NCBI RefSeq assembly: GCF_003350375.1
Contig: NZ_QQAR01000002.1
Span: 248,001 to 312,000, forward strand
From: Flavobacterium sp. AG291
GTDB lineage: Bacteria > Bacteroidota > Bacteroidia > Flavobacteriales > Flavobacteriaceae
DNA: 64,000 nucleotides
Direction of reading: 5' to 3'
Of the stretch, positions 1-64,000 are shown piece by piece (the first letter of the stretch is position 1; every line of letters starts with the position of its first letter). The notes under the pieces are model-generated. The model was not told the origin of the DNA. It saw nothing but the letters and a program-made list of their open reading frames with translations, and did no database searches. The translations under genes and the position numbers were made by a program.

Positions 1-67
1 TGAAGTGATCCATTTATAGTGTTCAGTTTACAGTCACAGTTAGCAGTAATGCGACTGTCTAAATAAT

Positions 68-101
68 AAAAATCCGCTTTGAGTTTTCAGGGCGGATTTT
101 T
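68..101. terminator. Intrinsic terminator of the gene left of the window
   Basis: A 10-bp stem (AAAAATCCGC at 68-77 with its complement at 92-101) flanked by A and T runs. It works on paper in either direction and separates whatever lies left of the window from the first lipoprotein gene. Confidence 0.75.
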
Positions 102-149
102 ATTTAAAAAACAATTCCATATTTTAGCCTTCTAAACTTAGCTAAACCC

Positions 150-677
150 ATGAAAAAAATTATTACACTAATCCTACTTGCATTTTCTCTGTCGGCTGCT
201 ATCGGTTGTAAAAACGATAAAGCTTCTGTGCAAACCGAATCTTCATATCCGGAAACAGAAAAAAATGCAATATTTGCTGTCGCTGATAAATTCCATACAG
301 CTTTTAAAACTAAAAAGTCCCAGGATATAAAAGCACTTATCGTTGAAAACGGCTTTTATATGGGTACTGATCCGGAAGAAGTTTTCAACCCTACGGCTTT
401 TGAAAAATACCTTTTAGAAAAACTTACCAACCCTGCTATTGGAACTATTGATTACAAAATTGACAGACGTGAAGTTAACATTGCTGAAAACGGACAATCT
501 GCTGTTTTGGTAGATCAGTTTACTCCAATCGCTTTTACACAATACATCCCGTGGCGAATGACATCACATCTGATAAAAAAAGATGGTTTATGGAAATTTG
601 ATTTCATTTCACTATCAATGACTCCTAAAAATGATGTATTACCTGCCGTTAACATGGCTGCGTTTCAGGAGCAATAA
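150..677 (+). CDS. NTF2/SnoaL-like lipoprotein
   Basis: The 175-residue product starts with a type II signal peptide (hydrophobic stretch at residues 4-17, lipobox ending in AAIGC at about 20), so it should be lipid-anchored in the envelope. The rest (about residues 38-160) has the alternating helix/strand pattern of the NTF2-like/SnoaL fold, with the typical ending in which a lysine-rich loop precedes 'DGLWKFDFISL'. No catalytic residues can be named and the ligand is unknown. A box TATTTTAG at 120-127 resembles the TAnnTTTG promoter element, and a terminator follows directly, so the gene is probably a single unit. Confidence 0.75.
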   Translation: MKKIITLILLAFSLSAAIGCKNDKASVQTESSYPETEKNAIFAVADKFHTAFKTKKSQDIKALIVENGFYMGTDPEEVFNPTAFEKYLLEKLTNPAIGTIDYKIDRREVNIAENGQSAVLVDQFTPIAFTQYIPWRMTSHLIKKDGLWKFDFISLSMTPKNDVLPAVNMAAFQEQ

Positions 678-699
678 AATAAAATACTTAGAAATAAAG

Positions 700-728
700 A
701 TCCGTGAATAATCCTCACGGATTTTTTA
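700..728 (+). terminator. Intrinsic terminator
   Basis: An 8-bp stem ATCCGTGA/TCACGGAT (700-707 and 715-722) followed by six T residues, just after the lipoprotein stop. Confidence 0.75.
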
Positions 729-867
729 TTTACAGTATAAAGCAGTTTTTAAATAAAAATCTTAAAACTATATTTAAAGCAAAAAGTAGTTCTCAAACCA
801 TGACTTATATCAGGATTCACGGGGTTTATCTAACATACATTTGAAGTGTAATTCAAAACACACACAA

Positions 868-1560
868 ATGAAAAAGTTGATATTATCTGCAATTGCATTA
901 TCATTATTAAGCATCACAACTGCATCAGCACAAACCGAAAAAGAAGACCTTTCAAACGACTACAGCAAATGGCAAATACGCCTTCGTGGGTTGGCTGTAG
1001 TACCTGATGAAAATGCTTCTATAGGCACTATAGGAGGAAACTCTTCTATATCGTCTACCTTTATCCCTGAACTTGACTTTACCTATTTCTTTACTAAAAA
1101 TTTCGCTGCCGAACTTATTCTTGGTACTTCAAAACATGATGTTAGCACAACAGGTTCGGATATCTCTGCCGTTGGGGGTCCGACAAAAGCGAATGTAGAC
1201 CTTGGCAGCGTGCGCTTACTGCCACCTACCCTAACCTTCCAATACCACTTTTATCCATTAGCCGATAAGGATTTTAAACCTTATGTTGGCGCCGGTATCA
1301 ATTATACCATATTTTATGATGTAAAACCTGGGAACACCGTAAAAGGAGTGGAATATGACAACGCATTAGGCTATGCTTTTCAGTTAGGTTTTGATTATAT
1401 GATAAATGACAAGTTCTTTTTTAATATGGACGCTAAAAAACTATTCCTTAATACGGATGTAAAAGTAGATGCTTCAAATCTTGCAGCAGGACTGAGTATT
1501 CCGGCCGACGTGGACATCGACCCGTGGTTACTTGGTTTTGGTTTTGGTATGAAGTTCTAA
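868..1560 (+). CDS. OmpW family outer-membrane beta-barrel protein
   Basis: The 230-residue product has a Sec signal peptide ending near 'TASAQ'. The mature part has OmpW hallmarks: alternating amphipathic strands, 'FIPELDFTYFFTKNFAAEL', a 'LLPPTLTFQYHF' strand, 'KPYVGAGINYT' and a C-terminal aromatic 'GFGFGMKF'. Small eight-stranded OmpW barrels are thought to let hydrophobic compounds through the outer membrane. An in-frame TTG at 841 would add nine residues in front of the signal peptide; the ATG at 868 gives a normal signal sequence and is preferred. A terminator shared with the convergent desulfurase follows. Confidence 0.88.
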   Translation: MKKLILSAIALSLLSITTASAQTEKEDLSNDYSKWQIRLRGLAVVPDENASIGTIGGNSSISSTFIPELDFTYFFTKNFAAELILGTSKHDVSTTGSDISAVGGPTKANVDLGSVRLLPPTLTFQYHFYPLADKDFKPYVGAGINYTIFYDVKPGNTVKGVEYDNALGYAFQLGFDYMINDKFFFNMDAKKLFLNTDVKVDASNLAAGLSIPADVDIDPWLLGFGFGMKF

Positions 1561-1581
1561 TCCAGTCAGTTTATTTGTAGA

Positions 1582-1605
1582 AAAAGCCACCTTGAGGTGG
1601 CTTTT
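1582..1605. terminator. Bidirectional terminator between convergent genes
   Basis: Stem AAAAGCCACC/GGTGGCTTTT around a TTGA loop, lying between the stop of the OmpW gene (+) and the stop of the cysteine desulfurase gene (-). A/T runs on both sides let it serve both. Confidence 0.8.
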
Positions 1606-1606
1606 G

Positions 1607-2734
1607 TTATAGTGTCTTTAATGCTGCAATCAGTAAATCAATATCTTCTTTGGTATTAAAATGGCTAAAAGAAATTCGGAGTGATGGTTTCTTTACATCT
1701 TCGTCAGATAATATTTCTTTAAGTACATGCGATGGCTTAACGCTCCCCGACTGGCAGGCACTACCGCGAGATACGGCAATACCCTGCATATCTAAATGAA
1801 ATAATATCATAGATGTCTTATCATTTGATAAAGGAAGCATCACATTAATAATATTGTAAAAAAGATTTTCATTTTGTCCATTGATTTTGTATCCCGGAAA
1901 ACATTTATCGAGTTGAGTGATAAAATAGGATTTTAAATCACTTATGTGAGTCTTGTCATTTTCAAGATTAGCATAAGATAATTCTAATGCCTTCGCCATC
2001 CCTCCTATTTGGTGAACAGCTTCGGTTCCGGCACGGAAACCTTTTTCCTGTTCTCCTCCATAAATCATGGGTTTTAAAATAGTATTCTTTCTCACAAAGG
2101 CAAATCCAACGCCTTTAGGCCCATGAAATTTGTGGGCACTGGCAACCATAAAATCAACAGGAAGCTCCCTCAAGTTAAGTGCTGTTTTACCCATTGACTG
2201 AACTGTATCGCTATGGAAGTAAGCTCCGTACTGCTTACAAATACGTCCTGTTCTTTCAAGATCCAGAACAGTACCGGTTTCGTTATTTACATGAATTAGG
2301 CTAACCAAAGTAGGTAAATCCTCAGAAAGCAACTGAACCAGATGTGTTAGGTCTACACTTCCATCCTGCAACAGATTAACGTAATCAACCTTTATTTCAT
2401 ATTGCTTTCCGGCTTCCTCAACAGCATTTAAAACGGAATGATGCTCAATTTTACTACTGATGATACGCTTAACACCTAAGTCTTTTACAGCGCTAAAAAC
2501 AATCCAGTTATTGGCTTCTGTACCGCACGAAGTGAATATAATTTCCCTTGCTTCAGCATTAATCAATCCGGCAATTGTTTTACGGGAAGTTTCTACAATT
2601 ACTTTAGCACTACGGCCAATAGCATGTGTAGAAGAAGGGTTTCCATAATTTTCTGTAAGTATATGCGTTACTTCCTGTATTACTTCATAACGTAAAGCAG
2701 TAGTAGAGGCATTATCAAGGTATACTTTTTTCAT
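1607..2734 (-). CDS. Cysteine desulfurase (NifS/IscS-like, class V aminotransferase)
   Basis: The 375-residue protein begins with the family opening 'VYLDNASTT'. It has the PLP-lysine motif 'SAHKFHGPKGVGF', 'HVNNETGT' and 'HSDTVQSMGK' for cofactor binding, and the active-site cysteine loop 'SRGSACQSG'. Enzymes of this type take sulfur from cysteine to make alanine and an enzyme persulfide, used for Fe-S clusters or tRNA thiolation. The length fits NifS/IscS/DndA-type proteins. There is no scaffold (IscU/SufU) next to it, so the exact sulfur acceptor cannot be told from context. The promoter box lies only 5 nt before the start codon, which hints at a leaderless or very short-leader mRNA. Confidence 0.92.
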   Translation of the reverse strand: MKKVYLDNASTTALRYEVIQEVTHILTENYGNPSSTHAIGRSAKVIVETSRKTIAGLINAEAREIIFTSCGTEANNWIVFSAVKDLGVKRIISSKIEHHSVLNAVEEAGKQYEIKVDYVNLLQDGSVDLTHLVQLLSEDLPTLVSLIHVNNETGTVLDLERTGRICKQYGAYFHSDTVQSMGKTALNLRELPVDFMVASAHKFHGPKGVGFAFVRKNTILKPMIYGGEQEKGFRAGTEAVHQIGGMAKALELSYANLENDKTHISDLKSYFITQLDKCFPGYKINGQNENLFYNIINVMLPLSNDKTSMILFHLDMQGIAVSRGSACQSGSVKPSHVLKEILSDEDVKKPSLRISFSHFNTKEDIDLLIAALKTL

Positions 2735-2739
2735 TGCTG

Positions 2740-2747
2740 CAAAATTA
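2740..2747 (-). promoter_or_regulatory. -7 promoter element (TAATTTTG) of the cysteine desulfurase gene
   Basis: Read on the minus strand this is TAATTTTG, a perfect match to the Bacteroidota TAnnTTTG element. It ends 5 nt before the ATG, unlike the 16-20 nt seen at most other genes in the window. Confidence 0.5.
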
Positions 2748-2820
2748 CAGAAAAAAACGCTCGCCGTTTTTATTTTACCATTCGTACTTATAAAACATTT
2801 CCGAAACTGATTAAAAACAC

Positions 2821-2828
2821 TATTTTTG
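2821..2828 (+). promoter_or_regulatory. -7 promoter element (TATTTTTG)
   Basis: Perfect TAnnTTTG match 16 nt before the ATG of the lipoprotein gene at 2845. Confidence 0.6.
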
Positions 2829-2844
2829 TTTAAAATACTCTTAT

Positions 2845-3831
2845 ATGAAAAAGATTTTTTGCCTGGTTGCTACTCTTATACTTATTGCCGGTTGCGACGA
2901 TGGCGACATGGGATACAAAACATTTGATTTTACTGATGTTGATCCTGTTTCTTGCACTAATAATGTTGACGATGTATCTGCCACCACTGAAACCTATTAT
3001 AAAATAACCGGTACAGAAGGTCTCATACTTATTATTGCTAAAGGAACTCTTATAAATGCAACTAACCCAGACCCTAATACAGGAGAAAATCTACCAAGAA
3101 TAATAACTCTTGGAACTGCAAACACACTTACTTATTACGATTTTGTTAGCAAACCTACCGGCACGCTTTGTACAAAATCAGACATACCTGCTGCCAAAGA
3201 AAATGGGATTTGGACTGGACAAGGAACATTATCAGTCCTTACGCTTCCTAATATTGATAAAGACACTGGTAAACTATTAGGCTACAGACACACAATTACA
3301 CTTGAAAATATTTCGTTTAATCAGGGTGATGAAAAAATTACCATAGTTAACAGCGAATTTGGTGATATAGATAAAGATTTTGATTTTGATTTCGATTTTA
3401 TACAAGAGGGTACTGACGTACCTAATGTAGAGTCATGTACCAATAATAGCAAACTTATTTATACACGTAAAGCAGAAAGAACACTTTCGCTTGATCTTGC
3501 GAATTTTGATACTCTTTTTGATAACGAAGTAGAGACAGATACAATTGAACTAGAGGGAAATACAGAGGATATAGTATTATTTAATATTTATAAAAGCACC
3601 GCTACTTCAGCTAATATATGTAATCAGGGATCTCAGGTACCTTCTTTGCCAATTCAGAAGTGGCAAATGATTGGAGGGCAAGTTCTAATTACCACAACTG
3701 AAACAGGTGGCTTATATAACCACGACATCTATTTGAAGGATGCTGTATTCAGAAATAATCTGGGTGATGTATTCTTACTCAATGATATTATAGAAGTACC
3801 TGATAGCGGATACTATTTTGGTCGATATTAA
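2845..3831 (+). CDS. Hypothetical lipoprotein of the flavobacterial envelope
   Basis: The 328-residue product has a clear lipoprotein signal (hydrophobic stretch 4-15, lipobox 'LIAGC', then acidic 'DDGD'), so it should be anchored in a membrane and face the periplasm or surface. The remainder contains three CTN/NICN-type cysteine motifs ('SCTNN' twice and 'NICNQG') spaced across the protein, suggesting two related halves (about 30-170 and 190-325) that each start with a cysteine-containing strand. I do not recognise the family. A run of alternating Asp-Phe is encoded by a tandem hexamer repeat. A strong hairpin terminator follows immediately. Confidence 0.7.
   Translation: MKKIFCLVATLILIAGCDDGDMGYKTFDFTDVDPVSCTNNVDDVSATTETYYKITGTEGLILIIAKGTLINATNPDPNTGENLPRIITLGTANTLTYYDFVSKPTGTLCTKSDIPAAKENGIWTGQGTLSVLTLPNIDKDTGKLLGYRHTITLENISFNQGDEKITIVNSEFGDIDKDFDFDFDFIQEGTDVPNVESCTNNSKLIYTRKAERTLSLDLANFDTLFDNEVETDTIELEGNTEDIVLFNIYKSTATSANICNQGSQVPSLPIQKWQMIGGQVLITTTETGGLYNHDIYLKDAVFRNNLGDVFLLNDIIEVPDSGYYFGRY
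3376..3399 (+). repeat. Tandem hexamer (GATTTT)4 inside the lipoprotein gene
   Basis: Four head-to-tail copies of GATTTT (the third ends in C) encode Asp-Phe four times. The unit is a multiple of three, so copy changes would alter protein length without a frameshift. Confidence 0.7.
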
Positions 3832-3863
3832 AAATAAACCCCGGCAAAAGCTGGGGTTTATTT
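3832..3863. terminator. Intrinsic terminator
   Basis: Stem AAATAAACCCC/GGGGTTTATTT extended by GC pairs to an AAAA loop, followed by eight T residues. It ends the lipoprotein gene and overlaps the last codons of the convergent small membrane protein gene. Confidence 0.85.
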
Positions 3864-4100
3864 TTTTTCTCTCTTCTTTGAAAAGCTATTATTAACAAAG
3901 AAAATAAAGGTTTTATTTTTTCTTTGCCTGAAAAACTCCCAGTTTATAATAACTCCAACAATACAAATTGCCATAAGTACTAAAAGCAATGATACATAAA
4001 TAATATCATTAACGCTGTCGATATCGTCAATCTTAAGTACAAAAAAATATAATGATACTATAAATACAATTATAGATAATATTAGTGAAAATAATTTCAT
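3858..4100 (-). CDS. Small two-helix membrane protein
   Basis: The 80-residue product has two predicted transmembrane helices (about residues 3-21 and 34-54) and a very basic C-terminal tail (FRQRKNKTF... and KKREKK), which by the positive-inside rule should be cytoplasmic. No family is recognised. The 3' end lies within the terminator of the neighbouring gene. The upstream 200 nt (4101-4312) are very AT-rich and I see nothing definite there. Confidence 0.5.
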   Translation of the reverse strand: MKLFSLILSIIVFIVSLYFFVLKIDDIDSVNDIIYVSLLLVLMAICIVGVIINWEFFRQRKNKTFIFFVNNSFSKKREKK

Positions 4101-4312
4101 CCCCCTCTTACTTTAAAAAATAGTGTAGTTTTATTGCAAACAGAATCGTTTTTAAGATGAATTATTTTATAAGCTCATATTCACTGTTACAAATCAATAA
4201 CTTGTAAACATCCCTCCATATTGCCTCAACTCCAACAAAAATAAGGAATTTAACGAACAACAGTGCCTTTTTTATTTTAAATATTGCTCTAGCAAAGTTT
4301 AAAATTCAGCTA

Positions 4313-4579
4313 TTATAATTCATTAATCTTTGGTTTAAAAAAATTCACATAGAAGAATTTTTCTGGATCAATACCTGATTCTACAAATTTTGCATTGACA
4401 ACTTTTCCCTTCTCTGATGTTGGCAAAACGTCAAGAAACAGCAATAACTCGTTTATATTATTAAACTTAAAACTTAGCTTAGAATTAAGTGAATATTCTG
4501 TTATACTGAACTCAACATTTTTATTGTCAATACCTGCTACATGAAATGCATCTGTAATGAGATTTAATTTATCTTTCAT
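4313..4579 (-). CDS. Hypothetical protein, 88 aa
   Basis: A soluble 88-residue product with no signal peptide or membrane helix. It has a mixed alpha/beta look ('KLSFKFNNINELLLFLDVLP' strand-helix). No recognised domain. A transcriptional terminator separates it from the next small gene on the same strand, so they are probably not co-transcribed. Confidence 0.5.
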   Translation of the reverse strand: MKDKLNLITDAFHVAGIDNKNVEFSITEYSLNSKLSFKFNNINELLLFLDVLPTSEKGKVVNAKFVESGIDPEKFFYVNFFKPKINEL

Positions 4580-4621
4580 GATTATGATTTTTAAATATCA
4601 TAGTAATAAGTATAGGATACA

Positions 4622-4655
4622 AAAAAAGCTCCGGGCACTACTACGAAGCTTTTTT
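4622..4655 (-). terminator. Terminator of the small gene at 4693-4947
   Basis: A/T-rich stem AAAAAAGCT (4622-4630) with AGCTTTTTT (4647-4655) around a GC-containing inner loop. It lies just downstream of the minus-strand gene ending at 4693. Confidence 0.5.
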
Positions 4656-4692
4656 CACAACATTTATAAAAGTAAAGTAAATGAGATATTAA

Positions 4693-4947
4693 TTATAATT
4701 TCTCATTCTTTAAAATTTGGACTTTCCCAATAGGTATGTCGCCTGATGTATCTTTTAAAAGCAATACTCCTAACACATTAAGCGGTATGTCAACAGATTC
4801 TTCAGAATGTCTTATTTCATCAAGAATATGTTCAAAATCTACAGCATTAAGTACAAGAGAATCACCTTGGTCAATTTTCTTTGCAAAAAGATAACTTCTG
4901 ATTGTTGCAATTGAAATATGGTCTCCTATGATTACGAATTCTGACAT
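4693..4947 (-). CDS. Hypothetical protein, 84 aa
   Basis: An 84-residue soluble acidic product. It is not recognised; its beginning ('EFVIIGDHISIATIRSYLFAKKI') suggests a strand-turn-helix. The TAATTTTG element at 4980-4987 (minus strand) gives it its own promoter with a leader of about 25 nt, and it has its own terminator, which supports a real monocistronic gene. Confidence 0.55.
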   Translation of the reverse strand: MSEFVIIGDHISIATIRSYLFAKKIDQGDSLVLNAVDFEHILDEIRHSEESVDIPLNVLGVLLLKDTSGDIPIGKVQILKNEKL

Positions 4948-4979
4948 GGCTTTTATTTATTTAGCTAATTTAAAAAGCC

Positions 4980-4987
4980 CAAAATTA
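4980..4987 (-). promoter_or_regulatory. -7 promoter element (TAATTTTG)
   Basis: Perfect TAnnTTTG match read on the minus strand, 32 nt before the ATG of the 84-residue protein gene. Confidence 0.45.
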
Positions 4988-5063
4988 AATTTTGAAAAGG
5001 TTTTGTTAATTTATATATGCTTGCCTACAAAATATAATGACCAATCCTTCTCTTTAAAATAAC

Positions 5064-5071
5064 TATCTTTG
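5064..5071 (+). promoter_or_regulatory. -7 promoter element (TATCTTTG) of the DEAD-box helicase gene
   Basis: Perfect TAnnTTTG match 18 nt before the ATG at 5090. Confidence 0.65.
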
Positions 5072-5089
5072 CATAAAATATAGCATTAC

Positions 5090-6436
5090 ATGGCCACATT
5101 TCACGACCTTGATCTCCCAAAAGCATTACAAAAAGCCATAGACGAACTTGGCTTTACAAACCCAACTCCTATTCAGGAGAGGGCAATGCCTGTTATACTT
5201 TCCGGACGTGATATGATGGGTATTGCGCAAACTGGTACAGGAAAAACATTTGCTTACCTGCTGCCAATACTTAAACAATGGAAGTTCGCCAACGTACATG
5301 TACCACGCGTAGTAATAGTAGTACCTACACGCGAGCTTGTTGTACAGGTAGTTGAAGAAGTTGAAAAACTTACAGCTTATATGTCGGTCAGAACACTAGG
5401 TGTTTATGGTGGTGTTAATATCAATACCCAAAAAACTAAAGTGTATGAAGGTGTAGATATCCTTGTTGGTACTCCCGGTAGGATGATGGACCTTGCGCTT
5501 GACAACGTTGTACGTTTTGATGAAGTGAAAAAACTGGTTATTGATGAGTTTGACGAGATACTGAATCTTGGCTTTCGCTTCCAAATTACCTCAATCCTCT
5601 CAATGATGAAAACAAAAAGGCAGAATATCCTGTTTTCGGCAACTATGACCGATGATGTTGATGATATGCTTAATGATTTCTTCGATTTTCCTGAAGAGGT
5701 TTCATTAGCTGCCAGCGGTACACCGTTAGAAAAAATAACCCAATTAGGCTACCGTGTACCAAACTTCCTTACTAAAATAAACCTACTGAAGGAACTTCTA
5801 AAAAATGAAGATTTAAGTCGAATCCTTGTTTTTGTAAACAACAAAAAAACAGCCGACCTTGTTATGGATTCTCTTGAAGAAGAATACCAGGGTGAGTTTG
5901 GAGTTATTCATTCCAATAAATCACAAAACTACAGGCTAAATACAATGGCTTCTTTCCAGCAAGGGGACATTAGAGGTATAGTAACCACAGACGTTATGGC
6001 CCGTGGACTAGATATATCAGACATCAGCCATGTAATTAATATGGAGTTTCCCGAAGTTCCTGAACAATACATTCACCGTATTGGACGTACAGGACGTGCC
6101 GATAAAACCGGAACAGCGATAAGCTTTATTGCTCCATCGGAAGAAGACATCGAAGTGGAAGCAGAAGTATTAATGGAAAAAGAGGTGAAATTTCTTGAAC
6201 TGCCTGAAGGACTTGAAATAGCCGAACGTCGACTTGATTTTGAGAAAGACAAAAAGAAGATGAAAATCCTGCTTAAGAAACCAAAGCAGGAAAGTGCCGG
6301 TGCCTTTCATGATAAGAAAGATAAAAATAAAAAAGTTAACCTTGGTGGTCCGGGTAAAACCAAGCCAAGAAAAACCGCTCCCCGCAACCGTGCTGTTGAA
6401 GCTAAACGAGCTGCAAAAAAGAAAAAAGGAAAATAG
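5090..6436 (+). CDS. DEAD-box family ATP-dependent RNA helicase (motif II is DEFD)
   Basis: The 448-residue protein carries the ordered helicase motifs: Q motif ('TNPTPIQERAMP'), motif I 'AQTGTGKT', Ia 'PTRELVVQV', 'TPGRMMDL', motif II 'VIDEFDEIL', motif III 'FSAT', then the second RecA domain with 'VFVNNKK', 'TTDVMARGLDI' and 'HRIGRTGR'. It should unwind short RNA duplexes in ribosome assembly or mRNA turnover. Motif II reads DEFD instead of DEAD; the Asp-Glu pair that coordinates Mg-ATP and the final Asp are kept. The last 60 residues are a lysine-rich disordered tail, a likely RNA-binding extension. Monocistronic, with its own promoter and terminator. Confidence 0.93.
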   Translation: MATFHDLDLPKALQKAIDELGFTNPTPIQERAMPVILSGRDMMGIAQTGTGKTFAYLLPILKQWKFANVHVPRVVIVVPTRELVVQVVEEVEKLTAYMSVRTLGVYGGVNINTQKTKVYEGVDILVGTPGRMMDLALDNVVRFDEVKKLVIDEFDEILNLGFRFQITSILSMMKTKRQNILFSATMTDDVDDMLNDFFDFPEEVSLAASGTPLEKITQLGYRVPNFLTKINLLKELLKNEDLSRILVFVNNKKTADLVMDSLEEEYQGEFGVIHSNKSQNYRLNTMASFQQGDIRGIVTTDVMARGLDISDISHVINMEFPEVPEQYIHRIGRTGRADKTGTAISFIAPSEEDIEVEAEVLMEKEVKFLELPEGLEIAERRLDFEKDKKKMKILLKKPKQESAGAFHDKKDKNKKVNLGGPGKTKPRKTAPRNRAVEAKRAAKKKKGK

Positions 6437-6446
6437 AATATTTTAT

Positions 6447-6473
6447 AGACGCTTTATTGAGCGTCTTTTTTTT
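6447..6473 (+). terminator. Intrinsic terminator of the helicase gene
   Basis: Stem AGACGCT/AGCGTCT (6447-6453 and 6460-6466) followed by a T tract. Confidence 0.8.
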
Positions 6474-6588
6474 ATTTCTAAAACCTACAGATCAATTGTT
6501 TTCATGATTTCTTTCACCTCCTAAAGAGCTATTTTTATAACTTTACAAATACCAGTAGATCTTTATTAATAAAACTAGATTTTAAATT

Positions 6589-6918
6589 ATGGGAAAATTT
6601 GTGATTTCTAAAAGGAAAAACGGTGAGTATCAGTTTAACCTTAAAGCCGGTAATGGCCAGATAATTCTTGGCAGTGAAGGCTACACAACAAAATCGTCTT
6701 GTGAAAACGGCATTGAATCTGTAAAGAAAAATGCACCAATTGACGAGAGATACGACAGAAAAGAATCTTCTAATGGAAAGCCGTATTTTAACCTTAAAGC
6801 TACAAACGGCCAAATTATTGGTTCGAGCGAGATGTATGAAAGTATAGCATCAAGAGAAAACGGCATTGAATCTGTCAAGAAAAATGCACCGGACGCATCG
6901 GTTGAAGATGAATCTTAA
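6589..6918 (+). CDS. DUF1508 (YegP-like) protein with two tandem domains
   Basis: The 109-residue product consists of two clear repeats (about 3-50 and 55-102). Each runs FxI/..NGxxxFNLKAxNGQIIxxSExYxxxxxxENGIESVKKNAP. This is the YegP/DUF1508 pattern, a small beta-alpha fold found in tandem pairs. The biochemical role is unknown; the E. coli relative is linked only loosely to stress. It is monocistronic between two terminators. Confidence 0.9.
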   Translation: MGKFVISKRKNGEYQFNLKAGNGQIILGSEGYTTKSSCENGIESVKKNAPIDERYDRKESSNGKPYFNLKATNGQIIGSSEMYESIASRENGIESVKKNAPDASVEDES

Positions 6919-6927
6919 AATATAAAC

Positions 6928-6956
6928 AAAAAGGCGATGCTGTGCATCGCCTTTTT
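6928..6956. terminator. Bidirectional terminator
   Basis: Perfect 13-bp stem AAAAAGGCGATGC/GCATCGCCTTTTT with a 3-nt loop between the convergent DUF1508 and lactonase genes. Confidence 0.88.
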
Positions 6957-6977
6957 ATATGATAAAGAAATTCTTTT

Positions 6978-8084
6978 CTATTTATTCGCTGTAAACTTAA
7001 GACAAACCGGAGAACAAACATCTATCTTCTTTCCGGTTTCAGTAAGCATACCCGTTATTTTATCTCTTTTAAAAATTATTATGTTGTGCGTATACTGATG
7101 CGCTACTAATAAATAATTATCTGTTGGATCAATTACGAAATTACGCGGACCTTCTCCTCCTGTTGTAATCTGCTGAACCTGATTGATCATTCCGTTTGAA
7201 TGCACTTTAAAAACAGTAATAGTATTAGCATCTCCTCTGTTTGTCGCATACAGATATTTGCCATCTTTAGAGAAGCTGATATGGGCAGCACTATTAAAAT
7301 CGGTACAATCCTTAGCATATAACGAAAGCTCCTGGATAAGCTGAGGCTTTTCGTAACTATAACTATATACACCTATCGTAGCAGAAAGCTCATTTATAAC
7401 ATAAAAGAATATCCCATTCGGGTTAAAGACTAAATGTCTTGGTCCACTGCCCGGTTTAACATAAATGGATTCTTTAAAAGTTAAAGTATTAGCTCCGCCA
7501 TCAGGGTTATAACTATATATGTATATTTTATCTTCACCCAGATCATTAGAGAAAATATATTTTTTATCAGGAGAAAAATATACCATATGTACATGTGCCT
7601 TTTCCTGACGATCTTTGTTTATACTGCTTCCTGTATGTCGAATAACCTGCTTGGCATCGGTAAGTGCACCGTCATTTTTCTTTCCAAAAACAGCAATACT
7701 ACCTCCTGAATAATTAGCTACAATTACATTTTTATCATCATTAATAATATAGCATGGGTCTGCTCCTTCTGAATCTTTTTTATTCAAATATTGAAGCTTT
7801 CCTGTAGCAGGATTATATTTGAAAGAAGTTACATCACTTTTTGTACCATCTTCGTTTACTGAGTAAATAACATTATTTGATTTATTTACTGTAAAATAAC
7901 TAGGGTTTACAACTCCTTCCGTACTATTCTTTTCTTTGAACGAAAGGGTATTTACATTAAAATCATATACATAAAGACCTTTACTTTCGCAGGCATTAGT
8001 ATAAGTACCAACTATCAGGTTATAATTATCCTGTGAAAAAGCAGTCATGCTAAAAAGTAACAACAGTAATCCGGTTATTCTCAT
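6978..8084 (-). CDS. Secreted lactonase family protein (6-phosphogluconolactonase-type beta-propeller)
   Basis: The 368-residue product begins with a Sec signal peptide ('LLLLLFSMTAFSQ'). The mature part has the seven-bladed propeller repeats of the Pgl/YbhE lactonase family: 'GTYTNACESKGLYVYDFN', 'NPSYFTVNKSNNVIYSVNE', 'HVHMVYFSPDKKYIFSNDLGEDKIYIY', 'GPRHLVFNPNG', 'GPRNFVIDP'. Cytosolic members hydrolyse 6-phosphogluconolactone. The signal peptide here makes a periplasmic sugar-lactone or other lactone substrate more likely than a pentose-phosphate role. It is divergently transcribed from the BatA gene and has its own TACTTTTG promoter element. Confidence 0.88.
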   Translation of the reverse strand: MRITGLLLLLFSMTAFSQDNYNLIVGTYTNACESKGLYVYDFNVNTLSFKEKNSTEGVVNPSYFTVNKSNNVIYSVNEDGTKSDVTSFKYNPATGKLQYLNKKDSEGADPCYIINDDKNVIVANYSGGSIAVFGKKNDGALTDAKQVIRHTGSSINKDRQEKAHVHMVYFSPDKKYIFSNDLGEDKIYIYSYNPDGGANTLTFKESIYVKPGSGPRHLVFNPNGIFFYVINELSATIGVYSYSYEKPQLIQELSLYAKDCTDFNSAAHISFSKDGKYLYATNRGDANTITVFKVHSNGMINQVQQITTGGEGPRNFVIDPTDNYLLVAHQYTHNIIIFKRDKITGMLTETGKKIDVCSPVCLKFTANK

Positions 8085-8104
8085 CCTAATTTATTTATAC
8101 AGAA

Positions 8105-8112
8105 CAAAAGTA
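8105..8112 (-). promoter_or_regulatory. -7 promoter element (TACTTTTG) of the lactonase gene
   Basis: Perfect TAnnTTTG match on the minus strand, 20 nt before the start codon. Confidence 0.55.
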
Positions 8113-8177
8113 AAGTATTTAAATATCATGTGAAATTTATCCTGTATAATTGCTATGGGGTTTACAGGAAAAATTAG

Positions 8178-8185
8178 TATTTTTG
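8178..8185 (+). promoter_or_regulatory. -7 promoter element (TATTTTTG) of the BatA-like gene
   Basis: Perfect TAnnTTTG match 17 nt before the ATG at 8203. An in-frame upstream ATG at 8155 lies before this box, so it would be outside the transcript; this fixes the start at 8203. Confidence 0.65.
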
Positions 8186-8202
8186 ACAAACTTTCAAACG
8201 AA

Positions 8203-10134
8203 ATGCAATTCAAACACCCGGAAATTCTATACTTTCTTTTCCTGCTTGTAATTCCCATACTGGTTCATTTGTTTCAATTGCGCCGTTTCCAAAAAGAATA
8301 TTTTACCAATGTACGCTTTCTTAAGGAGCTTAGCATGCAAACCCGCAAGAGTTCTGTCATAAAAAAATGGCTATTGCTTGCTACTCGATTATTGCTGTTA
8401 ACCTTCCTTATCATCGCATTTGCCCAACCATACTTTAAAGCTAAAGATGATAATCATAAAGGCAATGAAATGGTTATTTTGCTTGATAACTCTTTTTCTA
8501 TGCAGGCTAAAGGCAATAAAGGAGAATTACTTAAACGAGCTGTACAGGACATACTTGAAAACACTCCTGAAAATCAACAATTTTCGTTAATTACCAATAC
8601 CAATGCATGGTGGGATACCGATATAAAATCCATACAAAAAGACCTGCAAAATTTAAAATATAGTGATGCATCTTTTAGACCTGATTTTTTGCTGACAAAA
8701 GCTGAAGCTAAAAATCCTCATTCAGGAAAAGACGTTGTTGTAATTACCGACGCTGTTAACCTTGATAATAAATACATTTCTAAATTTAATAGTGAAGCTC
8801 CTGTTTATTTCATAGTTCCTGAAGCTGAAAATAAAGCAAATGTAGCAATCGACAGCATTTACATCTCTCAGGTTATGGATAACTTTTATGAGATTAAAGT
8901 TGATATGGAAGCTTTTGGTGATATTGAGAACGACATTCCAATTTCACTTTACAATGGTAAAAGTCTTTCTGCGAAGACCCTTGTGAAATTTGATGGCAAC
9001 AAGAAAAAGTCAAGTACATTTACAATTCCGAAAAAAGATTTTCACGGTTATGTATCCATCAACGATAACAGCTTGACCTATGACAACAACTACTATTTCA
9101 GCATTAGTAAACCGCAAAAATCAAATGTGATCGCGATTGGCGATACTGCTAAAAACAATTTTCTTTCCAGAATATATACTGATGATGATTTTAATTTTAC
9201 ATCATCTGAATTACGCTCTTTGGATTACAACAGTCTTGGTAAACAGGATGCTATAATCCTTAATGAAATAAAGGATATTCCGCAGGCTCTTATTACTACG
9301 CTTAAGGATTTTTATGCGAAAGGCGGAAATGTTGTTATAATACCGGCTTCAGACAGTAGCCTTCAAAATCTTAATGCTTTAATGGCGGCTTTTGGCGGAA
9401 ACCAGTTTAAAAGCACAAATGCTAATGAAAGGCAAATCACTAAAATTGCTTTTAGTCATCCGTTATATGCAACTGTTTTTGAGAAAAAGACGGATAATTT
9501 CCAGTATCCAAAGGTAAACACTGGCTTTACTCTTGGTGGAAGCGCTCTTCCGGTACTTAGTTATGATGACCAGACTCCGTTCCTTGCTTCAATAAGCAAT
9601 AAGCTTGGTAACGTATATGTATTTACTGCAGCTATAAACAAAACCAACAGTAATTTCCAGAATTCCCCTCTTATTGTACCTACATTCTATAACATGGCAC
9701 AAAACAGTGGTAAAACAGGAATTAGTGCTATAACCATTGGAGAAAACCAAAGTCTTTTACTTGATGTACTGTTATCTAAGGATGAAGTGCTGACAGTAAA
9801 GAATGAGACATCAGATTTTATCCCAATGCAGCAACTGCTGAATAACAAAGTAAAACTTTCTTTTGGTGATTATCCGGAAGAAGCAGGTAACTTTGCAGTA
9901 TATAAAAATGATCAAAATTTAAAGAACATAAGCTTTAATCATGCAAGGACAGAAAGTAATCTTGCCCTGCAGAATAAAGCCCTTGCTGACGATTTTACCG
10001 AAGCTGATTCTGTTGCTACGGTTTACAACGATATTAAATCGGAACGCACTGCCGATGAACTATGGAAATGGTTTATCATTGGCACACTGCTGTTCCTGTT
10101 AACTGAACTTCTTATCCAAAAATTTGTAAAATGA
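8203..10134 (+). CDS. BatA/aerotolerance-type membrane protein with VWA-like domain
   Basis: The 643-residue protein opens with the BatA N-terminal domain ('FKHPEILYFLFLLVIPILVHLFQLRRF' region, helix 1 about 7-25; helix 2 about 57-75). A von Willebrand A-like domain follows with a MIDAS-type 'DNSFSM'. A long periplasmic/soluble region continues to a C-terminal helix ('WFIIGTLLFLLTELLIQ') and a short tail. Relatives are named for the Bacteroides aerotolerance operon, but this single-gene type occurs widely in Bacteroidota next to a dihydroorotase-like gene, and its function is not established. The stop overlaps the next start by 4 nt, so the two are translationally coupled. Confidence 0.85.
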   Translation: MQFKHPEILYFLFLLVIPILVHLFQLRRFQKEYFTNVRFLKELSMQTRKSSVIKKWLLLATRLLLLTFLIIAFAQPYFKAKDDNHKGNEMVILLDNSFSMQAKGNKGELLKRAVQDILENTPENQQFSLITNTNAWWDTDIKSIQKDLQNLKYSDASFRPDFLLTKAEAKNPHSGKDVVVITDAVNLDNKYISKFNSEAPVYFIVPEAENKANVAIDSIYISQVMDNFYEIKVDMEAFGDIENDIPISLYNGKSLSAKTLVKFDGNKKKSSTFTIPKKDFHGYVSINDNSLTYDNNYYFSISKPQKSNVIAIGDTAKNNFLSRIYTDDDFNFTSSELRSLDYNSLGKQDAIILNEIKDIPQALITTLKDFYAKGGNVVIIPASDSSLQNLNALMAAFGGNQFKSTNANERQITKIAFSHPLYATVFEKKTDNFQYPKVNTGFTLGGSALPVLSYDDQTPFLASISNKLGNVYVFTAAINKTNSNFQNSPLIVPTFYNMAQNSGKTGISAITIGENQSLLLDVLLSKDEVLTVKNETSDFIPMQQLLNNKVKLSFGDYPEEAGNFAVYKNDQNLKNISFNHARTESNLALQNKALADDFTEADSVATVYNDIKSERTADELWKWFIIGTLLFLLTELLIQKFVK

Positions 10135-11384
10135 ACCTGATATTCAAAAACGCCGTTATTATAGACAAAAACAGCCCTTTCCATAAACAGGCTGTTGATA
10201 TACAGGTAGAGAATGGCATCATTAAAAAGATAGCTAAAAACATCGCTCCTGATGGCTTTGATACAGTAGAACTGGATAACCTGCATATCTCTAAAGGCTG
10301 GTTTGACAGCTCTGTGAGTCTGGGTGAACCCGGTTATGAAGACAGGGAAACCCTGGCCAACGGACTTAATGTTGCTGCTAAAAGCGGTTTTACCGATATT
10401 GCACTTCAGCCTACAGGAAACCCAATTGCCGAAAGACAGGCAGATATTAGTTTCTTATTAACCAAATCGGCTACTGCAGCGACAAAATTGCACCCAATAG
10501 GTGCACTTACAAAAAATAGCGAAGGAAAAGACATTGCCGAGCTTTTTGATATGAAAAATGCCGGAGCGGTTGCTTTTGGTGATTATAACAAATCTATTAC
10601 TGACGCAGGTATCCTAAAAATTGCACTGCAATATGTTCAGGATTTTGACGGGCTGGTAATAGCATTTGCCCAGGATAATAATATTAAAGGTAAAGGTGTG
10701 GTTCACGAAGGTATGGTTAGCACCCGCTTAGGCCTTAAAGGAATCCCTACCCTTGCTGAAGAACTACAAATTGTACGCAACCTGTACTTGTTAGAATATA
10801 CAGGCGGCAAAATGCATATCCCTACAATTTCATCTGCAAAGTCGGTTCAGCTTATTAAAGAAGCTAAAGCAAAAGGACTAAACGTGACTTGTAGTGTTGC
10901 TATACATAATCTTTTACTGACTGACGAAGTGCTAACAGACTTTGATACCCGTTATAAGGTAATGCCTCCGTTACGTCCTGATTCAGAAAGAAAAGTACTT
11001 ATTGAAGCTGTTCTTGACGGTACCATTGACATGATAACATCAGACCACAACCCTCTTGATATTGAACTTAAAAAACTGGAGTTTGATATGGCAAAAGACG
11101 GAACAATAGGCCTTGAAAGTGCTTTTGGAGCTTTACAGACTGTAATTCCACTTGAAGTTATTGTTGAAAAATTCACTGCCGGCAAACCAATATTTGGCTT
11201 TGCAAACCAGGATATTACAGAAGGAGCTGTAGCATCCTTCACTTTATTTAATCCTGAAACACACTGGACATTTAGCAAAGAGGATATCAAATCGAAATCG
11301 AAAAATTCAGCTTTCCTTGGACAAACCATGAAGGGTAAAGCATATGGAATATACAATCAGGGAAAACTTATCTTAAATGACTAA
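10131..11384 (+). CDS. Dihydroorotase-like amidohydrolase lacking the metal ligands
   Basis: The 417-residue protein aligns along its length with class I dihydroorotases ('GEPGYEDRETLANG', 'SSAKSVQLIKEAK', 'MPPLRPDSERK', 'SDHNPLD'). The residues that bind zinc in active enzymes are missing: the HxH after the first strand is Ser-Val-Ser, the carboxylated-lysine region reads 'GAVAFGDYNKS', and the second and third histidine sites are replaced ('FAQDNN', 'HIPTIS'). It therefore resembles the non-catalytic PyrC' type rather than a working pyrimidine-pathway enzyme. It overlaps the BatA gene before it by 4 nt and the membrane-protein gene after it by 8 nt, suggesting a role with the membrane complex. 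Annotation as pyrC would be unsafe. Confidence 0.85.
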   Translation: MNLIFKNAVIIDKNSPFHKQAVDIQVENGIIKKIAKNIAPDGFDTVELDNLHISKGWFDSSVSLGEPGYEDRETLANGLNVAAKSGFTDIALQPTGNPIAERQADISFLLTKSATAATKLHPIGALTKNSEGKDIAELFDMKNAGAVAFGDYNKSITDAGILKIALQYVQDFDGLVIAFAQDNNIKGKGVVHEGMVSTRLGLKGIPTLAEELQIVRNLYLLEYTGGKMHIPTISSAKSVQLIKEAKAKGLNVTCSVAIHNLLLTDEVLTDFDTRYKVMPPLRPDSERKVLIEAVLDGTIDMITSDHNPLDIELKKLEFDMAKDGTIGLESAFGALQTVIPLEVIVEKFTAGKPIFGFANQDITEGAVASFTLFNPETHWTFSKEDIKSKSKNSAFLGQTMKGKAYGIYNQGKLILND

Positions 11385-11721
11385 TTACAATAATATCTCC
11401 GATATAGAAAAAGGCAAAACTAACGCCATTATATCTTACCTGCACATCATTGGCTGCATTATAGCCATGGTAATGAATAGTGATGCCGAAAAGAAAAGTG
11501 CATTCGCATCTTTTCATATAAGACAATCTTTAGGCTTAACCTTATTGTCAATGTTATTGGGATCTACGATTTCAAACTTTGACAGTTGGTTAGTTACAGG
11601 GCCTTTTTACCTATTCTTTTTTGTTTTGTGGACATATGGAATTATCGGTGCAATACAAGGACAAATGAATGCTGTTCCATTACTTGGGCCATTCTTTCAA
11701 AAACTGTTTAAAGGATTATAA
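11377..11721 (+). CDS. TIC20/DUF4870-like small membrane protein
   Basis: The 114-residue product has three or four membrane segments (about 20-38, 51-68, 72-92) and the short loop 'SFHIRQSLGLTLL' typical of the DUF4870/TIC20-like family, where it links two helices ('FHIRQ(S/A)' is characteristic). Automated annotation often calls these 'import component protein'; there is no evidence for protein import in bacteria. It overlaps the dihydroorotase-like gene by 8 nt and is followed after 3 nt by an esterase gene, so it is the third gene of one operon. Confidence 0.75.
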   Translation: MTNYNNISDIEKGKTNAIISYLHIIGCIIAMVMNSDAEKKSAFASFHIRQSLGLTLLSMLLGSTISNFDSWLVTGPFYLFFFVLWTYGIIGAIQGQMNAVPLLGPFFQKLFKGL

Positions 11722-11724
11722 TTA

Positions 11725-12372
11725 ATGGATTTATCATTATATCATCTCGTAAGAGAACCAAAAGTAAAAAAGGATAAGAATCCATTACTATTGTTGCTTC
11801 ATGGTTACGGAAGCAATGAGGAAGATCTTTTTTCGTTTGCCCAGCACCTGCCCGATGAATATTTTATCGTGTCTGCAAGGGCACCTTATAACCTGCCTCA
11901 ATATAGTGGACATGCATGGTATGCCATTACGTTTGACAGTGACATGAATAAATTCTCAGACGACAAACAAGCCATAGAATCACGTGATCTTATCGTTAGA
12001 TTCATAGACGAGATTATTGCCACCTACCCTATTGATGCTGACAATGTAACACTTGTTGGATTTAGTCAGGGAGCAATACTTAGCTATGCCGTAGCACTAA
12101 CCTATCCTGAAAAAGTATCAAGAGTACTGGCATTGAGCGGTTACCTGAATATGGATATTGTTGGTAAAAGCCTTCATGCCGAAGATGTGTCTAAAGTTCG
12201 TTTCTTTATCTCACATGGAACGGTAGATCAGGTTATTCCTGTAGAATGGGCACGCAAAGCACCTGAATTCCTGAAAAACTTAGGCCTTGATGTAGAATAT
12301 CATGAGTACAATGCCGGACACGGTGTTGCTCCTCAGAACTTTTATGATATGGTAAACTGGCTGAATAAATAA
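11725..12372 (+). CDS. Phospholipase/carboxylesterase family alpha/beta hydrolase
   Basis: The 215-residue protein has the oxyanion loop 'LLHGYGSNEEDLFSFA', the nucleophile elbow 'GFSQGA', the acid in 'HGTVDQVIP' and the histidine in 'NAGHGV', in the order and spacing of small YpfH/carboxylesterase 2 type hydrolases. It should cleave short-chain or lysophospholipid esters in the cytoplasm; there is no signal peptide. It is the last gene of the BatA operon, with a strong terminator 20 nt after the stop. Confidence 0.88.
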   Translation: MDLSLYHLVREPKVKKDKNPLLLLLHGYGSNEEDLFSFAQHLPDEYFIVSARAPYNLPQYSGHAWYAITFDSDMNKFSDDKQAIESRDLIVRFIDEIIATYPIDADNVTLVGFSQGAILSYAVALTYPEKVSRVLALSGYLNMDIVGKSLHAEDVSKVRFFISHGTVDQVIPVEWARKAPEFLKNLGLDVEYHEYNAGHGVAPQNFYDMVNWLNK

Positions 12373-12392
12373 CTTTACACAGCATATAACAC

Positions 12393-12425
12393 AAAAGGGA
12401 TAAGTTTATGACTTATCCCTTTTTC
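12393..12425. terminator. Bidirectional terminator
   Basis: Perfect 13-bp stem AAAAGGGATAAGT/ACTTATCCCTTTT with a 5-nt loop, between the convergent esterase and sulfur-transport genes. Confidence 0.88.
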
Positions 12426-12446
12426 TATTTTATAGAATCATATTAA

Positions 12447-12860
12447 TTAATGAGGTAGTTTATTTTTCAATACTCCGTACAAATACGTTCCTACCAAAGC
12501 TCCCAATAAAATAACCCCAATTCCGTAGAAACCGGCACCTATAAGGATATACATAGGCCCCGGACAGGTACCGATAAGTCCCCATCCTAAACCAAACAAT
12601 GTACCGCCTACAAGATATCCGGTAAAACCTTTTTCTTTATCCGGAATTACGATAGGCGCTCCTGTTATATCTTTCATATTAGTACGCTTAATAATTTGCA
12701 CACCAATCACACCAACCACTACGGCAGTCATAATGATCCCGAACATATGAAATGACTGGAAATGGAACATCTCATAAATACGATACCACGATACCGCTTC
12801 CGATTTGGTTAACACTATACCGAATACTATACCTACAAATAAAAATTTTATAAACTTCAT
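12447..12860 (-). CDS. YeeE/YedE-type sulfur transport half-protein (DUF6691)
   Basis: A 137-residue polytopic membrane protein (four helices: about 2-18, 36-55, 80-103, 108-130) with the family motif 'GTCPGP' in a membrane loop. YeeE/YedE proteins of the TsuA class carry thiosulfate, with conserved cysteines guiding it through the pore. Here the transporter is split in two, as is common in Bacteroidota: this is the C-terminal-like half and the gene 9 nt upstream is the other. No sulfur-oxidising enzyme lies beside the pair, so the substrate is inferred. Confidence 0.85.
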   Translation of the reverse strand: MKFIKFLFVGIVFGIVLTKSEAVSWYRIYEMFHFQSFHMFGIIMTAVVVGVIGVQIIKRTNMKDITGAPIVIPDKEKGFTGYLVGGTLFGLGWGLIGTCPGPMYILIGAGFYGIGVILLGALVGTYLYGVLKNKLPH

Positions 12861-12869
12861 GAGATGATC

Positions 12870-13433
12870 TTAATTAAAGAATAATGGTAACAGCAGCCAT
12901 GACATTACAAGCCCACCAATAAAAAATCCGATTACTGCTATAAGTGATGGTAACTGCAAGTTACTTAATCCGGTAATAGCATGGCCTGAAGTACAGCCAC
13001 CGGCATAACGTGTTCCGAAACCAACAAGGAGACCACCAAGTAATAATATACCCAATATTTTAGGCGACTGAAGAGCTTCTGTACTTGTAAGCGCATCAGG
13101 AAGCAGCTTACCATCAGGAGCATCAATGTTCATTGCCTGAAGTTCAGTTATAGTTTTAGGATTGATCTGTACCATTTGCGCAGGGTCACTTATAAAGTTA
13201 ACTGCGATGTATCCTCCTATCATGGCACCAAGTACAACTGTAAGGTTCCAGCGTTGTGTTTTCCAGTCGAATTTAAAAAACTCTGATGTTTTTCCCGCAC
13301 CAAGCATAGTACACATTGTACGTAGATTCGATGACATTCCGAATGTTTTTCCGAAATACAATAGGGCAAGCATTACACCCCCAATAAGGAATCCCGACAC
13401 ATACCACGGCCAGGTACCATATAAACTCTCCAT
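12870..13433 (-). CDS. YeeE/YedE-type sulfur transport half-protein
   Basis: A 187-residue membrane protein with about five helices and the signature 'GFGTRYAGGCTSGHAITGLSNLQ' region, whose GGCTSGH contains the conserved cysteine. It is the first gene of a two-gene unit with the 137-residue half, and both halves are presumably needed to form one pore. A periplasmic loop (about 82-120) separates the helical blocks. Thiosulfate or another reduced sulfur anion is the likely substrate by family knowledge. Confidence 0.87.
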   Translation of the reverse strand: MESLYGTWPWYVSGFLIGGVMLALLYFGKTFGMSSNLRTMCTMLGAGKTSEFFKFDWKTQRWNLTVVLGAMIGGYIAVNFISDPAQMVQINPKTITELQAMNIDAPDGKLLPDALTSTEALQSPKILGILLLGGLLVGFGTRYAGGCTSGHAITGLSNLQLPSLIAVIGFFIGGLVMSWLLLPLFFN

Positions 13434-13564
13434 GTTATTTTATTTTTTTCACAAAAGTAACGATTTAGTTAGTATTGCTATAATAGATTTTAGATAATAG
13501 ATAAAAGACTATTAATACAGATTCTGACAATCATCAACCGGTAACAGACAACCAAAAAAATTAC

Positions 13565-13572
13565 TATTTTTG
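13565..13572 (+). promoter_or_regulatory. -7 promoter element (TATTTTTG)
   Basis: Perfect TAnnTTTG match 18 nt before the ATG at 13591. Confidence 0.6.
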
Positions 13573-13590
13573 ATCAACAATTAACCATCA

Positions 13591-14055
13591 ATGAAAAAAC
13601 AACTGTTCGCTGGCCTTATGGCTTTAGCACTTGCAACTACATCCTGCGTTAGTACAAGAAACACAATACAAAATATAGATGACACTGCACTCATGCCCGC
13701 TTTGAGTAAAGAAAAAACATTTATCATTACAGAAATAAGTAAGGATAAAAAATATGGTTATGATCAGGATTATCCTGTAAACCTTGGTTTTCTTCCGCTG
13801 GCAACCGGTGAAATAAATGTTCAACGCTATTTTGGTGCACTAGCAGGACCAAAAGGCGAAAAATTAACTTATACAAAAATAGAAAGCTGTTGCCCCTTTC
13901 CTACTAAGAAATTTGATGCAGGTGCAGGCTTGCTTGATGTTTATGAGGTAACCTGGGAAGGATTAAATGAACCAAAACGTATCTATATTAATCTTTATGA
14001 AAAAGGTAAGGTCATAGCTCCTCAGGGCTTCACAATTCGAACTATAACACCATAG
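13591..14055 (+). CDS. Hypothetical lipoprotein upstream of kdsA
   Basis: The 154-residue product has a lipoprotein signal (hydrophobic stretch to residue 17, then 'TTSCVS'). The mature domain contains 'DQDYPVNLG' and a 'CCPFP' cysteine pair. No catalytic motif is seen. Homologues beside kdsA are sometimes labelled Kdo-8-phosphate aldolase, apparently by transfer from the neighbour; nothing in this sequence supports an aldolase fold. kdsA has its own promoter box, so the two may be transcribed separately. Confidence 0.72.
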   Translation: MKKQLFAGLMALALATTSCVSTRNTIQNIDDTALMPALSKEKTFIITEISKDKKYGYDQDYPVNLGFLPLATGEINVQRYFGALAGPKGEKLTYTKIESCCPFPTKKFDAGAGLLDVYEVTWEGLNEPKRIYINLYEKGKVIAPQGFTIRTITP

Positions 14056-14098
14056 ATTCTCTCGATGGTGTTTGTATACAGCAATGGCTTTTTATCGT

Positions 14099-14106
14099 TA
14101 TCTTTG
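14099..14106 (+). promoter_or_regulatory. -7 promoter element (TATCTTTG) of kdsA
   Basis: Perfect TAnnTTTG match 20 nt before the kdsA ATG. Confidence 0.62.
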
Positions 14107-14126
14107 CACCAAATTATAACACAACA

Positions 14127-14945
14127 ATGAACTTAAATAATATACCACAAATTAAAAATACCGAGAGCGGTAACTTTTTCCTTCTTGCAGGCCCATGCGC
14201 TATTGAAGGAGAAGAGATGGCGCTTCGCATAGCTGAAAAAACCGTAGAGGTCACCAGCAAACTACAAATTCCTTACGTATTTAAAGGTTCTTTTAAAAAA
14301 GCGAACCGTTCGCGTGTAGACAGCTTTACAGGCATTGGAGACGAAAAGGCTTTAAAAATACTTCGCAAAGTATCTGAGACTTTTGGTGTGCCAACCGTTA
14401 CAGATATCCATACTGAGCAAGATGCTGCTATGGCCGCACAATATGTTGATATACTTCAGATTCCTGCTTTCCTTGTTCGTCAAACCGACCTTGTTGTAGC
14501 TGCAGCCGAGACAGGAAGGACAGTTAACCTTAAAAAAGGTCAGTTTATGAGCCCTGAGGCTATGAAACACGCTGTTCAAAAGGTATTGGATTCTAATAAT
14601 GAAAACGTAATGGTTACCGATCGTGGTACCATGTTTGGATACCAGGATATGATTGTTGACTACAGAGGAATACCTACAATGCAGCAATATGCAACAACTG
14701 TGCTTGATGTTACACACTCACTACAACAACCTAACCAGACAGTAGGTGTTACCGGCGGACGCCCTGATATGATTGAAACAATCGCTAAAGCAGGAATTGC
14801 TGTAGGTGTTGACGGTATTTTTATCGAAACACACTTTGATCCGGCTAATGCAAAAAGTGATGGTGCAAACATGCTTCACCTTGATTATTTTGAAGGATTA
14901 ATGCAAAAACTGGTTGCTATACGTAAAACGATAAACCAATTTTAA
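14127..14945 (+). CDS. kdsA: 3-deoxy-8-phosphooctulonate synthase (Kdo-8-P synthase)
   Basis: The 272-residue TIM-barrel enzyme condenses phosphoenolpyruvate with arabinose 5-phosphate to give Kdo-8-phosphate, the committed step to the lipopolysaccharide core sugar Kdo. Visible motifs are 'LLAGPCAIEGEEMA', 'FKGSFKKANRSR', 'QIPAFLVRQTDL', 'DRGTMFGYQDMIVD', 'GVTGGRPDMIETIAK' and 'ETHFDP'. The cysteine in AGPCAIE is the position that binds metal in the Aquifex-type enzymes and is Asn in E. coli, so this should be the metal-dependent class. A terminator lies 50 nt downstream. Confidence 0.96.
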   Translation: MNLNNIPQIKNTESGNFFLLAGPCAIEGEEMALRIAEKTVEVTSKLQIPYVFKGSFKKANRSRVDSFTGIGDEKALKILRKVSETFGVPTVTDIHTEQDAAMAAQYVDILQIPAFLVRQTDLVVAAAETGRTVNLKKGQFMSPEAMKHAVQKVLDSNNENVMVTDRGTMFGYQDMIVDYRGIPTMQQYATTVLDVTHSLQQPNQTVGVTGGRPDMIETIAKAGIAVGVDGIFIETHFDPANAKSDGANMLHLDYFEGLMQKLVAIRKTINQF

Positions 14946-14997
14946 TAGCATTTGGTTAGTCAATTCGATACTACAATCTAAAACAAAGATTATAATT

Positions 14998-15034
14998 AAA
15001 AATGAGCCCGGTTTAGTACTGGGCTCATTTTTTA
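14998..15034 (+). terminator. Intrinsic terminator of kdsA
   Basis: Stem AAAAATGAGCCC/GGGCTCATTTTT (14998-15009 and 15021-15032) followed by T residues. Confidence 0.85.
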
Positions 15035-15126
15035 TATAAAACAATTAAAATCAATGTTTCATCGACAGTATTTTTAAGCTGTTTTTCAAACAGTCAAAGG
15101 GTATTGAAAATAAAAAAACAATTAAT

Positions 15127-15134
15127 TATATTTG
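15127..15134 (+). promoter_or_regulatory. -7 promoter element (TATATTTG)
   Basis: Perfect TAnnTTTG match. It ends 25 nt before the ATG at 15160 and just ahead of an in-frame TTG (15136), which would sit at the transcription start and is therefore unlikely to be used. Confidence 0.55.
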
Positions 15135-15159
15135 TTTGTACACTGCCAACCAACACCTT

Positions 15160-15822
15160 ATGAAAGAGCATGTTTACAAATTAAAAATTCCAAAGGGCGA
15201 AACCTTTGAAAGCATCATGGACCAGCGGGAAAATGGTGCGCAGTTCATATATTATGAATATGTAATCCCCAGACCTATAATTGCTCCCGGTCGTGCAGTA
15301 TCAAAGATTTATTTTGTAAAAAAAGGTGATTCTAAAAGATATTATGCTAAATACAACCTCATCAATCTTATATGGGGGTGGTGGGGATTACCTTTCGGTC
15401 CTGTTTATGTATATCGGGTTGCAGCAAAAAACAGAAAGGGCAACAATATAACCGATGATGTTTATACAAATCTCAGTAAAGAAGACTTTGTAAAAGGGCG
15501 GGTGATTATCCGCAAAACATCTACCCTATTCCGCGATTTAGACAAATCTACACTCTCAGAACTTACTAAATGCTTTAAAAAAAATGTCGAGAGAAAAGGA
15601 AGATTTACAGCCAATCCTATTGCAGCATTATACATCGCATCTAAAACACCTACAATTTATGTTGGCCTTAACAGTGCTGATTATAATCGAAAATATGATC
15701 TTAAAAAGGAAGTTTATAACTACTTCTACTCTTATACTAAATTTGAATTCGTTGATCTCTCCGATACTACCGAAATTGTTAGCAAACTTAAAGAACAAGG
15801 CACTGCTTTAAATTGTAATTAA
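15160..15822 (+). CDS. Hypothetical protein, 220 aa
   Basis: A soluble, basic 220-residue product without signal peptide. A tryptophan-rich hydrophobic patch 'LINLIWGWWGLPFGPVYVYR' in the first third looks like a membrane-contacting or buried strand pair. The second half ('TPTIYVGLNSADYNRKYDLKKEVYNYF') resembles a small alpha/beta domain. I do not recognise the family. It ends overlapping by 4 nt the stop of the convergent lycopene cyclase gene, with no terminator in between. Confidence 0.6.
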   Translation: MKEHVYKLKIPKGETFESIMDQRENGAQFIYYEYVIPRPIIAPGRAVSKIYFVKKGDSKRYYAKYNLINLIWGWWGLPFGPVYVYRVAAKNRKGNNITDDVYTNLSKEDFVKGRVIIRKTSTLFRDLDKSTLSELTKCFKKNVERKGRFTANPIAALYIASKTPTIYVGLNSADYNRKYDLKKEVYNYFYSYTKFEFVDLSDTTEIVSKLKEQGTALNCN

Positions 15823-16538
15823 TTATCTGAATCAGTATTGATTTGAATTGATGAAGGAAACTTAGTTAGTAATCCAAAAATGTAAATATTCAACAAAAAC
15901 ATAACGTAGCCGTAAATAAAGTCTTCAATCGGGATTGTAAGTATACGTAACCCAATTATTTCCTCAGAATTATAATTTACAATAGCACTTTCCAATCCTG
16001 TACCTGTAAGAGTTCCATTTACAGGAATAAACCCTAGCATTAATATAAGATATATCAGTGAAGCTCTGCCAAATAATTCATATCTGGTAATCAGACCTAA
16101 ATAAGCAACAGTAACAATTGTTACTATTGCCGTAACTGCCGTATATATTTTATTGTAAAAAATAAAGAAACCCGTAATGCTTACTGTTAGCACTACAAAG
16201 ATTATTAGTTTACTCAATTTCTCAGCCCACTTTAAATCGAAAAACTTTAGAAGGCAATAATATGTAAAAACACAGGAGAATGGTATACAAATAAAAAAAA
16301 GCCATTCTTCAACAGGCATCCCTATTATACTTATTCCTAAAACATAATCCTGATTAAACCACCATACCCCTGAATTTGTAAACCAAGCATCCCAAAGTAT
16401 AAACGGTATAGCAACAGTTGCACTTGTTTTTATAAAAGCACCAAAATATTTATCGAATCTTATCTTTGGATGAAATGAGAATATAAAACAGACAACAATA
16501 GTCAGGAAGTTAATGAGTAAATATGTGTATGGTTTCAT
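15819..16538 (-). CDS. Lycopene cyclase (CrtYcd-type, fused two-domain)
   Basis: The 239-residue protein has six or seven membrane helices and two copies of the small-cyclase motif: 'MPVEEWLFFI' near residue 74 and 'IPIEDFIYGYVMF' near residue 200. The paired PxE(E/D) sites mark the fused heterodimeric CrtYc-CrtYd type of lycopene cyclase, which turns both psi ends of lycopene into beta rings to give beta-carotene. It is the last gene of the carotenoid operon, overlapping crtZ by 4 nt. Product assignment rests on family knowledge plus the operon context. Confidence 0.88.
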   Translation of the reverse strand: MKPYTYLLINFLTIVVCFIFSFHPKIRFDKYFGAFIKTSATVAIPFILWDAWFTNSGVWWFNQDYVLGISIIGMPVEEWLFFICIPFSCVFTYYCLLKFFDLKWAEKLSKLIIFVVLTVSITGFFIFYNKIYTAVTAIVTIVTVAYLGLITRYELFGRASLIYLILMLGFIPVNGTLTGTGLESAIVNYNSEEIIGLRILTIPIEDFIYGYVMFLLNIYIFGLLTKFPSSIQINTDSDN

Positions 16539-16996
16539 TTGTTGTCTTTGTTAAAATACATTTTAAAATACTTTACAGGAACCCAAAGAAACCCAAAACA
16601 TTCACCATCATGTTTCCCCGTATGTTTATGATGCTGTTTGTGAGCACGCCTGATAGCTAATAAATAAGGATTTTTTGTTTTCTTTAGAAAACCAATTCTT
16701 TGATGTATGAATATATCATGAACAAAAAAATAGGCCATCCCATAAATTGAAATTCCTAATCCAATGTAAAATAAGTAATTATAGCCCTGAATTGCACCTA
16801 CATACATTAAAGCAATCGCAGGCACAGCAAAAATTACAAAGAAATAATCATTACGCTCGAAGTGACCATCAGTGCTATGGTCATGATGATCCCTGTGTAG
16901 TACCCATAGAAATCCGTGCATTATATATTTATGAATAACCCAGGTTAAGCCTTCCATAATAAAAAACACACTTATTATTATTAAAAATCCCATCAT
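16535..16996 (-). CDS. crtZ: Beta-carotene hydroxylase
   Basis: A 153-residue integral-membrane di-iron hydroxylase of the fatty-acid hydroxylase superfamily. The histidine clusters are visible in order: 'HKYIMH', 'HRDHHDH', 'HDIFIHQR' and 'HKQHHKH'. It adds a hydroxyl group at C3 of each beta ring, giving zeaxanthin through cryptoxanthin. It overlaps its neighbours by 4 nt on both sides, so translation is coupled. Confidence 0.92.
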   Translation of the reverse strand: MMGFLIIISVFFIMEGLTWVIHKYIMHGFLWVLHRDHHDHSTDGHFERNDYFFVIFAVPAIALMYVGAIQGYNYLFYIGLGISIYGMAYFFVHDIFIHQRIGFLKKTKNPYLLAIRRAHKQHHKHTGKHDGECFGFLWVPVKYFKMYFNKDNK

Positions 16997-17442
16997 TCTT
17001 TAGATTTTAAGCATTCTTTAATCATCTTCTGAAGTGTTTCCGATTTTATGTCTGAACCGCTATATCTGATAATTTTTTTGTCCTCTTCAATATTATTACT
17101 GTAACCAAGAAATTTAGGGGCATTAAGCTGAACTGAAAGCCTTATAAAACGTATTTCCGTATCAGACGGAGACTGAGCTACAGACTCTTCAATATTTGCT
17201 TTACCTTCCTTAAAAGTTTTTAGTTTTTCGAATGGGTTTAGCGTATGTTTAGCCCAAATAGTTTGAAACGCACCCAGATAAGCAATCCTGATTGGCTCTC
17301 TATCATTTCTAAGTTTATATATCATTTCTTTGCACAGTAACTTATTAGTTGCCGCTTGCGAATAATTATATCGGATATCCTCCAATTCCTGCGAATAGCA
17401 AACGGAAATCAAACTACACAATAATACACAAAATATCCTCAT
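16993..17442 (-). CDS. Conserved exported protein inside the carotenoid operon, function unknown
   Basis: A 149-residue product with a signal peptide ('FCVLLCSLISVCYSQ') and a helical mature domain: 'AYLGAFQTIWAKHTLNPFEKLKTFKEGKANIEESVAQSP' looks like a TPR-like helical hairpin, and 'TEIRFIRLSVQLNAPKFLGY' follows. It is embedded between crtB and crtZ with 4-nt overlaps on both sides, which strongly ties it to carotenoid production or placement. It has no recognisable enzyme motif. Because it is periplasmic while the pathway enzymes act at the inner membrane, a role in pigment export, insertion or sensing is possible but unproven. Confidence 0.8.
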   Translation of the reverse strand: MRIFCVLLCSLISVCYSQELEDIRYNYSQAATNKLLCKEMIYKLRNDREPIRIAYLGAFQTIWAKHTLNPFEKLKTFKEGKANIEESVAQSPSDTEIRFIRLSVQLNAPKFLGYSNNIEEDKKIIRYSGSDIKSETLQKMIKECLKSKE

Positions 17443-18275
17443 ACATTAGCTACTTTATACTTTACATAGCTTCTCATCATCAATGAAATTTTTTGCGTGT
17501 TAGGTATCCTTATACGGGCATTTAGAATTTGCTGAGCCGGAGTATTGCATATTTTCTTTAAAAGCGACAGATAATATCTGTACGCCAGATAAACCCCAAA
17601 ACGCGATGAAACCGGTAACTTCTTTATACCAATAAGCGCTTCGGCAAATTCCTGTTTTATTTCTTTCTCAATACAGCATTTTACTTCGTTATTAAATTCA
17701 TTCATATCAACATTAGGAAAATAAGTGCGTCCTAAAACGGAATAATCATCTTTAAGATCCCTTAGGAAATTTACTTTTTGAAACGCCGATCCTAACTTCA
17801 TTGCAAAAGGCTTTAACTCATCATATTTTTCCTGGCATCCCTCTACAAAAACCTTTAGACACATAAGCCCAACAACCTCAGCTGATCCCAAAATATATTC
17901 CTTATAAAGTTCGGTATTATAATCAACCGGATTAAGATCCATTTCCATACTTTTCAAAAACTGATCTATAAGATCAAGACCAATTTCATATTTATGAACT
18001 GTTTCCTGAAATGAATTAAGGATAGGATTTAGTGAGATCTTTTCATTAAGAGCCTCAGTTGTCTGTAACCTTAAACGGGCTATTAAAGCTTCTTTATCAT
18101 AATCATGAAAACTGTCTACTATTTCATCCGCCAAGCGTACGAATCCATAAATAGCATAAATAGCCGGTCTTATCTCTGGTTTAAGGGCCATGATCCCCAA
18201 CGAAAAACTTGTGGAGTATTTTTGGGTTGTAGCCTTACTAACCTGATACGAGAGGTCATCAAATAGTTTTTTCAT
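17439..18275 (-). CDS. crtB: Phytoene synthase
   Basis: The 278-residue squalene/phytoene synthase family enzyme joins two geranylgeranyl diphosphates head to head. The first aspartate-rich motif is 'LADEIVDSFHDYD' and the second is 'VNFLRDLKDD', followed by 'GRTYFPN'. The start is ATG at 18275, overlapping the 3' end of crtI by 17 nt. Second enzyme gene of the operon. Confidence 0.95.
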   Translation of the reverse strand: MKKLFDDLSYQVSKATTQKYSTSFSLGIMALKPEIRPAIYAIYGFVRLADEIVDSFHDYDKEALIARLRLQTTEALNEKISLNPILNSFQETVHKYEIGLDLIDQFLKSMEMDLNPVDYNTELYKEYILGSAEVVGLMCLKVFVEGCQEKYDELKPFAMKLGSAFQKVNFLRDLKDDYSVLGRTYFPNVDMNEFNNEVKCCIEKEIKQEFAEALIGIKKLPVSSRFGVYLAYRYYLSLLKKICNTPAQQILNARIRIPNTQKISLMMRSYVKYKVANV

Positions 18276-19752
18276 AGTGGGATGGTGTTTGTTTATTAAT
18301 TTCTTTAGCGACTATTTTTCCTGAAATAATAGAAGGTGGTACTCCGGGTCCGGGAACCGTAAGCTGTCCGGTATAATACAGGTTCTTCAGTTTAGAATTT
18401 TTTATTGAGGGTTTAAGAACGGCTGTTTGTTTTAAAGTATTAGCCAACCCATAAGCATTACCTTTATAAGCATTATAATCACTAACAAAATCGCTAACAC
18501 AATAACTTCTTTTAAAATCTATTTTTGATAACAAATCTGTAGTACCAGTATGCCTCTCAAGCCTTGACAGCATTTCTTCAAGGTATTTTTCCCTTATTGC
18601 CTCCTCATCTTCTATACCGATTGCCAATGGCATTAATAAAAATACATTTTCATGTTCGCGAGGTGCTACAGAAGTATCAGTCTTAGATGGACAGCACGAA
18701 TAAAACAGCGGTTCGTTTGGCCATTTTTTATCTCCGTAAATAGTAGCAATATGCGAATCAAAATCGTTTTCAAAGAACAATGTATGATGCTTTAGGTTTG
18801 GTATAACCTGATTAAAACCCAGATAATAGATAAGACATGAAGGAGCAAAAGTCCTGCTCTCCCAATACTCCTCGTTATAGTTTCGGTACTTAGCATCCAG
18901 AAGCGTTTCTGTATGATGATAATCCGAGGAAGACACTATGCTGTCAAATTCTATAAATTCTCCATTAACTGAAATTCCTGTCACTTTATTATCAACTGTA
19001 ATTATCCTGTCTACATTAGCTTCAAAATGAAACTTAACTCCCTGTTCTTCTGAAACAGACTTCATCGCTTTAACCAACTCGTAGAATCCTCCTATGGGAT
19101 AGTGCGTACCAAGCATATACCCTCCATAATTCATAAGGCTGTAAAGTGCCGGTATGTTTTTGGGTGATGCACCAAGAAATATTACCGGAAACTCCATTAA
19201 AGCAATGAGTTTTGGATTAGTAAAATGCTTTTTTACATAAGATCGATAATCTGAAAGCAAGTCAAGTTTTAATGCACCTTTTGCGATTTTTAAAGATATA
19301 AACTCAAACCATGAAAGACAGGGTTTAACGACAAAGTCGCGCATACCTATTTCATACTTATATTTTGCAGATTCCATGAAACGGTCAAGTTGTTTTGCTG
19401 CACCAGGCTCAACTTCTTCAAAAAGAAGACGCATATCCTCATAACTATCAGGCAAACTGAGTTTACCATCGGCAAAAATCATTTCAAATTGAGGGTCAAG
19501 ACGTACCAATTCATAAAAATCACCAGTCTTATAGCCAAAATCTTTGAAGAAATCTTCAATTATATCTGGCATCCAATACCAGCTTGGCCCCATATCGAAA
19601 GTATAACCATTATTAGTGTGGAACTGCCTTGCACGTCCTCCAGGTGTACTATTCTTTTCGAACACATGAACCTCGTTCCCTGATTTAGACAGATAAGCTG
19701 CTGCAGACAGACCTGAAATACCGGAACCAATAACCGCGATCTTGTTAGGCAT
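18259..19752 (-). CDS. crtI: Phytoene desaturase
   Basis: The 497-residue CrtI-type flavoenzyme turns phytoene into lycopene. The N-terminal dinucleotide-binding motif 'VIGSGISGLSAAAYLSKSG' and 'EKNSTPGGRARQF' are present. The C-terminus has the carotenoid-oxidoreductase signature around 'YYTGQLTVPGPGVPPSIISG'. The length fits four-step bacterial desaturases. It follows the marR gene by 4 nt and overlaps crtB by 17 nt. Confidence 0.95.
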   Translation of the reverse strand: MPNKIAVIGSGISGLSAAAYLSKSGNEVHVFEKNSTPGGRARQFHTNNGYTFDMGPSWYWMPDIIEDFFKDFGYKTGDFYELVRLDPQFEMIFADGKLSLPDSYEDMRLLFEEVEPGAAKQLDRFMESAKYKYEIGMRDFVVKPCLSWFEFISLKIAKGALKLDLLSDYRSYVKKHFTNPKLIALMEFPVIFLGASPKNIPALYSLMNYGGYMLGTHYPIGGFYELVKAMKSVSEEQGVKFHFEANVDRIITVDNKVTGISVNGEFIEFDSIVSSSDYHHTETLLDAKYRNYNEEYWESRTFAPSCLIYYLGFNQVIPNLKHHTLFFENDFDSHIATIYGDKKWPNEPLFYSCCPSKTDTSVAPREHENVFLLMPLAIGIEDEEAIREKYLEEMLSRLERHTGTTDLLSKIDFKRSYCVSDFVSDYNAYKGNAYGLANTLKQTAVLKPSIKNSKLKNLYYTGQLTVPGPGVPPSIISGKIVAKEINKQTPSHYEKTI

Positions 19753-19756
19753 ACTA

Positions 19757-20428
19757 TTAATTTTGAATTTGTAAATAATTATTATTTACCTCATCAAGCA
19801 ATTCAGGCACAGAAATATTGCTATTGAATATTGGATTATGAAAATCTTCAAGCTTATTAAGTATTCTTATTAGCTCCATTTTTTCTAAATAGCTAAGATT
19901 TCCCGAAACAATAGATGTCGCCTGACGTATTTTTCCCATCAGCGCATCCAAAGCTTTTTTACCTTCTTCGGTAATACTTATCACTTTTGCCCTTTTATCA
20001 TTATCAGAATCAATTTGAATGACCCATCCCTGTTTGATAAGCCTGCCAATAATCTGCATACCTGTTGGCTTGTCCTGAATATTCTTTTTAATCAATTCAA
20101 TCTTGGACATCGCTCCAAACGCATTAAGATTTATGAGATAAATAAAATCTTCCTGAGTAGAAAAAGAAGAATCTGATATAGCGGATTTGGAATACATTTT
20201 AGCATACCTGCTCATATGTATAAGCATTGTAGATATAGCACTTTCAGGAGTGCGCCCGTAATTTTTATTTTCCCATTCAGGCTCCGGATACTTTTTACCC
20301 TCCTGAAGAAACGAATCAGCAATCCATTCTTTAAATCCTTCTAAATTCAGAGAATGTTTTTTTGATGCTTTGGAAGCTTCAAAATCTTCTATAAGCTCTA
20401 TAACTTCTTTTAATAAAGTATAATTCAT
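19757..20428 (-). CDS. MarR family transcriptional regulator of the carotenoid operon
   Basis: The 223-residue protein has a MarR winged helix-turn-helix in its middle ('FIYLINLNAFGAMSKIELIKKNIQDKPTGMQIIGRLIKQGWV', then wing 'SDNDKRAKVISITEEGKKAL') between helical dimerisation segments. The usual MarR length is about 145 residues; the extra 60 N-terminal residues may form an added dimer or ligand element. It is the first gene of the crt operon, and two identical AGTAT-N6-ATACT inverted repeats lie in front of it, one over the promoter. This suggests self-repression and ligand-controlled pigment production. Confidence 0.88.
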   Translation of the reverse strand: MNYTLLKEVIELIEDFEASKASKKHSLNLEGFKEWIADSFLQEGKKYPEPEWENKNYGRTPESAISTMLIHMSRYAKMYSKSAISDSSFSTQEDFIYLINLNAFGAMSKIELIKKNIQDKPTGMQIIGRLIKQGWVIQIDSDNDKRAKVISITEEGKKALDALMGKIRQATSIVSGNLSYLEKMELIRILNKLEDFHNPIFNSNISVPELLDEVNNNYLQIQN

Positions 20429-20439
20429 ACCATATAATT

Positions 20440-20455
20440 AGTATTCAAATATACT
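20440..20455. promoter_or_regulatory. Candidate MarR operator 1 (AGTAT-N6-ATACT) over the promoter
   Basis: Inverted repeat AGTAT (20440-20444) and ATACT (20451-20455). On the minus strand it contains the TATATTTG promoter element, so a bound regulator would block RNA polymerase. Confidence 0.6.
20446..20453 (-). promoter_or_regulatory. -7 promoter element (TATATTTG) of marR-crt operon
   Basis: Perfect TAnnTTTG match on the minus strand, 17 nt before the marR ATG, embedded in operator 1. Confidence 0.62.
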
Positions 20456-20468
20456 TATTATATAAAAT

Positions 20469-20488
20469 ATAGTATAAAAAAATACTAT
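20469..20488. promoter_or_regulatory. Candidate MarR operator 2 (ATAGTAT-N6-ATACTAT)
   Basis: Perfect 7-bp inverted repeat with a 6-nt spacer, containing the same AGTAT-N6-ATACT core as operator 1. The centres are 31 bp apart, close to three helical turns, so both sites face the same side of the DNA. Confidence 0.58.
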
Positions 20489-20520
20489 TAATATTTTCTT
20501 AAAATTAAAAGTTACAAAAA

Positions 20521-20551
20521 AAAAGCTGATTTGTGTTCGAAATCAGCTTTT
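20521..20551. terminator. Terminator downstream of the UvrD/PcrA-type helicase gene
   Basis: Perfect 12-bp stem AAAAGCTGATTT/AAATCAGCTTTT with a 7-nt loop, 20 nt past the helicase stop on the minus strand. Confidence 0.82.
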
Positions 20552-20571
20552 TAATATTTATTAAAGAATAA

Positions 20572-22914
20572 TTAACCAAGTATATCCAGCTTGGCAAAAC
20601 GTAATAATAGCTTTTTGATACCGCCAACTTCAAAGTGAATTTCAGCTTTCTTGTCGGCGCCAACGCCTTCCAGATTCAATACTTTACCTTTACCAAAACG
20701 TTCATGCATCACTACGTTACCTATTACCAGTTTGGTGTCAGGCATTGCAGGCCCTGACGAAACAGGTGCATTACTGCTCATAGGCTTTAGCTTACGGATA
20801 GGAATATCCGGTTTAGGCTCATTATCAGTAACCCATTTTGGCGGAGCTGTATTGGTTGGTTTATTTAGCCTTAGTTTCGATTTATCTACATCACCAAAGA
20901 TATCAGCATTAATCATTGGCTTGTATTTATAATTCGACTCAGCCGGTGTAAGATATTCTAAGTATTTATCGGTAATCTCTTCAATGAAGCGTGAAGGTTC
21001 ACTATCTACCAGTTTACCCCAACGGTAACGAGATTGTGCATAGGTTAAATATGCCTGATGCTCTGCACGGGTAAGCGCTACATAGAATAGCCTGCGCTCT
21101 TCTTCAAGTTCACTGCGGGTATTCATACTCATGGCGCTCGGGAAAAGATCCTCTTCCATCCCTACTATAAATACATGAGGGAATTCAAGTCCTTTTGCAA
21201 GGTGAATGGTCATAAGTGCTACACGGTCATCATCGCCGGTATCGTTGTCCATATCAGTGGCAAGGGCAACATCTTCAAGGAATTCAGATAAGGCACCACG
21301 AGCATCGTCTACTTCCTTCTGACCCTCAATAAAGTCCCTGATACCACTCAATAATTGCTCAATATTTTCTATACGGGCAATACCTTCGGGTGTTGCGTCT
21401 TTTTTAAGCTCCTGAATAAGTCCGGTTTTCTTGGTAACGTGATCTGCAAGGAAAAAGGCGTCCTGCGTCTCATTAATTACCTGAAAACTCTTAACCATAG
21501 TTACAAAGTCATTCAGCTTATTTTTAGTACCACTGTTTAGTTTAAGATCTATACGATCAATGTTCTCCATTACTTCATAAATAGAACGACCGTAGTGATT
21601 AGCTGCAACCGTAAGTTTCTCAACAGTGCTATCCCCTATTCCCCTTGCAGGATAATTGATAACACGAATAAGTGCTTCCTCATCCTTAGGGTTTATCACC
21701 AGCCTTAAATAAGCCAATATGTCCTTTATCTCTTTCCTCTGATAGAATGAGAGACCTCCATAAATACGATACGGGATATCACGTTTACGTAAGGCATCTT
21801 CCATAGCGCGTGACTGCGCATTGGTACGGTAAAGAATAGCAAACTTATTATTGGTCAGTTGGTGCTGCATTTTTTGTTCAAAAATGGTACTGGCAACAAA
21901 ACGACCTTCCTCGCCATCGGTAAGGCTGCGATGCACTTTGATTTTAGGACCTTCATCATTGGCAGTCCAAACCACCTTATCAAGCTTGGTTTTATTATTA
22001 TCTATAATTGCATTTGCCGCTTCTACAATATTCCTGCTTGAGCGGTAGTTTTGCTCAAGGCGGTACATCTGTACATTCTCGTAATCTTTTTGGAAGTTCA
22101 GGATGTTATTAATGTTAGCTCCACGGAAAGCATAGATACTCTGTGCATCATCCCCTACCACACAAATATTCTGAAAACGATCTGAGAGCGCACGAACAAT
22201 AAGATACTGCGAGTGGTTGGTATCCTGGTACTCATCTACCAGTATATAACGGAAACGATCCTGATACTTCGCAAGTACATCCGGGAAACGGTTCAGTAAT
22301 TCGTTTGTACGAAGCAACAGGTCATCAAAATCCATCGCTCCGGCTTTAAAGCAACGCTCTACATAAGCTTCGTATATCTCGCCAAGGCGTGGCTTTTTAG
22401 ACATCGCATCAGCTTCCTGTAATTCAGGGTTGTTATAATAAGCTTTAACGGTAATAAGGCTGTTCTTATACGAAGAAATACGTCCTAAAACCTGTTTAGG
22501 CTTATACACATCCTTATCAAGCTGCTTTTCTTTAATGATAGAACTGATAAGACGAACACTGTCCTGAGAATCATAAATCGTAAAGTTTGACGGATAGCCC
22601 AGTTTGTCAGCCTCAAAACGAAGAATTTTAGCAAAAATCGAGTGAAATGTACCCATCCAAAGATTCTTAGCTTCTGAGTTACCTACAATGTCGGCAATAC
22701 GTTTCTTCATCTCCTTCGCCGCCTTATTGGTAAAGGTCAGTGCAAGAATATTGAATGCATCAACACCCTGACTCATCAGGTATGCGATACGAAGGGTAAG
22801 TACCCTGGTTTTTCCCGAACCTGCTCCCGCAATAACGATCATCGGACCGTCTTTTTGAAGCGTTGGTGCCTGCTGGGCTTCATTTAACTGGCTTATATAA
22901 CTACGAATATCCAT
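20572..22914 (-). CDS. UvrD/PcrA-type ATP-dependent 3'-5' DNA helicase
   Basis: The 780-residue superfamily 1A helicase shows motif I 'IAGAGSGKTRVLTLR', 'LALTFTNKAAKEMK', motif II 'ILVDEYQDT', motif III 'GDDAQSIYAFRGA', motif IV 'QNYRSS', motif V 'MTIHLAKGLEFPHVF' and motif VI 'FYVALTRAEH'. Such enzymes unwind DNA in excision and mismatch repair and clear proteins from DNA. A C-terminal segment ('VVMHERFGKGKVLNLEG' onward) is the Tudor-like RNA polymerase-interaction fold seen in PcrA/UvrD. A DUF2809 gene lies 31 nt upstream on the same strand and may share its promoter. Confidence 0.94.
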   Translation of the reverse strand: MDIRSYISQLNEAQQAPTLQKDGPMIVIAGAGSGKTRVLTLRIAYLMSQGVDAFNILALTFTNKAAKEMKKRIADIVGNSEAKNLWMGTFHSIFAKILRFEADKLGYPSNFTIYDSQDSVRLISSIIKEKQLDKDVYKPKQVLGRISSYKNSLITVKAYYNNPELQEADAMSKKPRLGEIYEAYVERCFKAGAMDFDDLLLRTNELLNRFPDVLAKYQDRFRYILVDEYQDTNHSQYLIVRALSDRFQNICVVGDDAQSIYAFRGANINNILNFQKDYENVQMYRLEQNYRSSRNIVEAANAIIDNNKTKLDKVVWTANDEGPKIKVHRSLTDGEEGRFVASTIFEQKMQHQLTNNKFAILYRTNAQSRAMEDALRKRDIPYRIYGGLSFYQRKEIKDILAYLRLVINPKDEEALIRVINYPARGIGDSTVEKLTVAANHYGRSIYEVMENIDRIDLKLNSGTKNKLNDFVTMVKSFQVINETQDAFFLADHVTKKTGLIQELKKDATPEGIARIENIEQLLSGIRDFIEGQKEVDDARGALSEFLEDVALATDMDNDTGDDDRVALMTIHLAKGLEFPHVFIVGMEEDLFPSAMSMNTRSELEEERRLFYVALTRAEHQAYLTYAQSRYRWGKLVDSEPSRFIEEITDKYLEYLTPAESNYKYKPMINADIFGDVDKSKLRLNKPTNTAPPKWVTDNEPKPDIPIRKLKPMSSNAPVSSGPAMPDTKLVIGNVVMHERFGKGKVLNLEGVGADKKAEIHFEVGGIKKLLLRFAKLDILG

Positions 22915-22945
22915 TTCTACGATTTACAACGCAAAAATAGCTATT

Positions 22946-23353
22946 TTAACTGATATTCTTATCGTCCGGCCTTCCTTTGAAAAGCATAAATTTTTCAAAA
23001 AGAAAAGCAGCTATTACGCCAATAGTATATGCCAGTATATCACTCCATAAAAAGCCTGAACCAAGCAACAGTTTTCCGGGAATGGTCTGCCGGACTGCAG
23101 TGATCCACTCTGCCTGATAGAGCTGTAATACTTCAATACAATAACAGATAAGCAATGCTGCAACTGCTCTTGCTTTTATATTTTTATGAGGCACGCAAAA
23201 ACTGACGATATAAAACATCATAAATGCATACAATATATCGCCCAGATAAAGATTCAGAATATCAGGAAACCAATGCTTTTTAAGCCTTACAAAGAGACCC
23301 GTTACTATAGTCAGAAAACTGACGATTAAAAATATAATCCTTTTGTTTTTCAT
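22946..23353 (-). CDS. DUF2809 family membrane protein
   Basis: The 135-residue product has four membrane helices and the DUF2809 pattern: 'WFPDILNLYLGDILYAFMMFYIV', then 'CYCIEVLQLYQAEW' and 'LGSGFLWSDILAYTIGV'. The function is unknown; the family has a VanZ-like look. It has its own promoter element and precedes the helicase gene. Confidence 0.8.
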   Translation of the reverse strand: MKNKRIIFLIVSFLTIVTGLFVRLKKHWFPDILNLYLGDILYAFMMFYIVSFCVPHKNIKARAVAALLICYCIEVLQLYQAEWITAVRQTIPGKLLLGSGFLWSDILAYTIGVIAAFLFEKFMLFKGRPDDKNIS

Positions 23354-23372
23354 GGTTGGGCATGTTTAGCCT

Positions 23373-23380
23373 CAAATATA
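23373..23380 (-). promoter_or_regulatory. -7 promoter element (TATATTTG)
   Basis: Perfect TAnnTTTG match on the minus strand, 19 nt before the DUF2809 start; probably also drives the helicase gene. Confidence 0.5.
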
Positions 23381-23493
23381 ATTGCAAATTATTTGAATTG
23401 CACACTTACGGAAAAAACTTATTTCCTTATTTTCGCTTCTGCAATTTGAAACCCTATTGTAACGTTATACCAAAAACACATTACTATAAACCT

Positions 23494-24021
23494 ATGAGCT
23501 CAGACAAAATTATTGAACTTGCTTTTTATACCCTTCCGGCACTTATAACAGGAGGAGTTGCTTACTACTTTTTTAGCATGCATACCCGTAACGAAGAAGG
23601 CCGTCGCCGTTACCTGATACACAAAGAAGCACAAAAGAATGCTCTACCGCTTCGCCTGCAGGCTTATGAAAGACTTACTTTATTCCTTGAAAGGATAAAC
23701 CCTGCGAAGATATTGATAAGAATAACTCCTCAGTCGTCAAACAAACACGATTATGAAGAGTATCTTGTGTCACAAATTGAGGTAGAATACGAACATAACC
23801 TTTCACAGCAGATTTATATCTCTTCCGAAAGTTGGGACATTGTTACTACTGCCAAGAATGCTACCATACAGATGGTACGAAAAACGACTGCCGATCCTGC
23901 AATCGCAACAGCACAGGAACTGCGCGAAACACTATTAAAAAATCTTTTCGACAAGCAAAGTCCAAGCAGTGTTGCCATTGCTCACCTTAAGAATGAGGTA
24001 TCAGGCCTTTGGAGCGAGTAA
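23494..24021 (+). CDS. Hypothetical protein with N-terminal membrane helix, 175 aa
   Basis: The ATG at 23494 gives 'MSSDKIIELAFYTLPALITGGVAYYFF', a single N-terminal anchor (about 7-25). A cytoplasmic, partly coiled-coil domain follows ('HTRNEEGRRRYLIHKEAQKNALPLRLQAYERLTLFLERINP'). The pattern is familiar from conserved flavobacterial proteins of unknown function. An earlier in-frame start at 23356 would add 46 residues of unlikely sequence upstream of a TATTTTCG promoter-like box and is rejected. A terminator follows. Confidence 0.72.
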   Translation: MSSDKIIELAFYTLPALITGGVAYYFFSMHTRNEEGRRRYLIHKEAQKNALPLRLQAYERLTLFLERINPAKILIRITPQSSNKHDYEEYLVSQIEVEYEHNLSQQIYISSESWDIVTTAKNATIQMVRKTTADPAIATAQELRETLLKNLFDKQSPSSVAIAHLKNEVSGLWSE

Positions 24022-24048
24022 CAGATTATTAGATCATTCGATATTTAG

Positions 24049-24076
24049 AAGCATTTGCCATAGCAAGTGCTTTTTT
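24049..24076 (+). terminator. Intrinsic terminator
   Basis: Ten-pair stem AAGCATTTGC/GCAAGTGCTT (one G-T) with a CATA loop and a T tail. Confidence 0.75.
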
Positions 24077-24122
24077 ATTTATGTTTGTTGGGTATATAAC
24101 TACGTAACACAGTCAATTATAA

Positions 24123-24635
24123 ATGAAATTATTTTACGTAATCATCTTTCTTTTGACAACCGTTTTCAGCCAGGTACAGGAAAGAATAAAAACTTCAGAA
24201 ATTTACATTTCTAAAGAAATTGCTTATAAAGAAAGCAACAATACGATTTTTACAGGTATAGCAGAATATAGAAAAAATAACGGTCATCTTGTCTTTGAAA
24301 AAGAATATACAAATGGATATATAACTAAATATACTTTGTATTATAATACAGATGAAAAAATAGTCTCTGACGAAACATTATATTATGAAAATAATATTAA
24401 GAAAAGACATATCATCTTTGCATCAAGCTCCGACTACCCTTTAAAAACCATTACTGATTTTGACCTGAATGGCAAAAAAACACTTGAAGAGCAATACCTG
24501 GGAGATAAGCTTATATATCATTGCGAATATTTTAACGGAAAGAAACATGGCACCATTTATAGTATCGATAAAAACAATGTTAAGCATAGTTGCACATATA
24601 ATAACGGAAAAAAAATAAAATATACTGCTTCATAA
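24123..24635 (+). CDS. Exported protein with MORN/YwqK-like repeats
   Basis: A 170-residue product with a signal peptide ('LFYVIIFLLTTVFSQ'). The body is built from short repeats of the form 'Y.NG...Y' and 'Y(F/Y)NGKKHGTI', resembling the MORN-like units of the YwqK family. YwqK-type proteins are labelled antitoxins in some databases, but this exported copy has no toxin beside it. The next gene starts 15 nt downstream and may be co-transcribed. Confidence 0.62.
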   Translation: MKLFYVIIFLLTTVFSQVQERIKTSEIYISKEIAYKESNNTIFTGIAEYRKNNGHLVFEKEYTNGYITKYTLYYNTDEKIVSDETLYYENNIKKRHIIFASSSDYPLKTITDFDLNGKKTLEEQYLGDKLIYHCEYFNGKKHGTIYSIDKNNVKHSCTYNNGKKIKYTAS

Positions 24636-24650
24636 TCTAGCGTGACCATA

Positions 24651-25343
24651 ATGCCAAATACTTTAAAAACCTATTTCAACTGGAGCAGCGGTAAAGACAG
24701 TGCGCTGGCACTACATTACCTGCTACAGGATAAAAATTACAGCATTGAGTGTCTATTCACATCCATAAGTTCAGAATATGACAGGGTGAGCATGCATGGA
24801 CTTCGCAAGGAACTTTTACAAAAACAGACAGAAGCCCTTGGCATTCCTGCAAAAATTATCCAACTTCCTCCCCATCCTACCAATGCCGAGTATGAAGCGC
24901 TAATGAAAGAAACAGTTTCCGAATTATTAGCTGATGGCTATGAGTGTACTGCCTTTGGTGATATATTTCTTGAAGACCTGAAAACGTACCGCGAAAAACA
25001 ATTAGAACCTTACGGTATTAAAACTATTTTTCCGCTATGGCAAAAAGACACAAAAGAATTACTTACAAATTTCATAGATTTCGGTTTTAAAGCCATTACC
25101 GTTTGTGTAGATGGCAGCAAGCTCGACAGCTCATTTGTTGGCCGTCTTGTAGACCATGATTTTATTAATGATCTGCCGGAAAATGTTGATATATGCGGAG
25201 AGAATGGCGAGTTTCATACCTTTTGCTTTGACGGGCCTTACTTTAAACAGCCCGTACAGTTTACTAAAGGTGAGGTTATAATGAAAGAATATCACACTAA
25301 TGGCTTCAAATCGCAATTATGGTTTTGTGATTTGTTGCCTTAA
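24651..25343 (+). CDS. Dph6-like ATP-binding protein (PP-loop, diphthine-ammonia ligase family)
   Basis: The 230-residue protein has the PP-loop 'NWSSGKDSALALHYL' that binds ATP, and the family end motif 'ICGENGEFHTFCFDGP'. In eukaryotes and archaea this domain makes the final amide of diphthamide. Bacteria lack diphthamide, so the substrate here is unknown; adenylation followed by amide formation or thiolation is the general chemistry. The ATG at 24651 is preferred to a GTG 9 nt upstream. Confidence 0.88.
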   Translation: MPNTLKTYFNWSSGKDSALALHYLLQDKNYSIECLFTSISSEYDRVSMHGLRKELLQKQTEALGIPAKIIQLPPHPTNAEYEALMKETVSELLADGYECTAFGDIFLEDLKTYREKQLEPYGIKTIFPLWQKDTKELLTNFIDFGFKAITVCVDGSKLDSSFVGRLVDHDFINDLPENVDICGENGEFHTFCFDGPYFKQPVQFTKGEVIMKEYHTNGFKSQLWFCDLLP

Positions 25344-25367
25344 ATCATATTTGTAAGGCTTTATAAT

Positions 25368-25465
25368 AGCTTCGGAGAAGCGACATATTTATAGTTTATA
25401 TTCTTTTTATACTATAAAAGCTCCGGAGGAGCGACATATTATTATGCCGCTCCTCCGGAGCTTTT
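25368..25465. repeat. REP-like element with an 18-bp perfect hairpin
   Basis: The core is an 18-bp perfect stem (25416-25433 with 25448-25465) built on CTCCGGAGGAGCG and its complement around a 14-nt loop. A degenerate copy of one arm, AGCTTCGGAGAAGCGACATATT, precedes it at 25366-25387, and a last fragment CCTCTCCGAGGC follows at about 25501. The arms share the tail GCGACATATT, so this looks like a family of repetitive extragenic palindromes. It also terminates the genes on both sides. Confidence 0.72.
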
Positions 25466-25520
25466 AAAATTGTTTACAATTATCCTCTATAAATATTCCA
25501 CCTCTCCGAGGCTTAAATAA

Positions 25521-27590
25521 CTACTTCTCCGCTAATAACTTTTCAAGACTTTTCTTTTCAGCTTCAGGTAATGATGGCAATAAGTTTTCAAATTGCTGAC
25601 GATACCCTTCTTTCTTCAACAGCTTACGGATGTTATCCTTACCAAATTTCACAAACTGCCATTTGTGGTGCAAGGTTGCATTTACAAGGTTTTGCAACAT
25701 TACAGTATCAGGTTTGCCAATATATATCAGGTTTGCCAATGCATTCGTACGTACAGTACTTTCATATTCAGGAGCAGCATATCTGAGGAGTTCACCATAA
25801 AAACTTTCTTTTTCCTGCGTACGGTAATCCTTAGCTGTATAAGCGAGAGTAAGCCATAATATACGCAGGTTCTTATCGTTAAAGCCAACCCAGTCTTTAC
25901 CTACCTCTAAAAACTCAGCCTTACGGTCTGGAAAGTTTTTACACAATACATTAATCGCAATCTCACGGGTAATGTAAGATTCGTCATAAAGAAAGGTTTT
26001 GTATTCATCAGTAAAACTTGCCGGAAAACTGGTAACTGTTCGTGCTACCGCCTGACGAATCCTTAAATCCTTACTTTGCATCGCAAGGCGGACAAAATCA
26101 GCTTTCTGTTCAAAAGGTACTTCAGCCGTCTGGTATATTGCCTCTTCCTTCAAAGCATAATATGCATTTGACCTGAGCAACTGCATAAATGTTTCTTTCT
26201 TTTGCTCAAAGGTGTTGTCCATCAATTCCCCCAGTTCAAAATATAATGCCATTGACTCATTCTTTTTAAGCAACTCTATTGCCTCGTGTACTTCAAAGCC
26301 TCCGGTTTCAAGCCAGCGTTTCTTCCAGTTGTTCGTGTCATAGTCGCTTATCTTATTCACTTCAGCCAGAAACTCATCGGTATTTACATTGCTAAAAGCA
26401 TATTTTTCGAGATAGCTCTTTACTGCTTTTTGGAAATTCTCATACCCTACACCTTCTCGCAATACATGTAGTGCCCATGCGCCTTTTTGATAAAAAGACA
26501 AGCTGCTTGCTTTCTCATTCATAACCGGAATAGTATCAGTCTTTGCTACCTGCTGTAAACGCTCTGCCATCTGGTACATTTCGTAATTGAAATGATCATC
26601 CCCAAAAAGCTTCTGTTCTGCCAATAGTGCATAATAAGTCGCAAAACCTTCCTGTAGCCAGTGATGTTTACCACTTTCGGCAGTAACAATATCGCCAAAC
26701 CACTGATGGGCCAATTCGTGGGCATTTACATTGGTATAAGTACGATCATTAAACCCTATGGAATCTACCACAAAGTCCTGTGCGAAGATGGTTGAGGTTG
26801 TATTCTCCATACCGGCATATAAAAAGTCAAGCACAGGAACCTGTCTATAAACTTTCCATGGATATTTAAAACCTATCTCCCTCTCAAAAAAATCAAAAAT
26901 ATCCCAACTGTAACGGTATGTGGTTGCAAACATACTGCTGTCCTGTTCTCTCAGGTAAAATTCCAAAGGAGTTTTAGAAGCAGTTCCCATCTGCCATTTT
27001 CTGTACTTGCCAATAGCCAGCATAACAAGATAGCTACTCATGGGTTTTTCCATTTTATAACTCCATTGCTGGTCATTTCCTTTGATAGCTTTATCTTTAA
27101 GTTCTCCATTAGATAATACAGTATAATTTTTATCAAATGAAGCAGATATATTAAAAATAACCTTTTCGTTTACATCATCAAAGCTTGGCAGCCAGTGACT
27201 GGTATACTTGCCCTGACCCTGGGTCCATAACTGTACATCCTGACCATCTTTCACAAAATATAGTGTCTGCTTTGGTAGTGCCGTATAATTAAATTCAACC
27301 GTATTTTTTCCCTTTTTAAACCCTTTATATAATTTTAAGGTTTTCGCTGAGCTAACCCAACCTGCCTTCTTTCCATTGATCTTCACATCGCTGAACTGCA
27401 TATTCTTCGCATCAATAAAAATGGTATCCGTTTTTTTATCTATGACTTCAAAGGAATAAACAACCCTACCCATAACTTTCTTAAGGGGAACATCAAAAGA
27501 CAAATAAGCATCAGCAGTAATAAAATCAACCTTTTTGGTTTGCTGTGCGAAGGTTAGGGCAGTAGTCAGCAGTAAAAGAAAGTATCTCAT
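25521..27590 (-). CDS. M1 family zinc aminopeptidase, exported
   Basis: The 689-residue protein has a signal peptide ('FLLLLTTALTFAQQ'), the substrate-anchoring 'YAGMENTT' (GxMEN) loop, and the zinc site 'HELAHQWFGD' with the third ligand glutamate 18 residues on ('WLQEGFATYY'). An N-terminal beta-saddle domain (about 20-200) and C-terminal HEAT-like helices (about 480-685) complete the M1 plan. It should remove N-terminal residues from peptides in the periplasm or outside the cell. TAGCTTTG on the minus strand at 27611-27618 is its promoter element. Confidence 0.92.
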   Translation of the reverse strand: MRYFLLLLTTALTFAQQTKKVDFITADAYLSFDVPLKKVMGRVVYSFEVIDKKTDTIFIDAKNMQFSDVKINGKKAGWVSSAKTLKLYKGFKKGKNTVEFNYTALPKQTLYFVKDGQDVQLWTQGQGKYTSHWLPSFDDVNEKVIFNISASFDKNYTVLSNGELKDKAIKGNDQQWSYKMEKPMSSYLVMLAIGKYRKWQMGTASKTPLEFYLREQDSSMFATTYRYSWDIFDFFEREIGFKYPWKVYRQVPVLDFLYAGMENTTSTIFAQDFVVDSIGFNDRTYTNVNAHELAHQWFGDIVTAESGKHHWLQEGFATYYALLAEQKLFGDDHFNYEMYQMAERLQQVAKTDTIPVMNEKASSLSFYQKGAWALHVLREGVGYENFQKAVKSYLEKYAFSNVNTDEFLAEVNKISDYDTNNWKKRWLETGGFEVHEAIELLKKNESMALYFELGELMDNTFEQKKETFMQLLRSNAYYALKEEAIYQTAEVPFEQKADFVRLAMQSKDLRIRQAVARTVTSFPASFTDEYKTFLYDESYITREIAINVLCKNFPDRKAEFLEVGKDWVGFNDKNLRILWLTLAYTAKDYRTQEKESFYGELLRYAAPEYESTVRTNALANLIYIGKPDTVMLQNLVNATLHHKWQFVKFGKDNIRKLLKKEGYRQQFENLLPSLPEAEKKSLEKLLAEK

Positions 27591-27610
27591 ATAAGGGAAT
27601 GATATTTATA

Positions 27611-27618
27611 CAAAGCTA
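27611..27618 (-). promoter_or_regulatory. -7 promoter element (TAGCTTTG) of the M1 peptidase gene
   Basis: Perfect TAnnTTTG match on the minus strand, 20 nt before the start codon. Confidence 0.55.
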
Positions 27619-27731
27619 CACAATTGGCAAAGCATAGACAATGCTTTATTTTCTCAACTTCTCGTTAAAAACTTTATCATGACCGTTATATTTTCATAAA
27701 TTTATAGCTATTGCACCCTTATTACATCCTT

Positions 27732-29510
27732 ATGAGACCTTACCTGCAAAGAACAATATACTTTATCGCTTTATTAATACTGAGCCTGCTACCCTATAAT
27801 ACTGCAGCCCAGTTATTGAGTGCTACAAAATCGCAAACTGAGGAAACCCCTAAAACTGAACCGGACTCATTAGGCAGACGTACGCCACAGGGCACCGTAA
27901 ACGGTTTTATAAAAGCGATTTCAGAAGAAAAATATGTCAGGGCAAGTCAGTATCTGGTATTAAGCAGGCGTTCCTACAGGAAAGAAAAAGAAAGGATTCG
28001 TATAGCACAGGCATTTCAGCGCTTACTGGATCAGAGAGGCGACATGGAAGTAACATCATCCATAAGCAATAAAGAAAGCGGCAAAACCGATGACGACCTA
28101 CCTCCCGGAATTGACAAAGTAGGAACCATTACTACCAACAATACAGTTATCAATATTTACATAGAAAACCAATCTGAAGACGATAAACCGGCGCTTTGGT
28201 TATTCTCCGATGAAACCGTTAGTGCCATTGCCAACGCCACTATTGACGATGACACCTTTTTAGACAGGATTTTACCCACTACATTAAAAGAACGTAAGCT
28301 TGGCGGAGTTCCGGTTGGTCACTGGCTTGTGGTTGTGGTAATGACATTACTATGCTATATGGTTGCCTGGGGTATTGTTTCACTAATTAGTTTTATCCTG
28401 ACATTAGTATGGCCAAAAGCCCGTACCGAAAAGATAACCGCAATTATAGAAGCATTCAACCTGCCTGTACGCTTATACCTTGCGGTATGGATTTTTATAA
28501 GTGCAACACAACGTATGGGAATTTCAATTATAGTCCGCCAGCGTTTTAGTGTAATTATCGTTACCATAGCCATCGTATCGTTTTTGATGCTGCTATGGAG
28601 ACTTGCCGATCTTCTGAGTATTTATACTAAAAGGAGAATGACCGAAAGAGGGCGTATCTCTGCCATATCTGTAATACTCTTCCTAAGGCGTACAACCAAA
28701 GCCGCAATAGTAATTGCCGGAATCATTGCCATATTAGGTGCAATAGGCGTTGACGTTACTGCAGGACTTGCAGCATTGGGAATTGGGGGTATCGCATTAG
28801 CATTGGGGGCACAAAAAACCATGGAAAACTTTGTGGGCAGCGTTTCGCTTATTGCCGACCAGCCTTTAAGGGTAGGCGATCTTTGCAAGGTAGGTGATAT
28901 CAAAGGAACAGTAGAAAGTATTGGGATGCGCTCAACAACACTACGAACAGCCGCCAGAACGATAGTAACCATTCCTAATGGCGAACTTGCTGCCAGTAAA
29001 ATAGAGAACATGGCCCATCGTGATCGTTTTTTGTTCAATCCTGTTCTTACATTCAGGATGGAAACCACACCGGACCAATTACGATTTCTGTTAGTTGAAA
29101 TTAGAGCATTACTGTATTCTCACCCCGGAATCTTAAATACCCCCCCAATCGTACGCTTTACAGGAATTACAGCCGATGCCATGAAAGTTGAGGTTACTTC
29201 ATATATTGAAGCCAACAACTTTGACGATTCTCAGGAAGTACAGGAAGATCTTTTGCTTCGTATTTTAGATATCATTGATAAAAGCGGTACAGGACTCGCC
29301 TACCCTTCTCAAACTATTTATTTTGCAAAAGACTCAGGCAATTCTGCCGAAAAAACCTCTCAGGCCGAAGACACCGTAAAACAATGGAAAGAAAAAGGCG
29401 AACTCCAACTCCCTAAATTTGATCCAAAACACGTCGCGGAAATCAAAGGAAGTATAAGATATCCCGAAGAAGGGAGTGTAGTGAAACCGAGCGAAGAGAA
29501 CGAATTATAA
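27732..29510 (+). CDS. MscS-family mechanosensitive channel with periplasmic extension
   Basis: The 592-residue protein begins with a signal-like helix and a 150-residue extracytoplasmic domain. Four membrane helices follow (about 205-232, 255-275, 283-300, 325-345), then the MscS pore helix and beta domain: 'LAALGIGGIALALGAQKTMENFVGSVSLIADQPLRVGD' region, 'GTVESIGMRSTTLRT' and 'VTIPNGELAASKIENMAHRDR'. It should open under membrane tension to release solutes on osmotic downshock. A TTG at 27711 is in frame but the ATG at 27732 places the signal sequence correctly. It converges with the histidine kinase gene with only 13 nt between. Confidence 0.9.
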   Translation: MRPYLQRTIYFIALLILSLLPYNTAAQLLSATKSQTEETPKTEPDSLGRRTPQGTVNGFIKAISEEKYVRASQYLVLSRRSYRKEKERIRIAQAFQRLLDQRGDMEVTSSISNKESGKTDDDLPPGIDKVGTITTNNTVINIYIENQSEDDKPALWLFSDETVSAIANATIDDDTFLDRILPTTLKERKLGGVPVGHWLVVVVMTLLCYMVAWGIVSLISFILTLVWPKARTEKITAIIEAFNLPVRLYLAVWIFISATQRMGISIIVRQRFSVIIVTIAIVSFLMLLWRLADLLSIYTKRRMTERGRISAISVILFLRRTTKAAIVIAGIIAILGAIGVDVTAGLAALGIGGIALALGAQKTMENFVGSVSLIADQPLRVGDLCKVGDIKGTVESIGMRSTTLRTAARTIVTIPNGELAASKIENMAHRDRFLFNPVLTFRMETTPDQLRFLLVEIRALLYSHPGILNTPPIVRFTGITADAMKVEVTSYIEANNFDDSQEVQEDLLLRILDIIDKSGTGLAYPSQTIYFAKDSGNSAEKTSQAEDTVKQWKEKGELQLPKFDPKHVAEIKGSIRYPEEGSVVKPSEENEL

Positions 29511-29523
29511 ATATTAGATATAC

Positions 29524-31122
29524 TTAAACAGGCAAATAAACATCTATGGTAGTGCCTTGATTTGGAATACTTGAAATCTCGATACTACCGTGGTGATTTT
29601 CGATGATCTTTTCACATAAAGCCAGACCGATGCCCGTACCTTCATATTCACTCTGGTGATGAAGCCTTTTAAAGATGGTAAATATTTTAGAAAGGTGTTT
29701 TTCTTCTATACCTATACCGTTATCAATCACAGCTATTTTATGAAAAAATTGTTGTTTTTTTTCAACTTTATCATAGTTTATAACAACCTTTGGCTTGCCC
29801 TCAACAAATTTTAGTGAATTGCCTATAAGGTTATAAAACAACTGGCTTAACTGTATAGGTATACCCTGTATAACAGGAAGTTCTGCTACTGTAATAGCAG
29901 CATTTTTTTCTTCAATCTGAAATTCAAAATCACCTATAACCTCGTTTAGTACAACATTGAGGTCGACTGCAGAAAAGCTTCTGTCATCAACAGAAAGCTT
30001 AGAATAATTAAGTACATCGGTTATAAGGCGCGACATACGTTCGGCAGAAGAATTAATTTTATTAAAATACAGTTTCTCTTTCTCTTCTTCAGACAGGTTA
30101 CGCTCAGCTAAAGAGGTGAAGTTTCGTATTTTACGTAAAGGTTCCTGAAGATCATGGCTTGCTATATAAGCAAACTGTTCCAGTTCCTTATTCTTTTTGG
30201 ACAATTCGGCATTTGAAGTTTTAAGATTTTCCTGTGCCTGCCTTAACTCTTTATTGTCTTTTAATGTTTCTTCAACAAGTTTTTGGGCATGGATATTAAC
30301 CATCGATATAATGTAACCAAAAACATCTCCGTTTTCATTATTATCAGGTACTATGGAAATAAGGTGCCAAAGGTATTCATCTTTACTGCTTATTCTGGCC
30401 TGTCCTGAAAAACTGCTACCTCTTCGTTTCACAGTATCCCATGCATTACTCATCATTGCAATATCATCGGGATGAAAAACAGTAGCTATGGAAGTTTGCG
30501 TAAAGCTATTGAAACCTGAACCAAAAACCTCATTAACTCTTTTGTTGGATAATGTAACTGCGCCCGTTGCAGTAACCGAAAACACCAATAACGGCAGTGT
30601 ATCTGTAAGTTGCCTGTATTTAGATTCGCTTTCGCTGAGTTTTTCTGAAAGCTCAATCAGTTGTATGTTCTTTTTACGAAGCTCATCATAAGGAGAAAAT
30701 GATATTTCTTTTTTAAAATAGTCAATAAAAGAGGCTATTCTAACAGGAGAAATTATACCTGAAAAAGGAATTTTAAGATTTAGCAGTATCTCATAAACCC
30801 CATTATGATGCCTTTTTACAATTTCCTTTGATAAACGGGAGGCATAGGCATAAGCCTCAGGGTTGCATTTTTCAAGATCAACCCCATCAGTTATTACAGC
30901 CGTAATTTCCTTCTTTCCTCCACTTAAAAAAGTAATTCCTAATTTAAGATTAGAGTTTTCTCCGTAAGCAATGGAACATCTTGCAATTTCAGAAACAGCA
31001 GTAGCAAACCTCGTTTGAGCCGAAAGCATTAGTCCGCACAATTCTGCCAGCTTCATGGTGCGTTTATGCGCCATGATCAGATCCATTTCATTATCGAGAT
31101 TTATACGTACTATTTCTTCCAT
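29524..31122 (-). CDS. PAS sensor histidine kinase with RsbT-like N-terminal domain (stressosome output)
   Basis: The 532-residue protein has three parts. Residues 1-140 resemble an RsbT-type anti-sigma/ATPase fold ('LMLSAQTRFATAVSEIARCSIAYG', 'ITDGVDL'), although its ATP-binding glycines look degenerate. A PAS domain spans about 165-290. After a coiled coil, the phytochrome-type HisKA box 'FAYIASHDLQEPLRKI' and HATPase boxes 'NLIGNSLKFVEG', 'VIDNGIGIEEKHL' and 'GTGIGLALCEKI' follow. No membrane helix is present. As the last gene of the rsbR-S-T operon, abutting the phosphatase gene, it is the likely output that turns a stressosome signal into phosphotransfer. No response regulator lies beside it. 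Confidence 0.88.
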   Translation of the reverse strand: MEEIVRINLDNEMDLIMAHKRTMKLAELCGLMLSAQTRFATAVSEIARCSIAYGENSNLKLGITFLSGGKKEITAVITDGVDLEKCNPEAYAYASRLSKEIVKRHHNGVYEILLNLKIPFSGIISPVRIASFIDYFKKEISFSPYDELRKKNIQLIELSEKLSESESKYRQLTDTLPLLVFSVTATGAVTLSNKRVNEVFGSGFNSFTQTSIATVFHPDDIAMMSNAWDTVKRRGSSFSGQARISSKDEYLWHLISIVPDNNENGDVFGYIISMVNIHAQKLVEETLKDNKELRQAQENLKTSNAELSKKNKELEQFAYIASHDLQEPLRKIRNFTSLAERNLSEEEKEKLYFNKINSSAERMSRLITDVLNYSKLSVDDRSFSAVDLNVVLNEVIGDFEFQIEEKNAAITVAELPVIQGIPIQLSQLFYNLIGNSLKFVEGKPKVVINYDKVEKKQQFFHKIAVIDNGIGIEEKHLSKIFTIFKRLHHQSEYEGTGIGLALCEKIIENHHGSIEISSIPNQGTTIDVYLPV

Positions 31123-32139
31123 TTATAGATTTATTTTGGCAGCAAATACTGTCATGTCATCATTGTGTCGTGCATTATCTTTATAAAGTACAGCAGCTAT
31201 TACATTAGGATCAAATTTTAAGATTCCCGCTAACTCGGAAAGATTCCATCTTGTACGCAAGCCATCGGAATGCATTATAAGCGTCTGGTACTTTTCAAGA
31301 TCTTGTACAGAATCATTAATAGTCCGGGGAATGTTATGCCCTATTATACCATTGTAAGGTGTATAATTCCTGGCTGATAATCCTGTATAAATACTTGTGG
31401 ATATATTACCTATACCGCATAACATCCATTTTTTTGCCTCAAAATCTAAATATACTACCGTTGCAACAAGCCCGCGTGTTTTTTTAACCTGTTGATTAAT
31501 ATACCTTAATACTTCTGACGGACTCTGTTCTTTACAATCCTTAAATGCTTTAATTGCTTCTTCAGCAGCTTCGTGTGCATTTATACCGTGCCCCAGCCCA
31601 TCTCCCATAAAAAACTGATATCCATTACCAAATCTTTTAACGGCATAGCCATCACCACACACTTTCTCTCCGGGACAACACACCTGTACTGCACCAATAT
31701 CTATGTTTTTTTTTAAGGCGGAAGGATTGAAATCTTTTGCATATATTTTACTATGCACTAATGTCCCCCACCCTTTATTTGTAAAAACACTTGATGTATG
31801 GCTTAAGCGCTCAATTGCACCAAGTCCTTGTCCAAGGGTATCTGACGTAGATATTCCGTCCTGTCGCATCCTGGCAAGATTAGAAATCCCCTTACCATTA
31901 TCAATACAATATATTTCAAAAAAAGGGCCGTTTTCATCAGAACTTACCCTGTATAAAAGCTCACCTTCTTCTGCAAATTTTACAAGATTGGATGTTAATT
32001 CCGAAACTACAATATCAATTTCTCCTACTTTCTGTGAACTAAATCCCTCGCCAACCACAAGAGTATGTATTTCTCTTTTCACATAAGACACATAACTCCT
32101 GTCATCTATTTTGTAGTTCAATAAGACTTTATCAGCCAT
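31123..32139 (-). CDS. RsbT-RsbX fusion: ATPase domain plus SpoIIE/PP2C phosphatase
   Basis: The 338-residue product has an N-terminal GHKL ATPase of RsbT type (about 1-135: 'VVSELTSNLVKFA', 'CIDNGKGI', 'GQGLGAIERLSH'). A C-terminal PP2C-like phosphatase follows with the metal ligands visible in 'FMGDGLGHG', 'MHSDGL' and 'HNDDMTVFAAKI'. The family analogue RsbX removes phosphate from RsbR and RsbS and resets the stressosome. Its 5' end overlaps rsbT by 8 nt and its stop abuts the kinase gene. Confidence 0.87.
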   Translation of the reverse strand: MADKVLLNYKIDDRSYVSYVKREIHTLVVGEGFSSQKVGEIDIVVSELTSNLVKFAEEGELLYRVSSDENGPFFEIYCIDNGKGISNLARMRQDGISTSDTLGQGLGAIERLSHTSSVFTNKGWGTLVHSKIYAKDFNPSALKKNIDIGAVQVCCPGEKVCGDGYAVKRFGNGYQFFMGDGLGHGINAHEAAEEAIKAFKDCKEQSPSEVLRYINQQVKKTRGLVATVVYLDFEAKKWMLCGIGNISTSIYTGLSARNYTPYNGIIGHNIPRTINDSVQDLEKYQTLIMHSDGLRTRWNLSELAGILKFDPNVIAAVLYKDNARHNDDMTVFAAKINL

Positions 32140-32569
32140 TCTTCCATTTTATTATTGTCACTGTGGTTCCTTCACCTTCAGCTGATTTAATATCAAATTC
32201 ATTTACAAGCCTTTTTGTTCCGGGCAGGCCTAACCCCAGACTTTTGCCTGTACTGTATCCATCTTTCATGGCCAGGTCTATATCCTTTATACCAGGGCCT
32301 TTATCGGAAAATCTCAATAAAATTCCATTTTCACGACCATTGGTTACAGACTCTATCTCAACAGTACCTCCACCGCCATATTTTAGCAGGTTTCGCACTA
32401 ACTCGCTGGCAGCAGTAATAAGTTTGGTCTGGTTCAGTATACCCATACCTATTTTTACTGCTTCCTCTTTGACCTTATTCCGGAAGGGAACAACATCCTG
32501 TTCGCGAACTATAACAAAATCGAGTTTATTCAGTGTTGTTGTTCTCATCATAATAACTTTGGCCTTCAC
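32132..32569 (-). CDS. rsbT: RsbT-like serine kinase (stressosome switch protein)
   Basis: The 145-residue GHKL protein shows the N-box 'ASELVRNLLKYGGGGTVEI', G1 'FSDKGPGIKDIDLA' and G2 'GYSTGKSLGLGLPGTKRLVNEF'. In Bacillus, RsbT phosphorylates RsbR and RsbS, leaves the complex and activates its downstream target. The start could be the first ATG at 32569 or the later ones at 32551/32548; the latter give the more usual length and overlap rsbS by 23-26 nt rather than 44. Confidence 0.9.
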   Translation of the reverse strand: MKAKVIMMRTTTLNKLDFVIVREQDVVPFRNKVKEEAVKIGMGILNQTKLITAASELVRNLLKYGGGGTVEIESVTNGRENGILLRFSDKGPGIKDIDLAMKDGYSTGKSLGLGLPGTKRLVNEFDIKSAEGEGTTVTIIKWKNG

Positions 32570-32927
32570 TTAATAAAATTTTTGAACGCAAAAGTTCCAT
32601 TCCTTTTTCAACATTAAGCGCAGTAGAAACACCCGTAAGCGTAAGCCCTAGTTCTACCAAAGTCATTGCTACTGCAGGCTGCATACCTACAATAACGGAC
32701 TGAGCCCCCATAATTCGGGACATAATACCTATATTACCAAGTATACGCCCCATAAAAGAATCAATGATTGAAACCGAGGAAATGTCAATAAGAACTCCTT
32801 TAGAGTTATTTTTTTTTACAGCATTTACAAGATCGCTCTCCAGATTTTCGGCTAGCTGATCGTATAAATCTACCTGTATGGTGACTAATAAAAAATCACC
32901 CATTTTTAAAATAGGAATTCTCTCCAT
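32526..32927 (-). CDS. rsbS: RsbS-like STAS protein (stressosome core)
   Basis: The 133-residue single STAS domain protein is very close to the Bacillus RsbS plan: 'VTIQVDLYDQLAENLESDL', then 'IDSFMGRILGNIG', whose Ser57 corresponds to the Ser59 phosphosite, and 'VGMQPAVAMTLVELGLTL'. RsbS and RsbR build the icosahedral stressosome shell that holds RsbT. It lies 4 nt after rsbR and overlaps rsbT. Confidence 0.92.
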   Translation of the reverse strand: MERIPILKMGDFLLVTIQVDLYDQLAENLESDLVNAVKKNNSKGVLIDISSVSIIDSFMGRILGNIGIMSRIMGAQSVIVGMQPAVAMTLVELGLTLTGVSTALNVEKGMELLRSKILLSEGQSYYDENNNTE

Positions 32928-32931
32928 TAAT

Positions 32932-33783
32932 CTAGCTGTTTATAAAATTTCCTTTCTTTTTATTCACTTCAAGCTGTAGCATATTAAATGCGGTTTGAAG
33001 CGCACTTGCCAAGGTAGATTTTGTTATGATATTAGAAAGATCTATACCTAAATGTACAACGATTTGTGCAATTTCCGGCCTGATACCGCTGATGATACAT
33101 TCAGCACCCAACAATCTCGTTGCACTTACGGTCTTAATAAGATGTTGAGCCACTAGTGAATCAACCGCCGGCACACCTGAAATATCAAGAATAGCAATGG
33201 TACTTCCCGTCTCCACAATTTGTTGAAGCAGATTCTCCATTACTACCTGAGTCCTCGCACTGTCAAGCGTACCAATTATTGGCAGAGCAACAACGCCATC
33301 CCACACACGGATAACGGGAGTAGAAATTTCAGTAATCTCATCCGTTTGCCTTGATATTACATCTTCGCGTCCCCTGATAAAAGCTTCAAATGTAAGTATG
33401 GCCATATTATCTATGATCTTGCTTACTTTTAAGCTATCTTCATAAAGTCTTACCGGATCAGTAATTTCTTTTGAAAGCGTTTCTAAAAGAGCTTCCTTGA
33501 ATGTAAACATATAAACTCCTGTTTCCCTTGGTGTAAAACCTCGTTTAGCCCTTGAAACAGAAATACCCATGAGTACATCATGAACTTTTTCAAACGACCT
33601 TGCATCCTGGTCATTAATATTAGTATCATTTAACGCGCTTAAAAAAGCACTGACGAAATCTTCAGAATCTTCCTTTTGGTCGTCTGCGTTAAAATAACTG
33701 TCCTGAGCCATTTGTTTTGAAACCCAAAGTTCAAGAATGGCATCTTTTTTTTCTTTCAAAATTTTTACTGATTTATCTTCCAT
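32932..33783 (-). CDS. rsbR: RsbR-like stressosome sensor protein
   Basis: The 283-residue protein has a helical N-terminal sensor domain (about 1-150, resembling RsbRD_N or non-haem globin-like domains) and a C-terminal STAS domain (about 162-275). The two phosphorylation positions of Bacillus RsbRA (Thr171, Thr205) correspond to Ser175 in 'GTLDSART' and Ser209 in 'VPAVDSLVAQH', so both are serines here. It is the first gene of the five-gene unit. A TATCTTTG promoter element lies 78 nt upstream of the start. Confidence 0.9.
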   Translation of the reverse strand: MEDKSVKILKEKKDAILELWVSKQMAQDSYFNADDQKEDSEDFVSAFLSALNDTNINDQDARSFEKVHDVLMGISVSRAKRGFTPRETGVYMFTFKEALLETLSKEITDPVRLYEDSLKVSKIIDNMAILTFEAFIRGREDVISRQTDEITEISTPVIRVWDGVVALPIIGTLDSARTQVVMENLLQQIVETGSTIAILDISGVPAVDSLVAQHLIKTVSATRLLGAECIISGIRPEIAQIVVHLGIDLSNIITKSTLASALQTAFNMLQLEVNKKKGNFINS

Positions 33784-33861
33784 TAGTATTAATCGTTTCT
33801 AAAATTAGCTAACTGATGTTTTAATAAGAGTTGACCTCAATTTAGGGGATACATATTCTAA

Positions 33862-33869
33862 CAAAGATA
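33862..33869 (-). promoter_or_regulatory. -7 promoter element (TATCTTTG) of the stressosome operon
   Basis: Perfect TAnnTTTG match on the minus strand with a TTTG 15 nt further upstream (33885-33888), giving an untranslated leader of about 70 nt before rsbR. Confidence 0.45.
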
Positions 33870-33907
33870 CCCCTTTAGATTTCACAAATGTTACTTTTAA
33901 TACATAT

Positions 33908-34408
33908 TTACTTATAACTTATTACATTATAATTTTTGTTCAAATTAATTCTCTTCACAAAATACCCTTCAACATCCTGCGATGTGGTGAACGGAACATT
34001 AACAAGCTTACCCTCTGCATTATGTACAGCACCATACACCACGAAGTTTTTGGTAATCTCGATAAGATTACGGGAAAGAAACATACGGTAAAGACGCATC
34101 TTGACCGTGTTATTGCTCCCAAAAAGTACATAGGCTTTAGGATAGACCGAACTAAAGATATAAACCGAGTATACTACCGTATTGATAACCTTATTCCAAT
34201 CGCTATTATTACTTAGGTTAATATCGTCTACTTCAACAGTAGTATCATCATTAAAGATAATATCCCCAAGACCAAGGTTATACACATTCTCATTTAGCGT
34301 TTTAGAATATTTCACAATTTTATATATGCTACCGCTCTTACCGTCACTGGTAAATTCAAAGACGGTAAAGTCCCCGTTAGAAGAGAGTTCATATTGAGAT
34401 CCTTCCAT
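33908..34408 (-). CDS. DUF6934-like hypothetical protein
   Basis: A 166-residue soluble protein with an antiparallel beta look ('FTVFEFTSDGKSGSIYKIVKYSK', 'VEGYFVKRINL') and a central conserved-looking segment 'SVYPKAYVLFGSNNTVKMRLYRMFLSRNL'. I think it belongs to the DUF6934 group found in Bacteroidota, but this cannot be confirmed by eye. Its TAATTTTG element (34414-34421) ends only 5 nt before the ATG, so it is a second short-leader candidate. It lies upstream of rsbR but should be separately transcribed. Confidence 0.6.
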   Translation of the reverse strand: MEGSQYELSSNGDFTVFEFTSDGKSGSIYKIVKYSKTLNENVYNLGLGDIIFNDDTTVEVDDINLSNNSDWNKVINTVVYSVYIFSSVYPKAYVLFGSNNTVKMRLYRMFLSRNLIEITKNFVVYGAVHNAEGKLVNVPFTTSQDVEGYFVKRINLNKNYNVISYK

Positions 34409-34413
34409 AGTTT

Positions 34414-34421
34414 CAAAATTA
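34414..34421 (-). promoter_or_regulatory. -7 promoter element (TAATTTTG) 5 nt before a start codon
   Basis: Perfect TAnnTTTG match on the minus strand. The short gap to the ATG would put the transcription start at or near the start codon. Confidence 0.42.
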
Positions 34422-34606
34422 TTCTGTTAAATTGCAGCCCATCCATCACAAAATGCCACGCTTATAACTTTAATTACCATACCTTTATCATCCTGAAGCT
34501 TATTAGATAGTTTCTTATTCAGGATTTTATACCAAAAAACTACCGGGAGATAACATACTCTTATTGAAAAATGTTTTCGCAGAATTTTAATTAAAAAGTA
34601 TTTATC

Positions 34607-34825
34607 ATGAAATTATTCTTGTTTTCTGCATCAGTTACTGGTGCTCTCATTATTAGTTTTTTTATTATCATTAATGTTTTAAGTATTGGTAATTTAGGCG
34701 ACTGGATTTTATTTTCCAGCCTGATTACCCTGTTTTTTATGTGCGTTATAGGGATTGCTCTCAATTATAAACCATCAGCAATAATCAAGCGGGTTAATAG
34801 TAAAATACCTGATATCTTTTTTTAG
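34607..34825 (+). CDS. Small two-helix membrane protein
   Basis: A 72-residue product with two hydrophobic helices (about 2-25 and 33-53) and a short basic tail. It is similar in plan to the 80-residue protein at 3858-4100, but no family is recognised. The 198 nt upstream contain nothing clear. Confidence 0.45.
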   Translation: MKLFLFSASVTGALIISFFIIINVLSIGNLGDWILFSSLITLFFMCVIGIALNYKPSAIIKRVNSKIPDIFF

Positions 34826-34878
34826 GATAGTATGCTAATTGCCGATTGAAAACCATTAACATTATAAAAAAAGTAATT

Positions 34879-35064
34879 ATGAGTAAATTCATTGAAATAA
34901 AAGAAAACAACCTTTTGCATAGCATAAACATTGATTTTATCATCAGTGTTTCAGAAGACATTAGAAACAAAAAAACTATTATATACCTGCAAAACAGGGA
35001 AATTCTAACCGAACTTACCCTTGAAAAGGTAAAGGTGCTGATTGCTAACGCTTCACCCTATTAA
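34879..35064 (+). CDS. Hypothetical protein, 61 aa
   Basis: A small soluble product ('MSKFIEIKENNLLHSINIDFIISVSEDIRNKK'), apparently a beta-rich fold followed by a helix. The ATG at 34879 is preferred to an in-frame TTG at 34846. An imperfect terminator hairpin follows. The family is unknown; its pattern 'KTIIYLQNREILTELTLEKVKVLI' resembles short LytTR-like or PilZ-like beta strands, but that is only an impression. Confidence 0.45.
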   Translation: MSKFIEIKENNLLHSINIDFIISVSEDIRNKKTIIYLQNREILTELTLEKVKVLIANASPY

Positions 35065-35070
35065 ATTTAA

Positions 35071-35093
35071 TAATGCGGCATATCGCCGCATTA
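35071..35093. terminator. Hairpin between convergent small genes
   Basis: Perfect 9-bp stem TAATGCGGC/GCCGCATTA with a 5-nt loop; the T tail is weak on the plus strand. Confidence 0.5.
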
Positions 35094-35097
35094 TCTA

Positions 35098-35328
35098 TTA
35101 ATTAATGAGATCAAACTCATCGTTGACAAACTCCCTCATTTTTCCGGCTGATGTATCAGCACTATAATCAAATACAGAAAAATATTGTTCTATCACAATT
35201 GAATTCTGTTTGATTTCTTTTAAGATACCCTGTACACATTCTACAGCCTTTATACTATCTGAATATCTTTTTACAGTATTTATTGTTATTGGGTAACCCA
35301 ATTGCTGTACCAATCCACCTAAATCCAT
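35098..35328 (-). CDS. Hypothetical protein, 76 aa
   Basis: A short acidic soluble product without recognised domain ('DLGGLVQQLGYPITINTVKRYSDSIKAVE'). It lies convergent to the 61-residue protein gene across a hairpin. Confidence 0.4.
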   Translation of the reverse strand: MDLGGLVQQLGYPITINTVKRYSDSIKAVECVQGILKEIKQNSIVIEQYFSVFDYSADTSAGKMREFVNDEFDLIN

Positions 35329-35486
35329 AATGTATTGAAAATTAAATATTTATTATATAAATATACTTTTTAATTGCTCAATAACACGGATATTAACATA
35401 GAATTGTATTTGCAAAATACCGCTTCTTATACTTTTGGTAAGTTACCGGCGCTTTATTACCTTCGTACTTCAATCTATAAGCCTGA

Positions 35487-37586
35487 ATGAACAACCTACT
35501 CGAAACTCCCATAGAATACCTGAAAGGTGTGGGTCCGGCGCGCGGTGAGCTGCTTCGGAAAGAGTTGGGCATACATAAATATGGCGACCTCATAAAGCTT
35601 TACCCGAACCGATACATAGACCGTACGCGCTACTACAAGATCCAGGAGCTGCTAAACAGCAACAGTGAGGTTCAGGTTGTGGGGAAAGTGATTAACCTTA
35701 AATCCGTTGGGGAGAAACGAACCCGCCTTGTAGCCACCTTTACTGATGGTACCGGCGAAATGGAACTGGTTTGGTTTCAGGGTCAGAAATGGATTCGTGA
35801 GAACCTGAAGATCAATGTGCCGTATGTGGTGTTTGGCAAGGCAAGTGCATTTAATGGCGTGTTCAACATGGCGCACCCTGAGATGGAACTCCTAACCGAA
35901 CACGAACAAAGCCTTCGTAGTGCTATGCAGCCCATCTACCCTTCTACCGAGAAACTGATACAGCGGGGAATTACTAACAAGGTCGTGAACAAGATCATGC
36001 AGCAGCTATTTATCGAGACACAGGCGTTGTTCAGCGAACCGTTGCCTGCACACCTTGTAAACGAACTACAACTAATTCCTAAGAACGCTGCCCTTTTCAA
36101 CATACATTTCCCTAAGAGCCAGGACTTGCTGGCAAGGGCACAGTTCAGGCTGAAGTTTGAAGAGCTGTTCTTTATACAACTACAGCTGATTACCAAGAAC
36201 ATCATCCGTAGGCATAAGATAAAAGGCCACGCCTTTGATAAGGTTGGCTCCTACTTTAACGACTTTTACAATAACCACCTGCCATTTAGCCTAACCGGAG
36301 CCCAAAAACGCGTTCTCAAAGAGATACGCCACGATATGGGACAACCCGCGCAGATGAACAGGCTATTGCAGGGAGATGTAGGCTCAGGGAAGACAATTGT
36401 CGCTATGATGAGTATGCTACTGGCGCTGGATAATGGTTTTCAGGCGTGTTTGATGGCACCTACCGAGATCCTCGCTAATCAGCATTTTTTAGGACTAAGT
36501 GAGTTGGCTACACCATTAGGAATCAATATAAAGATACTGACCGGTTCAACTAAAACTTCAGAAAGAAAAATCATCCATGAACAGCTTGAATCAGGGGAAT
36601 TGCATATCATCATAGGTACCCATGCCCTACTCGAAGACAAGGTGCAATTTAAGAACCTTGGGCTTGCCATTATTGACGAGCAGCACCGTTTTGGTGTGGA
36701 GCAGCGCAGTAAGCTGTGGCATAAAAATGAGATTCCGCCGCACGTGCTGGTGATGACCGCCACTCCTATTCCGCGTACGTTGGCTATGAGCCTGTATGGC
36801 GATCTGGATATCTCGGTTATCGATGAGCTGCCTCCGGGACGTAAACCCATACAGACCGTACACCGCTACGACAGCAACCGACTTAAGGTTTGGGCGTTCC
36901 TGCGCGAGGAAATCGCCAAAGGCCGTCAGATATACATCGTTTACCCGTTGATACAGGAAAGCGAGAAAATGGACTACAAAGACCTGATGGACGGTTACGA
37001 GAGCATTTCGCGCGACTTCCCATTGCCGCAATACAGCGTGAGCATCGTTCACGGAAAAATGAAACCTGCCGAAAAGGACAGCGAAATGGAACGCTTCGCT
37101 AAAGGTAAAACCAACATTATGGTAGCTACTACCGTTATAGAGGTGGGTGTAAACGTACCCAATGCCAGCGTGATGATCATAGAGAGTGCTGAGCGTTTCG
37201 GGCTTTCGCAGTTGCACCAGTTACGCGGACGCGTGGGCCGTGGTGCCGAGCAAAGCTACTGCATACTCATGACAGGCCAGAAACTGAGCAACGATAGCAA
37301 GATACGTATGGAAACCATGTGCCGTACCAACGACGGCTTTGAGATCTCTGAGGTTGACCTAAAACTACGAGGCCCCGGCGACATTATGGGTACGCAGCAA
37401 AGCGGTGTCCTGAACCTTCAGATTGCCGACCTCGTGAAAGACCGCGACATACTGCAGTTGGCACGACAGTATGCCATTAAGATACTTAAGGACGATGCCG
37501 CCCTGGCAAAACCTGAGCATACTGCCCTACGCAATGCTTTTCTTGAAATGAGCAAGAAGAAGAATATCTGGAACTACATTAGCTAA
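35487..37586 (+). CDS. recG: ATP-dependent DNA helicase RecG
   Basis: The 699-residue branch-migrating helicase has an N-terminal wedge/OB domain ('LKGVGPARGELLRKELGI', 'VVGKVINLKSVGEK') and helicase motifs 'LLQGDVGSGKTIVA', 'MAPTEILANQHF', 'AIIDEQHRFG', 'MTATPIPRTLAM', 'ATTVIEVGVNVP' and 'QLRGRVGRG'. It rescues stalled forks and processes Holliday junctions. The coding sequence is clearly richer in G and C at third positions than its neighbours. The stop codon lies inside the start of a dispersed repeat also found after xth. Confidence 0.96.
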   Translation: MNNLLETPIEYLKGVGPARGELLRKELGIHKYGDLIKLYPNRYIDRTRYYKIQELLNSNSEVQVVGKVINLKSVGEKRTRLVATFTDGTGEMELVWFQGQKWIRENLKINVPYVVFGKASAFNGVFNMAHPEMELLTEHEQSLRSAMQPIYPSTEKLIQRGITNKVVNKIMQQLFIETQALFSEPLPAHLVNELQLIPKNAALFNIHFPKSQDLLARAQFRLKFEELFFIQLQLITKNIIRRHKIKGHAFDKVGSYFNDFYNNHLPFSLTGAQKRVLKEIRHDMGQPAQMNRLLQGDVGSGKTIVAMMSMLLALDNGFQACLMAPTEILANQHFLGLSELATPLGINIKILTGSTKTSERKIIHEQLESGELHIIIGTHALLEDKVQFKNLGLAIIDEQHRFGVEQRSKLWHKNEIPPHVLVMTATPIPRTLAMSLYGDLDISVIDELPPGRKPIQTVHRYDSNRLKVWAFLREEIAKGRQIYIVYPLIQESEKMDYKDLMDGYESISRDFPLPQYSVSIVHGKMKPAEKDSEMERFAKGKTNIMVATTVIEVGVNVPNASVMIIESAERFGLSQLHQLRGRVGRGAEQSYCILMTGQKLSNDSKIRMETMCRTNDGFEISEVDLKLRGPGDIMGTQQSGVLNLQIADLVKDRDILQLARQYAIKILKDDAALAKPEHTALRNAFLEMSKKKNIWNYIS

Positions 37587-37630
37587 AGCTATTTCGGGTT
37601 ACGGGTTTGGGGTTTAGAGTTGCTTACTCA
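37577..37630 (+). repeat. Dispersed repeat at the recG 3' end
   Basis: Starts at the recG stop (GCTAAAGC), runs through G/T-rich GGGTTT units and ends in TTTAGAGTTGCTTACTCA (37613-37630). The same layout follows xth (42201-42257), and the TTTAGAGTTGCTTACTC end recurs at 42516-42532. A further imperfect hairpin (AGTTC...GAACT) follows at about 37640-37668. Confidence 0.6.
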
Positions 37631-37771
37631 TATCCACAGTTCAGCCAAAGCTGAAAGCCGAACTGACGAAGTAATATCATACAAAATACTGACAACAAAT
37701 TAGTTAAACTTTAAACATTTACCCCAACGGTGGCTTTATTGTCGTACCTTACATAGCTAAAGCTGTGCGTC

Positions 37772-38059
37772 ATGACAAAAACTGAAAAGAAGGAACAACT
37801 GAAAAAAATGATACAGGAGTTCCTAAATGAGAAGGACCCAAAGAATTTAACGCATATGCGTAACCTTATTTACATCGAGCTGACCCACCTGCCGATGTCA
37901 TCTAACGATAAGAACGCCATTGAAGACGCCATGTACTTATGGAACTATAACAGCGACCGTTATATTGCCAACCCTAAAAGCATTACCATTCGCACCTCTC
38001 TTATGGCTGATTTTGAAGCCATCGTAAAAACGGTTGATACTTCACTGCTGAAGAATTAA
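37772..38059 (+). CDS. Hypothetical protein, 95 aa
   Basis: A small soluble helical product with a charged start ('TKTEKKEQLKKMIQEFLNEKD') and a predicted helical hairpin. It is not recognised. Codon use is intermediate between recG and the AT-rich genes. The 172 nt that follow (38060-38231) hold the promoter region of the SDR gene, and nothing else is seen. Confidence 0.5.
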   Translation: MTKTEKKEQLKKMIQEFLNEKDPKNLTHMRNLIYIELTHLPMSSNDKNAIEDAMYLWNYNSDRYIANPKSITIRTSLMADFEAIVKTVDTSLLKN

Positions 38060-38231
38060 TCCCGCCTAAAAAACACAACAAAATTCGTAGTGAATTTCTT
38101 GTAACGCTTCATTATTTTATGCCAAATTATAGAGACGATGCAGGTAAATCAATTATTCAGTTAATTAACAAAGCGTTAACCCTTACAGCATTTTGTGGTT
38201 CGTAATTTTAGTAAAAACAAAATTACACATC

Positions 38232-39023
38232 ATGAGTACATTTAATGGAAAAACGGTAATTATTACCGGTGCAGGTATGGGATTAGGCCTTGCAGCAGCT
38301 AAAGTTGTTGCTGATCGTGGGGCAAACCTTACCCTTGTAGATTATAACGAAGAAGCTTTAAGCAAAGCTAAAGAAGAGATACTTTCAACTGCGCCCAACG
38401 CAAAAATACTTACTATAGTGGCTGACGTTTCTAACGAGGAGGCCGTAAAAAACTACGTTGACAAAACCATTGCCGAGTTTGGACAAATAGACGGATTTTA
38501 CAATAATGCCGGTATAGAAGGAAAACAGGCGCCTATCACGGAGTATGATATTGACGTATTTAAAAAAGTGATTGACATTAACCTTATGGGTGTTTATTAC
38601 GGGCTGCGCTATGTTATCCCTGCGATGCAGAAAAACGGCGGCGGAAAGATTGTGAATGTAGCCTCGGTAGGTGGTATTAGAGGGGTTGTAAACCAAATGC
38701 CGTATGTAGCGAGTAAGCATGCCGTATCCGGTATGACAAAAAATGCCGCGATTGAGTACGGAAAAGACAATATTTTTACCAATGCCATTGCGCCGGGAGC
38801 GATCTTGACCCCAATGGTGGCAGGTGCCTTTAAGCAGGTAAACCCACAAGACCCTGCCGCTGCCGAAAAAGAATATGCACAGCGCAACCCTACCCGACGC
38901 CTGGGTAAACCGGAAGAAGTAGGTAAACTCGTTGCCTTTTTGCTTAGCGACGACTGCCAGTACGTAAACGGCCAAACCATAGCCATAGATGGTGGGGAGT
39001 CTAACCTGTACGGTAACTCATAA
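38232..39023 (+). CDS. Short-chain dehydrogenase/reductase (SDR), glucose 1-dehydrogenase-like
   Basis: The 263-residue classical SDR has the cofactor motif 'ITGAGMGLGLAAAKVVADRG', then 'NNAGIEG', the catalytic Ser in 'VNVASVGG' and 'YVASKHA' with Tyr and Lys. The C-terminus 'YVNGQTIAIDGGES' is typical. An acidic Asp after the second strand ('LTLVDYNEEAL') predicts NAD(H). The substrate cannot be read from the sequence. The ATG at 38232 is used; the 38193 start would add 13 atypical residues. A terminator follows. Confidence 0.9.
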   Translation: MSTFNGKTVIITGAGMGLGLAAAKVVADRGANLTLVDYNEEALSKAKEEILSTAPNAKILTIVADVSNEEAVKNYVDKTIAEFGQIDGFYNNAGIEGKQAPITEYDIDVFKKVIDINLMGVYYGLRYVIPAMQKNGGGKIVNVASVGGIRGVVNQMPYVASKHAVSGMTKNAAIEYGKDNIFTNAIAPGAILTPMVAGAFKQVNPQDPAAAEKEYAQRNPTRRLGKPEEVGKLVAFLLSDDCQYVNGQTIAIDGGESNLYGNS

Positions 39024-39043
39024 CAGCAACACTAATAAAGTAT

Positions 39044-39075
39044 AAACCCCGGAGATTATCTTTGGGGTTTTGTTT
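39044..39075 (+). terminator. Intrinsic terminator of the SDR gene
   Basis: Stem AAACCCC/GGGGTTT (39044-39050, 39064-39070) with a T-rich tail. Confidence 0.68.
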
Positions 39076-39125
39076 TATATGGAAATGTTGAAGTTTTTAA
39101 AGTTGTAAAGTTTCTTGTAACTGTT

Positions 39126-39151
39126 ATTGCGAGGAGGAACGACGTGGCAAT
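39126..39151. repeat. Small palindromic repeat (ATTGCGAGGAGGAAC... family)
   Basis: ATTGC and GCAAT arms around GAGGAGGAACGACGTG. This is a member of the ATTGCGAGGAACGAAGCAAT-like extragenic elements widespread in Bacteroidota; only one copy is seen in the window. Confidence 0.5.
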
Positions 39152-39159
39152 CTGAAATA

Positions 39160-39330
39160 CTATTTGTCTTCATCTAATTTTAATTGGTCAGCATGAAAGG
39201 CATATGCATTGATTTTACCATCTTCATACCATTCAACTTTTACATAGGAATTTCCACTATTTATTTCAGAAACAGACATTCTTGGGCTTCCTGATTTCAG
39301 TCGCACTACATCACCAATTTTAAAACTCAT
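39160..39330 (-). CDS. DUF2158 (YodC-like) small protein
   Basis: A 56-residue product reading MSFKIGDVVRLKSGSPRMSV at its start and then a beta strand pair 'YVKVEWYEDGKINAYAF' and 'HADQLKL'. That is the DUF2158 pattern (KxGDVVxLKSGxPxMxV). The gene is short but the match is over its whole length. It lies 30 nt after the HEPN-like gene on the same strand and may be the third gene of that unit. Confidence 0.8.
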   Translation of the reverse strand: MSFKIGDVVRLKSGSPRMSVSEINSGNSYVKVEWYEDGKINAYAFHADQLKLDEDK

Positions 39331-39360
39331 AATTATAAAATTTAATTTTTAACTATATTT

Positions 39361-40092
39361 TTATTTAAAGTCAGCCAAATGAACCAACTCTTCTATTATC
39401 ATTCTAAGCTCACTTTTATATTTATCGATATCAGGTTTCTTTGCTACAAATCTTCGATTATGCGCACTTGTATCTGCTAATTTTTTAATATGAGGAAAAT
39501 ATTGCTTGGTTGTCCTTCCGAGATTCCAATTTTTATGTGATAACAAAGCATCTATAAGAGCACTTAACATATAAAAATTACCATCGGAATCTTTTATCTC
39601 GTCAGAGACATTATATTTCTCAAAAATTTCAATAACCAAAGTTTCAAGTAATTTCCTTATCATCACAAGAGATGCATCATATTGTTGTAAATCATAGCAA
39701 ATAATTGCTTGACTCGCAACTTTTGTTATATATCCCCTAGTATTTTCAACAAGCTCTAAAGGGAATAAATCAGATGAAGGAGTAATTATTTTTGGTGCAT
39801 TAACTTCTATATCAATTTCGTTTTTTCGAATTCTCTCTAAATAATATAATCCTTGCTGCAGAACATATTTTGGTAATTTATTCTTTGATTTTTTAGAGTT
39901 GATTGCTAAATACTGAGCTATGTTAGAATATTTTGGCATACGGAGAGCATCATAATAACCTTCAATATCTTTACTTTTCACCCCATTAATTCCTTTAATA
40001 ATTGTGTGGTAATAAATAAAATAATCTATTTTAGCACTTATCGTTATTTTATCAAAGTTTTCAATTTTATCAACAAACTGTTCTATAGACAT
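39361..40092 (-). CDS. HEPN/DUF4145-like protein with winged-helix-like N-terminus
   Basis: The 243-residue soluble protein has two parts. Residues about 15-90 look like a winged helix ('DYFIYYHTIIKGINGVKSKDIEGYYDAL' then 'YVLQQGLYYLERIR'). Residues about 120-240 are helical with 'QYDASLVMIRKLLETLVIEIFEKY' and 'IKKLADTSAHNRRF', the arrangement seen in DUF4145/HEPN-like domains where a short R-x4-6-H-like pair can act on RNA ('ADTSAHNRR'). The 388-residue gene ends 4 nt upstream. No known defence or regulatory system was matched. The AT-rich composition contrasts with recG and xth on either side. Confidence 0.6.
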   Translation of the reverse strand: MSIEQFVDKIENFDKITISAKIDYFIYYHTIIKGINGVKSKDIEGYYDALRMPKYSNIAQYLAINSKKSKNKLPKYVLQQGLYYLERIRKNEIDIEVNAPKIITPSSDLFPLELVENTRGYITKVASQAIICYDLQQYDASLVMIRKLLETLVIEIFEKYNVSDEIKDSDGNFYMLSALIDALLSHKNWNLGRTTKQYFPHIKKLADTSAHNRRFVAKKPDIDKYKSELRMIIEELVHLADFK

Positions 40093-40096
40093 ATCT

Positions 40097-41263
40097 TTAG
40101 TTATTCCAATTTCTAAGTTTATTTATACCTTTTGTAGAAACTATCCAACCTAAAACTTTATCATATTTCACCCAACCTTTTACTTGTGCATTACTTACAC
40201 AGCTTTTCATATTTTCTGGTATTTTATTTTTAAGTTCATCATAACAAGTATAAAGATGATCATAAGTAATTGGTTGTATCTTTAAAATATTTTGCAAATA
40301 AGACATAAAAACTAATGTTTTTTCTGAATCGCTATTCATTGTAAATTTTGCAGAATAATCTTTTAAACTTTCTTGTTTATCAGGATAAAAATCTAAATCG
40401 CTCAATAATTTATAAGACCTACTTGATTGGCGTTTAGTTTTAGATTTCGCTTCTTCTGATTGTTCTTTATGTTTCACAGTCGGGGAAACCCTTTTGATTT
40501 TAGGTGAAGAACTAGCTTGTCTATTCAAAATTTCAATAGCTTTATTTTTTCCTTCATCTAAAACTGAATATCCCGAAGCAAGAGGGTTAATATAACCTGC
40601 GACAACAGCTCTTTGAATATTTATAGAAAGTTTTGAAGTTGTAGTTTTTGTAAATTTATTAGCTTCTTTATATTTTTCAACAATCTCTTCTCTTGAAAAC
40701 ATATCTTCACCAAATTTGGAAGCATAGAAAGATAATACAACCAACCATTCAAGATCAGTTGACGGTAAATTTTTCATAGCAATAGCTACAAGCGCAGGAT
40801 ATTCAATATTACCAGCATTGAACTTGTTATTTATAGAATTTGATTGTGGCCTTTTGAATTTACTTTGCACATCCTGATCCTCAGTATTTATATCTGTATA
40901 ATCGATTTCCTCTGAAGTTTCATCCTGAATATTATCATTTCCAATATTCTGAGTATTAATTGGTATACCTTTTACTCTTGGTGTATAGGCATCTTTTAAT
41001 ATTCCTGCTAAATCTTTACCTACATTATCACTGAATGAGGCTTCAATAACTCTTTCATTTGCAGTTTCACGTAACTTAAAAGTATTGGAAGATTTCGGAA
41101 ATTTATCATCTGATAATGGAAATCCACATCCACTACAAAATTTTGCATTTTTAACAATTTCTCTATTACAATTTTCGCATTTCAATTTAACGCCACAATT
41201 AACACAGAAATCATGAGATTCATCTTGTTCAAAATCACATTGTTGGCAAACTACATTTTTCAT
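40097..41263 (-). CDS. Double zinc-ribbon protein with two winged-helix-like modules
   Basis: The 388-residue protein starts with two CxxC...CxxC zinc ribbons (Cys pairs in 'CQQCDFEQ', 'FCVNCG', 'CENCNREI' and 'FCSGCG'). A disordered acidic linker (about 55-150) follows. Then comes a winged-helix-like module (about 163-245, 'LEWLVVLSFYASKFGEDMFSREEIVEKY'). A basic Ser/Lys-rich linker leads to a second such module at the C-terminus (about 315-385). The second module resembles the N-terminal module of the protein encoded 4 nt downstream. Nucleic-acid binding is likely; the system is not recognised. Confidence 0.65.
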   Translation of the reverse strand: MKNVVCQQCDFEQDESHDFCVNCGVKLKCENCNREIVKNAKFCSGCGFPLSDDKFPKSSNTFKLRETANERVIEASFSDNVGKDLAGILKDAYTPRVKGIPINTQNIGNDNIQDETSEEIDYTDINTEDQDVQSKFKRPQSNSINNKFNAGNIEYPALVAIAMKNLPSTDLEWLVVLSFYASKFGEDMFSREEIVEKYKEANKFTKTTTSKLSINIQRAVVAGYINPLASGYSVLDEGKNKAIEILNRQASSSPKIKRVSPTVKHKEQSEEAKSKTKRQSSRSYKLLSDLDFYPDKQESLKDYSAKFTMNSDSEKTLVFMSYLQNILKIQPITYDHLYTCYDELKNKIPENMKSCVSNAQVKGWVKYDKVLGWIVSTKGINKLRNWNN

Positions 41264-41433
41264 ACTTCATTGATTTAAATATATCGACTTATAAAATTAC
41301 TTCATGGATTTACACAAAAACTCATCGTACAAATAACTTATTAACAGTTTATTTAACAATTGATTAATAGTCATAATTTAAAAAATCTGTTGACCCCCTC
41401 AATCATTTCCAAATTCTTTCGTAACTTCCCTTT

Positions 41434-42207
41434 ATGAAAATCGCAACCTATAACGTAAACGGGGTAAATGGCAGGCTACCAGTATTGCTGCAATGGCTTA
41501 GTGAGACACAGCCGGATATCGTATGCCTTCAGGAGTTGAAAGCCCCACAGGAGAAATTTCCTGTTGATGCCATTAACCAAGCAGGTTATGATGCGGTGTG
41601 GCACGGGCAAAAGCAATGGAACGGTGTCGCCATTCTTACCAAAGCCGGTATGGACGTTAAGGAAGTTGGGCGTGTGCTTCCCGGTGATGCTGATGATGTA
41701 CAGAGCCGTTACCTGGAGTGTATGGTAAATGATATCCTTATCTGCTGCCTGTATCTGCCGAATGGCAATCCTGCTCCCGGCCCCAAATTCGACTACAAGC
41801 TAAAATGGTTTCAACGCCTTAGCAACCGTGCGCAGGAACTGCTCAACTTCAAGATTCCCGTGATACTGCTGGGTGACTTCAACGTGATGCCTACCGAACG
41901 CGACGTATACAAACCCGAACGCTGGGTAGACGATGCGCTCTTCAGGCCGGAGACACGTGCTGCTTTTCATAACCTTGTCGCACAGGGCTGGACGGATGCC
42001 CTACGCCACCTCTACCCTAACGAAACCATATATACCTTTTGGGATTACTTCCGCAATGCCTACGGGCGCGATGCCGGACTGCGCATCGACCATTTCCTTT
42101 TGAGTCCGCAACTCGTAGACAGGCTTAAAGACGCCAAGGTTGACAAGTACGTACGCGGTTGGGAAAAGACCAGCGACCATGCTCCGGTGCGGATAGAGCT
42201 CGGCTAA
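41434..42207 (+). CDS. xth: Exodeoxyribonuclease III (AP endonuclease)
   Basis: The 257-residue exonuclease-endonuclease-phosphatase enzyme shows 'ATYNVNGVNGR', the metal ligand Glu in 'CLQELKAP', 'LLGDFNVMP', 'YRNA/FRNAYGRDAGLRIDHFLLSP' and the catalytic 'SDHAPV'. It cuts at abasic sites and removes 3' blocks in base-excision repair. Like recG it is visibly GC-richer than most of the window. A dispersed repeat begins at its stop codon. Confidence 0.94.
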   Translation: MKIATYNVNGVNGRLPVLLQWLSETQPDIVCLQELKAPQEKFPVDAINQAGYDAVWHGQKQWNGVAILTKAGMDVKEVGRVLPGDADDVQSRYLECMVNDILICCLYLPNGNPAPGPKFDYKLKWFQRLSNRAQELLNFKIPVILLGDFNVMPTERDVYKPERWVDDALFRPETRAAFHNLVAQGWTDALRHLYPNETIYTFWDYFRNAYGRDAGLRIDHFLLSPQLVDRLKDAKVDKYVRGWEKTSDHAPVRIELG

Positions 42208-42257
42208 AGCCTTGCGGTTGTTTGGTTTTGGGTTTCGGGTTTTGGGTTGCTTACTCA
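42201..42257 (+). repeat. Dispersed repeat at the xth 3' end
   Basis: GCTAAAGC over the stop, then G/T-rich GGTTTTGGGTTTCGGG units and TTTGGGTTGCTTACTCA. It has the same layout as the element after recG. Confidence 0.58.
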
Positions 42258-42295
42258 ACCGTGAGTACTGTTTTGAAAATATTAGACTGAGTGGT

Positions 42296-42460
42296 TTCCC
42301 CTCCTTCGGTGGGGTGTCCGTAGGGTGGGGTGGTTAATTTTATACCAGGAAGGATATGATAAAACCACCCATTCGCTGTGGCTAACACCCCTCTAAAGGA
42401 GGAGGTATCCTACTTTTACTCTTAATTTAGCATGAGTGAAGCTTGTTCCCCTCTTGAGAG
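42296..42460 (+). repeat. Long direct repeat, copy A (165 bp)
   Basis: Begins TTCCCCTCCTTCGG and ends CCCCTCTTGAGAG. About ten differences from copy B by eye, so roughly 94% identical. Non-coding. Confidence 0.8.
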
Positions 42461-42478
42461 TCCCGATAGCTATCGGGA
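42461..42478. repeat. Perfect 18-bp palindrome TCCCGATAGCTATCGGGA
   Basis: Lies exactly at the end of copy A, replacing about eight bases (GGGTTAGG) found at that place in copy B. This type of CCCGATAGCTATCGGG palindrome is a common dispersed element in Bacteroidota genomes by general knowledge. Confidence 0.65.
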
Positions 42479-42615
42479 TAGGGTGTGTCATTGTTGCGCA
42501 GTTTAAAGTTTCGGGTTTAGAGTTGCTTACTCTGAATTGGCCTCACCCCTAACCCCTCTCCAAGGGAGAGGGGAACTCATAGCTGCTTACTCTACCGTAA
42601 ATATTCTTGTGAGAA
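42479..42615. repeat. Spacer between the long repeats, itself repetitive
   Basis: Holds TTTAGAGTTGCTTACTC (42516-42532), CCTCACCCCTAACCCCTCTCC followed by AAGGGAGAGGGG (a hairpin at about 42553-42573), and AGCTGCTTACTC (42581-42592). No open reading frame. Confidence 0.55.
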
Positions 42616-42781
42616 TTCCCCTCCTTCGGAGGGGTGCCCGTAGGGTGGGGTGGTTAATTTTATACTAGCAAGGATATGATAAAACCACCCGTTCGCCGTG
42701 GCGAAACACCTCTCTAAAGGAGGACGTATCCTACTTTTACTCTTAATTTAGCATGAGTGAAGCTTGTTCCCCTCTTGAGAG
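42616..42781 (+). repeat. Long direct repeat, copy B (166 bp)
   Basis: Second copy, 320 bp from copy A. Contains CCCCTCCTTCGGAGGGG, an internal hairpin, and a nearly perfect match to copy A through the whole length. Confidence 0.8.
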
Positions 42782-42916
42782 GGGTTAGGGGTGTGTTATC
42801 GCTCAACGTTAACTCGCATTGTTAAAAAAATCTTAAAAAATTTAACATTAAAAACCCTTCATAAAGTATTAATTGTTTTTCTTTACAGCAACCAAACAAT
42901 TATTAAACAAATACTT

Positions 42917-43639
42917 ATGAGTAAGATTAAAATGATGCTGGGAGTGCTTTTACTGGCAGTAACCCTGCCGGGCTTTGCCCAGGCTAAAAAGAAAGTTGCA
43001 GTTGTTACTTTTTATGCTGACAGGAATATCGACCTATCGGATGTAGGCGGTGCCGGTGTTACCCTGGTCGCAGAACTTCTGGATGATCCCACTTTCAACC
43101 TGAAGCCCCTTATCGACAAGTACCACGACAAATTCTTTAAGGACTACGCTCCTAAATTTCCTTTTGACATTGCCCCTGAAACAACAGTAACCGAAAATGC
43201 GGCATATCAGGCCTACCTACCGGAATATGCACCCGGTTATGAGGTTACACGCTATGTTGTGCCTGCCGGATATAAGGCTATAGATGCTTATTATGGCAAA
43301 AAGAACGTAAAGGAAATGGTTAAATTATTTTCCGATTATGATGGTGTACTGTTTGTATACATTTCATTCTCAATGAATAAAGGTTTTGGCGTTGGCGGTA
43401 CGGCAACTACAAAAATGAAAGCGTACACAAATATCACCCTGTATAACAAACTAGGCACTAAAGTATTCACTATCAACGAAAATGCCAATGCCAAACAAAC
43501 AGGTATGATGGTTAGCGGTGTACCTGTATTGGATGCCAACAAGGTAATGCCACAGTGTGAGAGCGCCCTTGAAGAACTTATGGAAGATCTTGACAAAAGA
43601 CTTCAGAAAATTATAGACAAAAGTGCTAAAAAACTGTAA
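42917..43639 (+). CDS. Secreted hypothetical protein, 240 aa
   Basis: The ATG at 42917 gives a Sec signal peptide ('MLGVLLLAVTLPGFAQA'); an earlier start at 42791 lies in repeat DNA and is rejected. The mature domain has 'KKVAVVTFYADRNIDLSD' and 'YDGVLFVYISFSMNKGFGVGGTATTKMKAYTNITLYNKLG', consistent with an alpha/beta lipocalin- or CsgG-like arrangement. I do not recognise the family. A terminator follows 117 nt downstream. Confidence 0.68.
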   Translation: MSKIKMMLGVLLLAVTLPGFAQAKKKVAVVTFYADRNIDLSDVGGAGVTLVAELLDDPTFNLKPLIDKYHDKFFKDYAPKFPFDIAPETTVTENAAYQAYLPEYAPGYEVTRYVVPAGYKAIDAYYGKKNVKEMVKLFSDYDGVLFVYISFSMNKGFGVGGTATTKMKAYTNITLYNKLGTKVFTINENANAKQTGMMVSGVPVLDANKVMPQCESALEELMEDLDKRLQKIIDKSAKKL

Positions 43640-43755
43640 ATGACACGATTTCATAAATTAGTTGCACCAAAACACAACATAAAGCATTAAATATAAAGTA
43701 TCTTTATACTGTGCTATAACAAGTTATAGTTTTGTAAGGATCTTATTGGTTATGC

Positions 43756-43785
43756 AAATCCCTTCTGTAAAACAGAAGGGATTTT
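43756..43785 (+). terminator. Intrinsic terminator
   Basis: Stem AAATCCCTTCTG/CAGAAGGGATTT (43756-43767, 43773-43784), then TTCTTTT. Confidence 0.82.
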
Positions 43786-43917
43786 CTTTTTATATGGTTT
43801 TCAATATTTTACAGATTAACAATCCCGCTTACCGCTTAAATCCGGCCTTTTACCTCAATAAATTTTTTATGTGATTACAGGAGGTTACATTTGATATAAC
43901 ATTTAATTACAATGTTT

Positions 43918-44019
43918 ATGAAAAATGCCCCCACACATTTGTTCGTGAAGCACCTTAGATTGACACTTTCAGCATTTGCCTACTCAATTGCGCACCTGCA
44001 GGAAATCATCAGGTTATGA
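43918..44019 (+). CDS. Possible small protein, 33 aa
   Basis: An ORF (MKNAPTHLFVKHLRLTLSAF... ) of 33 residues, or 35 from the ATG at 43912, ends 4 nt before a strong terminator and lies between two terminators in a 776-nt gap without other genes. It is amphipathic with a basic N-terminal third. An AGGAGG sequence lies about 35 nt upstream of the ATG, too far for a Shine-Dalgarno site. The unit could instead be a small RNA. I recognise no family. Confidence 0.35.
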   Translation: MKNAPTHLFVKHLRLTLSAFAYSIAHLQEIIRL

Positions 44020-44023
44020 ACAC

Positions 44024-44056
44024 AAAAGGCAGGCTTTTCAGAAAGGCCTGCCTTTT
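44024..44056 (+). terminator. Intrinsic terminator of a small transcription unit
   Basis: Perfect 11-bp stem AAAAGGCAGGC/GCCTGCCTTTT. No annotated large gene ends here, so it implies a transcript from within 43786-44023. Confidence 0.8.
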
Positions 44057-44415
44057 AGATTTTCTCCCGGACCGACCCATGCATGCTGATTAAAAATTAA
44101 TCCGCGAAAATATATTACTCCCTAAACTTTTCCGGCTAACTGCAATCCGGAACTAACACTGCAAAATTACAACCGCAATTTTAACCTTTACTGAAATGAT
44201 TCTTTCAGTCATGATATAGTATTTTTCCGTATGTGATTTTTGCTAAATTTGTGTGCTTTCGCAAAAGTGTCGCGAAAAGTAACATTAAAAATTAGTTTAC
44301 TGATAAACAACACTTTAACCCTCTCTAATTTTACGCACGAAAATGGCGTTTTGAGAGCAAAAAGTGCAATATTAATTTTACATCTAATTTGTTAAAAACA
44401 AAGAAATAACACAAT
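44057..44415 (+). other. Long untranslated stretch upstream of the bestrophin gene
   Basis: No ORF of note. A TAAATTTG element (44244-44251, perfect TAnnTTTG) would give a leader of about 160 nt for the bestrophin gene; an AT-rich run and a repeated TCGC(A)AAAAG motif (about 44260-44280) follow. I see no recognisable riboswitch. Confidence 0.35.
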
Positions 44416-45282
44416 ATGATTTCATACAATCCTAAGGAATGGTTTTCATTTATTTTCAGGTTTCACAAAGGTGAAACGTTTGGCAAATTATTGCCACTGA
44501 TGGTTGCCATAGCAGCATACTCCGCTCTTATAGCTTTTCTTGAGATAGAAGTGTTTAAACTATCCGAAACCAGTCATGTAAAGAATGTAACCGTAATGCA
44601 TACCATGTTAGGTTTTGTGATTTCATTGTTGCTGGTTTTTAGAACGAATACGGCCTACGATCGTTGGTGGGAAGGCCGCCGTATGTGGGGCGGACTCGTA
44701 AACAGCAGCCGTAACCTCGCCCTGAAACTGGCAGTAATGCTTAAAGACAAAGAAGATAAAGAGCTGTTCAGAAAGCTCATACCTGCTTATGCTGAGGTAC
44801 TAAGCCAGCACCTTAAAAGTGCTGATATAAACCACGAATTGTTTGATGATATAACTCTTTCCACAAACCTTTACAATCATAAACCCAACCAGATAGCCAA
44901 AACCATTATGGCTAAACTGAACGACCTTTACCAGGCAGGTAAACTTAGTGGTGAACAGCTTATTGTGCTAAACGCCGAAATACAGTCATTTACTGATATT
45001 TGTGGCGCCTGCGAACGTATCAAAAACACGCCTATCCCCTTCTCCTACAGTGCTTTTATCAAGAAATTCATTTTCGCTTATGTCGTAACGCTGCCTTTTG
45101 GTTATGTGTTCCAGTTGGGCTATTATGTTATACCGGTCGTGGTGTTCATTTTTTATGTGCTCTCCAGCCTTGAACTTATCGCTGAAGAAATCGAAGAGCC
45201 TTTCGGCGACGACCCTAACGACCTGCCTACCACTAAAATGGCCGAGAATATCAGGAAAAACGTAGAGGAACTGTTGTATTAG
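44416..45282 (+). CDS. Bestrophin family anion channel
   Basis: The 288-residue membrane protein has the bestrophin/UPF0187 signature 'FRTNTAYDRWWEGRRMWGGLVNSSRNLA' after the first helices, and two C-terminal helices ('FIFAYVVTLPFGYVFQLGYYVIPVVVFIFYVLSSLELI') ending in the conserved acidic 'EEIEEPFGDDPNDLPT'. It forms a pentameric ion channel in the inner membrane, anion-selective in many members and cation-selective in some bacterial ones. It is probably transcribed alone. Confidence 0.92.
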   Translation: MISYNPKEWFSFIFRFHKGETFGKLLPLMVAIAAYSALIAFLEIEVFKLSETSHVKNVTVMHTMLGFVISLLLVFRTNTAYDRWWEGRRMWGGLVNSSRNLALKLAVMLKDKEDKELFRKLIPAYAEVLSQHLKSADINHELFDDITLSTNLYNHKPNQIAKTIMAKLNDLYQAGKLSGEQLIVLNAEIQSFTDICGACERIKNTPIPFSYSAFIKKFIFAYVVTLPFGYVFQLGYYVIPVVVFIFYVLSSLELIAEEIEEPFGDDPNDLPTTKMAENIRKNVEELLY

Positions 45283-45284
45283 GG

Positions 45285-45375
45285 CGTGCCCTCCATTGCA
45301 TTACGGTCGGGCTGTTCGCTATACCCGCTCCTTCGTCTCGGGGTGCCGCTGCCATCCCTCACGCGGGTTTTTCGT
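45285..45375. repeat. Extragenic repeat with GGGCTGTTCGCTATACCCGC core
   Basis: A GC-rich stretch directly after the bestrophin stop, with TCGGGCTGTTCGCTATA and GGGGTGCCGCTGCCATCCC. This type of sequence recurs between genes in Flavobacterium by general knowledge; no second copy exists in the window. Confidence 0.4.
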
Positions 45376-45448
45376 TAAGAAGGATTTATTACGTTTTTAA
45401 CAAAAACACAAAATATCATTCATAACTTTAAGAATTAAAATTTGAGCT

Positions 45449-45619
45449 ATGAACGATAAAAAAAACACTTCCGACGGAAAGACTTTAGCGAACGACAATG
45501 TAAGTAATAACGCACATTATTCTAAAGATGGTAAAATCACCCGAGAGGATGATCGCGACCGTAATAAAAGTATGGACGACTGGAACGCCGAACAAAACAG
45601 ATCCGGACGTAATAAGTAG
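45449..45619 (+). CDS. Small hydrophilic protein, 56 aa
   Basis: A 56-codon ORF encoding MNDKKNTSDGKTLANDNVSN at its start and ending in 'DDWNAEQNRSGRNK'. The composition is almost wholly polar (Asn, Asp, Lys, Arg), with no hydrophobic core, as in small stress or desiccation-type disordered proteins. A TAACTTTA box precedes it. It lies in a 368-nt interval that would otherwise be empty. Family not recognised. Confidence 0.55.
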   Translation: MNDKKNTSDGKTLANDNVSNNAHYSKDGKITREDDRDRNKSMDDWNAEQNRSGRNK

Positions 45620-45650
45620 TTAATCAACTTATTAAATCAATATATATTAT

Positions 45651-46172
45651 ATGAGTAATACCTTAAATGTAAGAGAAATGGAAGAAAAAGATATTCCTCT
45701 TATTATTGATTATTGGTTTACAGCAACTCCGGAACACCTGTATAACATGGGTGTTGATCCATCAAAACTCCCTGAAAAAGAGGAGTTTAAGAGTGTGTTA
45801 CGAACACAATTGGCACTTGAATACCCTGATAAAAAAGGTTATGCACTTATTTGGGAATTCGACAGAAAACCTGTTGGACATTGCAATGTAAACCCTTTAT
45901 TTTATGGTGATTACGGCTATATGCACCTACATATATGGTATCCAGAAGTACGTCAACAGGGTTTTGGTATTGAACTGGTTAAGAGATCGTTACCTTTTTT
46001 CTTTGATAAACTACAGCTGAAAAAGCTATTTTGCGAACCATATGCGCTCAATCCGGCGCCTAATAAGCTTCTTGAAAAAGTGGGTTTTACCTTTGTAAAA
46101 CAGCACATTACAACTCCCGGAAGTATTACCTTCGAGCAGTCCTGCAACCTTTGGGAGATAACTAAACCTTAA
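45651..46172 (+). CDS. GNAT family N-acetyltransferase
   Basis: The 173-residue protein has the GNAT order: N-terminal strand/helix ('LNVREMEEKDIPLIIDYWF'), 'KPVGHCNVNPL', strand 4 'YGYMHLHIWYPEVRQQGFGIELVKRSLPFFF' with the RQQGFG acetyl-CoA phosphate loop, and 'LFCEPYALNPAPNKLLEKVGFTFV'. It should acetylate an amine; the substrate is unknown. Confidence 0.88.
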   Translation: MSNTLNVREMEEKDIPLIIDYWFTATPEHLYNMGVDPSKLPEKEEFKSVLRTQLALEYPDKKGYALIWEFDRKPVGHCNVNPLFYGDYGYMHLHIWYPEVRQQGFGIELVKRSLPFFFDKLQLKKLFCEPYALNPAPNKLLEKVGFTFVKQHITTPGSITFEQSCNLWEITKP

Positions 46173-46214
46173 TAAATTGGCATATTAATTGCAATAAATT
46201 TCTAAAATTTTGGT

Positions 46215-46222
46215 TAGTTTTG
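46215..46222 (+). promoter_or_regulatory. -7 promoter element (TAGTTTTG)
   Basis: Perfect TAnnTTTG match 32 nt before the ATG at 46255; it lies inside an otherwise in-frame TTG extension, which is therefore not translated. Confidence 0.55.
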
Positions 46223-46254
46223 TCAGGAACAGCCCTTATAAAAGGTTCAATTTT

Positions 46255-46914
46255 ATGCAGAGACGTTACTTAAAATACGCTATATTATCGCTATTAATCA
46301 CCTCAGGTACAGCAGCATTCGCCCAGATTGATAATCCAATGGGCGGAATGGCCATCCCTAAAGCGAAATCTACAGTTACGCCTTCAGCAATTCCTGCAAA
46401 AACTGACTTGCCTTCGAGCGTTATGCCTCCCGCTAAAACCTACAATGCCACGGATTTAACCAAGAAAAAGGAAGAATTCAGCATGATCAAAAAGGAGGAA
46501 TTCGTTAACAGAGGTACTGAGTATCAGGACAGAGTGAACCAGAGCGTACAGCAAAAAGGGGAGTCAAACGAAGCTTTTCGTGGTAATCAAAGTTTTGGGG
46601 AAGTACGCACAAAATCGAACTATTTCACCATATTCTCAGCTGATTACGGCCTTGAAGACGGCGACAGGATAAGGGTTTTAGTCAACGACAGGGTTGTAAT
46701 ACCTGAATTTACGCTTACAAACAACAGTAAAGCCCTGCAAATAATGCTTCAGCCGGGATTTAACAAAATTGAGTTTGAAGCTATGAATCAGGGAACTTCA
46801 GGTCCAAACACCGCTCAATTTACTATTATTGACGACCATGAAAAGCAATTAATGTCAAACCAGTGGAATCTCGCCACAGGATTTAAAGCTTCTGTTATGG
46901 TTATAAAAGAATAG
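46255..46914 (+). CDS. Secreted hypothetical protein, 219 aa
   Basis: The ATG at 46255 gives a signal peptide ('ILSLLITSGTAAFAQ'). A proline/lysine-rich disordered linker (about 25-110) precedes a compact beta-sandwich-like domain at the C-terminus ('SADYGLEDGDRIRVLVNDRVVIPEFTLTN', 'LMSNQWNLATGFKASVMVIK'). No family recognised. A second exported protein gene follows from its own promoter 32 nt downstream. Confidence 0.66.
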   Translation: MQRRYLKYAILSLLITSGTAAFAQIDNPMGGMAIPKAKSTVTPSAIPAKTDLPSSVMPPAKTYNATDLTKKKEEFSMIKKEEFVNRGTEYQDRVNQSVQQKGESNEAFRGNQSFGEVRTKSNYFTIFSADYGLEDGDRIRVLVNDRVVIPEFTLTNNSKALQIMLQPGFNKIEFEAMNQGTSGPNTAQFTIIDDHEKQLMSNQWNLATGFKASVMVIKE

Positions 46915-46918
46915 TGAT

Positions 46919-46926
46919 TATATTTG
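46919..46926 (+). promoter_or_regulatory. -7 promoter element (TATATTTG)
   Basis: Perfect TAnnTTTG match starting 5 nt after the stop of the previous gene and ending 19 nt before the ATG at 46946. Confidence 0.58.
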
Positions 46927-46945
46927 TCTCTAAGCGCATTCAACA

Positions 46946-47539
46946 ATGAGACAATTAATACTATCTACCCTTTTTATCATTCACGGACTTTCAGCAGTAG
47001 CTCAGGATCATGAGGCAACCATGTATTTTACTGATGGTACCGATGTTGCCGGTTTTGCATCAATAAAATTTATTAAGGAATCTTTTTACGGGATACCTAA
47101 AGATAAGATATCATTCAGGGTCTCTGAAGATGATGAAGCTGAACTTTGGGATGAAGAAACGGTAGCTAAAATTGTTTTTCACGATATGGGAGCGCCTGTT
47201 ACGTTTGAATACATTAACATAACTTACGTAGACGGAGTACAGGCATCATTGTTTCAGGTTATTGAACCCGGCGAAATAACACTTTATGCAGAAGCTGTAA
47301 CCGTTTGGGACACAAAAAACAACAAAATCATACCTCCAATGCCCAAAAACATAAAAGCTAAAAGGGCAACAGAAAAAGACTTTGCTATACTCAGCAATAA
47401 AAAGAAAATTACCGCCTATTTTCAGTGTCAGGGAATTAACGATCGTTTGGAGAGTGGAGAATTTGATAGAACTAAGATAGTGGAAATGGTAAGCTACTAC
47501 AATGAAAACTGCGCAGTTAATACGTCTGTACAAAAATAA
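46946..47539 (+). CDS. Secreted hypothetical protein, 197 aa
   Basis: Signal peptide 'LILSTLFIIHGLSAVAQ', then 'TMYFTDGTDVAGFASIKFI' and 'LFQVIEPGEITLYAEAVTVW'. The beta-rich start with 'GTDVAGF' resembles the first strands of other periplasmic Bacteroidota proteins with a 'DGT..G.' opening. Family not recognised. Confidence 0.64.
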   Translation: MRQLILSTLFIIHGLSAVAQDHEATMYFTDGTDVAGFASIKFIKESFYGIPKDKISFRVSEDDEAELWDEETVAKIVFHDMGAPVTFEYINITYVDGVQASLFQVIEPGEITLYAEAVTVWDTKNNKIIPPMPKNIKAKRATEKDFAILSNKKKITAYFQCQGINDRLESGEFDRTKIVEMVSYYNENCAVNTSVQK

Positions 47540-47600
47540 AAAATCAGCATCAACAGTTGATTATAAAATGTTGCTGTAGTATTCATATCGATACTTCTTA

Positions 47601-48365
47601 TTATGTTGGAATTATATTAAGTGCTTTAATTTCTTTTTTATACTTTTTGGGTATGAGTACTGATTTAATTACGCTATCAAGGTTCATGCTCTTGCTTATT
47701 TTATAAATGGCAATCAATGGAGCTAAGACCGAAAAACGTCGCATAGAAAACATATACCTTACTTTATCCGGAACAACAAGTAGCTGCGATTCAAGCATTA
47801 TCCTGTATCTAAAATCACCCAAATGTTTTCGGTATTGCCTGAACAAGTCGGTAGTATGAACGCTATGTACCATATCCTTCTGTAAATGTTCCTGACGACT
47901 TATTTCCCACTCTCTAAAATCCTTTGGCAAACTTTGCAATCCCATACGGCATCCCACTCTATAAAAGACATTAAAGACTTCCTGCTTTTCATCTTCACTA
48001 AGTTTACGCTCCAATAGTTCATACGACCTGATTGAATAATCAATGAGCATAAAAAGTACATCCCTATAGGCCCAATCTGGAATTTTAAAACCCCGATTTT
48101 TCTCCACCCCCATATGAATAGCAGCAATGGTATCTATTGAACGTAAGGCATCACCATTTTTAGCAAACACTATTGCCCTGGCGTAAGCGACCGTTGAAAA
48201 AAGCCTTCCCAAAGGATCTGACGGTAATTTTCCCGTAAAGTAAAGCCAGTCTACAGCTTTGTTAAGTGCAAATTCAGCAGCAGCACCTGCAAATATGAAA
48301 AGTATGGTATCACTATTACCCCATATCTTCCTTACGATCGAGTCTTTATCAACAAAATATTCCAT
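47601..48365 (-). CDS. MpaB/DUF2236-type haem oxygenase-like protein
   Basis: The 254-residue protein has the DUF2236 pattern: 'RKIWGNSDTILFIFAGAAAEFALNKAVDWLY', 'RLFSTVAYARAIVFAKNGDALRSIDTIAAIHMGVE' and 'IPDWAYRDVLFMLIDYSIRSYELL'. Fungal MpaB and rubber oxygenase (Lcp) of this superfamily bind b-type haem and cleave unsaturated chains. The histidine ligand candidate is in 'AAIHMGVE'. Substrate unknown. Confidence 0.75.
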   Translation of the reverse strand: MEYFVDKDSIVRKIWGNSDTILFIFAGAAAEFALNKAVDWLYFTGKLPSDPLGRLFSTVAYARAIVFAKNGDALRSIDTIAAIHMGVEKNRGFKIPDWAYRDVLFMLIDYSIRSYELLERKLSEDEKQEVFNVFYRVGCRMGLQSLPKDFREWEISRQEHLQKDMVHSVHTTDLFRQYRKHLGDFRYRIMLESQLLVVPDKVRYMFSMRRFSVLAPLIAIYKISKSMNLDSVIKSVLIPKKYKKEIKALNIIPT

Positions 48366-48478
48366 AGTTATTATAACCTTTTATTTTAACAAGTTGCTTT
48401 CCTTTTCCATTTTAAAATTATCATCAAAAAACAATTTTAAAAGAACTTTGAATTACAAAGTCTTAGAGTAAATTTTTT

Positions 48479-48778
48479 TTATTTATGCGATTTAACTAAA
48501 TTTTCAAGTATACGGAGATGCTCCAAAAAAGCTGTTTTTCCTTCTTTAGTCATAAAATACTTGGTATTTGGCTTCCTTCCAACAAACGATTTCTCAACAG
48601 CTATAAACTCCTCTTTTTCAAGTGCTTTTAAATGACTGGCAAGGTTACCGTCAGTTGCGTCCAGATATTCTTTTAAGGCATTAAAATCCAGGGTCTCATT
48701 AACAGCCAGAGCCGACATGATACCAAGCCTGATCCGACTTTCAAATGCCTTATGTAATCCGTTTACTGATATTTTCAC
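48479..48778 (-). CDS. Winged-helix transcriptional regulator (HTH_34 type)
   Basis: The 99-residue single-domain protein ('SRIRLGIMSALAVNETLDFNALKEYLDATDGNLASHLKALEKEEFIAVEKSFVGRKPNTKYFMTKEGKTAF') is the compact MarR/PadR-like winged helix of the pfam13601 type. It overlaps the membrane-protein gene upstream by 4 nt. Such pairs often act together, with the regulator controlling the two-gene unit. Confidence 0.88.
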   Translation of the reverse strand: MKISVNGLHKAFESRIRLGIMSALAVNETLDFNALKEYLDATDGNLASHLKALEKEEFIAVEKSFVGRKPNTKYFMTKEGKTAFLEHLRILENLVKSHK

Positions 48779-49401
48779 CTTTCGTATTTAAAATGTATGT
48801 ATATACCATACGCAATGTGCGCTACACCAAAACCAAGCGCCCAAAACAACAGGCCATAACCTATATAGTATGAACTTATAAGCCCTAATACGACCTGAAT
48901 CAATCCTAATATTTTAACGTCTTCAAAAGTATACCTGCTGGCAATAAACAAAGAAAGCCCGTAAAATATAAGTGTCAGTGGCGCTACTAAGCCTACATAT
49001 CCTTTAGAAATCAAAATTAATATTAATATCCCTCCTATTACGAGTGGTACACCCATATTTACTAACAATCGCCTTGAGGTAGCGTTCCAAAACTTCTCAT
49101 TTCTTTTTGCAGCTCTTCTGCTTGAAAAAAATACAGCGGTACCAACAGCTAAAACCAAAACGGAAAGAGCAAGAAGCACAAGCTTTACTATACCTCCGGT
49201 ATAATGCCTTTCTGAAGCTGAAGAATAAATAATCTCATCAGGGTTAAAATACAATACTTTATAAGCAATATAGGCTCCGATCAATGCATATACGCCTGCC
49301 ATGATCCCTGCCCATCCGGAAAGGGAAAGAAATTTAGTAGATTTCTCCATCATGGAGCGTATCTCTGAAATGTCACGGATATAATCCTGCTGCTGTTTCA
49401 T
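48775..49401 (-). CDS. Membrane protein paired with a winged-helix regulator
   Basis: The 208-residue product has an N-terminal soluble segment ('MKQQQDYIRDISEIRSMMEKSTKFLSLSGWAGIMAG') and about six membrane helices. The pairing with a small HTH_34 regulator is common in Flavobacteria. No transport or enzyme motif is seen. Confidence 0.7.
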   Translation of the reverse strand: MKQQQDYIRDISEIRSMMEKSTKFLSLSGWAGIMAGVYALIGAYIAYKVLYFNPDEIIYSSASERHYTGGIVKLVLLALSVLVLAVGTAVFFSSRRAAKRNEKFWNATSRRLLVNMGVPLVIGGILILILISKGYVGLVAPLTLIFYGLSLFIASRYTFEDVKILGLIQVVLGLISSYYIGYGLLFWALGFGVAHIAYGIYIHFKYER

Positions 49402-49466
49402 AAAAAAGTACTTTACAATACAAAGTTAATAATTAGCCTGACACCGCAAAATTATTTTTCATGAAT

Positions 49467-50729
49467 TTAAAATGTTTCTCCCGCATTAAGATAAAAACCA
49501 TCAGAATGACGCCCTTTGGCGTAATCAGCAATAAGGTTGGTACGCGTAGCCTTATCAATCATAATGCGTAAACCTACACCAATAGCAGGTTGAATATACC
49601 TGAAAAGATGTATATTCTCGTCCTTATTGCTGGCAGTGACAAAGTTTGTAAATACCGTGCCGCCCAACAATTGATTACAGGTTATCGGAAAACGGAATTC
49701 TGTAGAAAAATAGATAAGATTTGGCCCTCTGAAAAGTCCCTGAGTATAGCCCTCCCCGCTCCTGCTTCGCTGATCCCATCCTATGGCGGGTAAGCTTAAA
49801 TAAGGGACACGACCACGGGTAATAAACTGTCCGTAAGCCCATAATGCTAATGTAAAGTTCTCATTCTTTTTAGATACAGGTATAAAATTGCGGTATTCGG
49901 CATATAAAATATTACTCCAGTGCTGATTGTCGAAAATTTTGGGGTTCATTCTGTAATTTAAGTTCGCAAACCAGCCTCGTTTGGCATTAACCTGATTATC
50001 CCTTGAGTCAAAAGTAACATTTGCACTGAACCCATTCATAAAATACTCCTTATCATTAAAATCATACTTTTTACTATAATTATAATGATGCGTATATATA
50101 CCATTTTCTGGATCAAGTAATTTATCATTTATATCAGAATACCAATCTACATTAATCCCTCCTCCTATATAAAAATTATCTTTTACTTCATAAGAAACCG
50201 TCTGATGAAATTTAAGATAGTTATAGTCCATAGGCTCGGCAATAGATTCTATTGAAAAATCTTTATCATGTGATGGTATTATACCTGTGCCCAAACCATA
50301 ATTAGCCTGTGTAAAAATATAAAAACGATAGTCTCCACTTAAATACCATGAGTTTCCCTTTAATAAAATGTTATTCTTTACATTTATCATCAGCTGTTTT
50401 TTGGCAGTGTAAACAACCCCGAGGTTAGCCAGCGAATATTTATCATTTATACCTTTTCCTTTAAAAGTATATTGCGCAACTGCTCCATACATAAATCCTG
50501 TAGCAGGTTGCGAACCTATAATAGGAATCACCAAAAAAAAACTATTCTTTACAGGCTTCACTACAAGTAAGGAATCTTTTTTCTTAAACAATTCGAATAA
50601 GGTTTTTGGCGGACATGACGATTCTAAATCCATAGTTTCCTGTGAGAAAACATATTGGGAAATAAGCAACATCATACACGTCAGCAAGATGTTGATCTTA
50701 GAACTAAAGCATCTATTAGCTATACCCAT
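49467..50729 (-). CDS. OMP85/BamA-like surface antigen beta-barrel
   Basis: The 420-residue exported protein (signal peptide ends near 'QYVFSQ') is made of amphipathic beta strands. It has the surface-antigen pattern 'NAKRGWFANLNYRMNP', 'PYLSLPAIGWDQRSRSGEGYTQGLFRGPNLIYFSTEFRFPI' and the C-terminal 'LIADYAKGRHSDGFYLNAGETF' with a terminal Phe as needed for insertion by BAM. There are no POTRA repeats. Role in the outer membrane is unknown. Confidence 0.82.
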   Translation of the reverse strand: MGIANRCFSSKINILLTCMMLLISQYVFSQETMDLESSCPPKTLFELFKKKDSLLVVKPVKNSFFLVIPIIGSQPATGFMYGAVAQYTFKGKGINDKYSLANLGVVYTAKKQLMINVKNNILLKGNSWYLSGDYRFYIFTQANYGLGTGIIPSHDKDFSIESIAEPMDYNYLKFHQTVSYEVKDNFYIGGGINVDWYSDINDKLLDPENGIYTHHYNYSKKYDFNDKEYFMNGFSANVTFDSRDNQVNAKRGWFANLNYRMNPKIFDNQHWSNILYAEYRNFIPVSKKNENFTLALWAYGQFITRGRVPYLSLPAIGWDQRSRSGEGYTQGLFRGPNLIYFSTEFRFPITCNQLLGGTVFTNFVTASNKDENIHLFRYIQPAIGVGLRIMIDKATRTNLIADYAKGRHSDGFYLNAGETF

Positions 50730-51041
50730 GGTAAGAGTTATCTTAAACTTTCGGCAAGTTACCGATAATAAACATTCAATATTTTTTTTAAGTCAGTGAA
50801 TGCGTTTCATTTTACAACCTGAAACATAATTAATATCCTGCTAAATAAAATAAACGCTGAAAATTGTTAAAATTCAAAAAACCAACTATAGTTTACTTTA
50901 AAAAAAATAATCTCTTAAAATGACAATTTAGCACCTTAAAATGAGGATTTTTTTAAGGGTAGATCTGCAAAAAAATATTTAGTTAAAATTGTTATTTTCG
51001 ATTTCTCTTAACAGTAATTTTGTAGTCTAAATCTGTTAGTT
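50730..51041. other. Intergenic region between divergent genes
   Basis: 312 nt, strongly AT-rich. It contains the promoter element of the SPFH gene and presumably the promoter of the barrel gene. I see no further gene or RNA. Confidence 0.5.
51015..51022 (+). promoter_or_regulatory. -7 promoter element (TAATTTTG) of the SPFH gene
   Basis: Perfect TAnnTTTG match 19 nt before the ATG; a TTG at 50989-50991, 23 nt upstream, fits the -33 element. Confidence 0.65.
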
Positions 51042-52955
51042 ATGACAACAAATGTATTGAGCTACTGGTGGATCATACCGGTGCTTTTATGTGTTTTTGG
51101 GTACAAATTTGTACTCCGCGTATTTTTTGGAATGGTTATCGTTCCTGAAGATAAAATTGGCCTTGTTACCAAAAAATTTGTGCTTTTTGGTGAAAATAAA
51201 TCACTCCCGGATGGCCGAATTGTGGCAACTAAAGGGGAAGCTGGTTTTCAGGCACAAACCCTGGCCCCAGGACTTTACTGGATGAAATGGATATGGCAAT
51301 ACAGTATTGACATGACCTCTTTTACGATTATTCCTGAAGGAAAAATTGGTTTGATTTTAAGTAAAGACGGTATGGAAATACCAACAGGAAGAATCCTTGC
51401 AAGAAAAGTTGAAAGCGATAACTTTCAGGATGCCAGTGCATTTCTTCAAAATGGTGGACAGAAAGGACGTCAAACGGCTTTTATCACAACAGGATCATAC
51501 AGAATAAATACTTTTTTGTTTGAAGTTATTATCTCCGATCAGGTCAAGATTTTTGAGAACATGGTAGGAATTGTAACTGCGCTGGATGGAGAGCCAATAC
51601 CAATAGGCCAGATTGCAGGTAAATTTGTTGAAAATCACAACAACTTTCAGGATCTTGATGAGTTTCTTAACAAAGGAGGTAATAGGGGGTTACAGCCTCA
51701 GGTAATGCTTGCAGGTACTTATTATCTAAACACTTGGGGAGTTTTAATAGAGCAGATACCAATGACCGATGTGCCTATTGGATATGTAGGAGTAGTTATA
51801 TCATATATTGGTGAAGACGGTGAGGATATGACGGGAGAAACATTTAAACACGGTAACATTGTTGCTAAAGGAAACCGTGGTGTATGGATGGAACCGCTTG
51901 GTCCCGGCAAGTATGCCATTAATAAATATACGACCAAACTTGAAGCTGTACCTACAACTAACCTTGTACTAAACTGGGCAAATGCACGTAGTGAATCACA
52001 TGATCTTGACAAAAACCTGTCAACCATCACTGTTCGTTCAAAAGACGGTTTCCCTTTTAATCTGGATGTAGCTCAAATCATTCATGTTCCGGCTAATGAA
52101 GCACCTAAGGTAATTGCACGTTTTGGAAGCATGACTAACCTGGTATCTCAGGTACTTGAACCAACTATTGGTAACTATTTCCGTAACTCTGCACAGGATA
52201 GCGATGTGATTTCTTTTCTAAGTACAAGAAAAGAACGTCAGGAATCTGCTAAACATCATATCAAAGCAGTCCTTGACGAATATAATGTTAATGCAGTAGA
52301 TACACTTATAGGTGATATTGTTCCTCCTGAATCACTAATGAAAACATTAACTGATCGTAAAATAGCTGAGGAAGAGCAAAAAACGTATCAAACTCAAAAA
52401 ATGGCGCAAGAACAGCGTCAGGGAGTAGAAAAAGAAACAGCAATTGCAGATATGCAAAAGGAGATTGTGCGTGCATCGCAAAGTGTAGAAATTGCTCAAC
52501 GTACCGCGGATGCAACAGTTAAAAAAGCTGAAGGTGATGCTACCAGTTTAAAACTTAATGTTAATGCTGAGGCAGAGGCTACTAAAATGCGTGCAAATGC
52601 AGAGGCTGAAGCTACTAAAGCAAGAGCCGGTGCTCAGGCAGAAGCTACTAAACTAACTGCAAGCGCTGAAGCGGAACGCATTTCTAAAACCGGTTTGGCC
52701 GAAGCTGAAAAGATTATGGCAATTGGTAAATCTACCGCTGAAGCTTATCAATTACAGGTATCGGCTATGGGGGGTGATAACTTTACTAAGTATAAAATTA
52801 CAGAAGAGATTGGCAAAGGTAATATAAAAGTTATTCCTGATGTTTTAATCTCAGGTAACGGCGGTTCAGACGGTTCCATAAATGGACTACTAGGATTAAA
52901 ACTTATGGAAATGATGGATAATGGTAAACCAAGCATCCAGGAAAAAACAGAATAG
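51042..52955 (+). CDS. SPFH/band-7 (flotillin-like) membrane protein with repeated N-terminal half
   Basis: The 637-residue protein has an N-terminal membrane helix (about 9-30). Three imperfect repeats of about 75 residues follow (about 36-95, 98-170 and 172-245). Each contains GxV/L...G..x(P)xGRIxAxK, FQD..xFLxxGG and a final G-Y-x-x-N. The SPFH domain follows ('LSTITVRSKDGFPFNLDVAQIIHV', 'ISFLSTRKERQESA'). A coiled-coil tail rich in AEAEATK-type heptads (about 470-560) ends in a Gly/Asp region. Such proteins assemble into membrane-bound rings. The gene is monocistronic. Confidence 0.85.
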   Translation: MTTNVLSYWWIIPVLLCVFGYKFVLRVFFGMVIVPEDKIGLVTKKFVLFGENKSLPDGRIVATKGEAGFQAQTLAPGLYWMKWIWQYSIDMTSFTIIPEGKIGLILSKDGMEIPTGRILARKVESDNFQDASAFLQNGGQKGRQTAFITTGSYRINTFLFEVIISDQVKIFENMVGIVTALDGEPIPIGQIAGKFVENHNNFQDLDEFLNKGGNRGLQPQVMLAGTYYLNTWGVLIEQIPMTDVPIGYVGVVISYIGEDGEDMTGETFKHGNIVAKGNRGVWMEPLGPGKYAINKYTTKLEAVPTTNLVLNWANARSESHDLDKNLSTITVRSKDGFPFNLDVAQIIHVPANEAPKVIARFGSMTNLVSQVLEPTIGNYFRNSAQDSDVISFLSTRKERQESAKHHIKAVLDEYNVNAVDTLIGDIVPPESLMKTLTDRKIAEEEQKTYQTQKMAQEQRQGVEKETAIADMQKEIVRASQSVEIAQRTADATVKKAEGDATSLKLNVNAEAEATKMRANAEAEATKARAGAQAEATKLTASAEAERISKTGLAEAEKIMAIGKSTAEAYQLQVSAMGGDNFTKYKITEEIGKGNIKVIPDVLISGNGGSDGSINGLLGLKLMEMMDNGKPSIQEKTE

Positions 52956-52974
52956 CCTGAACCTCAATAAATGT

Positions 52975-53006
52975 AAATGCTGTCCAATAGGGCAGCATTT
53001 TTTTAT
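52975..53006 (+). terminator. Intrinsic terminator of the SPFH gene
   Basis: Stem AAATGCTG/CAGCATTT extended by TCC/GGG, followed by seven T residues. Confidence 0.86.
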
Positions 53007-53211
53007 AATTATTTTAATCTTCTTTATACGTTATGGTCTAAATTATCATTAAAAAAAACCTTTGTCACACACAATACATTATACAACAACATATTTGTTA
53101 AAAAACAGTTAACATGCTAATAAACAAAAACATTATGAATATAGTTATCTTAATTTTAAGATAAATGTAATATCTTTAAGGAACCAATTATTGACCAATT
53201 TAAAAATTACG

Positions 53212-54256
53212 ATGAAAATATCATTACTACTATTGGGTAGCCTTTGTTTATTCAGTTGTCAGAAACAACCAAAAGTACTGGCTGTAAATACCGATAAAAA
53301 AAAACATAAACAAACCTGCAGGAATGGTTTGGATAGAAGGCGGTAAATTTACTCTTGGTGACAACGATCCTGCAGCACTTCAAATAGAATCACCTGCTAT
53401 TGAAGCAACAATTGATGGGTTTTATATAGATGAAACTGAAGTAACAAACGCTCAGTTTAAAAAATTTGTAGACGCTACAAAATATATAACTGTTGCCGAG
53501 CGTCCTGTTGACTGGGAATTCTTAAAAACACAATTACCTCCCGGTACACCAAAACCCGATGATGCTGACCTTGAACCCGGATCATTAGTTTTTACTCCAC
53601 CAAATCATGCTGTTACCCTTGAGGATTACTCCAAATGGTGGTCTTGGACTAAAGGCGCAAACTGGAAACATCCGCAAGGCCCTGGTTCAGATATTAAGGG
53701 GAAAGATAATTACCCTGTAGTTCATGTAGCTTATGAAGATGCTGAAGCGTATGCAAAATGGGCCGGTAAACGACTTCCAACTGAAGCGGAATGGGAATAT
53801 GCAGCTCAGGCAGGCAACAATAACAGCAAATTTGCCTGGGGTAACGAACTCAATCCTCAGGGTAAGTATATGGCTAACTTCTTTCAGGGTGAATTTCCTT
53901 ATAAGAATACTCACGAAGACGGTTACGAAAGGCTTGCACCCGTAAAGACCTTCCCTCCTAACAAATTTGGTTTATATGAAGTTATAGGAAACGTTTGGGA
54001 ATGGACAACTGATTATTACAGACCTGATACTTATGCCAAATATAAAACAGACGGTATGAGAGAATGCCATAGTCCAAAAGGACCTAAAGACAGTTATGAC
54101 CCTAACGACCCTTATGGTACAAAAAGGGTAATTAAAGGAGGATCATTTTTATGTAGCGAACAATACTGCTCTAACTATCGTCCAAATGCAAGAATGGCTA
54201 CTTCCATAGATAGCGGACAGGAACATTTAGGATTTAGATGTGTAAAAGATAAATAG
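53212..54256 (+). CDS. Formylglycine-generating enzyme family lipoprotein, frame broken at an A9 tract
   Basis: The ATG at 53212 encodes a lipoprotein signal (MKISLLLLGSLCLFSCQKQ), but that frame ends at 53344-53346. From 53288 the +1 frame reads on into a sulfatase-modifying-factor domain that ends at 54256 ('PAGMVWIEGGKFTLGD', 'ETEVTNAQFKKFV', 'YPVVHVAYEDAEAYAKWAGKRLPTEAEWE', 'GLYEVIGNVWEWT'). Deleting one A from the nine at 53296-53304 would join the two. The C-terminus 'GGSFLCSEQYCSNYR' keeps both catalytic cysteines (human Cys336/Cys341 equivalents), so this looks like a true FGE rather than a GldJ/GldK-type structural relative, which is the main alternative. It heads an operon with the DUF481 gene 9 nt downstream. 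No sulfatase gene is in the window. Confidence 0.85.
53296..53304 (+). repeat. Homopolymeric A9 tract at the frame junction
   Basis: Nine A residues between GAT and CAT codons. Eight would give an uninterrupted lipoprotein frame. It is a candidate for slippage, phase variation or a sequencing error. Confidence 0.85.
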
Positions 54257-54265
54257 ATCTTAAAA

Positions 54266-55324
54266 ATGAAAAAAATGAAAAAAATTAAATGTCATAGATA
54301 CACATTAAAGCTAATGCTATCTATGACATTAGTTTTTTTTCCCATTATTTCATTCGCTCAAAATGACACCATTATATTTAAAAATAAAGATAGGGTTATC
54401 GGTGAAATAAAAGATCTCACAAAAGGGGTATTAACAGTTGAAACCTCCTATAGTGACAGTGATTTTAAAATTGAATGGCTCAATATCAAACAAATTATAA
54501 GTGACCGTAATTTTTTAATAACATTGTCAAACGGAGAACGTCTTAACAGCACTTTCATTGCTAACCCAAAAGATTCTGCACAGGTAACAATTAATAATAA
54601 TGGCAAGGAGGTTCAGCTAGCATTAGCCGAGGTCACCTTTATAAAGACAGCAGCAAAGGACAACTTTCTTTCCCGTTTTAAAGCCTCATTATCTGTAGGC
54701 TACAACTTTACAAAAAGCCAGAACCTGAGTCAGTTTACTGTACGAAGTACTATGGAATATACAGCAAATAACTGGAGCCTCAGTGGTGCATATAACTCCG
54801 TACGCAGTAAGCAAACCAATGTTGAAGAACTTCAGCGGAGCGACGGGAATATTACTTTTAAAGATTATCTTAAAAAAAACTGGTATGCTCTGGCCTCTGC
54901 CGATTTTCTCTCAAACGAAGAACAAAAACTTAAATTAAGAACGACCCTCAAAGGCGGTATCGGTAAATATTTTGTTTATACGAACAAAAAGTATTTTGGA
55001 GCCGGTACCGGACTTGCCTGGAACAACGAACGCTTTAATGACTCTCTCCAAACTAACAGAAACAGCTTGGAAGCCTTTGTAGGATTAGAACTGAACCTTT
55101 TCGATTTTGAAGACATCAGCCTACTTTCAAAAGTAACAGCTTATCCCAGCCTGACGGAAAGCAACCGTATAAGAACTGATTTTAGCACCGATTTTAAATA
55201 TGATCTCCCTCTTGATTTTTTCCTTAAATTAGGAATAACCTATAATTATGACAGTAAGCCGGTTGAGGGAGCTTCAAAAGATGATTATATAATACAAACC
55301 ACCTTTGGCTGGGAACTGGATTGA
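54266..55324 (+). CDS. DUF481 family outer-membrane barrel protein (YdiY-like)
   Basis: The 352-residue protein has a long signal peptide ('LMLSMTLVFFPIISFAQND'). An N-terminal beta-sandwich-like part ('KDRVIGEIKDLTKGVLTVETSYSDSDFKIEW') is followed by the DUF481 barrel ('ASLSVGYNFTKSQNLSQFTVRSTMEYTANNW', 'GGIGKYFVYTNKKYFGAGTGLAWNNERF') ending 'IIQTTFGWELD'. The E. coli relative is induced by salt; function unknown. It starts 9 nt after the FGE gene, so they should be co-transcribed. A second Met (54275) is an alternative start. Confidence 0.85.
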   Translation: MKKMKKIKCHRYTLKLMLSMTLVFFPIISFAQNDTIIFKNKDRVIGEIKDLTKGVLTVETSYSDSDFKIEWLNIKQIISDRNFLITLSNGERLNSTFIANPKDSAQVTINNNGKEVQLALAEVTFIKTAAKDNFLSRFKASLSVGYNFTKSQNLSQFTVRSTMEYTANNWSLSGAYNSVRSKQTNVEELQRSDGNITFKDYLKKNWYALASADFLSNEEQKLKLRTTLKGGIGKYFVYTNKKYFGAGTGLAWNNERFNDSLQTNRNSLEAFVGLELNLFDFEDISLLSKVTAYPSLTESNRIRTDFSTDFKYDLPLDFFLKLGITYNYDSKPVEGASKDDYIIQTTFGWELD

Positions 55325-55401
55325 CAATCTATTTTAAATGGCTGTTTTTAAAAATTCCTACATCTTATTATTAGCAACAAAACAACCCAAAACGAAAATT
55401 T

Positions 55402-56301
55402 ATGAGACAACTTGCCACATTACTATTGTTTGCTGTCTTTTATATTCCAGCATTTGCCCAGGATAGCATACCAACTGCTACCGAAACAATAAAAGAGGAT
55501 CATAAATCCTTTACCGACGATGATGCCGCAACTCTTCCCTGGCATGCCAGACGCTTCCGGCTTATGGTGGGAACTTTTTTCCCTATTAATAACACCACTG
55601 TAAAAGTTGCCGGTAACAACGGTAACATTGCTACAGAAATTGATCTTGAGGATGATTTGGGTTTTCAGGATAATACCACCTCTTTTTATGCAAATGTAAT
55701 GTGGAGAGCCTCTAAAAGATCGAGATTTGAGCTTGAATACTTCTATCTAAACAGGGAATCAAGTAAAACACTTGAAAAGGAAATAACTTTTAACGATCAT
55801 ACCTATCCTGTAAACGCCAGTGTAAATGCTCATTTTAACACTACAATTACACGATTTGCCTATGGCTATGCTATTCTGTGCAAACCAAAGTATGAAGTCG
55901 GATTGCTTATAGGCTCCCATGTAATGTTTATAGACCTTGGAATGGGACTTAGTACTAACGTAGGAAGTGTAGGTGTCAGCGACAAATTTAAGGTTACCGC
56001 TCCTCTGCCTGATTTAGGTATATGGAGCGAGGTTGTTATTACAAGAAAGCTAGGATTGTATGTTAATGCTAATTACCTGTCAGCCAAAGTAGATAACATC
56101 GACGGTCAGATACTTAGCTATAATGTTTCCCTTTTGTATAATGTATTTCAGAACCTTAGTCTCACAGCCGGTTACAGCGGTCTTGACATAGACGTTGAAA
56201 TTACAAAGAAAAGAGTTAACGGTAGTTTTGACTGGGGTTATAACGGACCATCTCTTGCTGTTACCTATACTTTTGGCAATCATATAAAATTTAGAAAATA
56301 A
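55402..56301 (+). CDS. Outer-membrane beta-barrel protein, 299 aa
   Basis: Signal peptide 'LATLLLFAVFYIPAFAQD', then amphipathic strands 'RFRLMVGTFFPINNTTVKV', 'SRFELEYFYLNRE', 'FAYGYAILCKPKYEVGLLIGSHVMFIDLGMGL', 'LSLTAGYSGLDIDVEI' and a C-terminal aromatic end. No specific family recognised. It follows the DUF481 gene by 77 nt, perhaps in the same operon; a hairpin ends the unit. Confidence 0.72.
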   Translation: MRQLATLLLFAVFYIPAFAQDSIPTATETIKEDHKSFTDDDAATLPWHARRFRLMVGTFFPINNTTVKVAGNNGNIATEIDLEDDLGFQDNTTSFYANVMWRASKRSRFELEYFYLNRESSKTLEKEITFNDHTYPVNASVNAHFNTTITRFAYGYAILCKPKYEVGLLIGSHVMFIDLGMGLSTNVGSVGVSDKFKVTAPLPDLGIWSEVVITRKLGLYVNANYLSAKVDNIDGQILSYNVSLLYNVFQNLSLTAGYSGLDIDVEITKKRVNGSFDWGYNGPSLAVTYTFGNHIKFRK

Positions 56302-56316
56302 ATTCACACTCAATTA

Positions 56317-56348
56317 TAGTAAAGCCCGTATCAAAACGGGCTTTACTA
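56317..56348. terminator. Terminator-like hairpin of the FGE-DUF481-barrel unit
   Basis: Perfect 13-bp stem TAGTAAAGCCCGT/ACGGGCTTTACTA with a 6-nt loop; the T tail is short. Confidence 0.7.
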
Positions 56349-56455
56349 TTTGAAAAAAGAGCGTTAACATTAAATAACATACAATAATTTTGGTTAACCA
56401 TTAAAATGATGATGTGATGGTAAGTTTGTACTATAAATTTTAAACAATATACATC

Positions 56456-56866
56456 ATGAAAACAAAAATCATTTTAATATTCGCCCTGATAGTAACCCTT
56501 ACAGGTTACGGGCAGGATAAAGGCAAATTTGACACTCAGCTAAATACTGTTGTAAAACTATTCACGACAAAAAATGCAGATGTAATCAATCCCGTGCTTG
56601 CAGAAAACTATACTATCGCAGGGATTTTTCCAGGCGCTGAAGAGCAGGTACTTCCACAGGTATTACCACAACTTCCCCGTTTTGACGACTACAAACTTGT
56701 TAGCCAATCTGAAGAAAAAGAAGGTACAAGAGTAAATGTCTTATTAACTGAAAGCAAATCAGGTTATGAATATCCTGCTAATTTCCTTTTCAACAAAGAG
56801 AAAAAGATTCAGGAGTTTAACATACTTGAAACGGCTTCAATACAAACACAAATCAACGGCAAATAA
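56456..56866 (+). CDS. Exported NTF2/SnoaL-like protein, 136 aa
   Basis: Signal peptide 'ILIFALIVTLTGYGQ'; the mature part ('DTQLNTVVKLFTTKNADVINPVLAENYTIAGIFPG', 'YANFLFNKEKKIQEFNILET') fits an NTF2-like ligand-binding fold. No catalytic residue can be named. A TAATTTTG box at about 56384 is a possible distant promoter. A strong terminator follows. Confidence 0.7.
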   Translation: MKTKIILIFALIVTLTGYGQDKGKFDTQLNTVVKLFTTKNADVINPVLAENYTIAGIFPGAEEQVLPQVLPQLPRFDDYKLVSQSEEKEGTRVNVLLTESKSGYEYPANFLFNKEKKIQEFNILETASIQTQINGK

Positions 56867-56874
56867 CAACCAAT

Positions 56875-56908
56875 AAAAGGAAGTAACAATGGTTACTTCC
56901 TTTTCCTT
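56875..56908 (+). terminator. Intrinsic terminator
   Basis: Perfect 13-bp stem AAAAGGAAGTAAC/GTTACTTCCTTTT with a 4-nt loop. Confidence 0.87.
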
Positions 56909-56999
56909 TTATCTAAAATTAATTATATTGCCTATATAAGGTACTTAAAATTTGAAAGTTAACGTATGTTAACCGACCCGACAAACCGTTTTTTGTTTA

Positions 57000-57007
57000 T
57001 ATTTTTG
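57000..57007 (+). promoter_or_regulatory. -7 promoter element (TATTTTTG) 4 nt before the kinase start
   Basis: Perfect TAnnTTTG match ending 4 nt before the ATG at 57012. With the usual spacing, transcription would begin at or just after the A of the ATG. Confidence 0.45.
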
Positions 57008-57011
57008 AGAT

Positions 57012-58517
57012 ATGAAAAAGTGGCTGCACAAAAATATTGTTTATGTAATTGCAATAGTAATTTTGGTTACCCTGTTTATACAGGTCTACTGGAACATTAA
57101 GAATTACGAAGCAAATAAAATCACTGTGAACAACGAGGTAATGGCAGCACTTAACAATAGTGTGGATAGCTATTATACCAATCTGGCAAAATCAGATATT
57201 AAATCAACTATAGTACATGAAGAATTACCGGAGAATCAAAAGATACCGAAAAACATAGAAATGCTGATAGACAGCCTCATTAAAACTGCACCGGAAACCA
57301 CCGGAGTGATTTCTCAGGATTTAAAAACAGGAACTATCATTAATGTAACAACCATAGATTCTAATGGAAACAGTCTGCCTCCGGAAGTGGCGCAGATGCT
57401 TAAAATCAAAAATATGCCCGGATCGGTTACGGCAACAGGTACAATTGAATCAAAAGACAAAGATTCGTTGCAGGGATTAAATAATCTCGCAACAAAAATT
57501 ATAATATCGTTATCGTTAGATGAGCTTGATTTTAAAAGCCTGAACAAATACCTTAAAGATGAACTTAAAAGAAAAGACCTGAATTTTAATTATGCACTAT
57601 CACATATTAAAGAAGATGGCAAACCTATAAATTATGGCGATGTAAAAAATCCTGAATATCAATTATCGGTTGATTCAAAATCAGCCTACTTACCTTCAGG
57701 AACATATATTAAGATGTATTATCCCAATATCAATCTTATAGCGCTAAAAGAGGGTTTGGCAGGAATACTTTTATCATTTGTATTTACTATAGCTATTATT
57801 ACCAGCCTGATTTACCTTTTAAGGATTATAAGACAGCAAAAGCAGATTGTTTTAAGCAAGAACGATTTTATAAGCAATATATCCCACGAACTTAAAACAC
57901 CAATTGCAACATCGCTTAGTGCATTGGAAGCAATCCAGCATTTCAATGCAGCTGACGACAAAGACAAGACCGATAAATATATGGGTATAGCCTCACAGCA
58001 ACTTCAAAAGCTGAATGTGATGGTAGAAAAAATATTGGACACAGCATCTTTAGACAGTGACAGGATAGCGTTGCAAAAAGAAATGACAGACATAGTTCCT
58101 ATCATAAATAATGTAGTAGAAAAATATCTTCTCAACACACAGAAAGTAATATCATTTATGCCGGAAACCAAAATTTTGCTGGCTAACATCGATGCATTTC
58201 ATTTTGAGAACGTGGTTAACAATATTATAGAAAATGCCATTAAATATGGTGGTAATACAATAACCGTTAAAGTAGCTCCGGCTCATAAGCATGCCATAAT
58301 AACATTTTCTGATGATGGTAAGCCTATTGATAAATCGCAGCGCAGTAAAATTTTTGACAAATTTTACAGGATATCAACACAAAACAGGCACGATGTAAAG
58401 GGGTATGGTATTGGCCTGTACTATTCTAAAAGCATAATTGAAAAACATAACGGTAAACTTACCCTTGAAGATGATGATAAGTACACAGTATTTAAAATAA
58501 CTATTCCTTATGTCTGA
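57012..58517 (+). CDS. Membrane sensor histidine kinase
   Basis: The 501-residue protein has helix 1 at about 8-28, a periplasmic sensor domain (about 29-245) of unknown ligand, helix 2 at about 250-270, then HisKA 'DFISNISHELKTPIATSL' with His292. The HATPase boxes are 'NNIIENAIKYGG', 'FSDDGKPI', 'IFDKFYRIS' and 'GYGIGLYYSK'. The stop overlaps the response-regulator start by 8 nt, so the two proteins form a two-component pair. It lies next to polysaccharide-degrading genes, which are its likely but unproven targets. Confidence 0.93.
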   Translation: MKKWLHKNIVYVIAIVILVTLFIQVYWNIKNYEANKITVNNEVMAALNNSVDSYYTNLAKSDIKSTIVHEELPENQKIPKNIEMLIDSLIKTAPETTGVISQDLKTGTIINVTTIDSNGNSLPPEVAQMLKIKNMPGSVTATGTIESKDKDSLQGLNNLATKIIISLSLDELDFKSLNKYLKDELKRKDLNFNYALSHIKEDGKPINYGDVKNPEYQLSVDSKSAYLPSGTYIKMYYPNINLIALKEGLAGILLSFVFTIAIITSLIYLLRIIRQQKQIVLSKNDFISNISHELKTPIATSLSALEAIQHFNAADDKDKTDKYMGIASQQLQKLNVMVEKILDTASLDSDRIALQKEMTDIVPIINNVVEKYLLNTQKVISFMPETKILLANIDAFHFENVVNNIIENAIKYGGNTITVKVAPAHKHAIITFSDDGKPIDKSQRSKIFDKFYRISTQNRHDVKGYGIGLYYSKSIIEKHNGKLTLEDDDKYTVFKITIPYV

Positions 58518-59196
58518 TAAAATTAAAATAGTTTTAGCTGAAGATGAACCTTCACTGGCACTGATAATTAAAGAAAGCCTCGAAACAAGGAATTTTGAGG
58601 TTATTGTAACCGAAGATGGTGACCAGGCCTATAATACCTACATTTCAGAAAAACCGGAGTTGTTGGTTCTTGATGTAATGATGCCTAAAAAAGATGGTTT
58701 TACAGTAGCTGAAGAAATAAGAAAACAAGATAAAAGAATACCTATCATTTTTCTAACTGCCAAATCGCAAACCCAGGATGTGGTAGATGGCTTTAAACAC
58801 GGAGGTAACGATTACCTGAAAAAGCCTTTCAGTATGGAAGAGCTTATCGTAAGGATTCATGCATTATTAAACAGAGTTGAAAACAACCAGGGTAGTGATG
58901 ACGGATTGACCCATATTGGTGGATATATATTTGACTACGCTAAACAGTCACTTACCTATGATGGAAATACCGAAGTACTAACCTACCGTGAAGCCGAGGT
59001 ATTGAAACACCTTTACAGCACTAAAAACGAAATGGTTACAAGATCTCATATTTTAAAAGAGATATGGGGTGATGATGATTTTTTTAATGGACGAAGCCTA
59101 GATGTTTTTATTACCAAACTTCGAAAAAAACTCGACAAGGACAAAAATGTCCAGATAATCAATAGCCGTGGATATGGCTATAAGCTGATTTGTTAA
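58510..59196 (+). CDS. OmpR/PhoB-family response regulator
   Basis: The 228-residue regulator has a receiver domain with 'EDEPSLALIIK', phospho-acceptor Asp55 in 'LLVLDVMMPKKDG', 'LTAK' and Lys104 in 'YLKKPF', followed by a winged helix ('LTYREAEVLKHLYSTKNEMVTRSHILKEIWGDD', 'IINSRGYGYKL'). It pairs with the overlapping kinase gene. No terminator lies between it and the CE2 gene 107 nt downstream. Confidence 0.94.
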   Translation: MSDKIKIVLAEDEPSLALIIKESLETRNFEVIVTEDGDQAYNTYISEKPELLVLDVMMPKKDGFTVAEEIRKQDKRIPIIFLTAKSQTQDVVDGFKHGGNDYLKKPFSMEELIVRIHALLNRVENNQGSDDGLTHIGGYIFDYAKQSLTYDGNTEVLTYREAEVLKHLYSTKNEMVTRSHILKEIWGDDDFFNGRSLDVFITKLRKKLDKDKNVQIINSRGYGYKLIC

Positions 59197-59303
59197 TACC
59201 CTCCCCGTTTTTACAGGTCTTAAAATCTATAGGTTTTTGACATTTTAGTACAAGTCTAAAAATAGATAATTCGCTATTTTTACGATTTTTAAACCTGTTA
59301 GTT

Positions 59304-60389
59304 ATGCGTATTGAGCAAAAAATCATCCTGTTTTTTACTACTTTTCTTTTATCTGTTATTTGTAACGCCCATACTCCACAAAAAAGCAAAAGTATATTTA
59401 GTACCAGTGGACGTGTAGAAATTCTTAAAGACAATAACATAACGCTTATCGGTTCCGCATCTTCAGTAACTTTTGGTTTCAAAGGAAAAGAATGTACCAT
59501 TTTTGTAAAGGCCGAAGATCATCATAATTATATCATAATCGAAGTTGATGGTAAATATATTAACAGGCAGCAAATACAGGCTTCTCAAAACACTATACCT
59601 GTTAAAGCTGACACCAATGGCGACCATATTATTACCATTTATAAAGCTACAGAAGCTGCTAATGGTAATATAGTTTTTACCGGAGCAAAAGGTCAGCTTT
59701 TTAAAGCGAAAAAGACCAAGAAGAAAAAAATAGAATTCATTGGTGATTCTATTACCTGTGGAATGGGCAATGATACCATTGCCATGCCTTGTGGTAAAGG
59801 TGAATGGTATGATCAGCATAACGCATACTACTCTTATGCTCCGATAACTGCAAGATCACTAAATACAGATTTTGTGCTAAGCTCTGTATCGGGAATTGGT
59901 ATATACCGTAACTGGAATGATGAACACGATAAAGAGGCTATAATGCCCGACGTGTATGAGAACCTTTATCTGAATAAAGATAACTCAAAACCGTATGCTT
60001 TCGGATTCAATCCGGATATTACATGTATTGCATTAGGTACTAATGATTTTTCTCAGGGTGATGGTACTAAAGAAAGGCTGCCTTTTAATGAAGAAAAGTA
60101 TATAGCCAACTATATAAACTTTATAAATACTGTTTACAAGCATTCACCCGATACACAAATCGTACTATTAGACAGTCCAATGGTAAATGGTGAAAAAAGC
60201 CAGACTTTTGCAAAATGCCTTAACCGTATCAAAGACGCTATTAACAGCGAAAAGAAACATAAACCGGTAAGCGTGTTTATTTATAAATCGGTTACGCCAC
60301 ACGGATGTGGATATCATCCGGAAATAGAAGATGATAAACTAATGGCAGCCCAACTGGCTCCATACCTGCAAACCCTGCTCGGAAATTAA
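59304..60389 (+). CDS. CE2-type SGNH acetylesterase, exported
   Basis: The 361-residue protein has a signal peptide ending near 'SVICNAH', an N-terminal jelly-roll domain (about 30-135) and a C-terminal SGNH hydrolase. The catalytic serine is Ser149 in 'GDSITCGMG'. The 'ALGTNDFSQGDG' block and the 'GYHPEIEDDKLMA' histidine motif complete the set. This two-domain plan matches carbohydrate esterase family 2, which removes acetyl groups from xylan, mannan or glucomannan. The GH3 gene follows after 32 nt, so they should be in one operon. Confidence 0.86.
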   Translation: MRIEQKIILFFTTFLLSVICNAHTPQKSKSIFSTSGRVEILKDNNITLIGSASSVTFGFKGKECTIFVKAEDHHNYIIIEVDGKYINRQQIQASQNTIPVKADTNGDHIITIYKATEAANGNIVFTGAKGQLFKAKKTKKKKIEFIGDSITCGMGNDTIAMPCGKGEWYDQHNAYYSYAPITARSLNTDFVLSSVSGIGIYRNWNDEHDKEAIMPDVYENLYLNKDNSKPYAFGFNPDITCIALGTNDFSQGDGTKERLPFNEEKYIANYINFINTVYKHSPDTQIVLLDSPMVNGEKSQTFAKCLNRIKDAINSEKKHKPVSVFIYKSVTPHGCGYHPEIEDDKLMAAQLAPYLQTLLGN

Positions 60390-60421
60390 TGCTTAAAGCT
60401 TTCCAATACAAACAAACATAA

Positions 60422-62701
60422 ATGAAAAAATCACAAACACTCTTGCTGCTTGCACTGTTTTCCTTAGGGACAGCTCACGCGCAAAAAAAGAAACCTATGG
60501 ATAAGAAACAGGAAATTGAACAAAAAGTAGATCAACTACTGGCAAAAATGACACTTGAAGAAAAAGTGGGCCAAATGAACCAATACAACGGATTTTGGGA
60601 TGTAACCGGACCTTCACCTAAAGAAGGAAATGCTGCTATAAAGTATGAGCACCTTCGCAAAGGATGGGTAGGTTCAATGCTTACTGTACGCGGAGTAGAT
60701 CAGGTACGTGCAGTACAAAAAATCGCTGTGGAAGAAACACGCCTGGGTATTCCGTTGATCATAGGTTTTGACGTTATTCACGGATATAAAACACTTAGTC
60801 CAATCCCTTTGGCAGAAGCTGCAAGCTGGGATATGGAAGCTATTAAAAAATCGGCTCAGGTTGCTGCAGATGAGGCTTCGGCTTCTGGTATCAACTGGAC
60901 TTTTGGCCCAAATGTAGATATTAGCCGTGATGCCCGTTGGGGACGCGTTATGGAAGGTGCCGGTGAAGATCCGTTCCTGGGGAGACGTGTAGCTACTGCA
61001 AGGGTAAAAGGTTTTCAGGGAGATGACCTTTCTGCGCCTAACACAATTGCTGCCTGCGCCAAACACTTTGCTGCCTATGGTTTTGCAGAATCCGGCAGAG
61101 ATTACAATACTGTAGATATTGGTAATGCAACGCTTTACAATACTGTACTTCCACCATTCAAAGCCGCTAAAGATGCAGGTGTTCGTACCTTCATGAACTC
61201 TTTCAACATTCTTAACGGAGTACCGGCAACAGGCAGCAGCTTCCTGCAAAGAGACATTCTGAAAGGTAAATGGGGATTTGACGGATTTATCATTACCGAT
61301 TGGGCTTCAATCCGCGAAATGATTGCTCACGGTTATGCTAAAGATGGTGCAGAAGCCTCTCTAAAAGCTGTAAAAGCAGGTGCTGATATGGATATGGAAT
61401 CGCATTTATATGTAGCTGAGCTTGTTAAATTAGTTAACGAAGGTAAAGTGGATATTAAACTCGTGGATGATTCTGTCAGAAGGATATTGCGTGTGAAATA
61501 CGAACTTGGACTGTTTGACGACCCATACCGTTACTGTAACGAAAAGAGAGAAAAAGAAGTAATAAACAGTAAGGCTAATCATGAAGCTGTACTGGATATG
61601 GCAAAAAAATCTATAGTACTTTTAAAGAACGAAAAGAACCTCCTGCCTCTTAAGAAAAGTGGACAGAAAATTGCACTGATAGGTGCATTGGCAAACGACA
61701 AAAACAGTCCGCTTGGTAGTTGGAGAATTGCTTCAGACGATAATACAGCTGTATCTGTACTTGAAGGTATGCAACAGTACAAAGGCAACACCCTTACTTT
61801 TGAGAAAGGTGCCGACCTTACCGTTGGTAAAACCACTTTCCTTGATGAAGTTGTTTTCAATACTACCGATCGCAGCGGGTTTGAGGCCGCTAAAAATGCT
61901 GCCGCATCTGCCGATGTAGTAGTAATGGTATTGGGCGAACACGGATTCCAGAGTGGTGAAGGCCGCAGCCGAACTAACCTTGACCTTCCAGGACTTCAAC
62001 AGGAATTACTTGAGGCAATTTACAAAGTAAATTCTAATGTTGTTTTGGTACTTAACAATGGCCGTCCGTTGGCATTGCCATGGGCTGCAGAACACATTCC
62101 TGCTATTGTTGAGGCATGGCATCTTGGTACGCAAACCGGTAATGCTGTTGCTCAGGTATTGTATGGCGATTATAATCCAAGCGGAAAGCTTCCTATGAGC
62201 TTCCCTCGTAATGTAGGTCAGGTACCTATTTATTACAATCAGCACAGTACAGGAAGACCTGCTAACAGTGACAACAATGTATTCTGGTCACATTATACAG
62301 ATGTGGAGAAAACACCTCAGTTTGCTTTTGGACATGGCCTTAGCTATACTACCTTTAAATATAGTGCTCCAAAATTAGATAAGAGCTCTTACACTAAAGG
62401 TGAAACAGTAAAAGTATCTGTAGACATTACCAATACAGGTAATTACGACGGTAAAGAAGTTGCTCAGTTATACATAAGGGATATTGCAGCAAGCCTTTCA
62501 CGTCCGGTTAAGGAACTAAAAGGTTTCGAATTGATATCGCTCAAAAAAGGCGAAACAAAGACCGTTACCTTTACTTTAACCGACAAAGAATTAGGCTTCT
62601 TTAATAATGAAGGCGAATATCTTGTTGAGCCGGGAACATTTAAAGTTTTTGTAGGAACAAGCTCAGACAATGTTCAGGAAACTGAATTTGAATTGAAATA
62701 A
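60422..62701 (+). CDS. bglX: Periplasmic GH3 beta-glucosidase
   Basis: The 759-residue exported enzyme (signal ends near 'GTAHAQ') has the GH3 TIM barrel with 'EKVGQMNQYNG', 'IGFDVIHGYKT', 'GPNVDISRDARWGRVMEGAGEDPFLG' and the nucleophile Asp293 in 'FIITDWAS'. The alpha/beta sandwich ('VLLKNEKNLLPLKK', 'GEHGFQSGEGRSR') and a C-terminal fibronectin III-like domain ('GNYDGKEVAQLYIRD', 'VGTSSDN') follow. It removes terminal beta-linked glucose from oligosaccharides. Its length fits E. coli BglX. Confidence 0.94.
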   Translation: MKKSQTLLLLALFSLGTAHAQKKKPMDKKQEIEQKVDQLLAKMTLEEKVGQMNQYNGFWDVTGPSPKEGNAAIKYEHLRKGWVGSMLTVRGVDQVRAVQKIAVEETRLGIPLIIGFDVIHGYKTLSPIPLAEAASWDMEAIKKSAQVAADEASASGINWTFGPNVDISRDARWGRVMEGAGEDPFLGRRVATARVKGFQGDDLSAPNTIAACAKHFAAYGFAESGRDYNTVDIGNATLYNTVLPPFKAAKDAGVRTFMNSFNILNGVPATGSSFLQRDILKGKWGFDGFIITDWASIREMIAHGYAKDGAEASLKAVKAGADMDMESHLYVAELVKLVNEGKVDIKLVDDSVRRILRVKYELGLFDDPYRYCNEKREKEVINSKANHEAVLDMAKKSIVLLKNEKNLLPLKKSGQKIALIGALANDKNSPLGSWRIASDDNTAVSVLEGMQQYKGNTLTFEKGADLTVGKTTFLDEVVFNTTDRSGFEAAKNAAASADVVVMVLGEHGFQSGEGRSRTNLDLPGLQQELLEAIYKVNSNVVLVLNNGRPLALPWAAEHIPAIVEAWHLGTQTGNAVAQVLYGDYNPSGKLPMSFPRNVGQVPIYYNQHSTGRPANSDNNVFWSHYTDVEKTPQFAFGHGLSYTTFKYSAPKLDKSSYTKGETVKVSVDITNTGNYDGKEVAQLYIRDIAASLSRPVKELKGFELISLKKGETKTVTFTLTDKELGFFNNEGEYLVEPGTFKVFVGTSSDNVQETEFELK

Positions 62702-62712
62702 TAAATTACTAT

Positions 62713-62746
62713 AAAAATGGGACCTCAATTGAGGTCCCATTTTTTA
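62713..62746. terminator. Bidirectional terminator
   Basis: Perfect 14-bp stem AAAAATGGGACCTC/GAGGTCCCATTTTT with an AATT loop, between convergent GH3 and GH5 genes; it covers the last bases of the GH5 gene. Confidence 0.9.
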
Positions 62747-64000
62747 TTTCCTTATTTTAGAATTATATTCTTTTATCAGGTTCAGGGTTGAAGTATCAGT
62801 ACTAAACACTGAATTTAATCCCTGTGGTTCTTGTGGAGGGTCAGCAGTAAAATCATCCCCTTTTTTCCATTTGCCGTTATCCGGGTTATTTTTTCCTGTT
62901 CCGCCATAACCCCAAAAGTTTAGAGCAGTAAAGGTTTCCTTGTTTTTAATGCTTTTTTCAAGCCTTTCAAAGATGGCTTTATAAAACGCATCCCTGTCGG
63001 CAGTTGATGACTGTTTTGATAGACTTTCACCTTCTCTTGGTAAACCAAACTCCTCCAATACAATAGGCTTACCTAAACGTTTTGCAATAGCAACATGTTC
63101 ATCAATATAGGCCAACGTTTTATCTATTGTAGGTGGTAATGTTTCTTTAGGTTTTGTATGGTTATACCATCCCCAGTTCTTAGGCCAGATATGCATTGTC
63201 AGGTAATCTATTTTCGAATTATTATGTGTACGTTCAAAAATAGCGGCATCGTCAGCCGAACCGGCTTTACCCTCCGATCCTGTACAAATCAGGTGATTTT
63301 TATCCAGACTGTCAATAAGATCCACTACACCATTAAGCCATTTGGTAAATGCCGCTTCGTTATCTGCTGTAAATACACGCGGTTCATTAGCAATCTGCCA
63401 TGCCATGATAGTAGTATCTTCAGTATACTTCTTTTTAGAATAAGGATTTGTACGCCCTAAGATGTACTTGATATGGTCATCAAATGCCTTTATACAAGGT
63501 TCACATTTATGAAATTGTTTCGTATACTCCATAAACTGAGGCCATGTATTGGGTTTAATATTAGGATTCGGAAGTGGGCCATATCCATTCCACTCCAGAT
63601 ATTGCGACATACCTCCGCTCCACTCCCAGTTATTATTAAGGTACAATACAGCATACATGCCTCTTTTGCCCATCTCATTCAGCAGATAATCCAATCCATT
63701 TAAAAGATTCTGATTATACTCACCCTGTTTAGACTGTAAAGCAGGTGTTACCGTGAAGTCCTGTGTCCCGCCCTCGGCGCCAACCAAAATTCGAAGGTTA
63801 TCAATACCGTTAGCTTTTAACTGATCCAGCTCTTCTGCCAAACGTACCCTGTTACCACCATCTTTAGCTGCCAGCAAAGCTCCGTACCAATAGTTTGTTC
63901 CTATATAATGATACGGTTTATCACCTTTGTAAAATTGCGTGCCTTTGACTGTAATTTGAGGCTGAACTTGTTTTTGTGCTGAACAGGAAAGTGCTAGTGG
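62744..64000 (-). CDS. GH5 endo-beta-1,4-mannanase-like lipoprotein, 5' end outside the window
   Basis: The frame stays open from 62744 to the right edge (at least 418 codons). It reads a lipobox-like 'LALSCSAQKQ' at the window end, so only a few signal-peptide residues are missing; the internal ATG at 63877 is not the true start. Further features are 'YIGTNYWYG', 'LRILVGAEGG', the acid/base Glu in 'WQIANEPRVF', 'HIWPKNWGWY' and the nucleophile Glu in 'VLEEFGLPREG'. This is the GH5 subfamily 7-like pattern of beta-mannanases. The lipid anchor suggests action at the cell surface, with its products reaching the GH3 enzyme. Whether SusC/D-type genes lie further right cannot be seen. Confidence 0.88.
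   Translation of the reverse strand, partial: PLALSCSAQKQVQPQITVKGTQFYKGDKPYHYIGTNYWYGALLAAKDGGNRVRLAEELDQLKANGIDNLRILVGAEGGTQDFTVTPALQSKQGEYNQNLLNGLDYLLNEMGKRGMYAVLYLNNNWEWSGGMSQYLEWNGYGPLPNPNIKPNTWPQFMEYTKQFHKCEPCIKAFDDHIKYILGRTNPYSKKKYTEDTTIMAWQIANEPRVFTADNEAAFTKWLNGVVDLIDSLDKNHLICTGSEGKAGSADDAAIFERTHNNSKIDYLTMHIWPKNWGWYNHTKPKETLPPTIDKTLAYIDEHVAIAKRLGKPIVLEEFGLPREGESLSKQSSTADRDAFYKAIFERLEKSIKNKETFTALNFWGYGGTGKNNPDNGKWKKGDDFTADPPQEPQGLNSVFSTDTSTLNLIKEYNSKIRK

Follow-up and report, generated by a model that had tools for sequence, protein, structure and literature searches.

According to the excerpted text of PMC9237108, the holders of the four-gene RsbRSTX module include Bacteroidetes and Deinococci, and the genes downstream of it fall into eleven architecture types, kinase/receiver phosphorelays among them. 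Outputs joining an RsbU_N domain to a histidine kinase are noted in the excerpts of that paper and of PMC12143880, and a histidine kinase as the output of a stressosome operon is already published (PMC9237108). In B. subtilis, the rsbRSTUVW-sigB-rsbX operon delivers its output through RsbU and SigB. In the Vibrio vulnificus type, as excerpted from PMC9237108, R, S, T and a single-domain X phosphatase precede signalling proteins without a sigma-B cascade, and the output protein lacks RsbU_N.

The window analyzed here is a stretch of 64,000 nucleotides from Flavobacterium sp. AG291, which carries on its minus strand rsbR, rsbS, rsbT, a two-domain rsbX and a PAS histidine kinase gene as five open reading frames placed nose to tail (Table 1). 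The unit shares R, S, T and an X phosphatase with B. subtilis, whereas its output is a histidine kinase. It follows the Vibrio type in its gene order and in lacking a sigma-B cascade, but its RsbX has an extra RsbT-like domain and its kinase carries an RsbT-derived one. The latter is the unusual point, as the excerpted text of PMC9237108 reports kinases with RsbU_N or with no such domain. Among the literature matches listed, none described a kinase with an RsbT-like domain, PMC9237108 being represented by excerpts; a drawing in Figure 3 of that paper might show one.

Table 1. Coordinates of the genes, domains and motifs of the unit within the window.
Feature	Coordinates	Strand	Description
Candidate promoter element TATCTTTG (TANNTTTG)	33862..33869	-	86 nt upstream of rsbR
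rsbR	32932..33783	-	RsbRD_N-type N-terminal domain and STAS domain, 283 aa
rsbS	32526..32927	-	Single STAS domain, 133 aa, Ser57 within a DSF motif
rsbT	32132..32548	-	Switch serine kinase; N, G1 and G2 boxes present; ATG start at 32548
rsbX	31123..32139	-	Two-domain phosphatase, 338 aa
RsbX N-terminal RsbT-like ATPase domain	31735..32139	-	ATP motifs kept
RsbX PP2C phosphatase domain	31126..31704	-	SpoIIE match; PDB match starts at residue 146
Histidine kinase gene	29524..31122	-	532 aa: pseudo-RsbT, helical linker, PAS, HisKA, HATPase_c
Pseudo-RsbT domain of kinase	30763..31122	-	Residues 1-120; RsbT profile, hhalign and fold
Degenerate N box of kinase N-domain	30976..31002	-	Residues 41-49, TAVSEIARC, Asn to Cys
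Helical linker of kinase	30616..30696	-	Residues 143-169, between pseudo-RsbT and PAS
PAS domain of kinase	30283..30603	-	PAS_3 (7e-7), PAS_9, PAS_4
HisKA domain of kinase	29995..30183	-	H box SHDLQEP; Pfam 8e-12
HATPase_c catalytic domain of kinase	29530..29859	-	Pfam 3e-23

The contiguity of rsbR, rsbS, rsbT and an RsbT-RsbX fusion, asserted in a preliminary description of this DNA, was borne out by the five frames. A gap of 4 nt separates rsbR from rsbS, rsbT overlaps rsbS by 23 nt when its start is taken as the tabulated ATG (the start in the ORF list is an alternative GTG at 32569), rsbX overlaps rsbT by 8 nt and the kinase gene directly abuts rsbX (31123/31122). RsbR showed a sensor N-domain and a STAS domain (Pfam RsbRD_N 3e-18, STAS 7e-15). 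Its position 209 is S in 74, T in 6 and a gap in 1 of 81 rows, and position 241 is T in 74, I in 6, the window included, and a gap in 1; from a flanking motif, we take the two to correspond to B. subtilis T171 and T205. RsbS (Pfam STAS 4e-10) has D56-S57-F58 identical in 81/81 sequences, and S57 is inferred to be the counterpart of B. subtilis S59 and a putative phospho-acceptor. RsbT (Pfam HATPase_c 4e-13) displays the features of a GHKL serine kinase, the motifs SE[LI].RN, D.GPGI and G[LI]GLPG each occurring in all 81 sequences.

The C-terminal part of RsbX is a PP2C-type phosphatase (Pfam SpoIIE/PP2C 4e-11, residues 172-336), with PDB matches to 3zt9, named SpoIIE (4.5e-16), and 3w40, named RsbX (2.7e-12), and with DGLGHG (180-185) in 80 of 81 rows, one row being gapped. 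The additional RsbT-like domain that had been proposed for the phosphatase was confirmed by hhalign against RsbT (E 2.5e-26), the Pfam match to HATPase_c_2 (8e-6, 26.2 bits) lying slightly below the 27.4-bit cut-off. Its N51 is kept in 81/81 sequences and D80, G82, G84, G103, G105 and G107 in 80/81 (one gapped row), and these extra domains form one clade in two trees (support 100/99 and 100/100). R, S, T and X each have the sequence features of an RsbRSTX stressosome module. The expected absence of a sigma-B route held throughout the AG291 genome: no RsbU_N match was returned, while the B. subtilis control did match, the best hit to the SigBFG model scored 109 bits against a cut-off of 234.35 bits, and no RsbU-RsbV-RsbW-SigB cascade was found.

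Pfam returned nothing for the N-terminus of the kinase, RsbU_N included at thresholds up to E 0.1, and its identity as RsbU_N was rejected on this basis. A relation to RsbT, already suspected in the preliminary description, was supported by several approaches. A profile of RsbT, from which kinase sequences had been kept out, matched residues 1-62 (E 6e-7), and profile-profile comparison by hhalign aligned residues 7-79 with RsbT over 72 columns (E 1.7e-6); the RsbX extra domain was rejected as the source, with an E of 0.045 against 1.7e-6 for RsbT. The AF2 model (mean pLDDT 90) was nearest to RsbW 6m37 (Foldseek 1.2e-5, Z 14.1 across residues 1-119), and the top fold matches were RsbW and SpoIIAB, several of them solved with anti-anti-sigma partners. 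In the tree, 27 kinase rows formed one clade (98/93) together with intact RsbT-kinase fusions; the kinase and RsbT rows of locus L205 were omitted from both domain trees owing to a long branch. Sequence comparison and the predicted model thus identify an RsbT/RsbW-like GHKL fold of RsbT ancestry, the sequence evidence spanning residues 1-79 and the assignment of the remainder resting on the fold (1-119).

A point overlooked previously is that this RsbT copy is, by its motifs, degenerate: the canonical N-box Asn, G1/G2 glycines and ATP lid of a serine kinase are missing. The glycine boxes occur in 0/83 sequences, the lid is gapped in the alignment and N-box column 49 holds C in 53, N in 7, H in 6, T in 6, Y in 4, S in 3, L in 2, I in 1 and M in 1 of 83 rows. 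D79, at the alignment position of the adenine-contact Asp, persists in 76/83 kinases, which, together with the seven retained Asn residues, leaves room for some nucleotide binding by the pseudo-RsbT. Multiple independent erosions of the domain were not adopted as an account, since a single origin of the degenerate state was not rejected (p-AU 0.369). Being devoid of nucleotide motifs, the kinase copy might dock on the shell and probably would not phosphorylate it. The suggestion that three proteins compete for the shell, which puts their RsbT-like domains on one level, is therefore unsupported as it was stated.

The loss is uneven along the domain. Mean conservation in the kinase is 0.81 over residues 9-52 versus 0.53 over residues 53-120, the same comparison for RsbT giving 0.85 and 0.84, and 14 positions of residues 1-170 are identical in 83/83. 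Conservation persists in helices 1-2, the site of the RsbU-contact residues of RsbT. The numbering of the switch helices in B. subtilis RsbT presumably coincides with that of the kinase N-domain. Kinase positions 19, 23 and 24 hold H in 81, M in 81 and K in 74 of 83 sequences, and residues 19, 23 and 24 of B. subtilis RsbT are implicated in RsbU binding in the excerpt of PMC12143880. Behind the domain, the AF2 model places a linker helix at 144-169, with Y145, E147 and N152 present in 83/83. The remainder is a HisKA sensor kinase with H, N, G1 and G2 motifs, both HisKA and HATPase_c scoring above cut-off in the window. Among the 83 kinases, the H-box pattern occurs in 81 (L064 and L065 miss it), the D.G.G of G1 in 82 (the miss is L163, a frame of only 389 aa) and a G2 of the GTG.G type in 36, with variants such as GNGIGL elsewhere.

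The kinase and the rsb genes had been expected to be conserved together, and R-S-T-X precedes the kinase in 80/80 loci examined (the best 80 of 178 relatives). The same order was found in 21/21 loci of a second set (L045-L065), which overlaps the first: in 13 of the 21, the kinase matches one among the 80 without a difference over the stretch compared. The upstream DUF6934 gene was rejected as a member of the unit, as it occurs in 0/80 loci (flanks compared). In a sample of 395 genomes of the phylum, all 8 genomes of the same class as the window with a strong RsbT match (E < 1e-40) carry the kinase domain. In Bacteroidota outside this class, RsbT precedes an RsbU_N-bearing PAS kinase and a regulator in 18 of 23 loci; 13 of the 18 have full R, S, T and X, with a single-domain RsbX in all 13. 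Nine kinases were scanned and six matched RsbU_N (L063, L064 and L066 did not); these six are of the HisKA_3 type and their neighbours are receiver-GerE regulators in 6/6. Both kinds are PAS kinases with an N-terminal coupling domain after RsbT; in one the coupling domain is the receiver of RsbT, whereas in the window it derives from RsbT itself. Set side by side, the two kinds show that this sensor can be wired in two ways to one type of output within the phylum.

Intact RsbT-kinase fusions were found in L066, L202, L225, L227, L232 and L233. A plasmid search with the window kinase N-domain found nothing. With the intact L202 kinase, 1,964 plasmid records matched, 24 of them with one place covering at least 80% of the query, a partial match being possibly an ordinary kinase. 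Nine of the 25 matches listed (H2-H16 being D. radiodurans) were examined, and among these, Deinococcus, betaproteobacterial and actinomycete plasmids had the same gene order, the RsbT domain of the kinase being intact, eroded or, in two Variovorax, absent. On plasmid MP1 of D. radiodurans R1 (DR_RS15570-DR_RS15595), R, S, T, a two-domain X and an RsbT-histidine kinase follow each other as in the window. However, the D. radiodurans RsbT domain is intact (N box, DQGPG, GMGVGL), and its kinase is a hybrid with a receiver, in which no PAS was matched at E values up to 0.001; a receiver-kinase protein is encoded after it. Two-domain RsbX accompanies RsbT-kinases only as a tendency; strict pairing was rejected because in L205 the RsbX next to an eroded RsbT-kinase is short.

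These results led us to consider, with roughly even confidence, that the shell has the kinase as its direct client; docking, as we infer, would occur through the pseudo-RsbT and signalling by phosphotransfer. A broader proposal is held more tentatively, namely that docking on RsbS/RsbR lets the partner switch set a His-Asp phosphorelay without an RsbU step, and that the fusion is old and crosses phyla (Bacteroidota, Deinococcota, Pseudomonadota, Actinomycetota), its docked RsbT copy having been reduced in entire lineages to the helices that bind. In unstressed cells, the pseudo-RsbT would sit on the STAS subunits of RsbS/RsbR, where RsbT can sit, and would hold the kinase in one signalling state. 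Upon stress sensed by RsbR, the true RsbT would phosphorylate RsbS Ser57 and RsbR Ser209, the kinase and RsbT would leave the shell, and the change would be relayed by the conserved linker helix and the PAS domain to the HisKA core. Phosphate would then pass to a receiver, adjoining in some relatives and located elsewhere in the AG291 genome, while RsbX, which its extra RsbT-like domain would recruit to the shell, would reset the phospho-sites. The Bacillus step in which RsbT binds RsbU would be replaced by an RsbT fused to the output enzyme. The kinase activity of RsbT is reportedly separable from activation of its target, as the title of a work by Kang, Vijay and Price has it. The kinases without an RsbT-like domain in the two Variovorax operons indicate that docking through such a domain is not universally needed.

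The pseudo-RsbT might instead be a receiver for free RsbT, pairing with it and thereby stiffening the linker in the way that RsbT stiffens that of RsbU. Dimers are known for GHKL proteins with this fold, RsbW and SpoIIAB among them, and helices 1-2 could be conserved for dimerisation or for pairing with RsbT instead of RsbS. The kinase linker is conserved, most kinases outside the class have RsbU_N, the receiver of RsbT, at the same spot, and activation of a linker-coupled output enzyme by released RsbT is the logic published in the excerpt of PMC12143880. Nevertheless, we regard this reading as unlikely, since an RsbT-derived domain most simply binds the partners of RsbT itself and the six intact fusions resemble RsbT equivalents, not receivers. 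Less probable still is a transient Ser/Thr phosphorylation of the kinase by RsbT, the N-domain being a relic of an old fusion. Such a step is proposed for Vibrio vulnificus and for outputs without RsbU_N in the excerpted text of PMC9237108; the eroded domains in other phyla and their absence from two Variovorax loci fit it. A relic, however, should decay evenly, in conflict with the well-kept residues 9-52 and the 14 invariant positions. That the kinase is an independent neighbour with PAS-sensed input, merely sharing a transcript, is very improbable: every domain of its core is ordinary, but its N-terminus derives from RsbT and the unit recurs in other phyla and in every one of the best 80 of 178 relatives.

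On the direct-client reading, a kinase bearing its own RsbT-derived domain would offer a concrete and testable physical link from the stressosome to a non-sigma output in Gram-negatives. For Vibrio, PMC9237108 reports that no positive interaction could be obtained for RsbT with its neighbouring two-component protein. Testing is practical, the unit being present in D. radiodurans R1 and in several Flavobacterium species in culture. The linked response regulator, a search for which in related genomes the preliminary description had proposed, exists in some relatives: a stand-alone receiver begins -19 to +49 nt from the kinase end in 18/80 loci, and none lies beside the kinase in this window, so that a regulator always adjoining the kinase was rejected. 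Within 2.5 kb downstream, a receiver occurs on the same strand in 21/78 loci and on either strand in 23. The sole control for these counts is the region upstream of rsbR, where a receiver lies within 2.5 kb in 10/80 loci (75/80 have that much upstream DNA); some downstream receivers may thus be chance neighbours.

Finally, the candidate promoter element follows what we take to be the promoter consensus. It was absent from 46 of 81 upstream stretches and present anywhere in 35, whereas mononucleotide shuffles, which are a weak control, predict 8.5; a matching element lies at -83 to -87 in loci L099-L102.

The stressosome unit in the window consists of five genes arranged nose to tail (Table). 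The closest solved structures to the rsbX product, which carries an RsbT-like domain and a PP2C phosphatase, were 3zt9 (named SpoIIE) and 3w40 (RsbX). The converging gene downstream of the unit is presumably MscS-like. The DUF6934 gene just upstream of rsbR was ruled out as a part of the conserved unit, being missing from the flanks examined in 80/80 relatives. A promoter-like element, TANNTTTG, lies 86 nt 5' of rsbR in the window and at -83 to -87 in the related loci L099-L102; no such element was found in 46 of 81 stretches upstream of rsbR.

Table. Stressosome unit and other features of the window.
Feature	Coordinates	Strand	Annotation
rsbR	33783-32932	-	Pfam RsbRD_N + STAS
rsbS	32927-32526	-	Pfam STAS
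rsbT	32548-32132	-	Pfam HATPase_c
rsbX	32139-31123	-	Pfam SpoIIE + HATPase_c_2 (latter below cut-off)
Histidine kinase	31122-29524	-	Pfam PAS + HisKA + HATPase_c
Converging gene downstream	27711-29510	opposite to unit	
DUF6934 gene	33908-34408	same as rsbR	Pfam 6e-39
Second histidine kinase and receiver-protein pair	57012-59196	+	
Only receiver found	58510-59196		

Pfam matches to the window kinase at E values up to 0.1 all begin at residue 174 or later, and the NCBIfam matches listed (25 of 80) at residue 137 or later. A profile of RsbT from which kinase sequences were excluded matched residues 1-62 of the kinase with an E value of 6e-7, and profile-profile comparison of the N-terminus gave 1.7e-6 with RsbT (residues 7-79) and 0.045 with the extra domain of RsbX. 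In trees of 60 and 43 rows the kinase-borne domains (22 and 27 rows) formed one clade, supported at 97/98 and 98/93 respectively, separate from the RsbT and RsbX domains; an initial tree, separate from these two, had grouped 20 of 21 kinase rows (98/95) and left outside the long row of locus L205, which was omitted from both later trees. The profile match, the profile-profile values and the tree clades thus indicate, at the sequence level, that the kinase N-terminus derives from RsbT. The AlphaFold model of this domain showed a mean pLDDT of 90 and its best solved match was RsbW 6m37 (Foldseek 1.2e-5; Z 14.1, rmsd 2.1 over 107 residues), followed by SpoIIAB (Z about 12-13), UsfX and Rv1364c (about 12), SiaB-SiaC 6kko (10.4) and LvrC 9qih (9.6), with other histidine-kinase ATPase domains below 8.

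Alignment of 83 kinases (the window, 80 named loci, L064 and L065) showed that Q36, T37, T41, A42, S44, E45 and R48 of the N-domain are invariant. The N-box Asn at position 49 is kept in 7/83 and replaced by C in 53/83, neither a D.GPG nor a G[LMI]G[LIM] motif occurs within residues 60-130 in any of the 83, and the ATP lid of RsbT corresponds to a gap; D79, the counterpart of the adenine-contact Asp in the alignment, persists in 76/83. Each ATP motif is present in 81/81 stand-alone RsbT proteins, and the RsbT-like domain of RsbX has N51 in 81/81 and D80 with the glycines in 80/81. Along the kinase N-terminal region conservation varies (residues 9-52, 0.81; 53-120, 0.53; 143-170, 0.78); in RsbT it is even, at 0.85 and 0.84 for the two regions compared. 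Positions 19, 23 and 24 of RsbT are implicated in RsbU binding in PMC12143880, and the same positions of the kinase N-domain are near-invariant with letters differing from those of RsbT. The N-domain therefore appears to have retained a docking surface and lost catalysis. The kinase core is intact, with G1 in 82/83.

The most likely reading, which we hold with about even confidence, is that the kinase acts as a client of the RsbR/RsbS shell. It would dock on the shell via its pseudo-RsbT domain, its state would shift upon phosphorylation of RsbS/RsbR by RsbT, and RsbX, which its own RsbT-like domain would keep at the shell, would reset the system. The gene unit, the ancestry of the domain, the loss of its motifs and the integrity of the core are observed; docking, release, phosphotransfer and the direction of control are all putative. 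Binding of RsbT itself to the pseudo-RsbT domain seems rather unlikely. Phosphorylation of the kinase by RsbT is more doubtful still; that a downstream sensor kinase might be so phosphorylated is an existing idea in PMC9237108 and PMC12143880, which also describe rsbRSTX modules without sigma-B from Bacteroidetes and Deinococci as well as kinase/receiver and RsbU_N outputs of stressosomes. An RsbT-derived, catalytically eroded kinase domain was not met in the literature searched, which covered sources other than older reviews and Figure 3 of PMC9237108; given that scope, we claim no priority for this domain.

That kinase and stressosome have no link is very improbable; the kinase is preceded by R, S, T and X in 80/80 loci (the best 80 of 178 relatives, a few genomes contributing two), and in 78/80 its start is no more than 20 nt away from X. 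Record titles among these 80 include Flavobacterium, Emticicia, Chitinophaga, Dawidia, Parachryseolinea, Spirosoma, Larkinella, Fibrisoma, Flavihumibacter and others, all of which we take to be Bacteroidota by taxonomy. The unit is patchy in its own genus (15/199 genomes, its own counted). A phylum sample of 395 genomes was searched with both the kinase N-domain, which matched 11 genomes (G537 and G708 being plain RsbT and G525 an intact RsbT-kinase), and RsbT, which matched 17. All 8 own-class genomes of this sample with a strong RsbT match (E < 1e-40) also carry the kinase domain; a ninth own-class match, in G680 (6.6e-11), has neither rsbR nor rsbS alongside. Some Flavobacterium genomes hold two units (L045/L046 in G237, the same as L105/L113; L118/L148; L119/L145), and those of F. 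hungaricum share a contig at a distance of about 21 kb.

Beyond Bacteroidota, intact RsbT-kinases, in contrast to the eroded copy in the window, occur in D. radiodurans MP1 (L225), Deinococcus sp. KNUC1210 (L227), Paraburkholderia (L232) and D. psychrotolerans (L233; record beginning at the kinase). The RsbT-kinases of Caballeronia (L226), Nonomuraea (L230) and Embleya (L231) are eroded, and in Variovorax (L228, L229) the kinase starts near the coiled coil without an RsbT-like domain, R, S, T and two-domain X being kept. Of these nine loci, eight have DNA upstream of the kinase in view, and all eight show R, S, T and two-domain X there. The RsbT-kinase fusion thus has a wide distribution, with its RsbT part often reduced, in one event or in several. 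The loss in Variovorax speaks against docking being needed everywhere and makes these units natural comparisons.

A second wiring plan is seen within the phylum outside the window's class, where in 18 of 23 loci the kinase adjoining rsbT has RsbU_N: 13 with R, S, T and single-domain X (L067, L093-L096, L203, L204, L206, L207, L209, L212, L213, L216), L211 and L215 with R, S and T but no X found, and L068, L097 and L214 with only T found. Pfam scans of six of these kinases gave RsbU_N and HisKA_3 matches in every case, L093 falling short of the threshold (25.0 bits against a cut-off of 25.5); the remaining assignments come from a profile for which seven of these kinases, including L096, served as seeds. 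The adjoining regulators were receiver + GerE in 6/6 scanned and are therefore DNA-binding. L066 (G525) and L202 (G747) have intact RsbT-kinases with two-domain RsbX, L205 an eroded RsbT-kinase with short RsbX, and L208 an RsbU_N protein in which no kinase core was found. In L210, three RsbR-type STAS proteins accompany S, T and X, and no kinase is in view. L204 additionally encodes, at 15402-17579 and some 5 kb away from a stressosome unit, another RsbU_N protein, which is joined to a hybrid histidine kinase in the order RsbU_N, kinase core, receiver.

In the window's genome RsbU_N gave no match, the B. subtilis control being positive, and the best SigBFG match reached 109 bits against a cut-off of 234.35; the Bacillus route is therefore not seen in this genome. 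Among the best 80 of 178 loci, 18 have a receiver protein whose start falls at -19 to +49 nt relative to the end of the kinase. None of the 18 is titled Flavobacterium, and a Pfam scan of one of these proteins (L156) showed a lone receiver; receivers also occur upstream of rsbR in 10 loci. The only receiver found in the window adjoins a different kinase. A CheY-like gene lies alongside a Vibrio brasiliensis operon, according to PMC4976288.

Catalase genes flank 7/80 loci (L103, L106, L109, L112, L113, L165, L173), and 13/80 are flanked by genes that we assume to be DUF892-like. In Paraburkholderia L232, katE and two Hsp20 genes follow the unit on the opposite strand (6753-11191). All these genes are possible stress-regulon neighbours of the unit.
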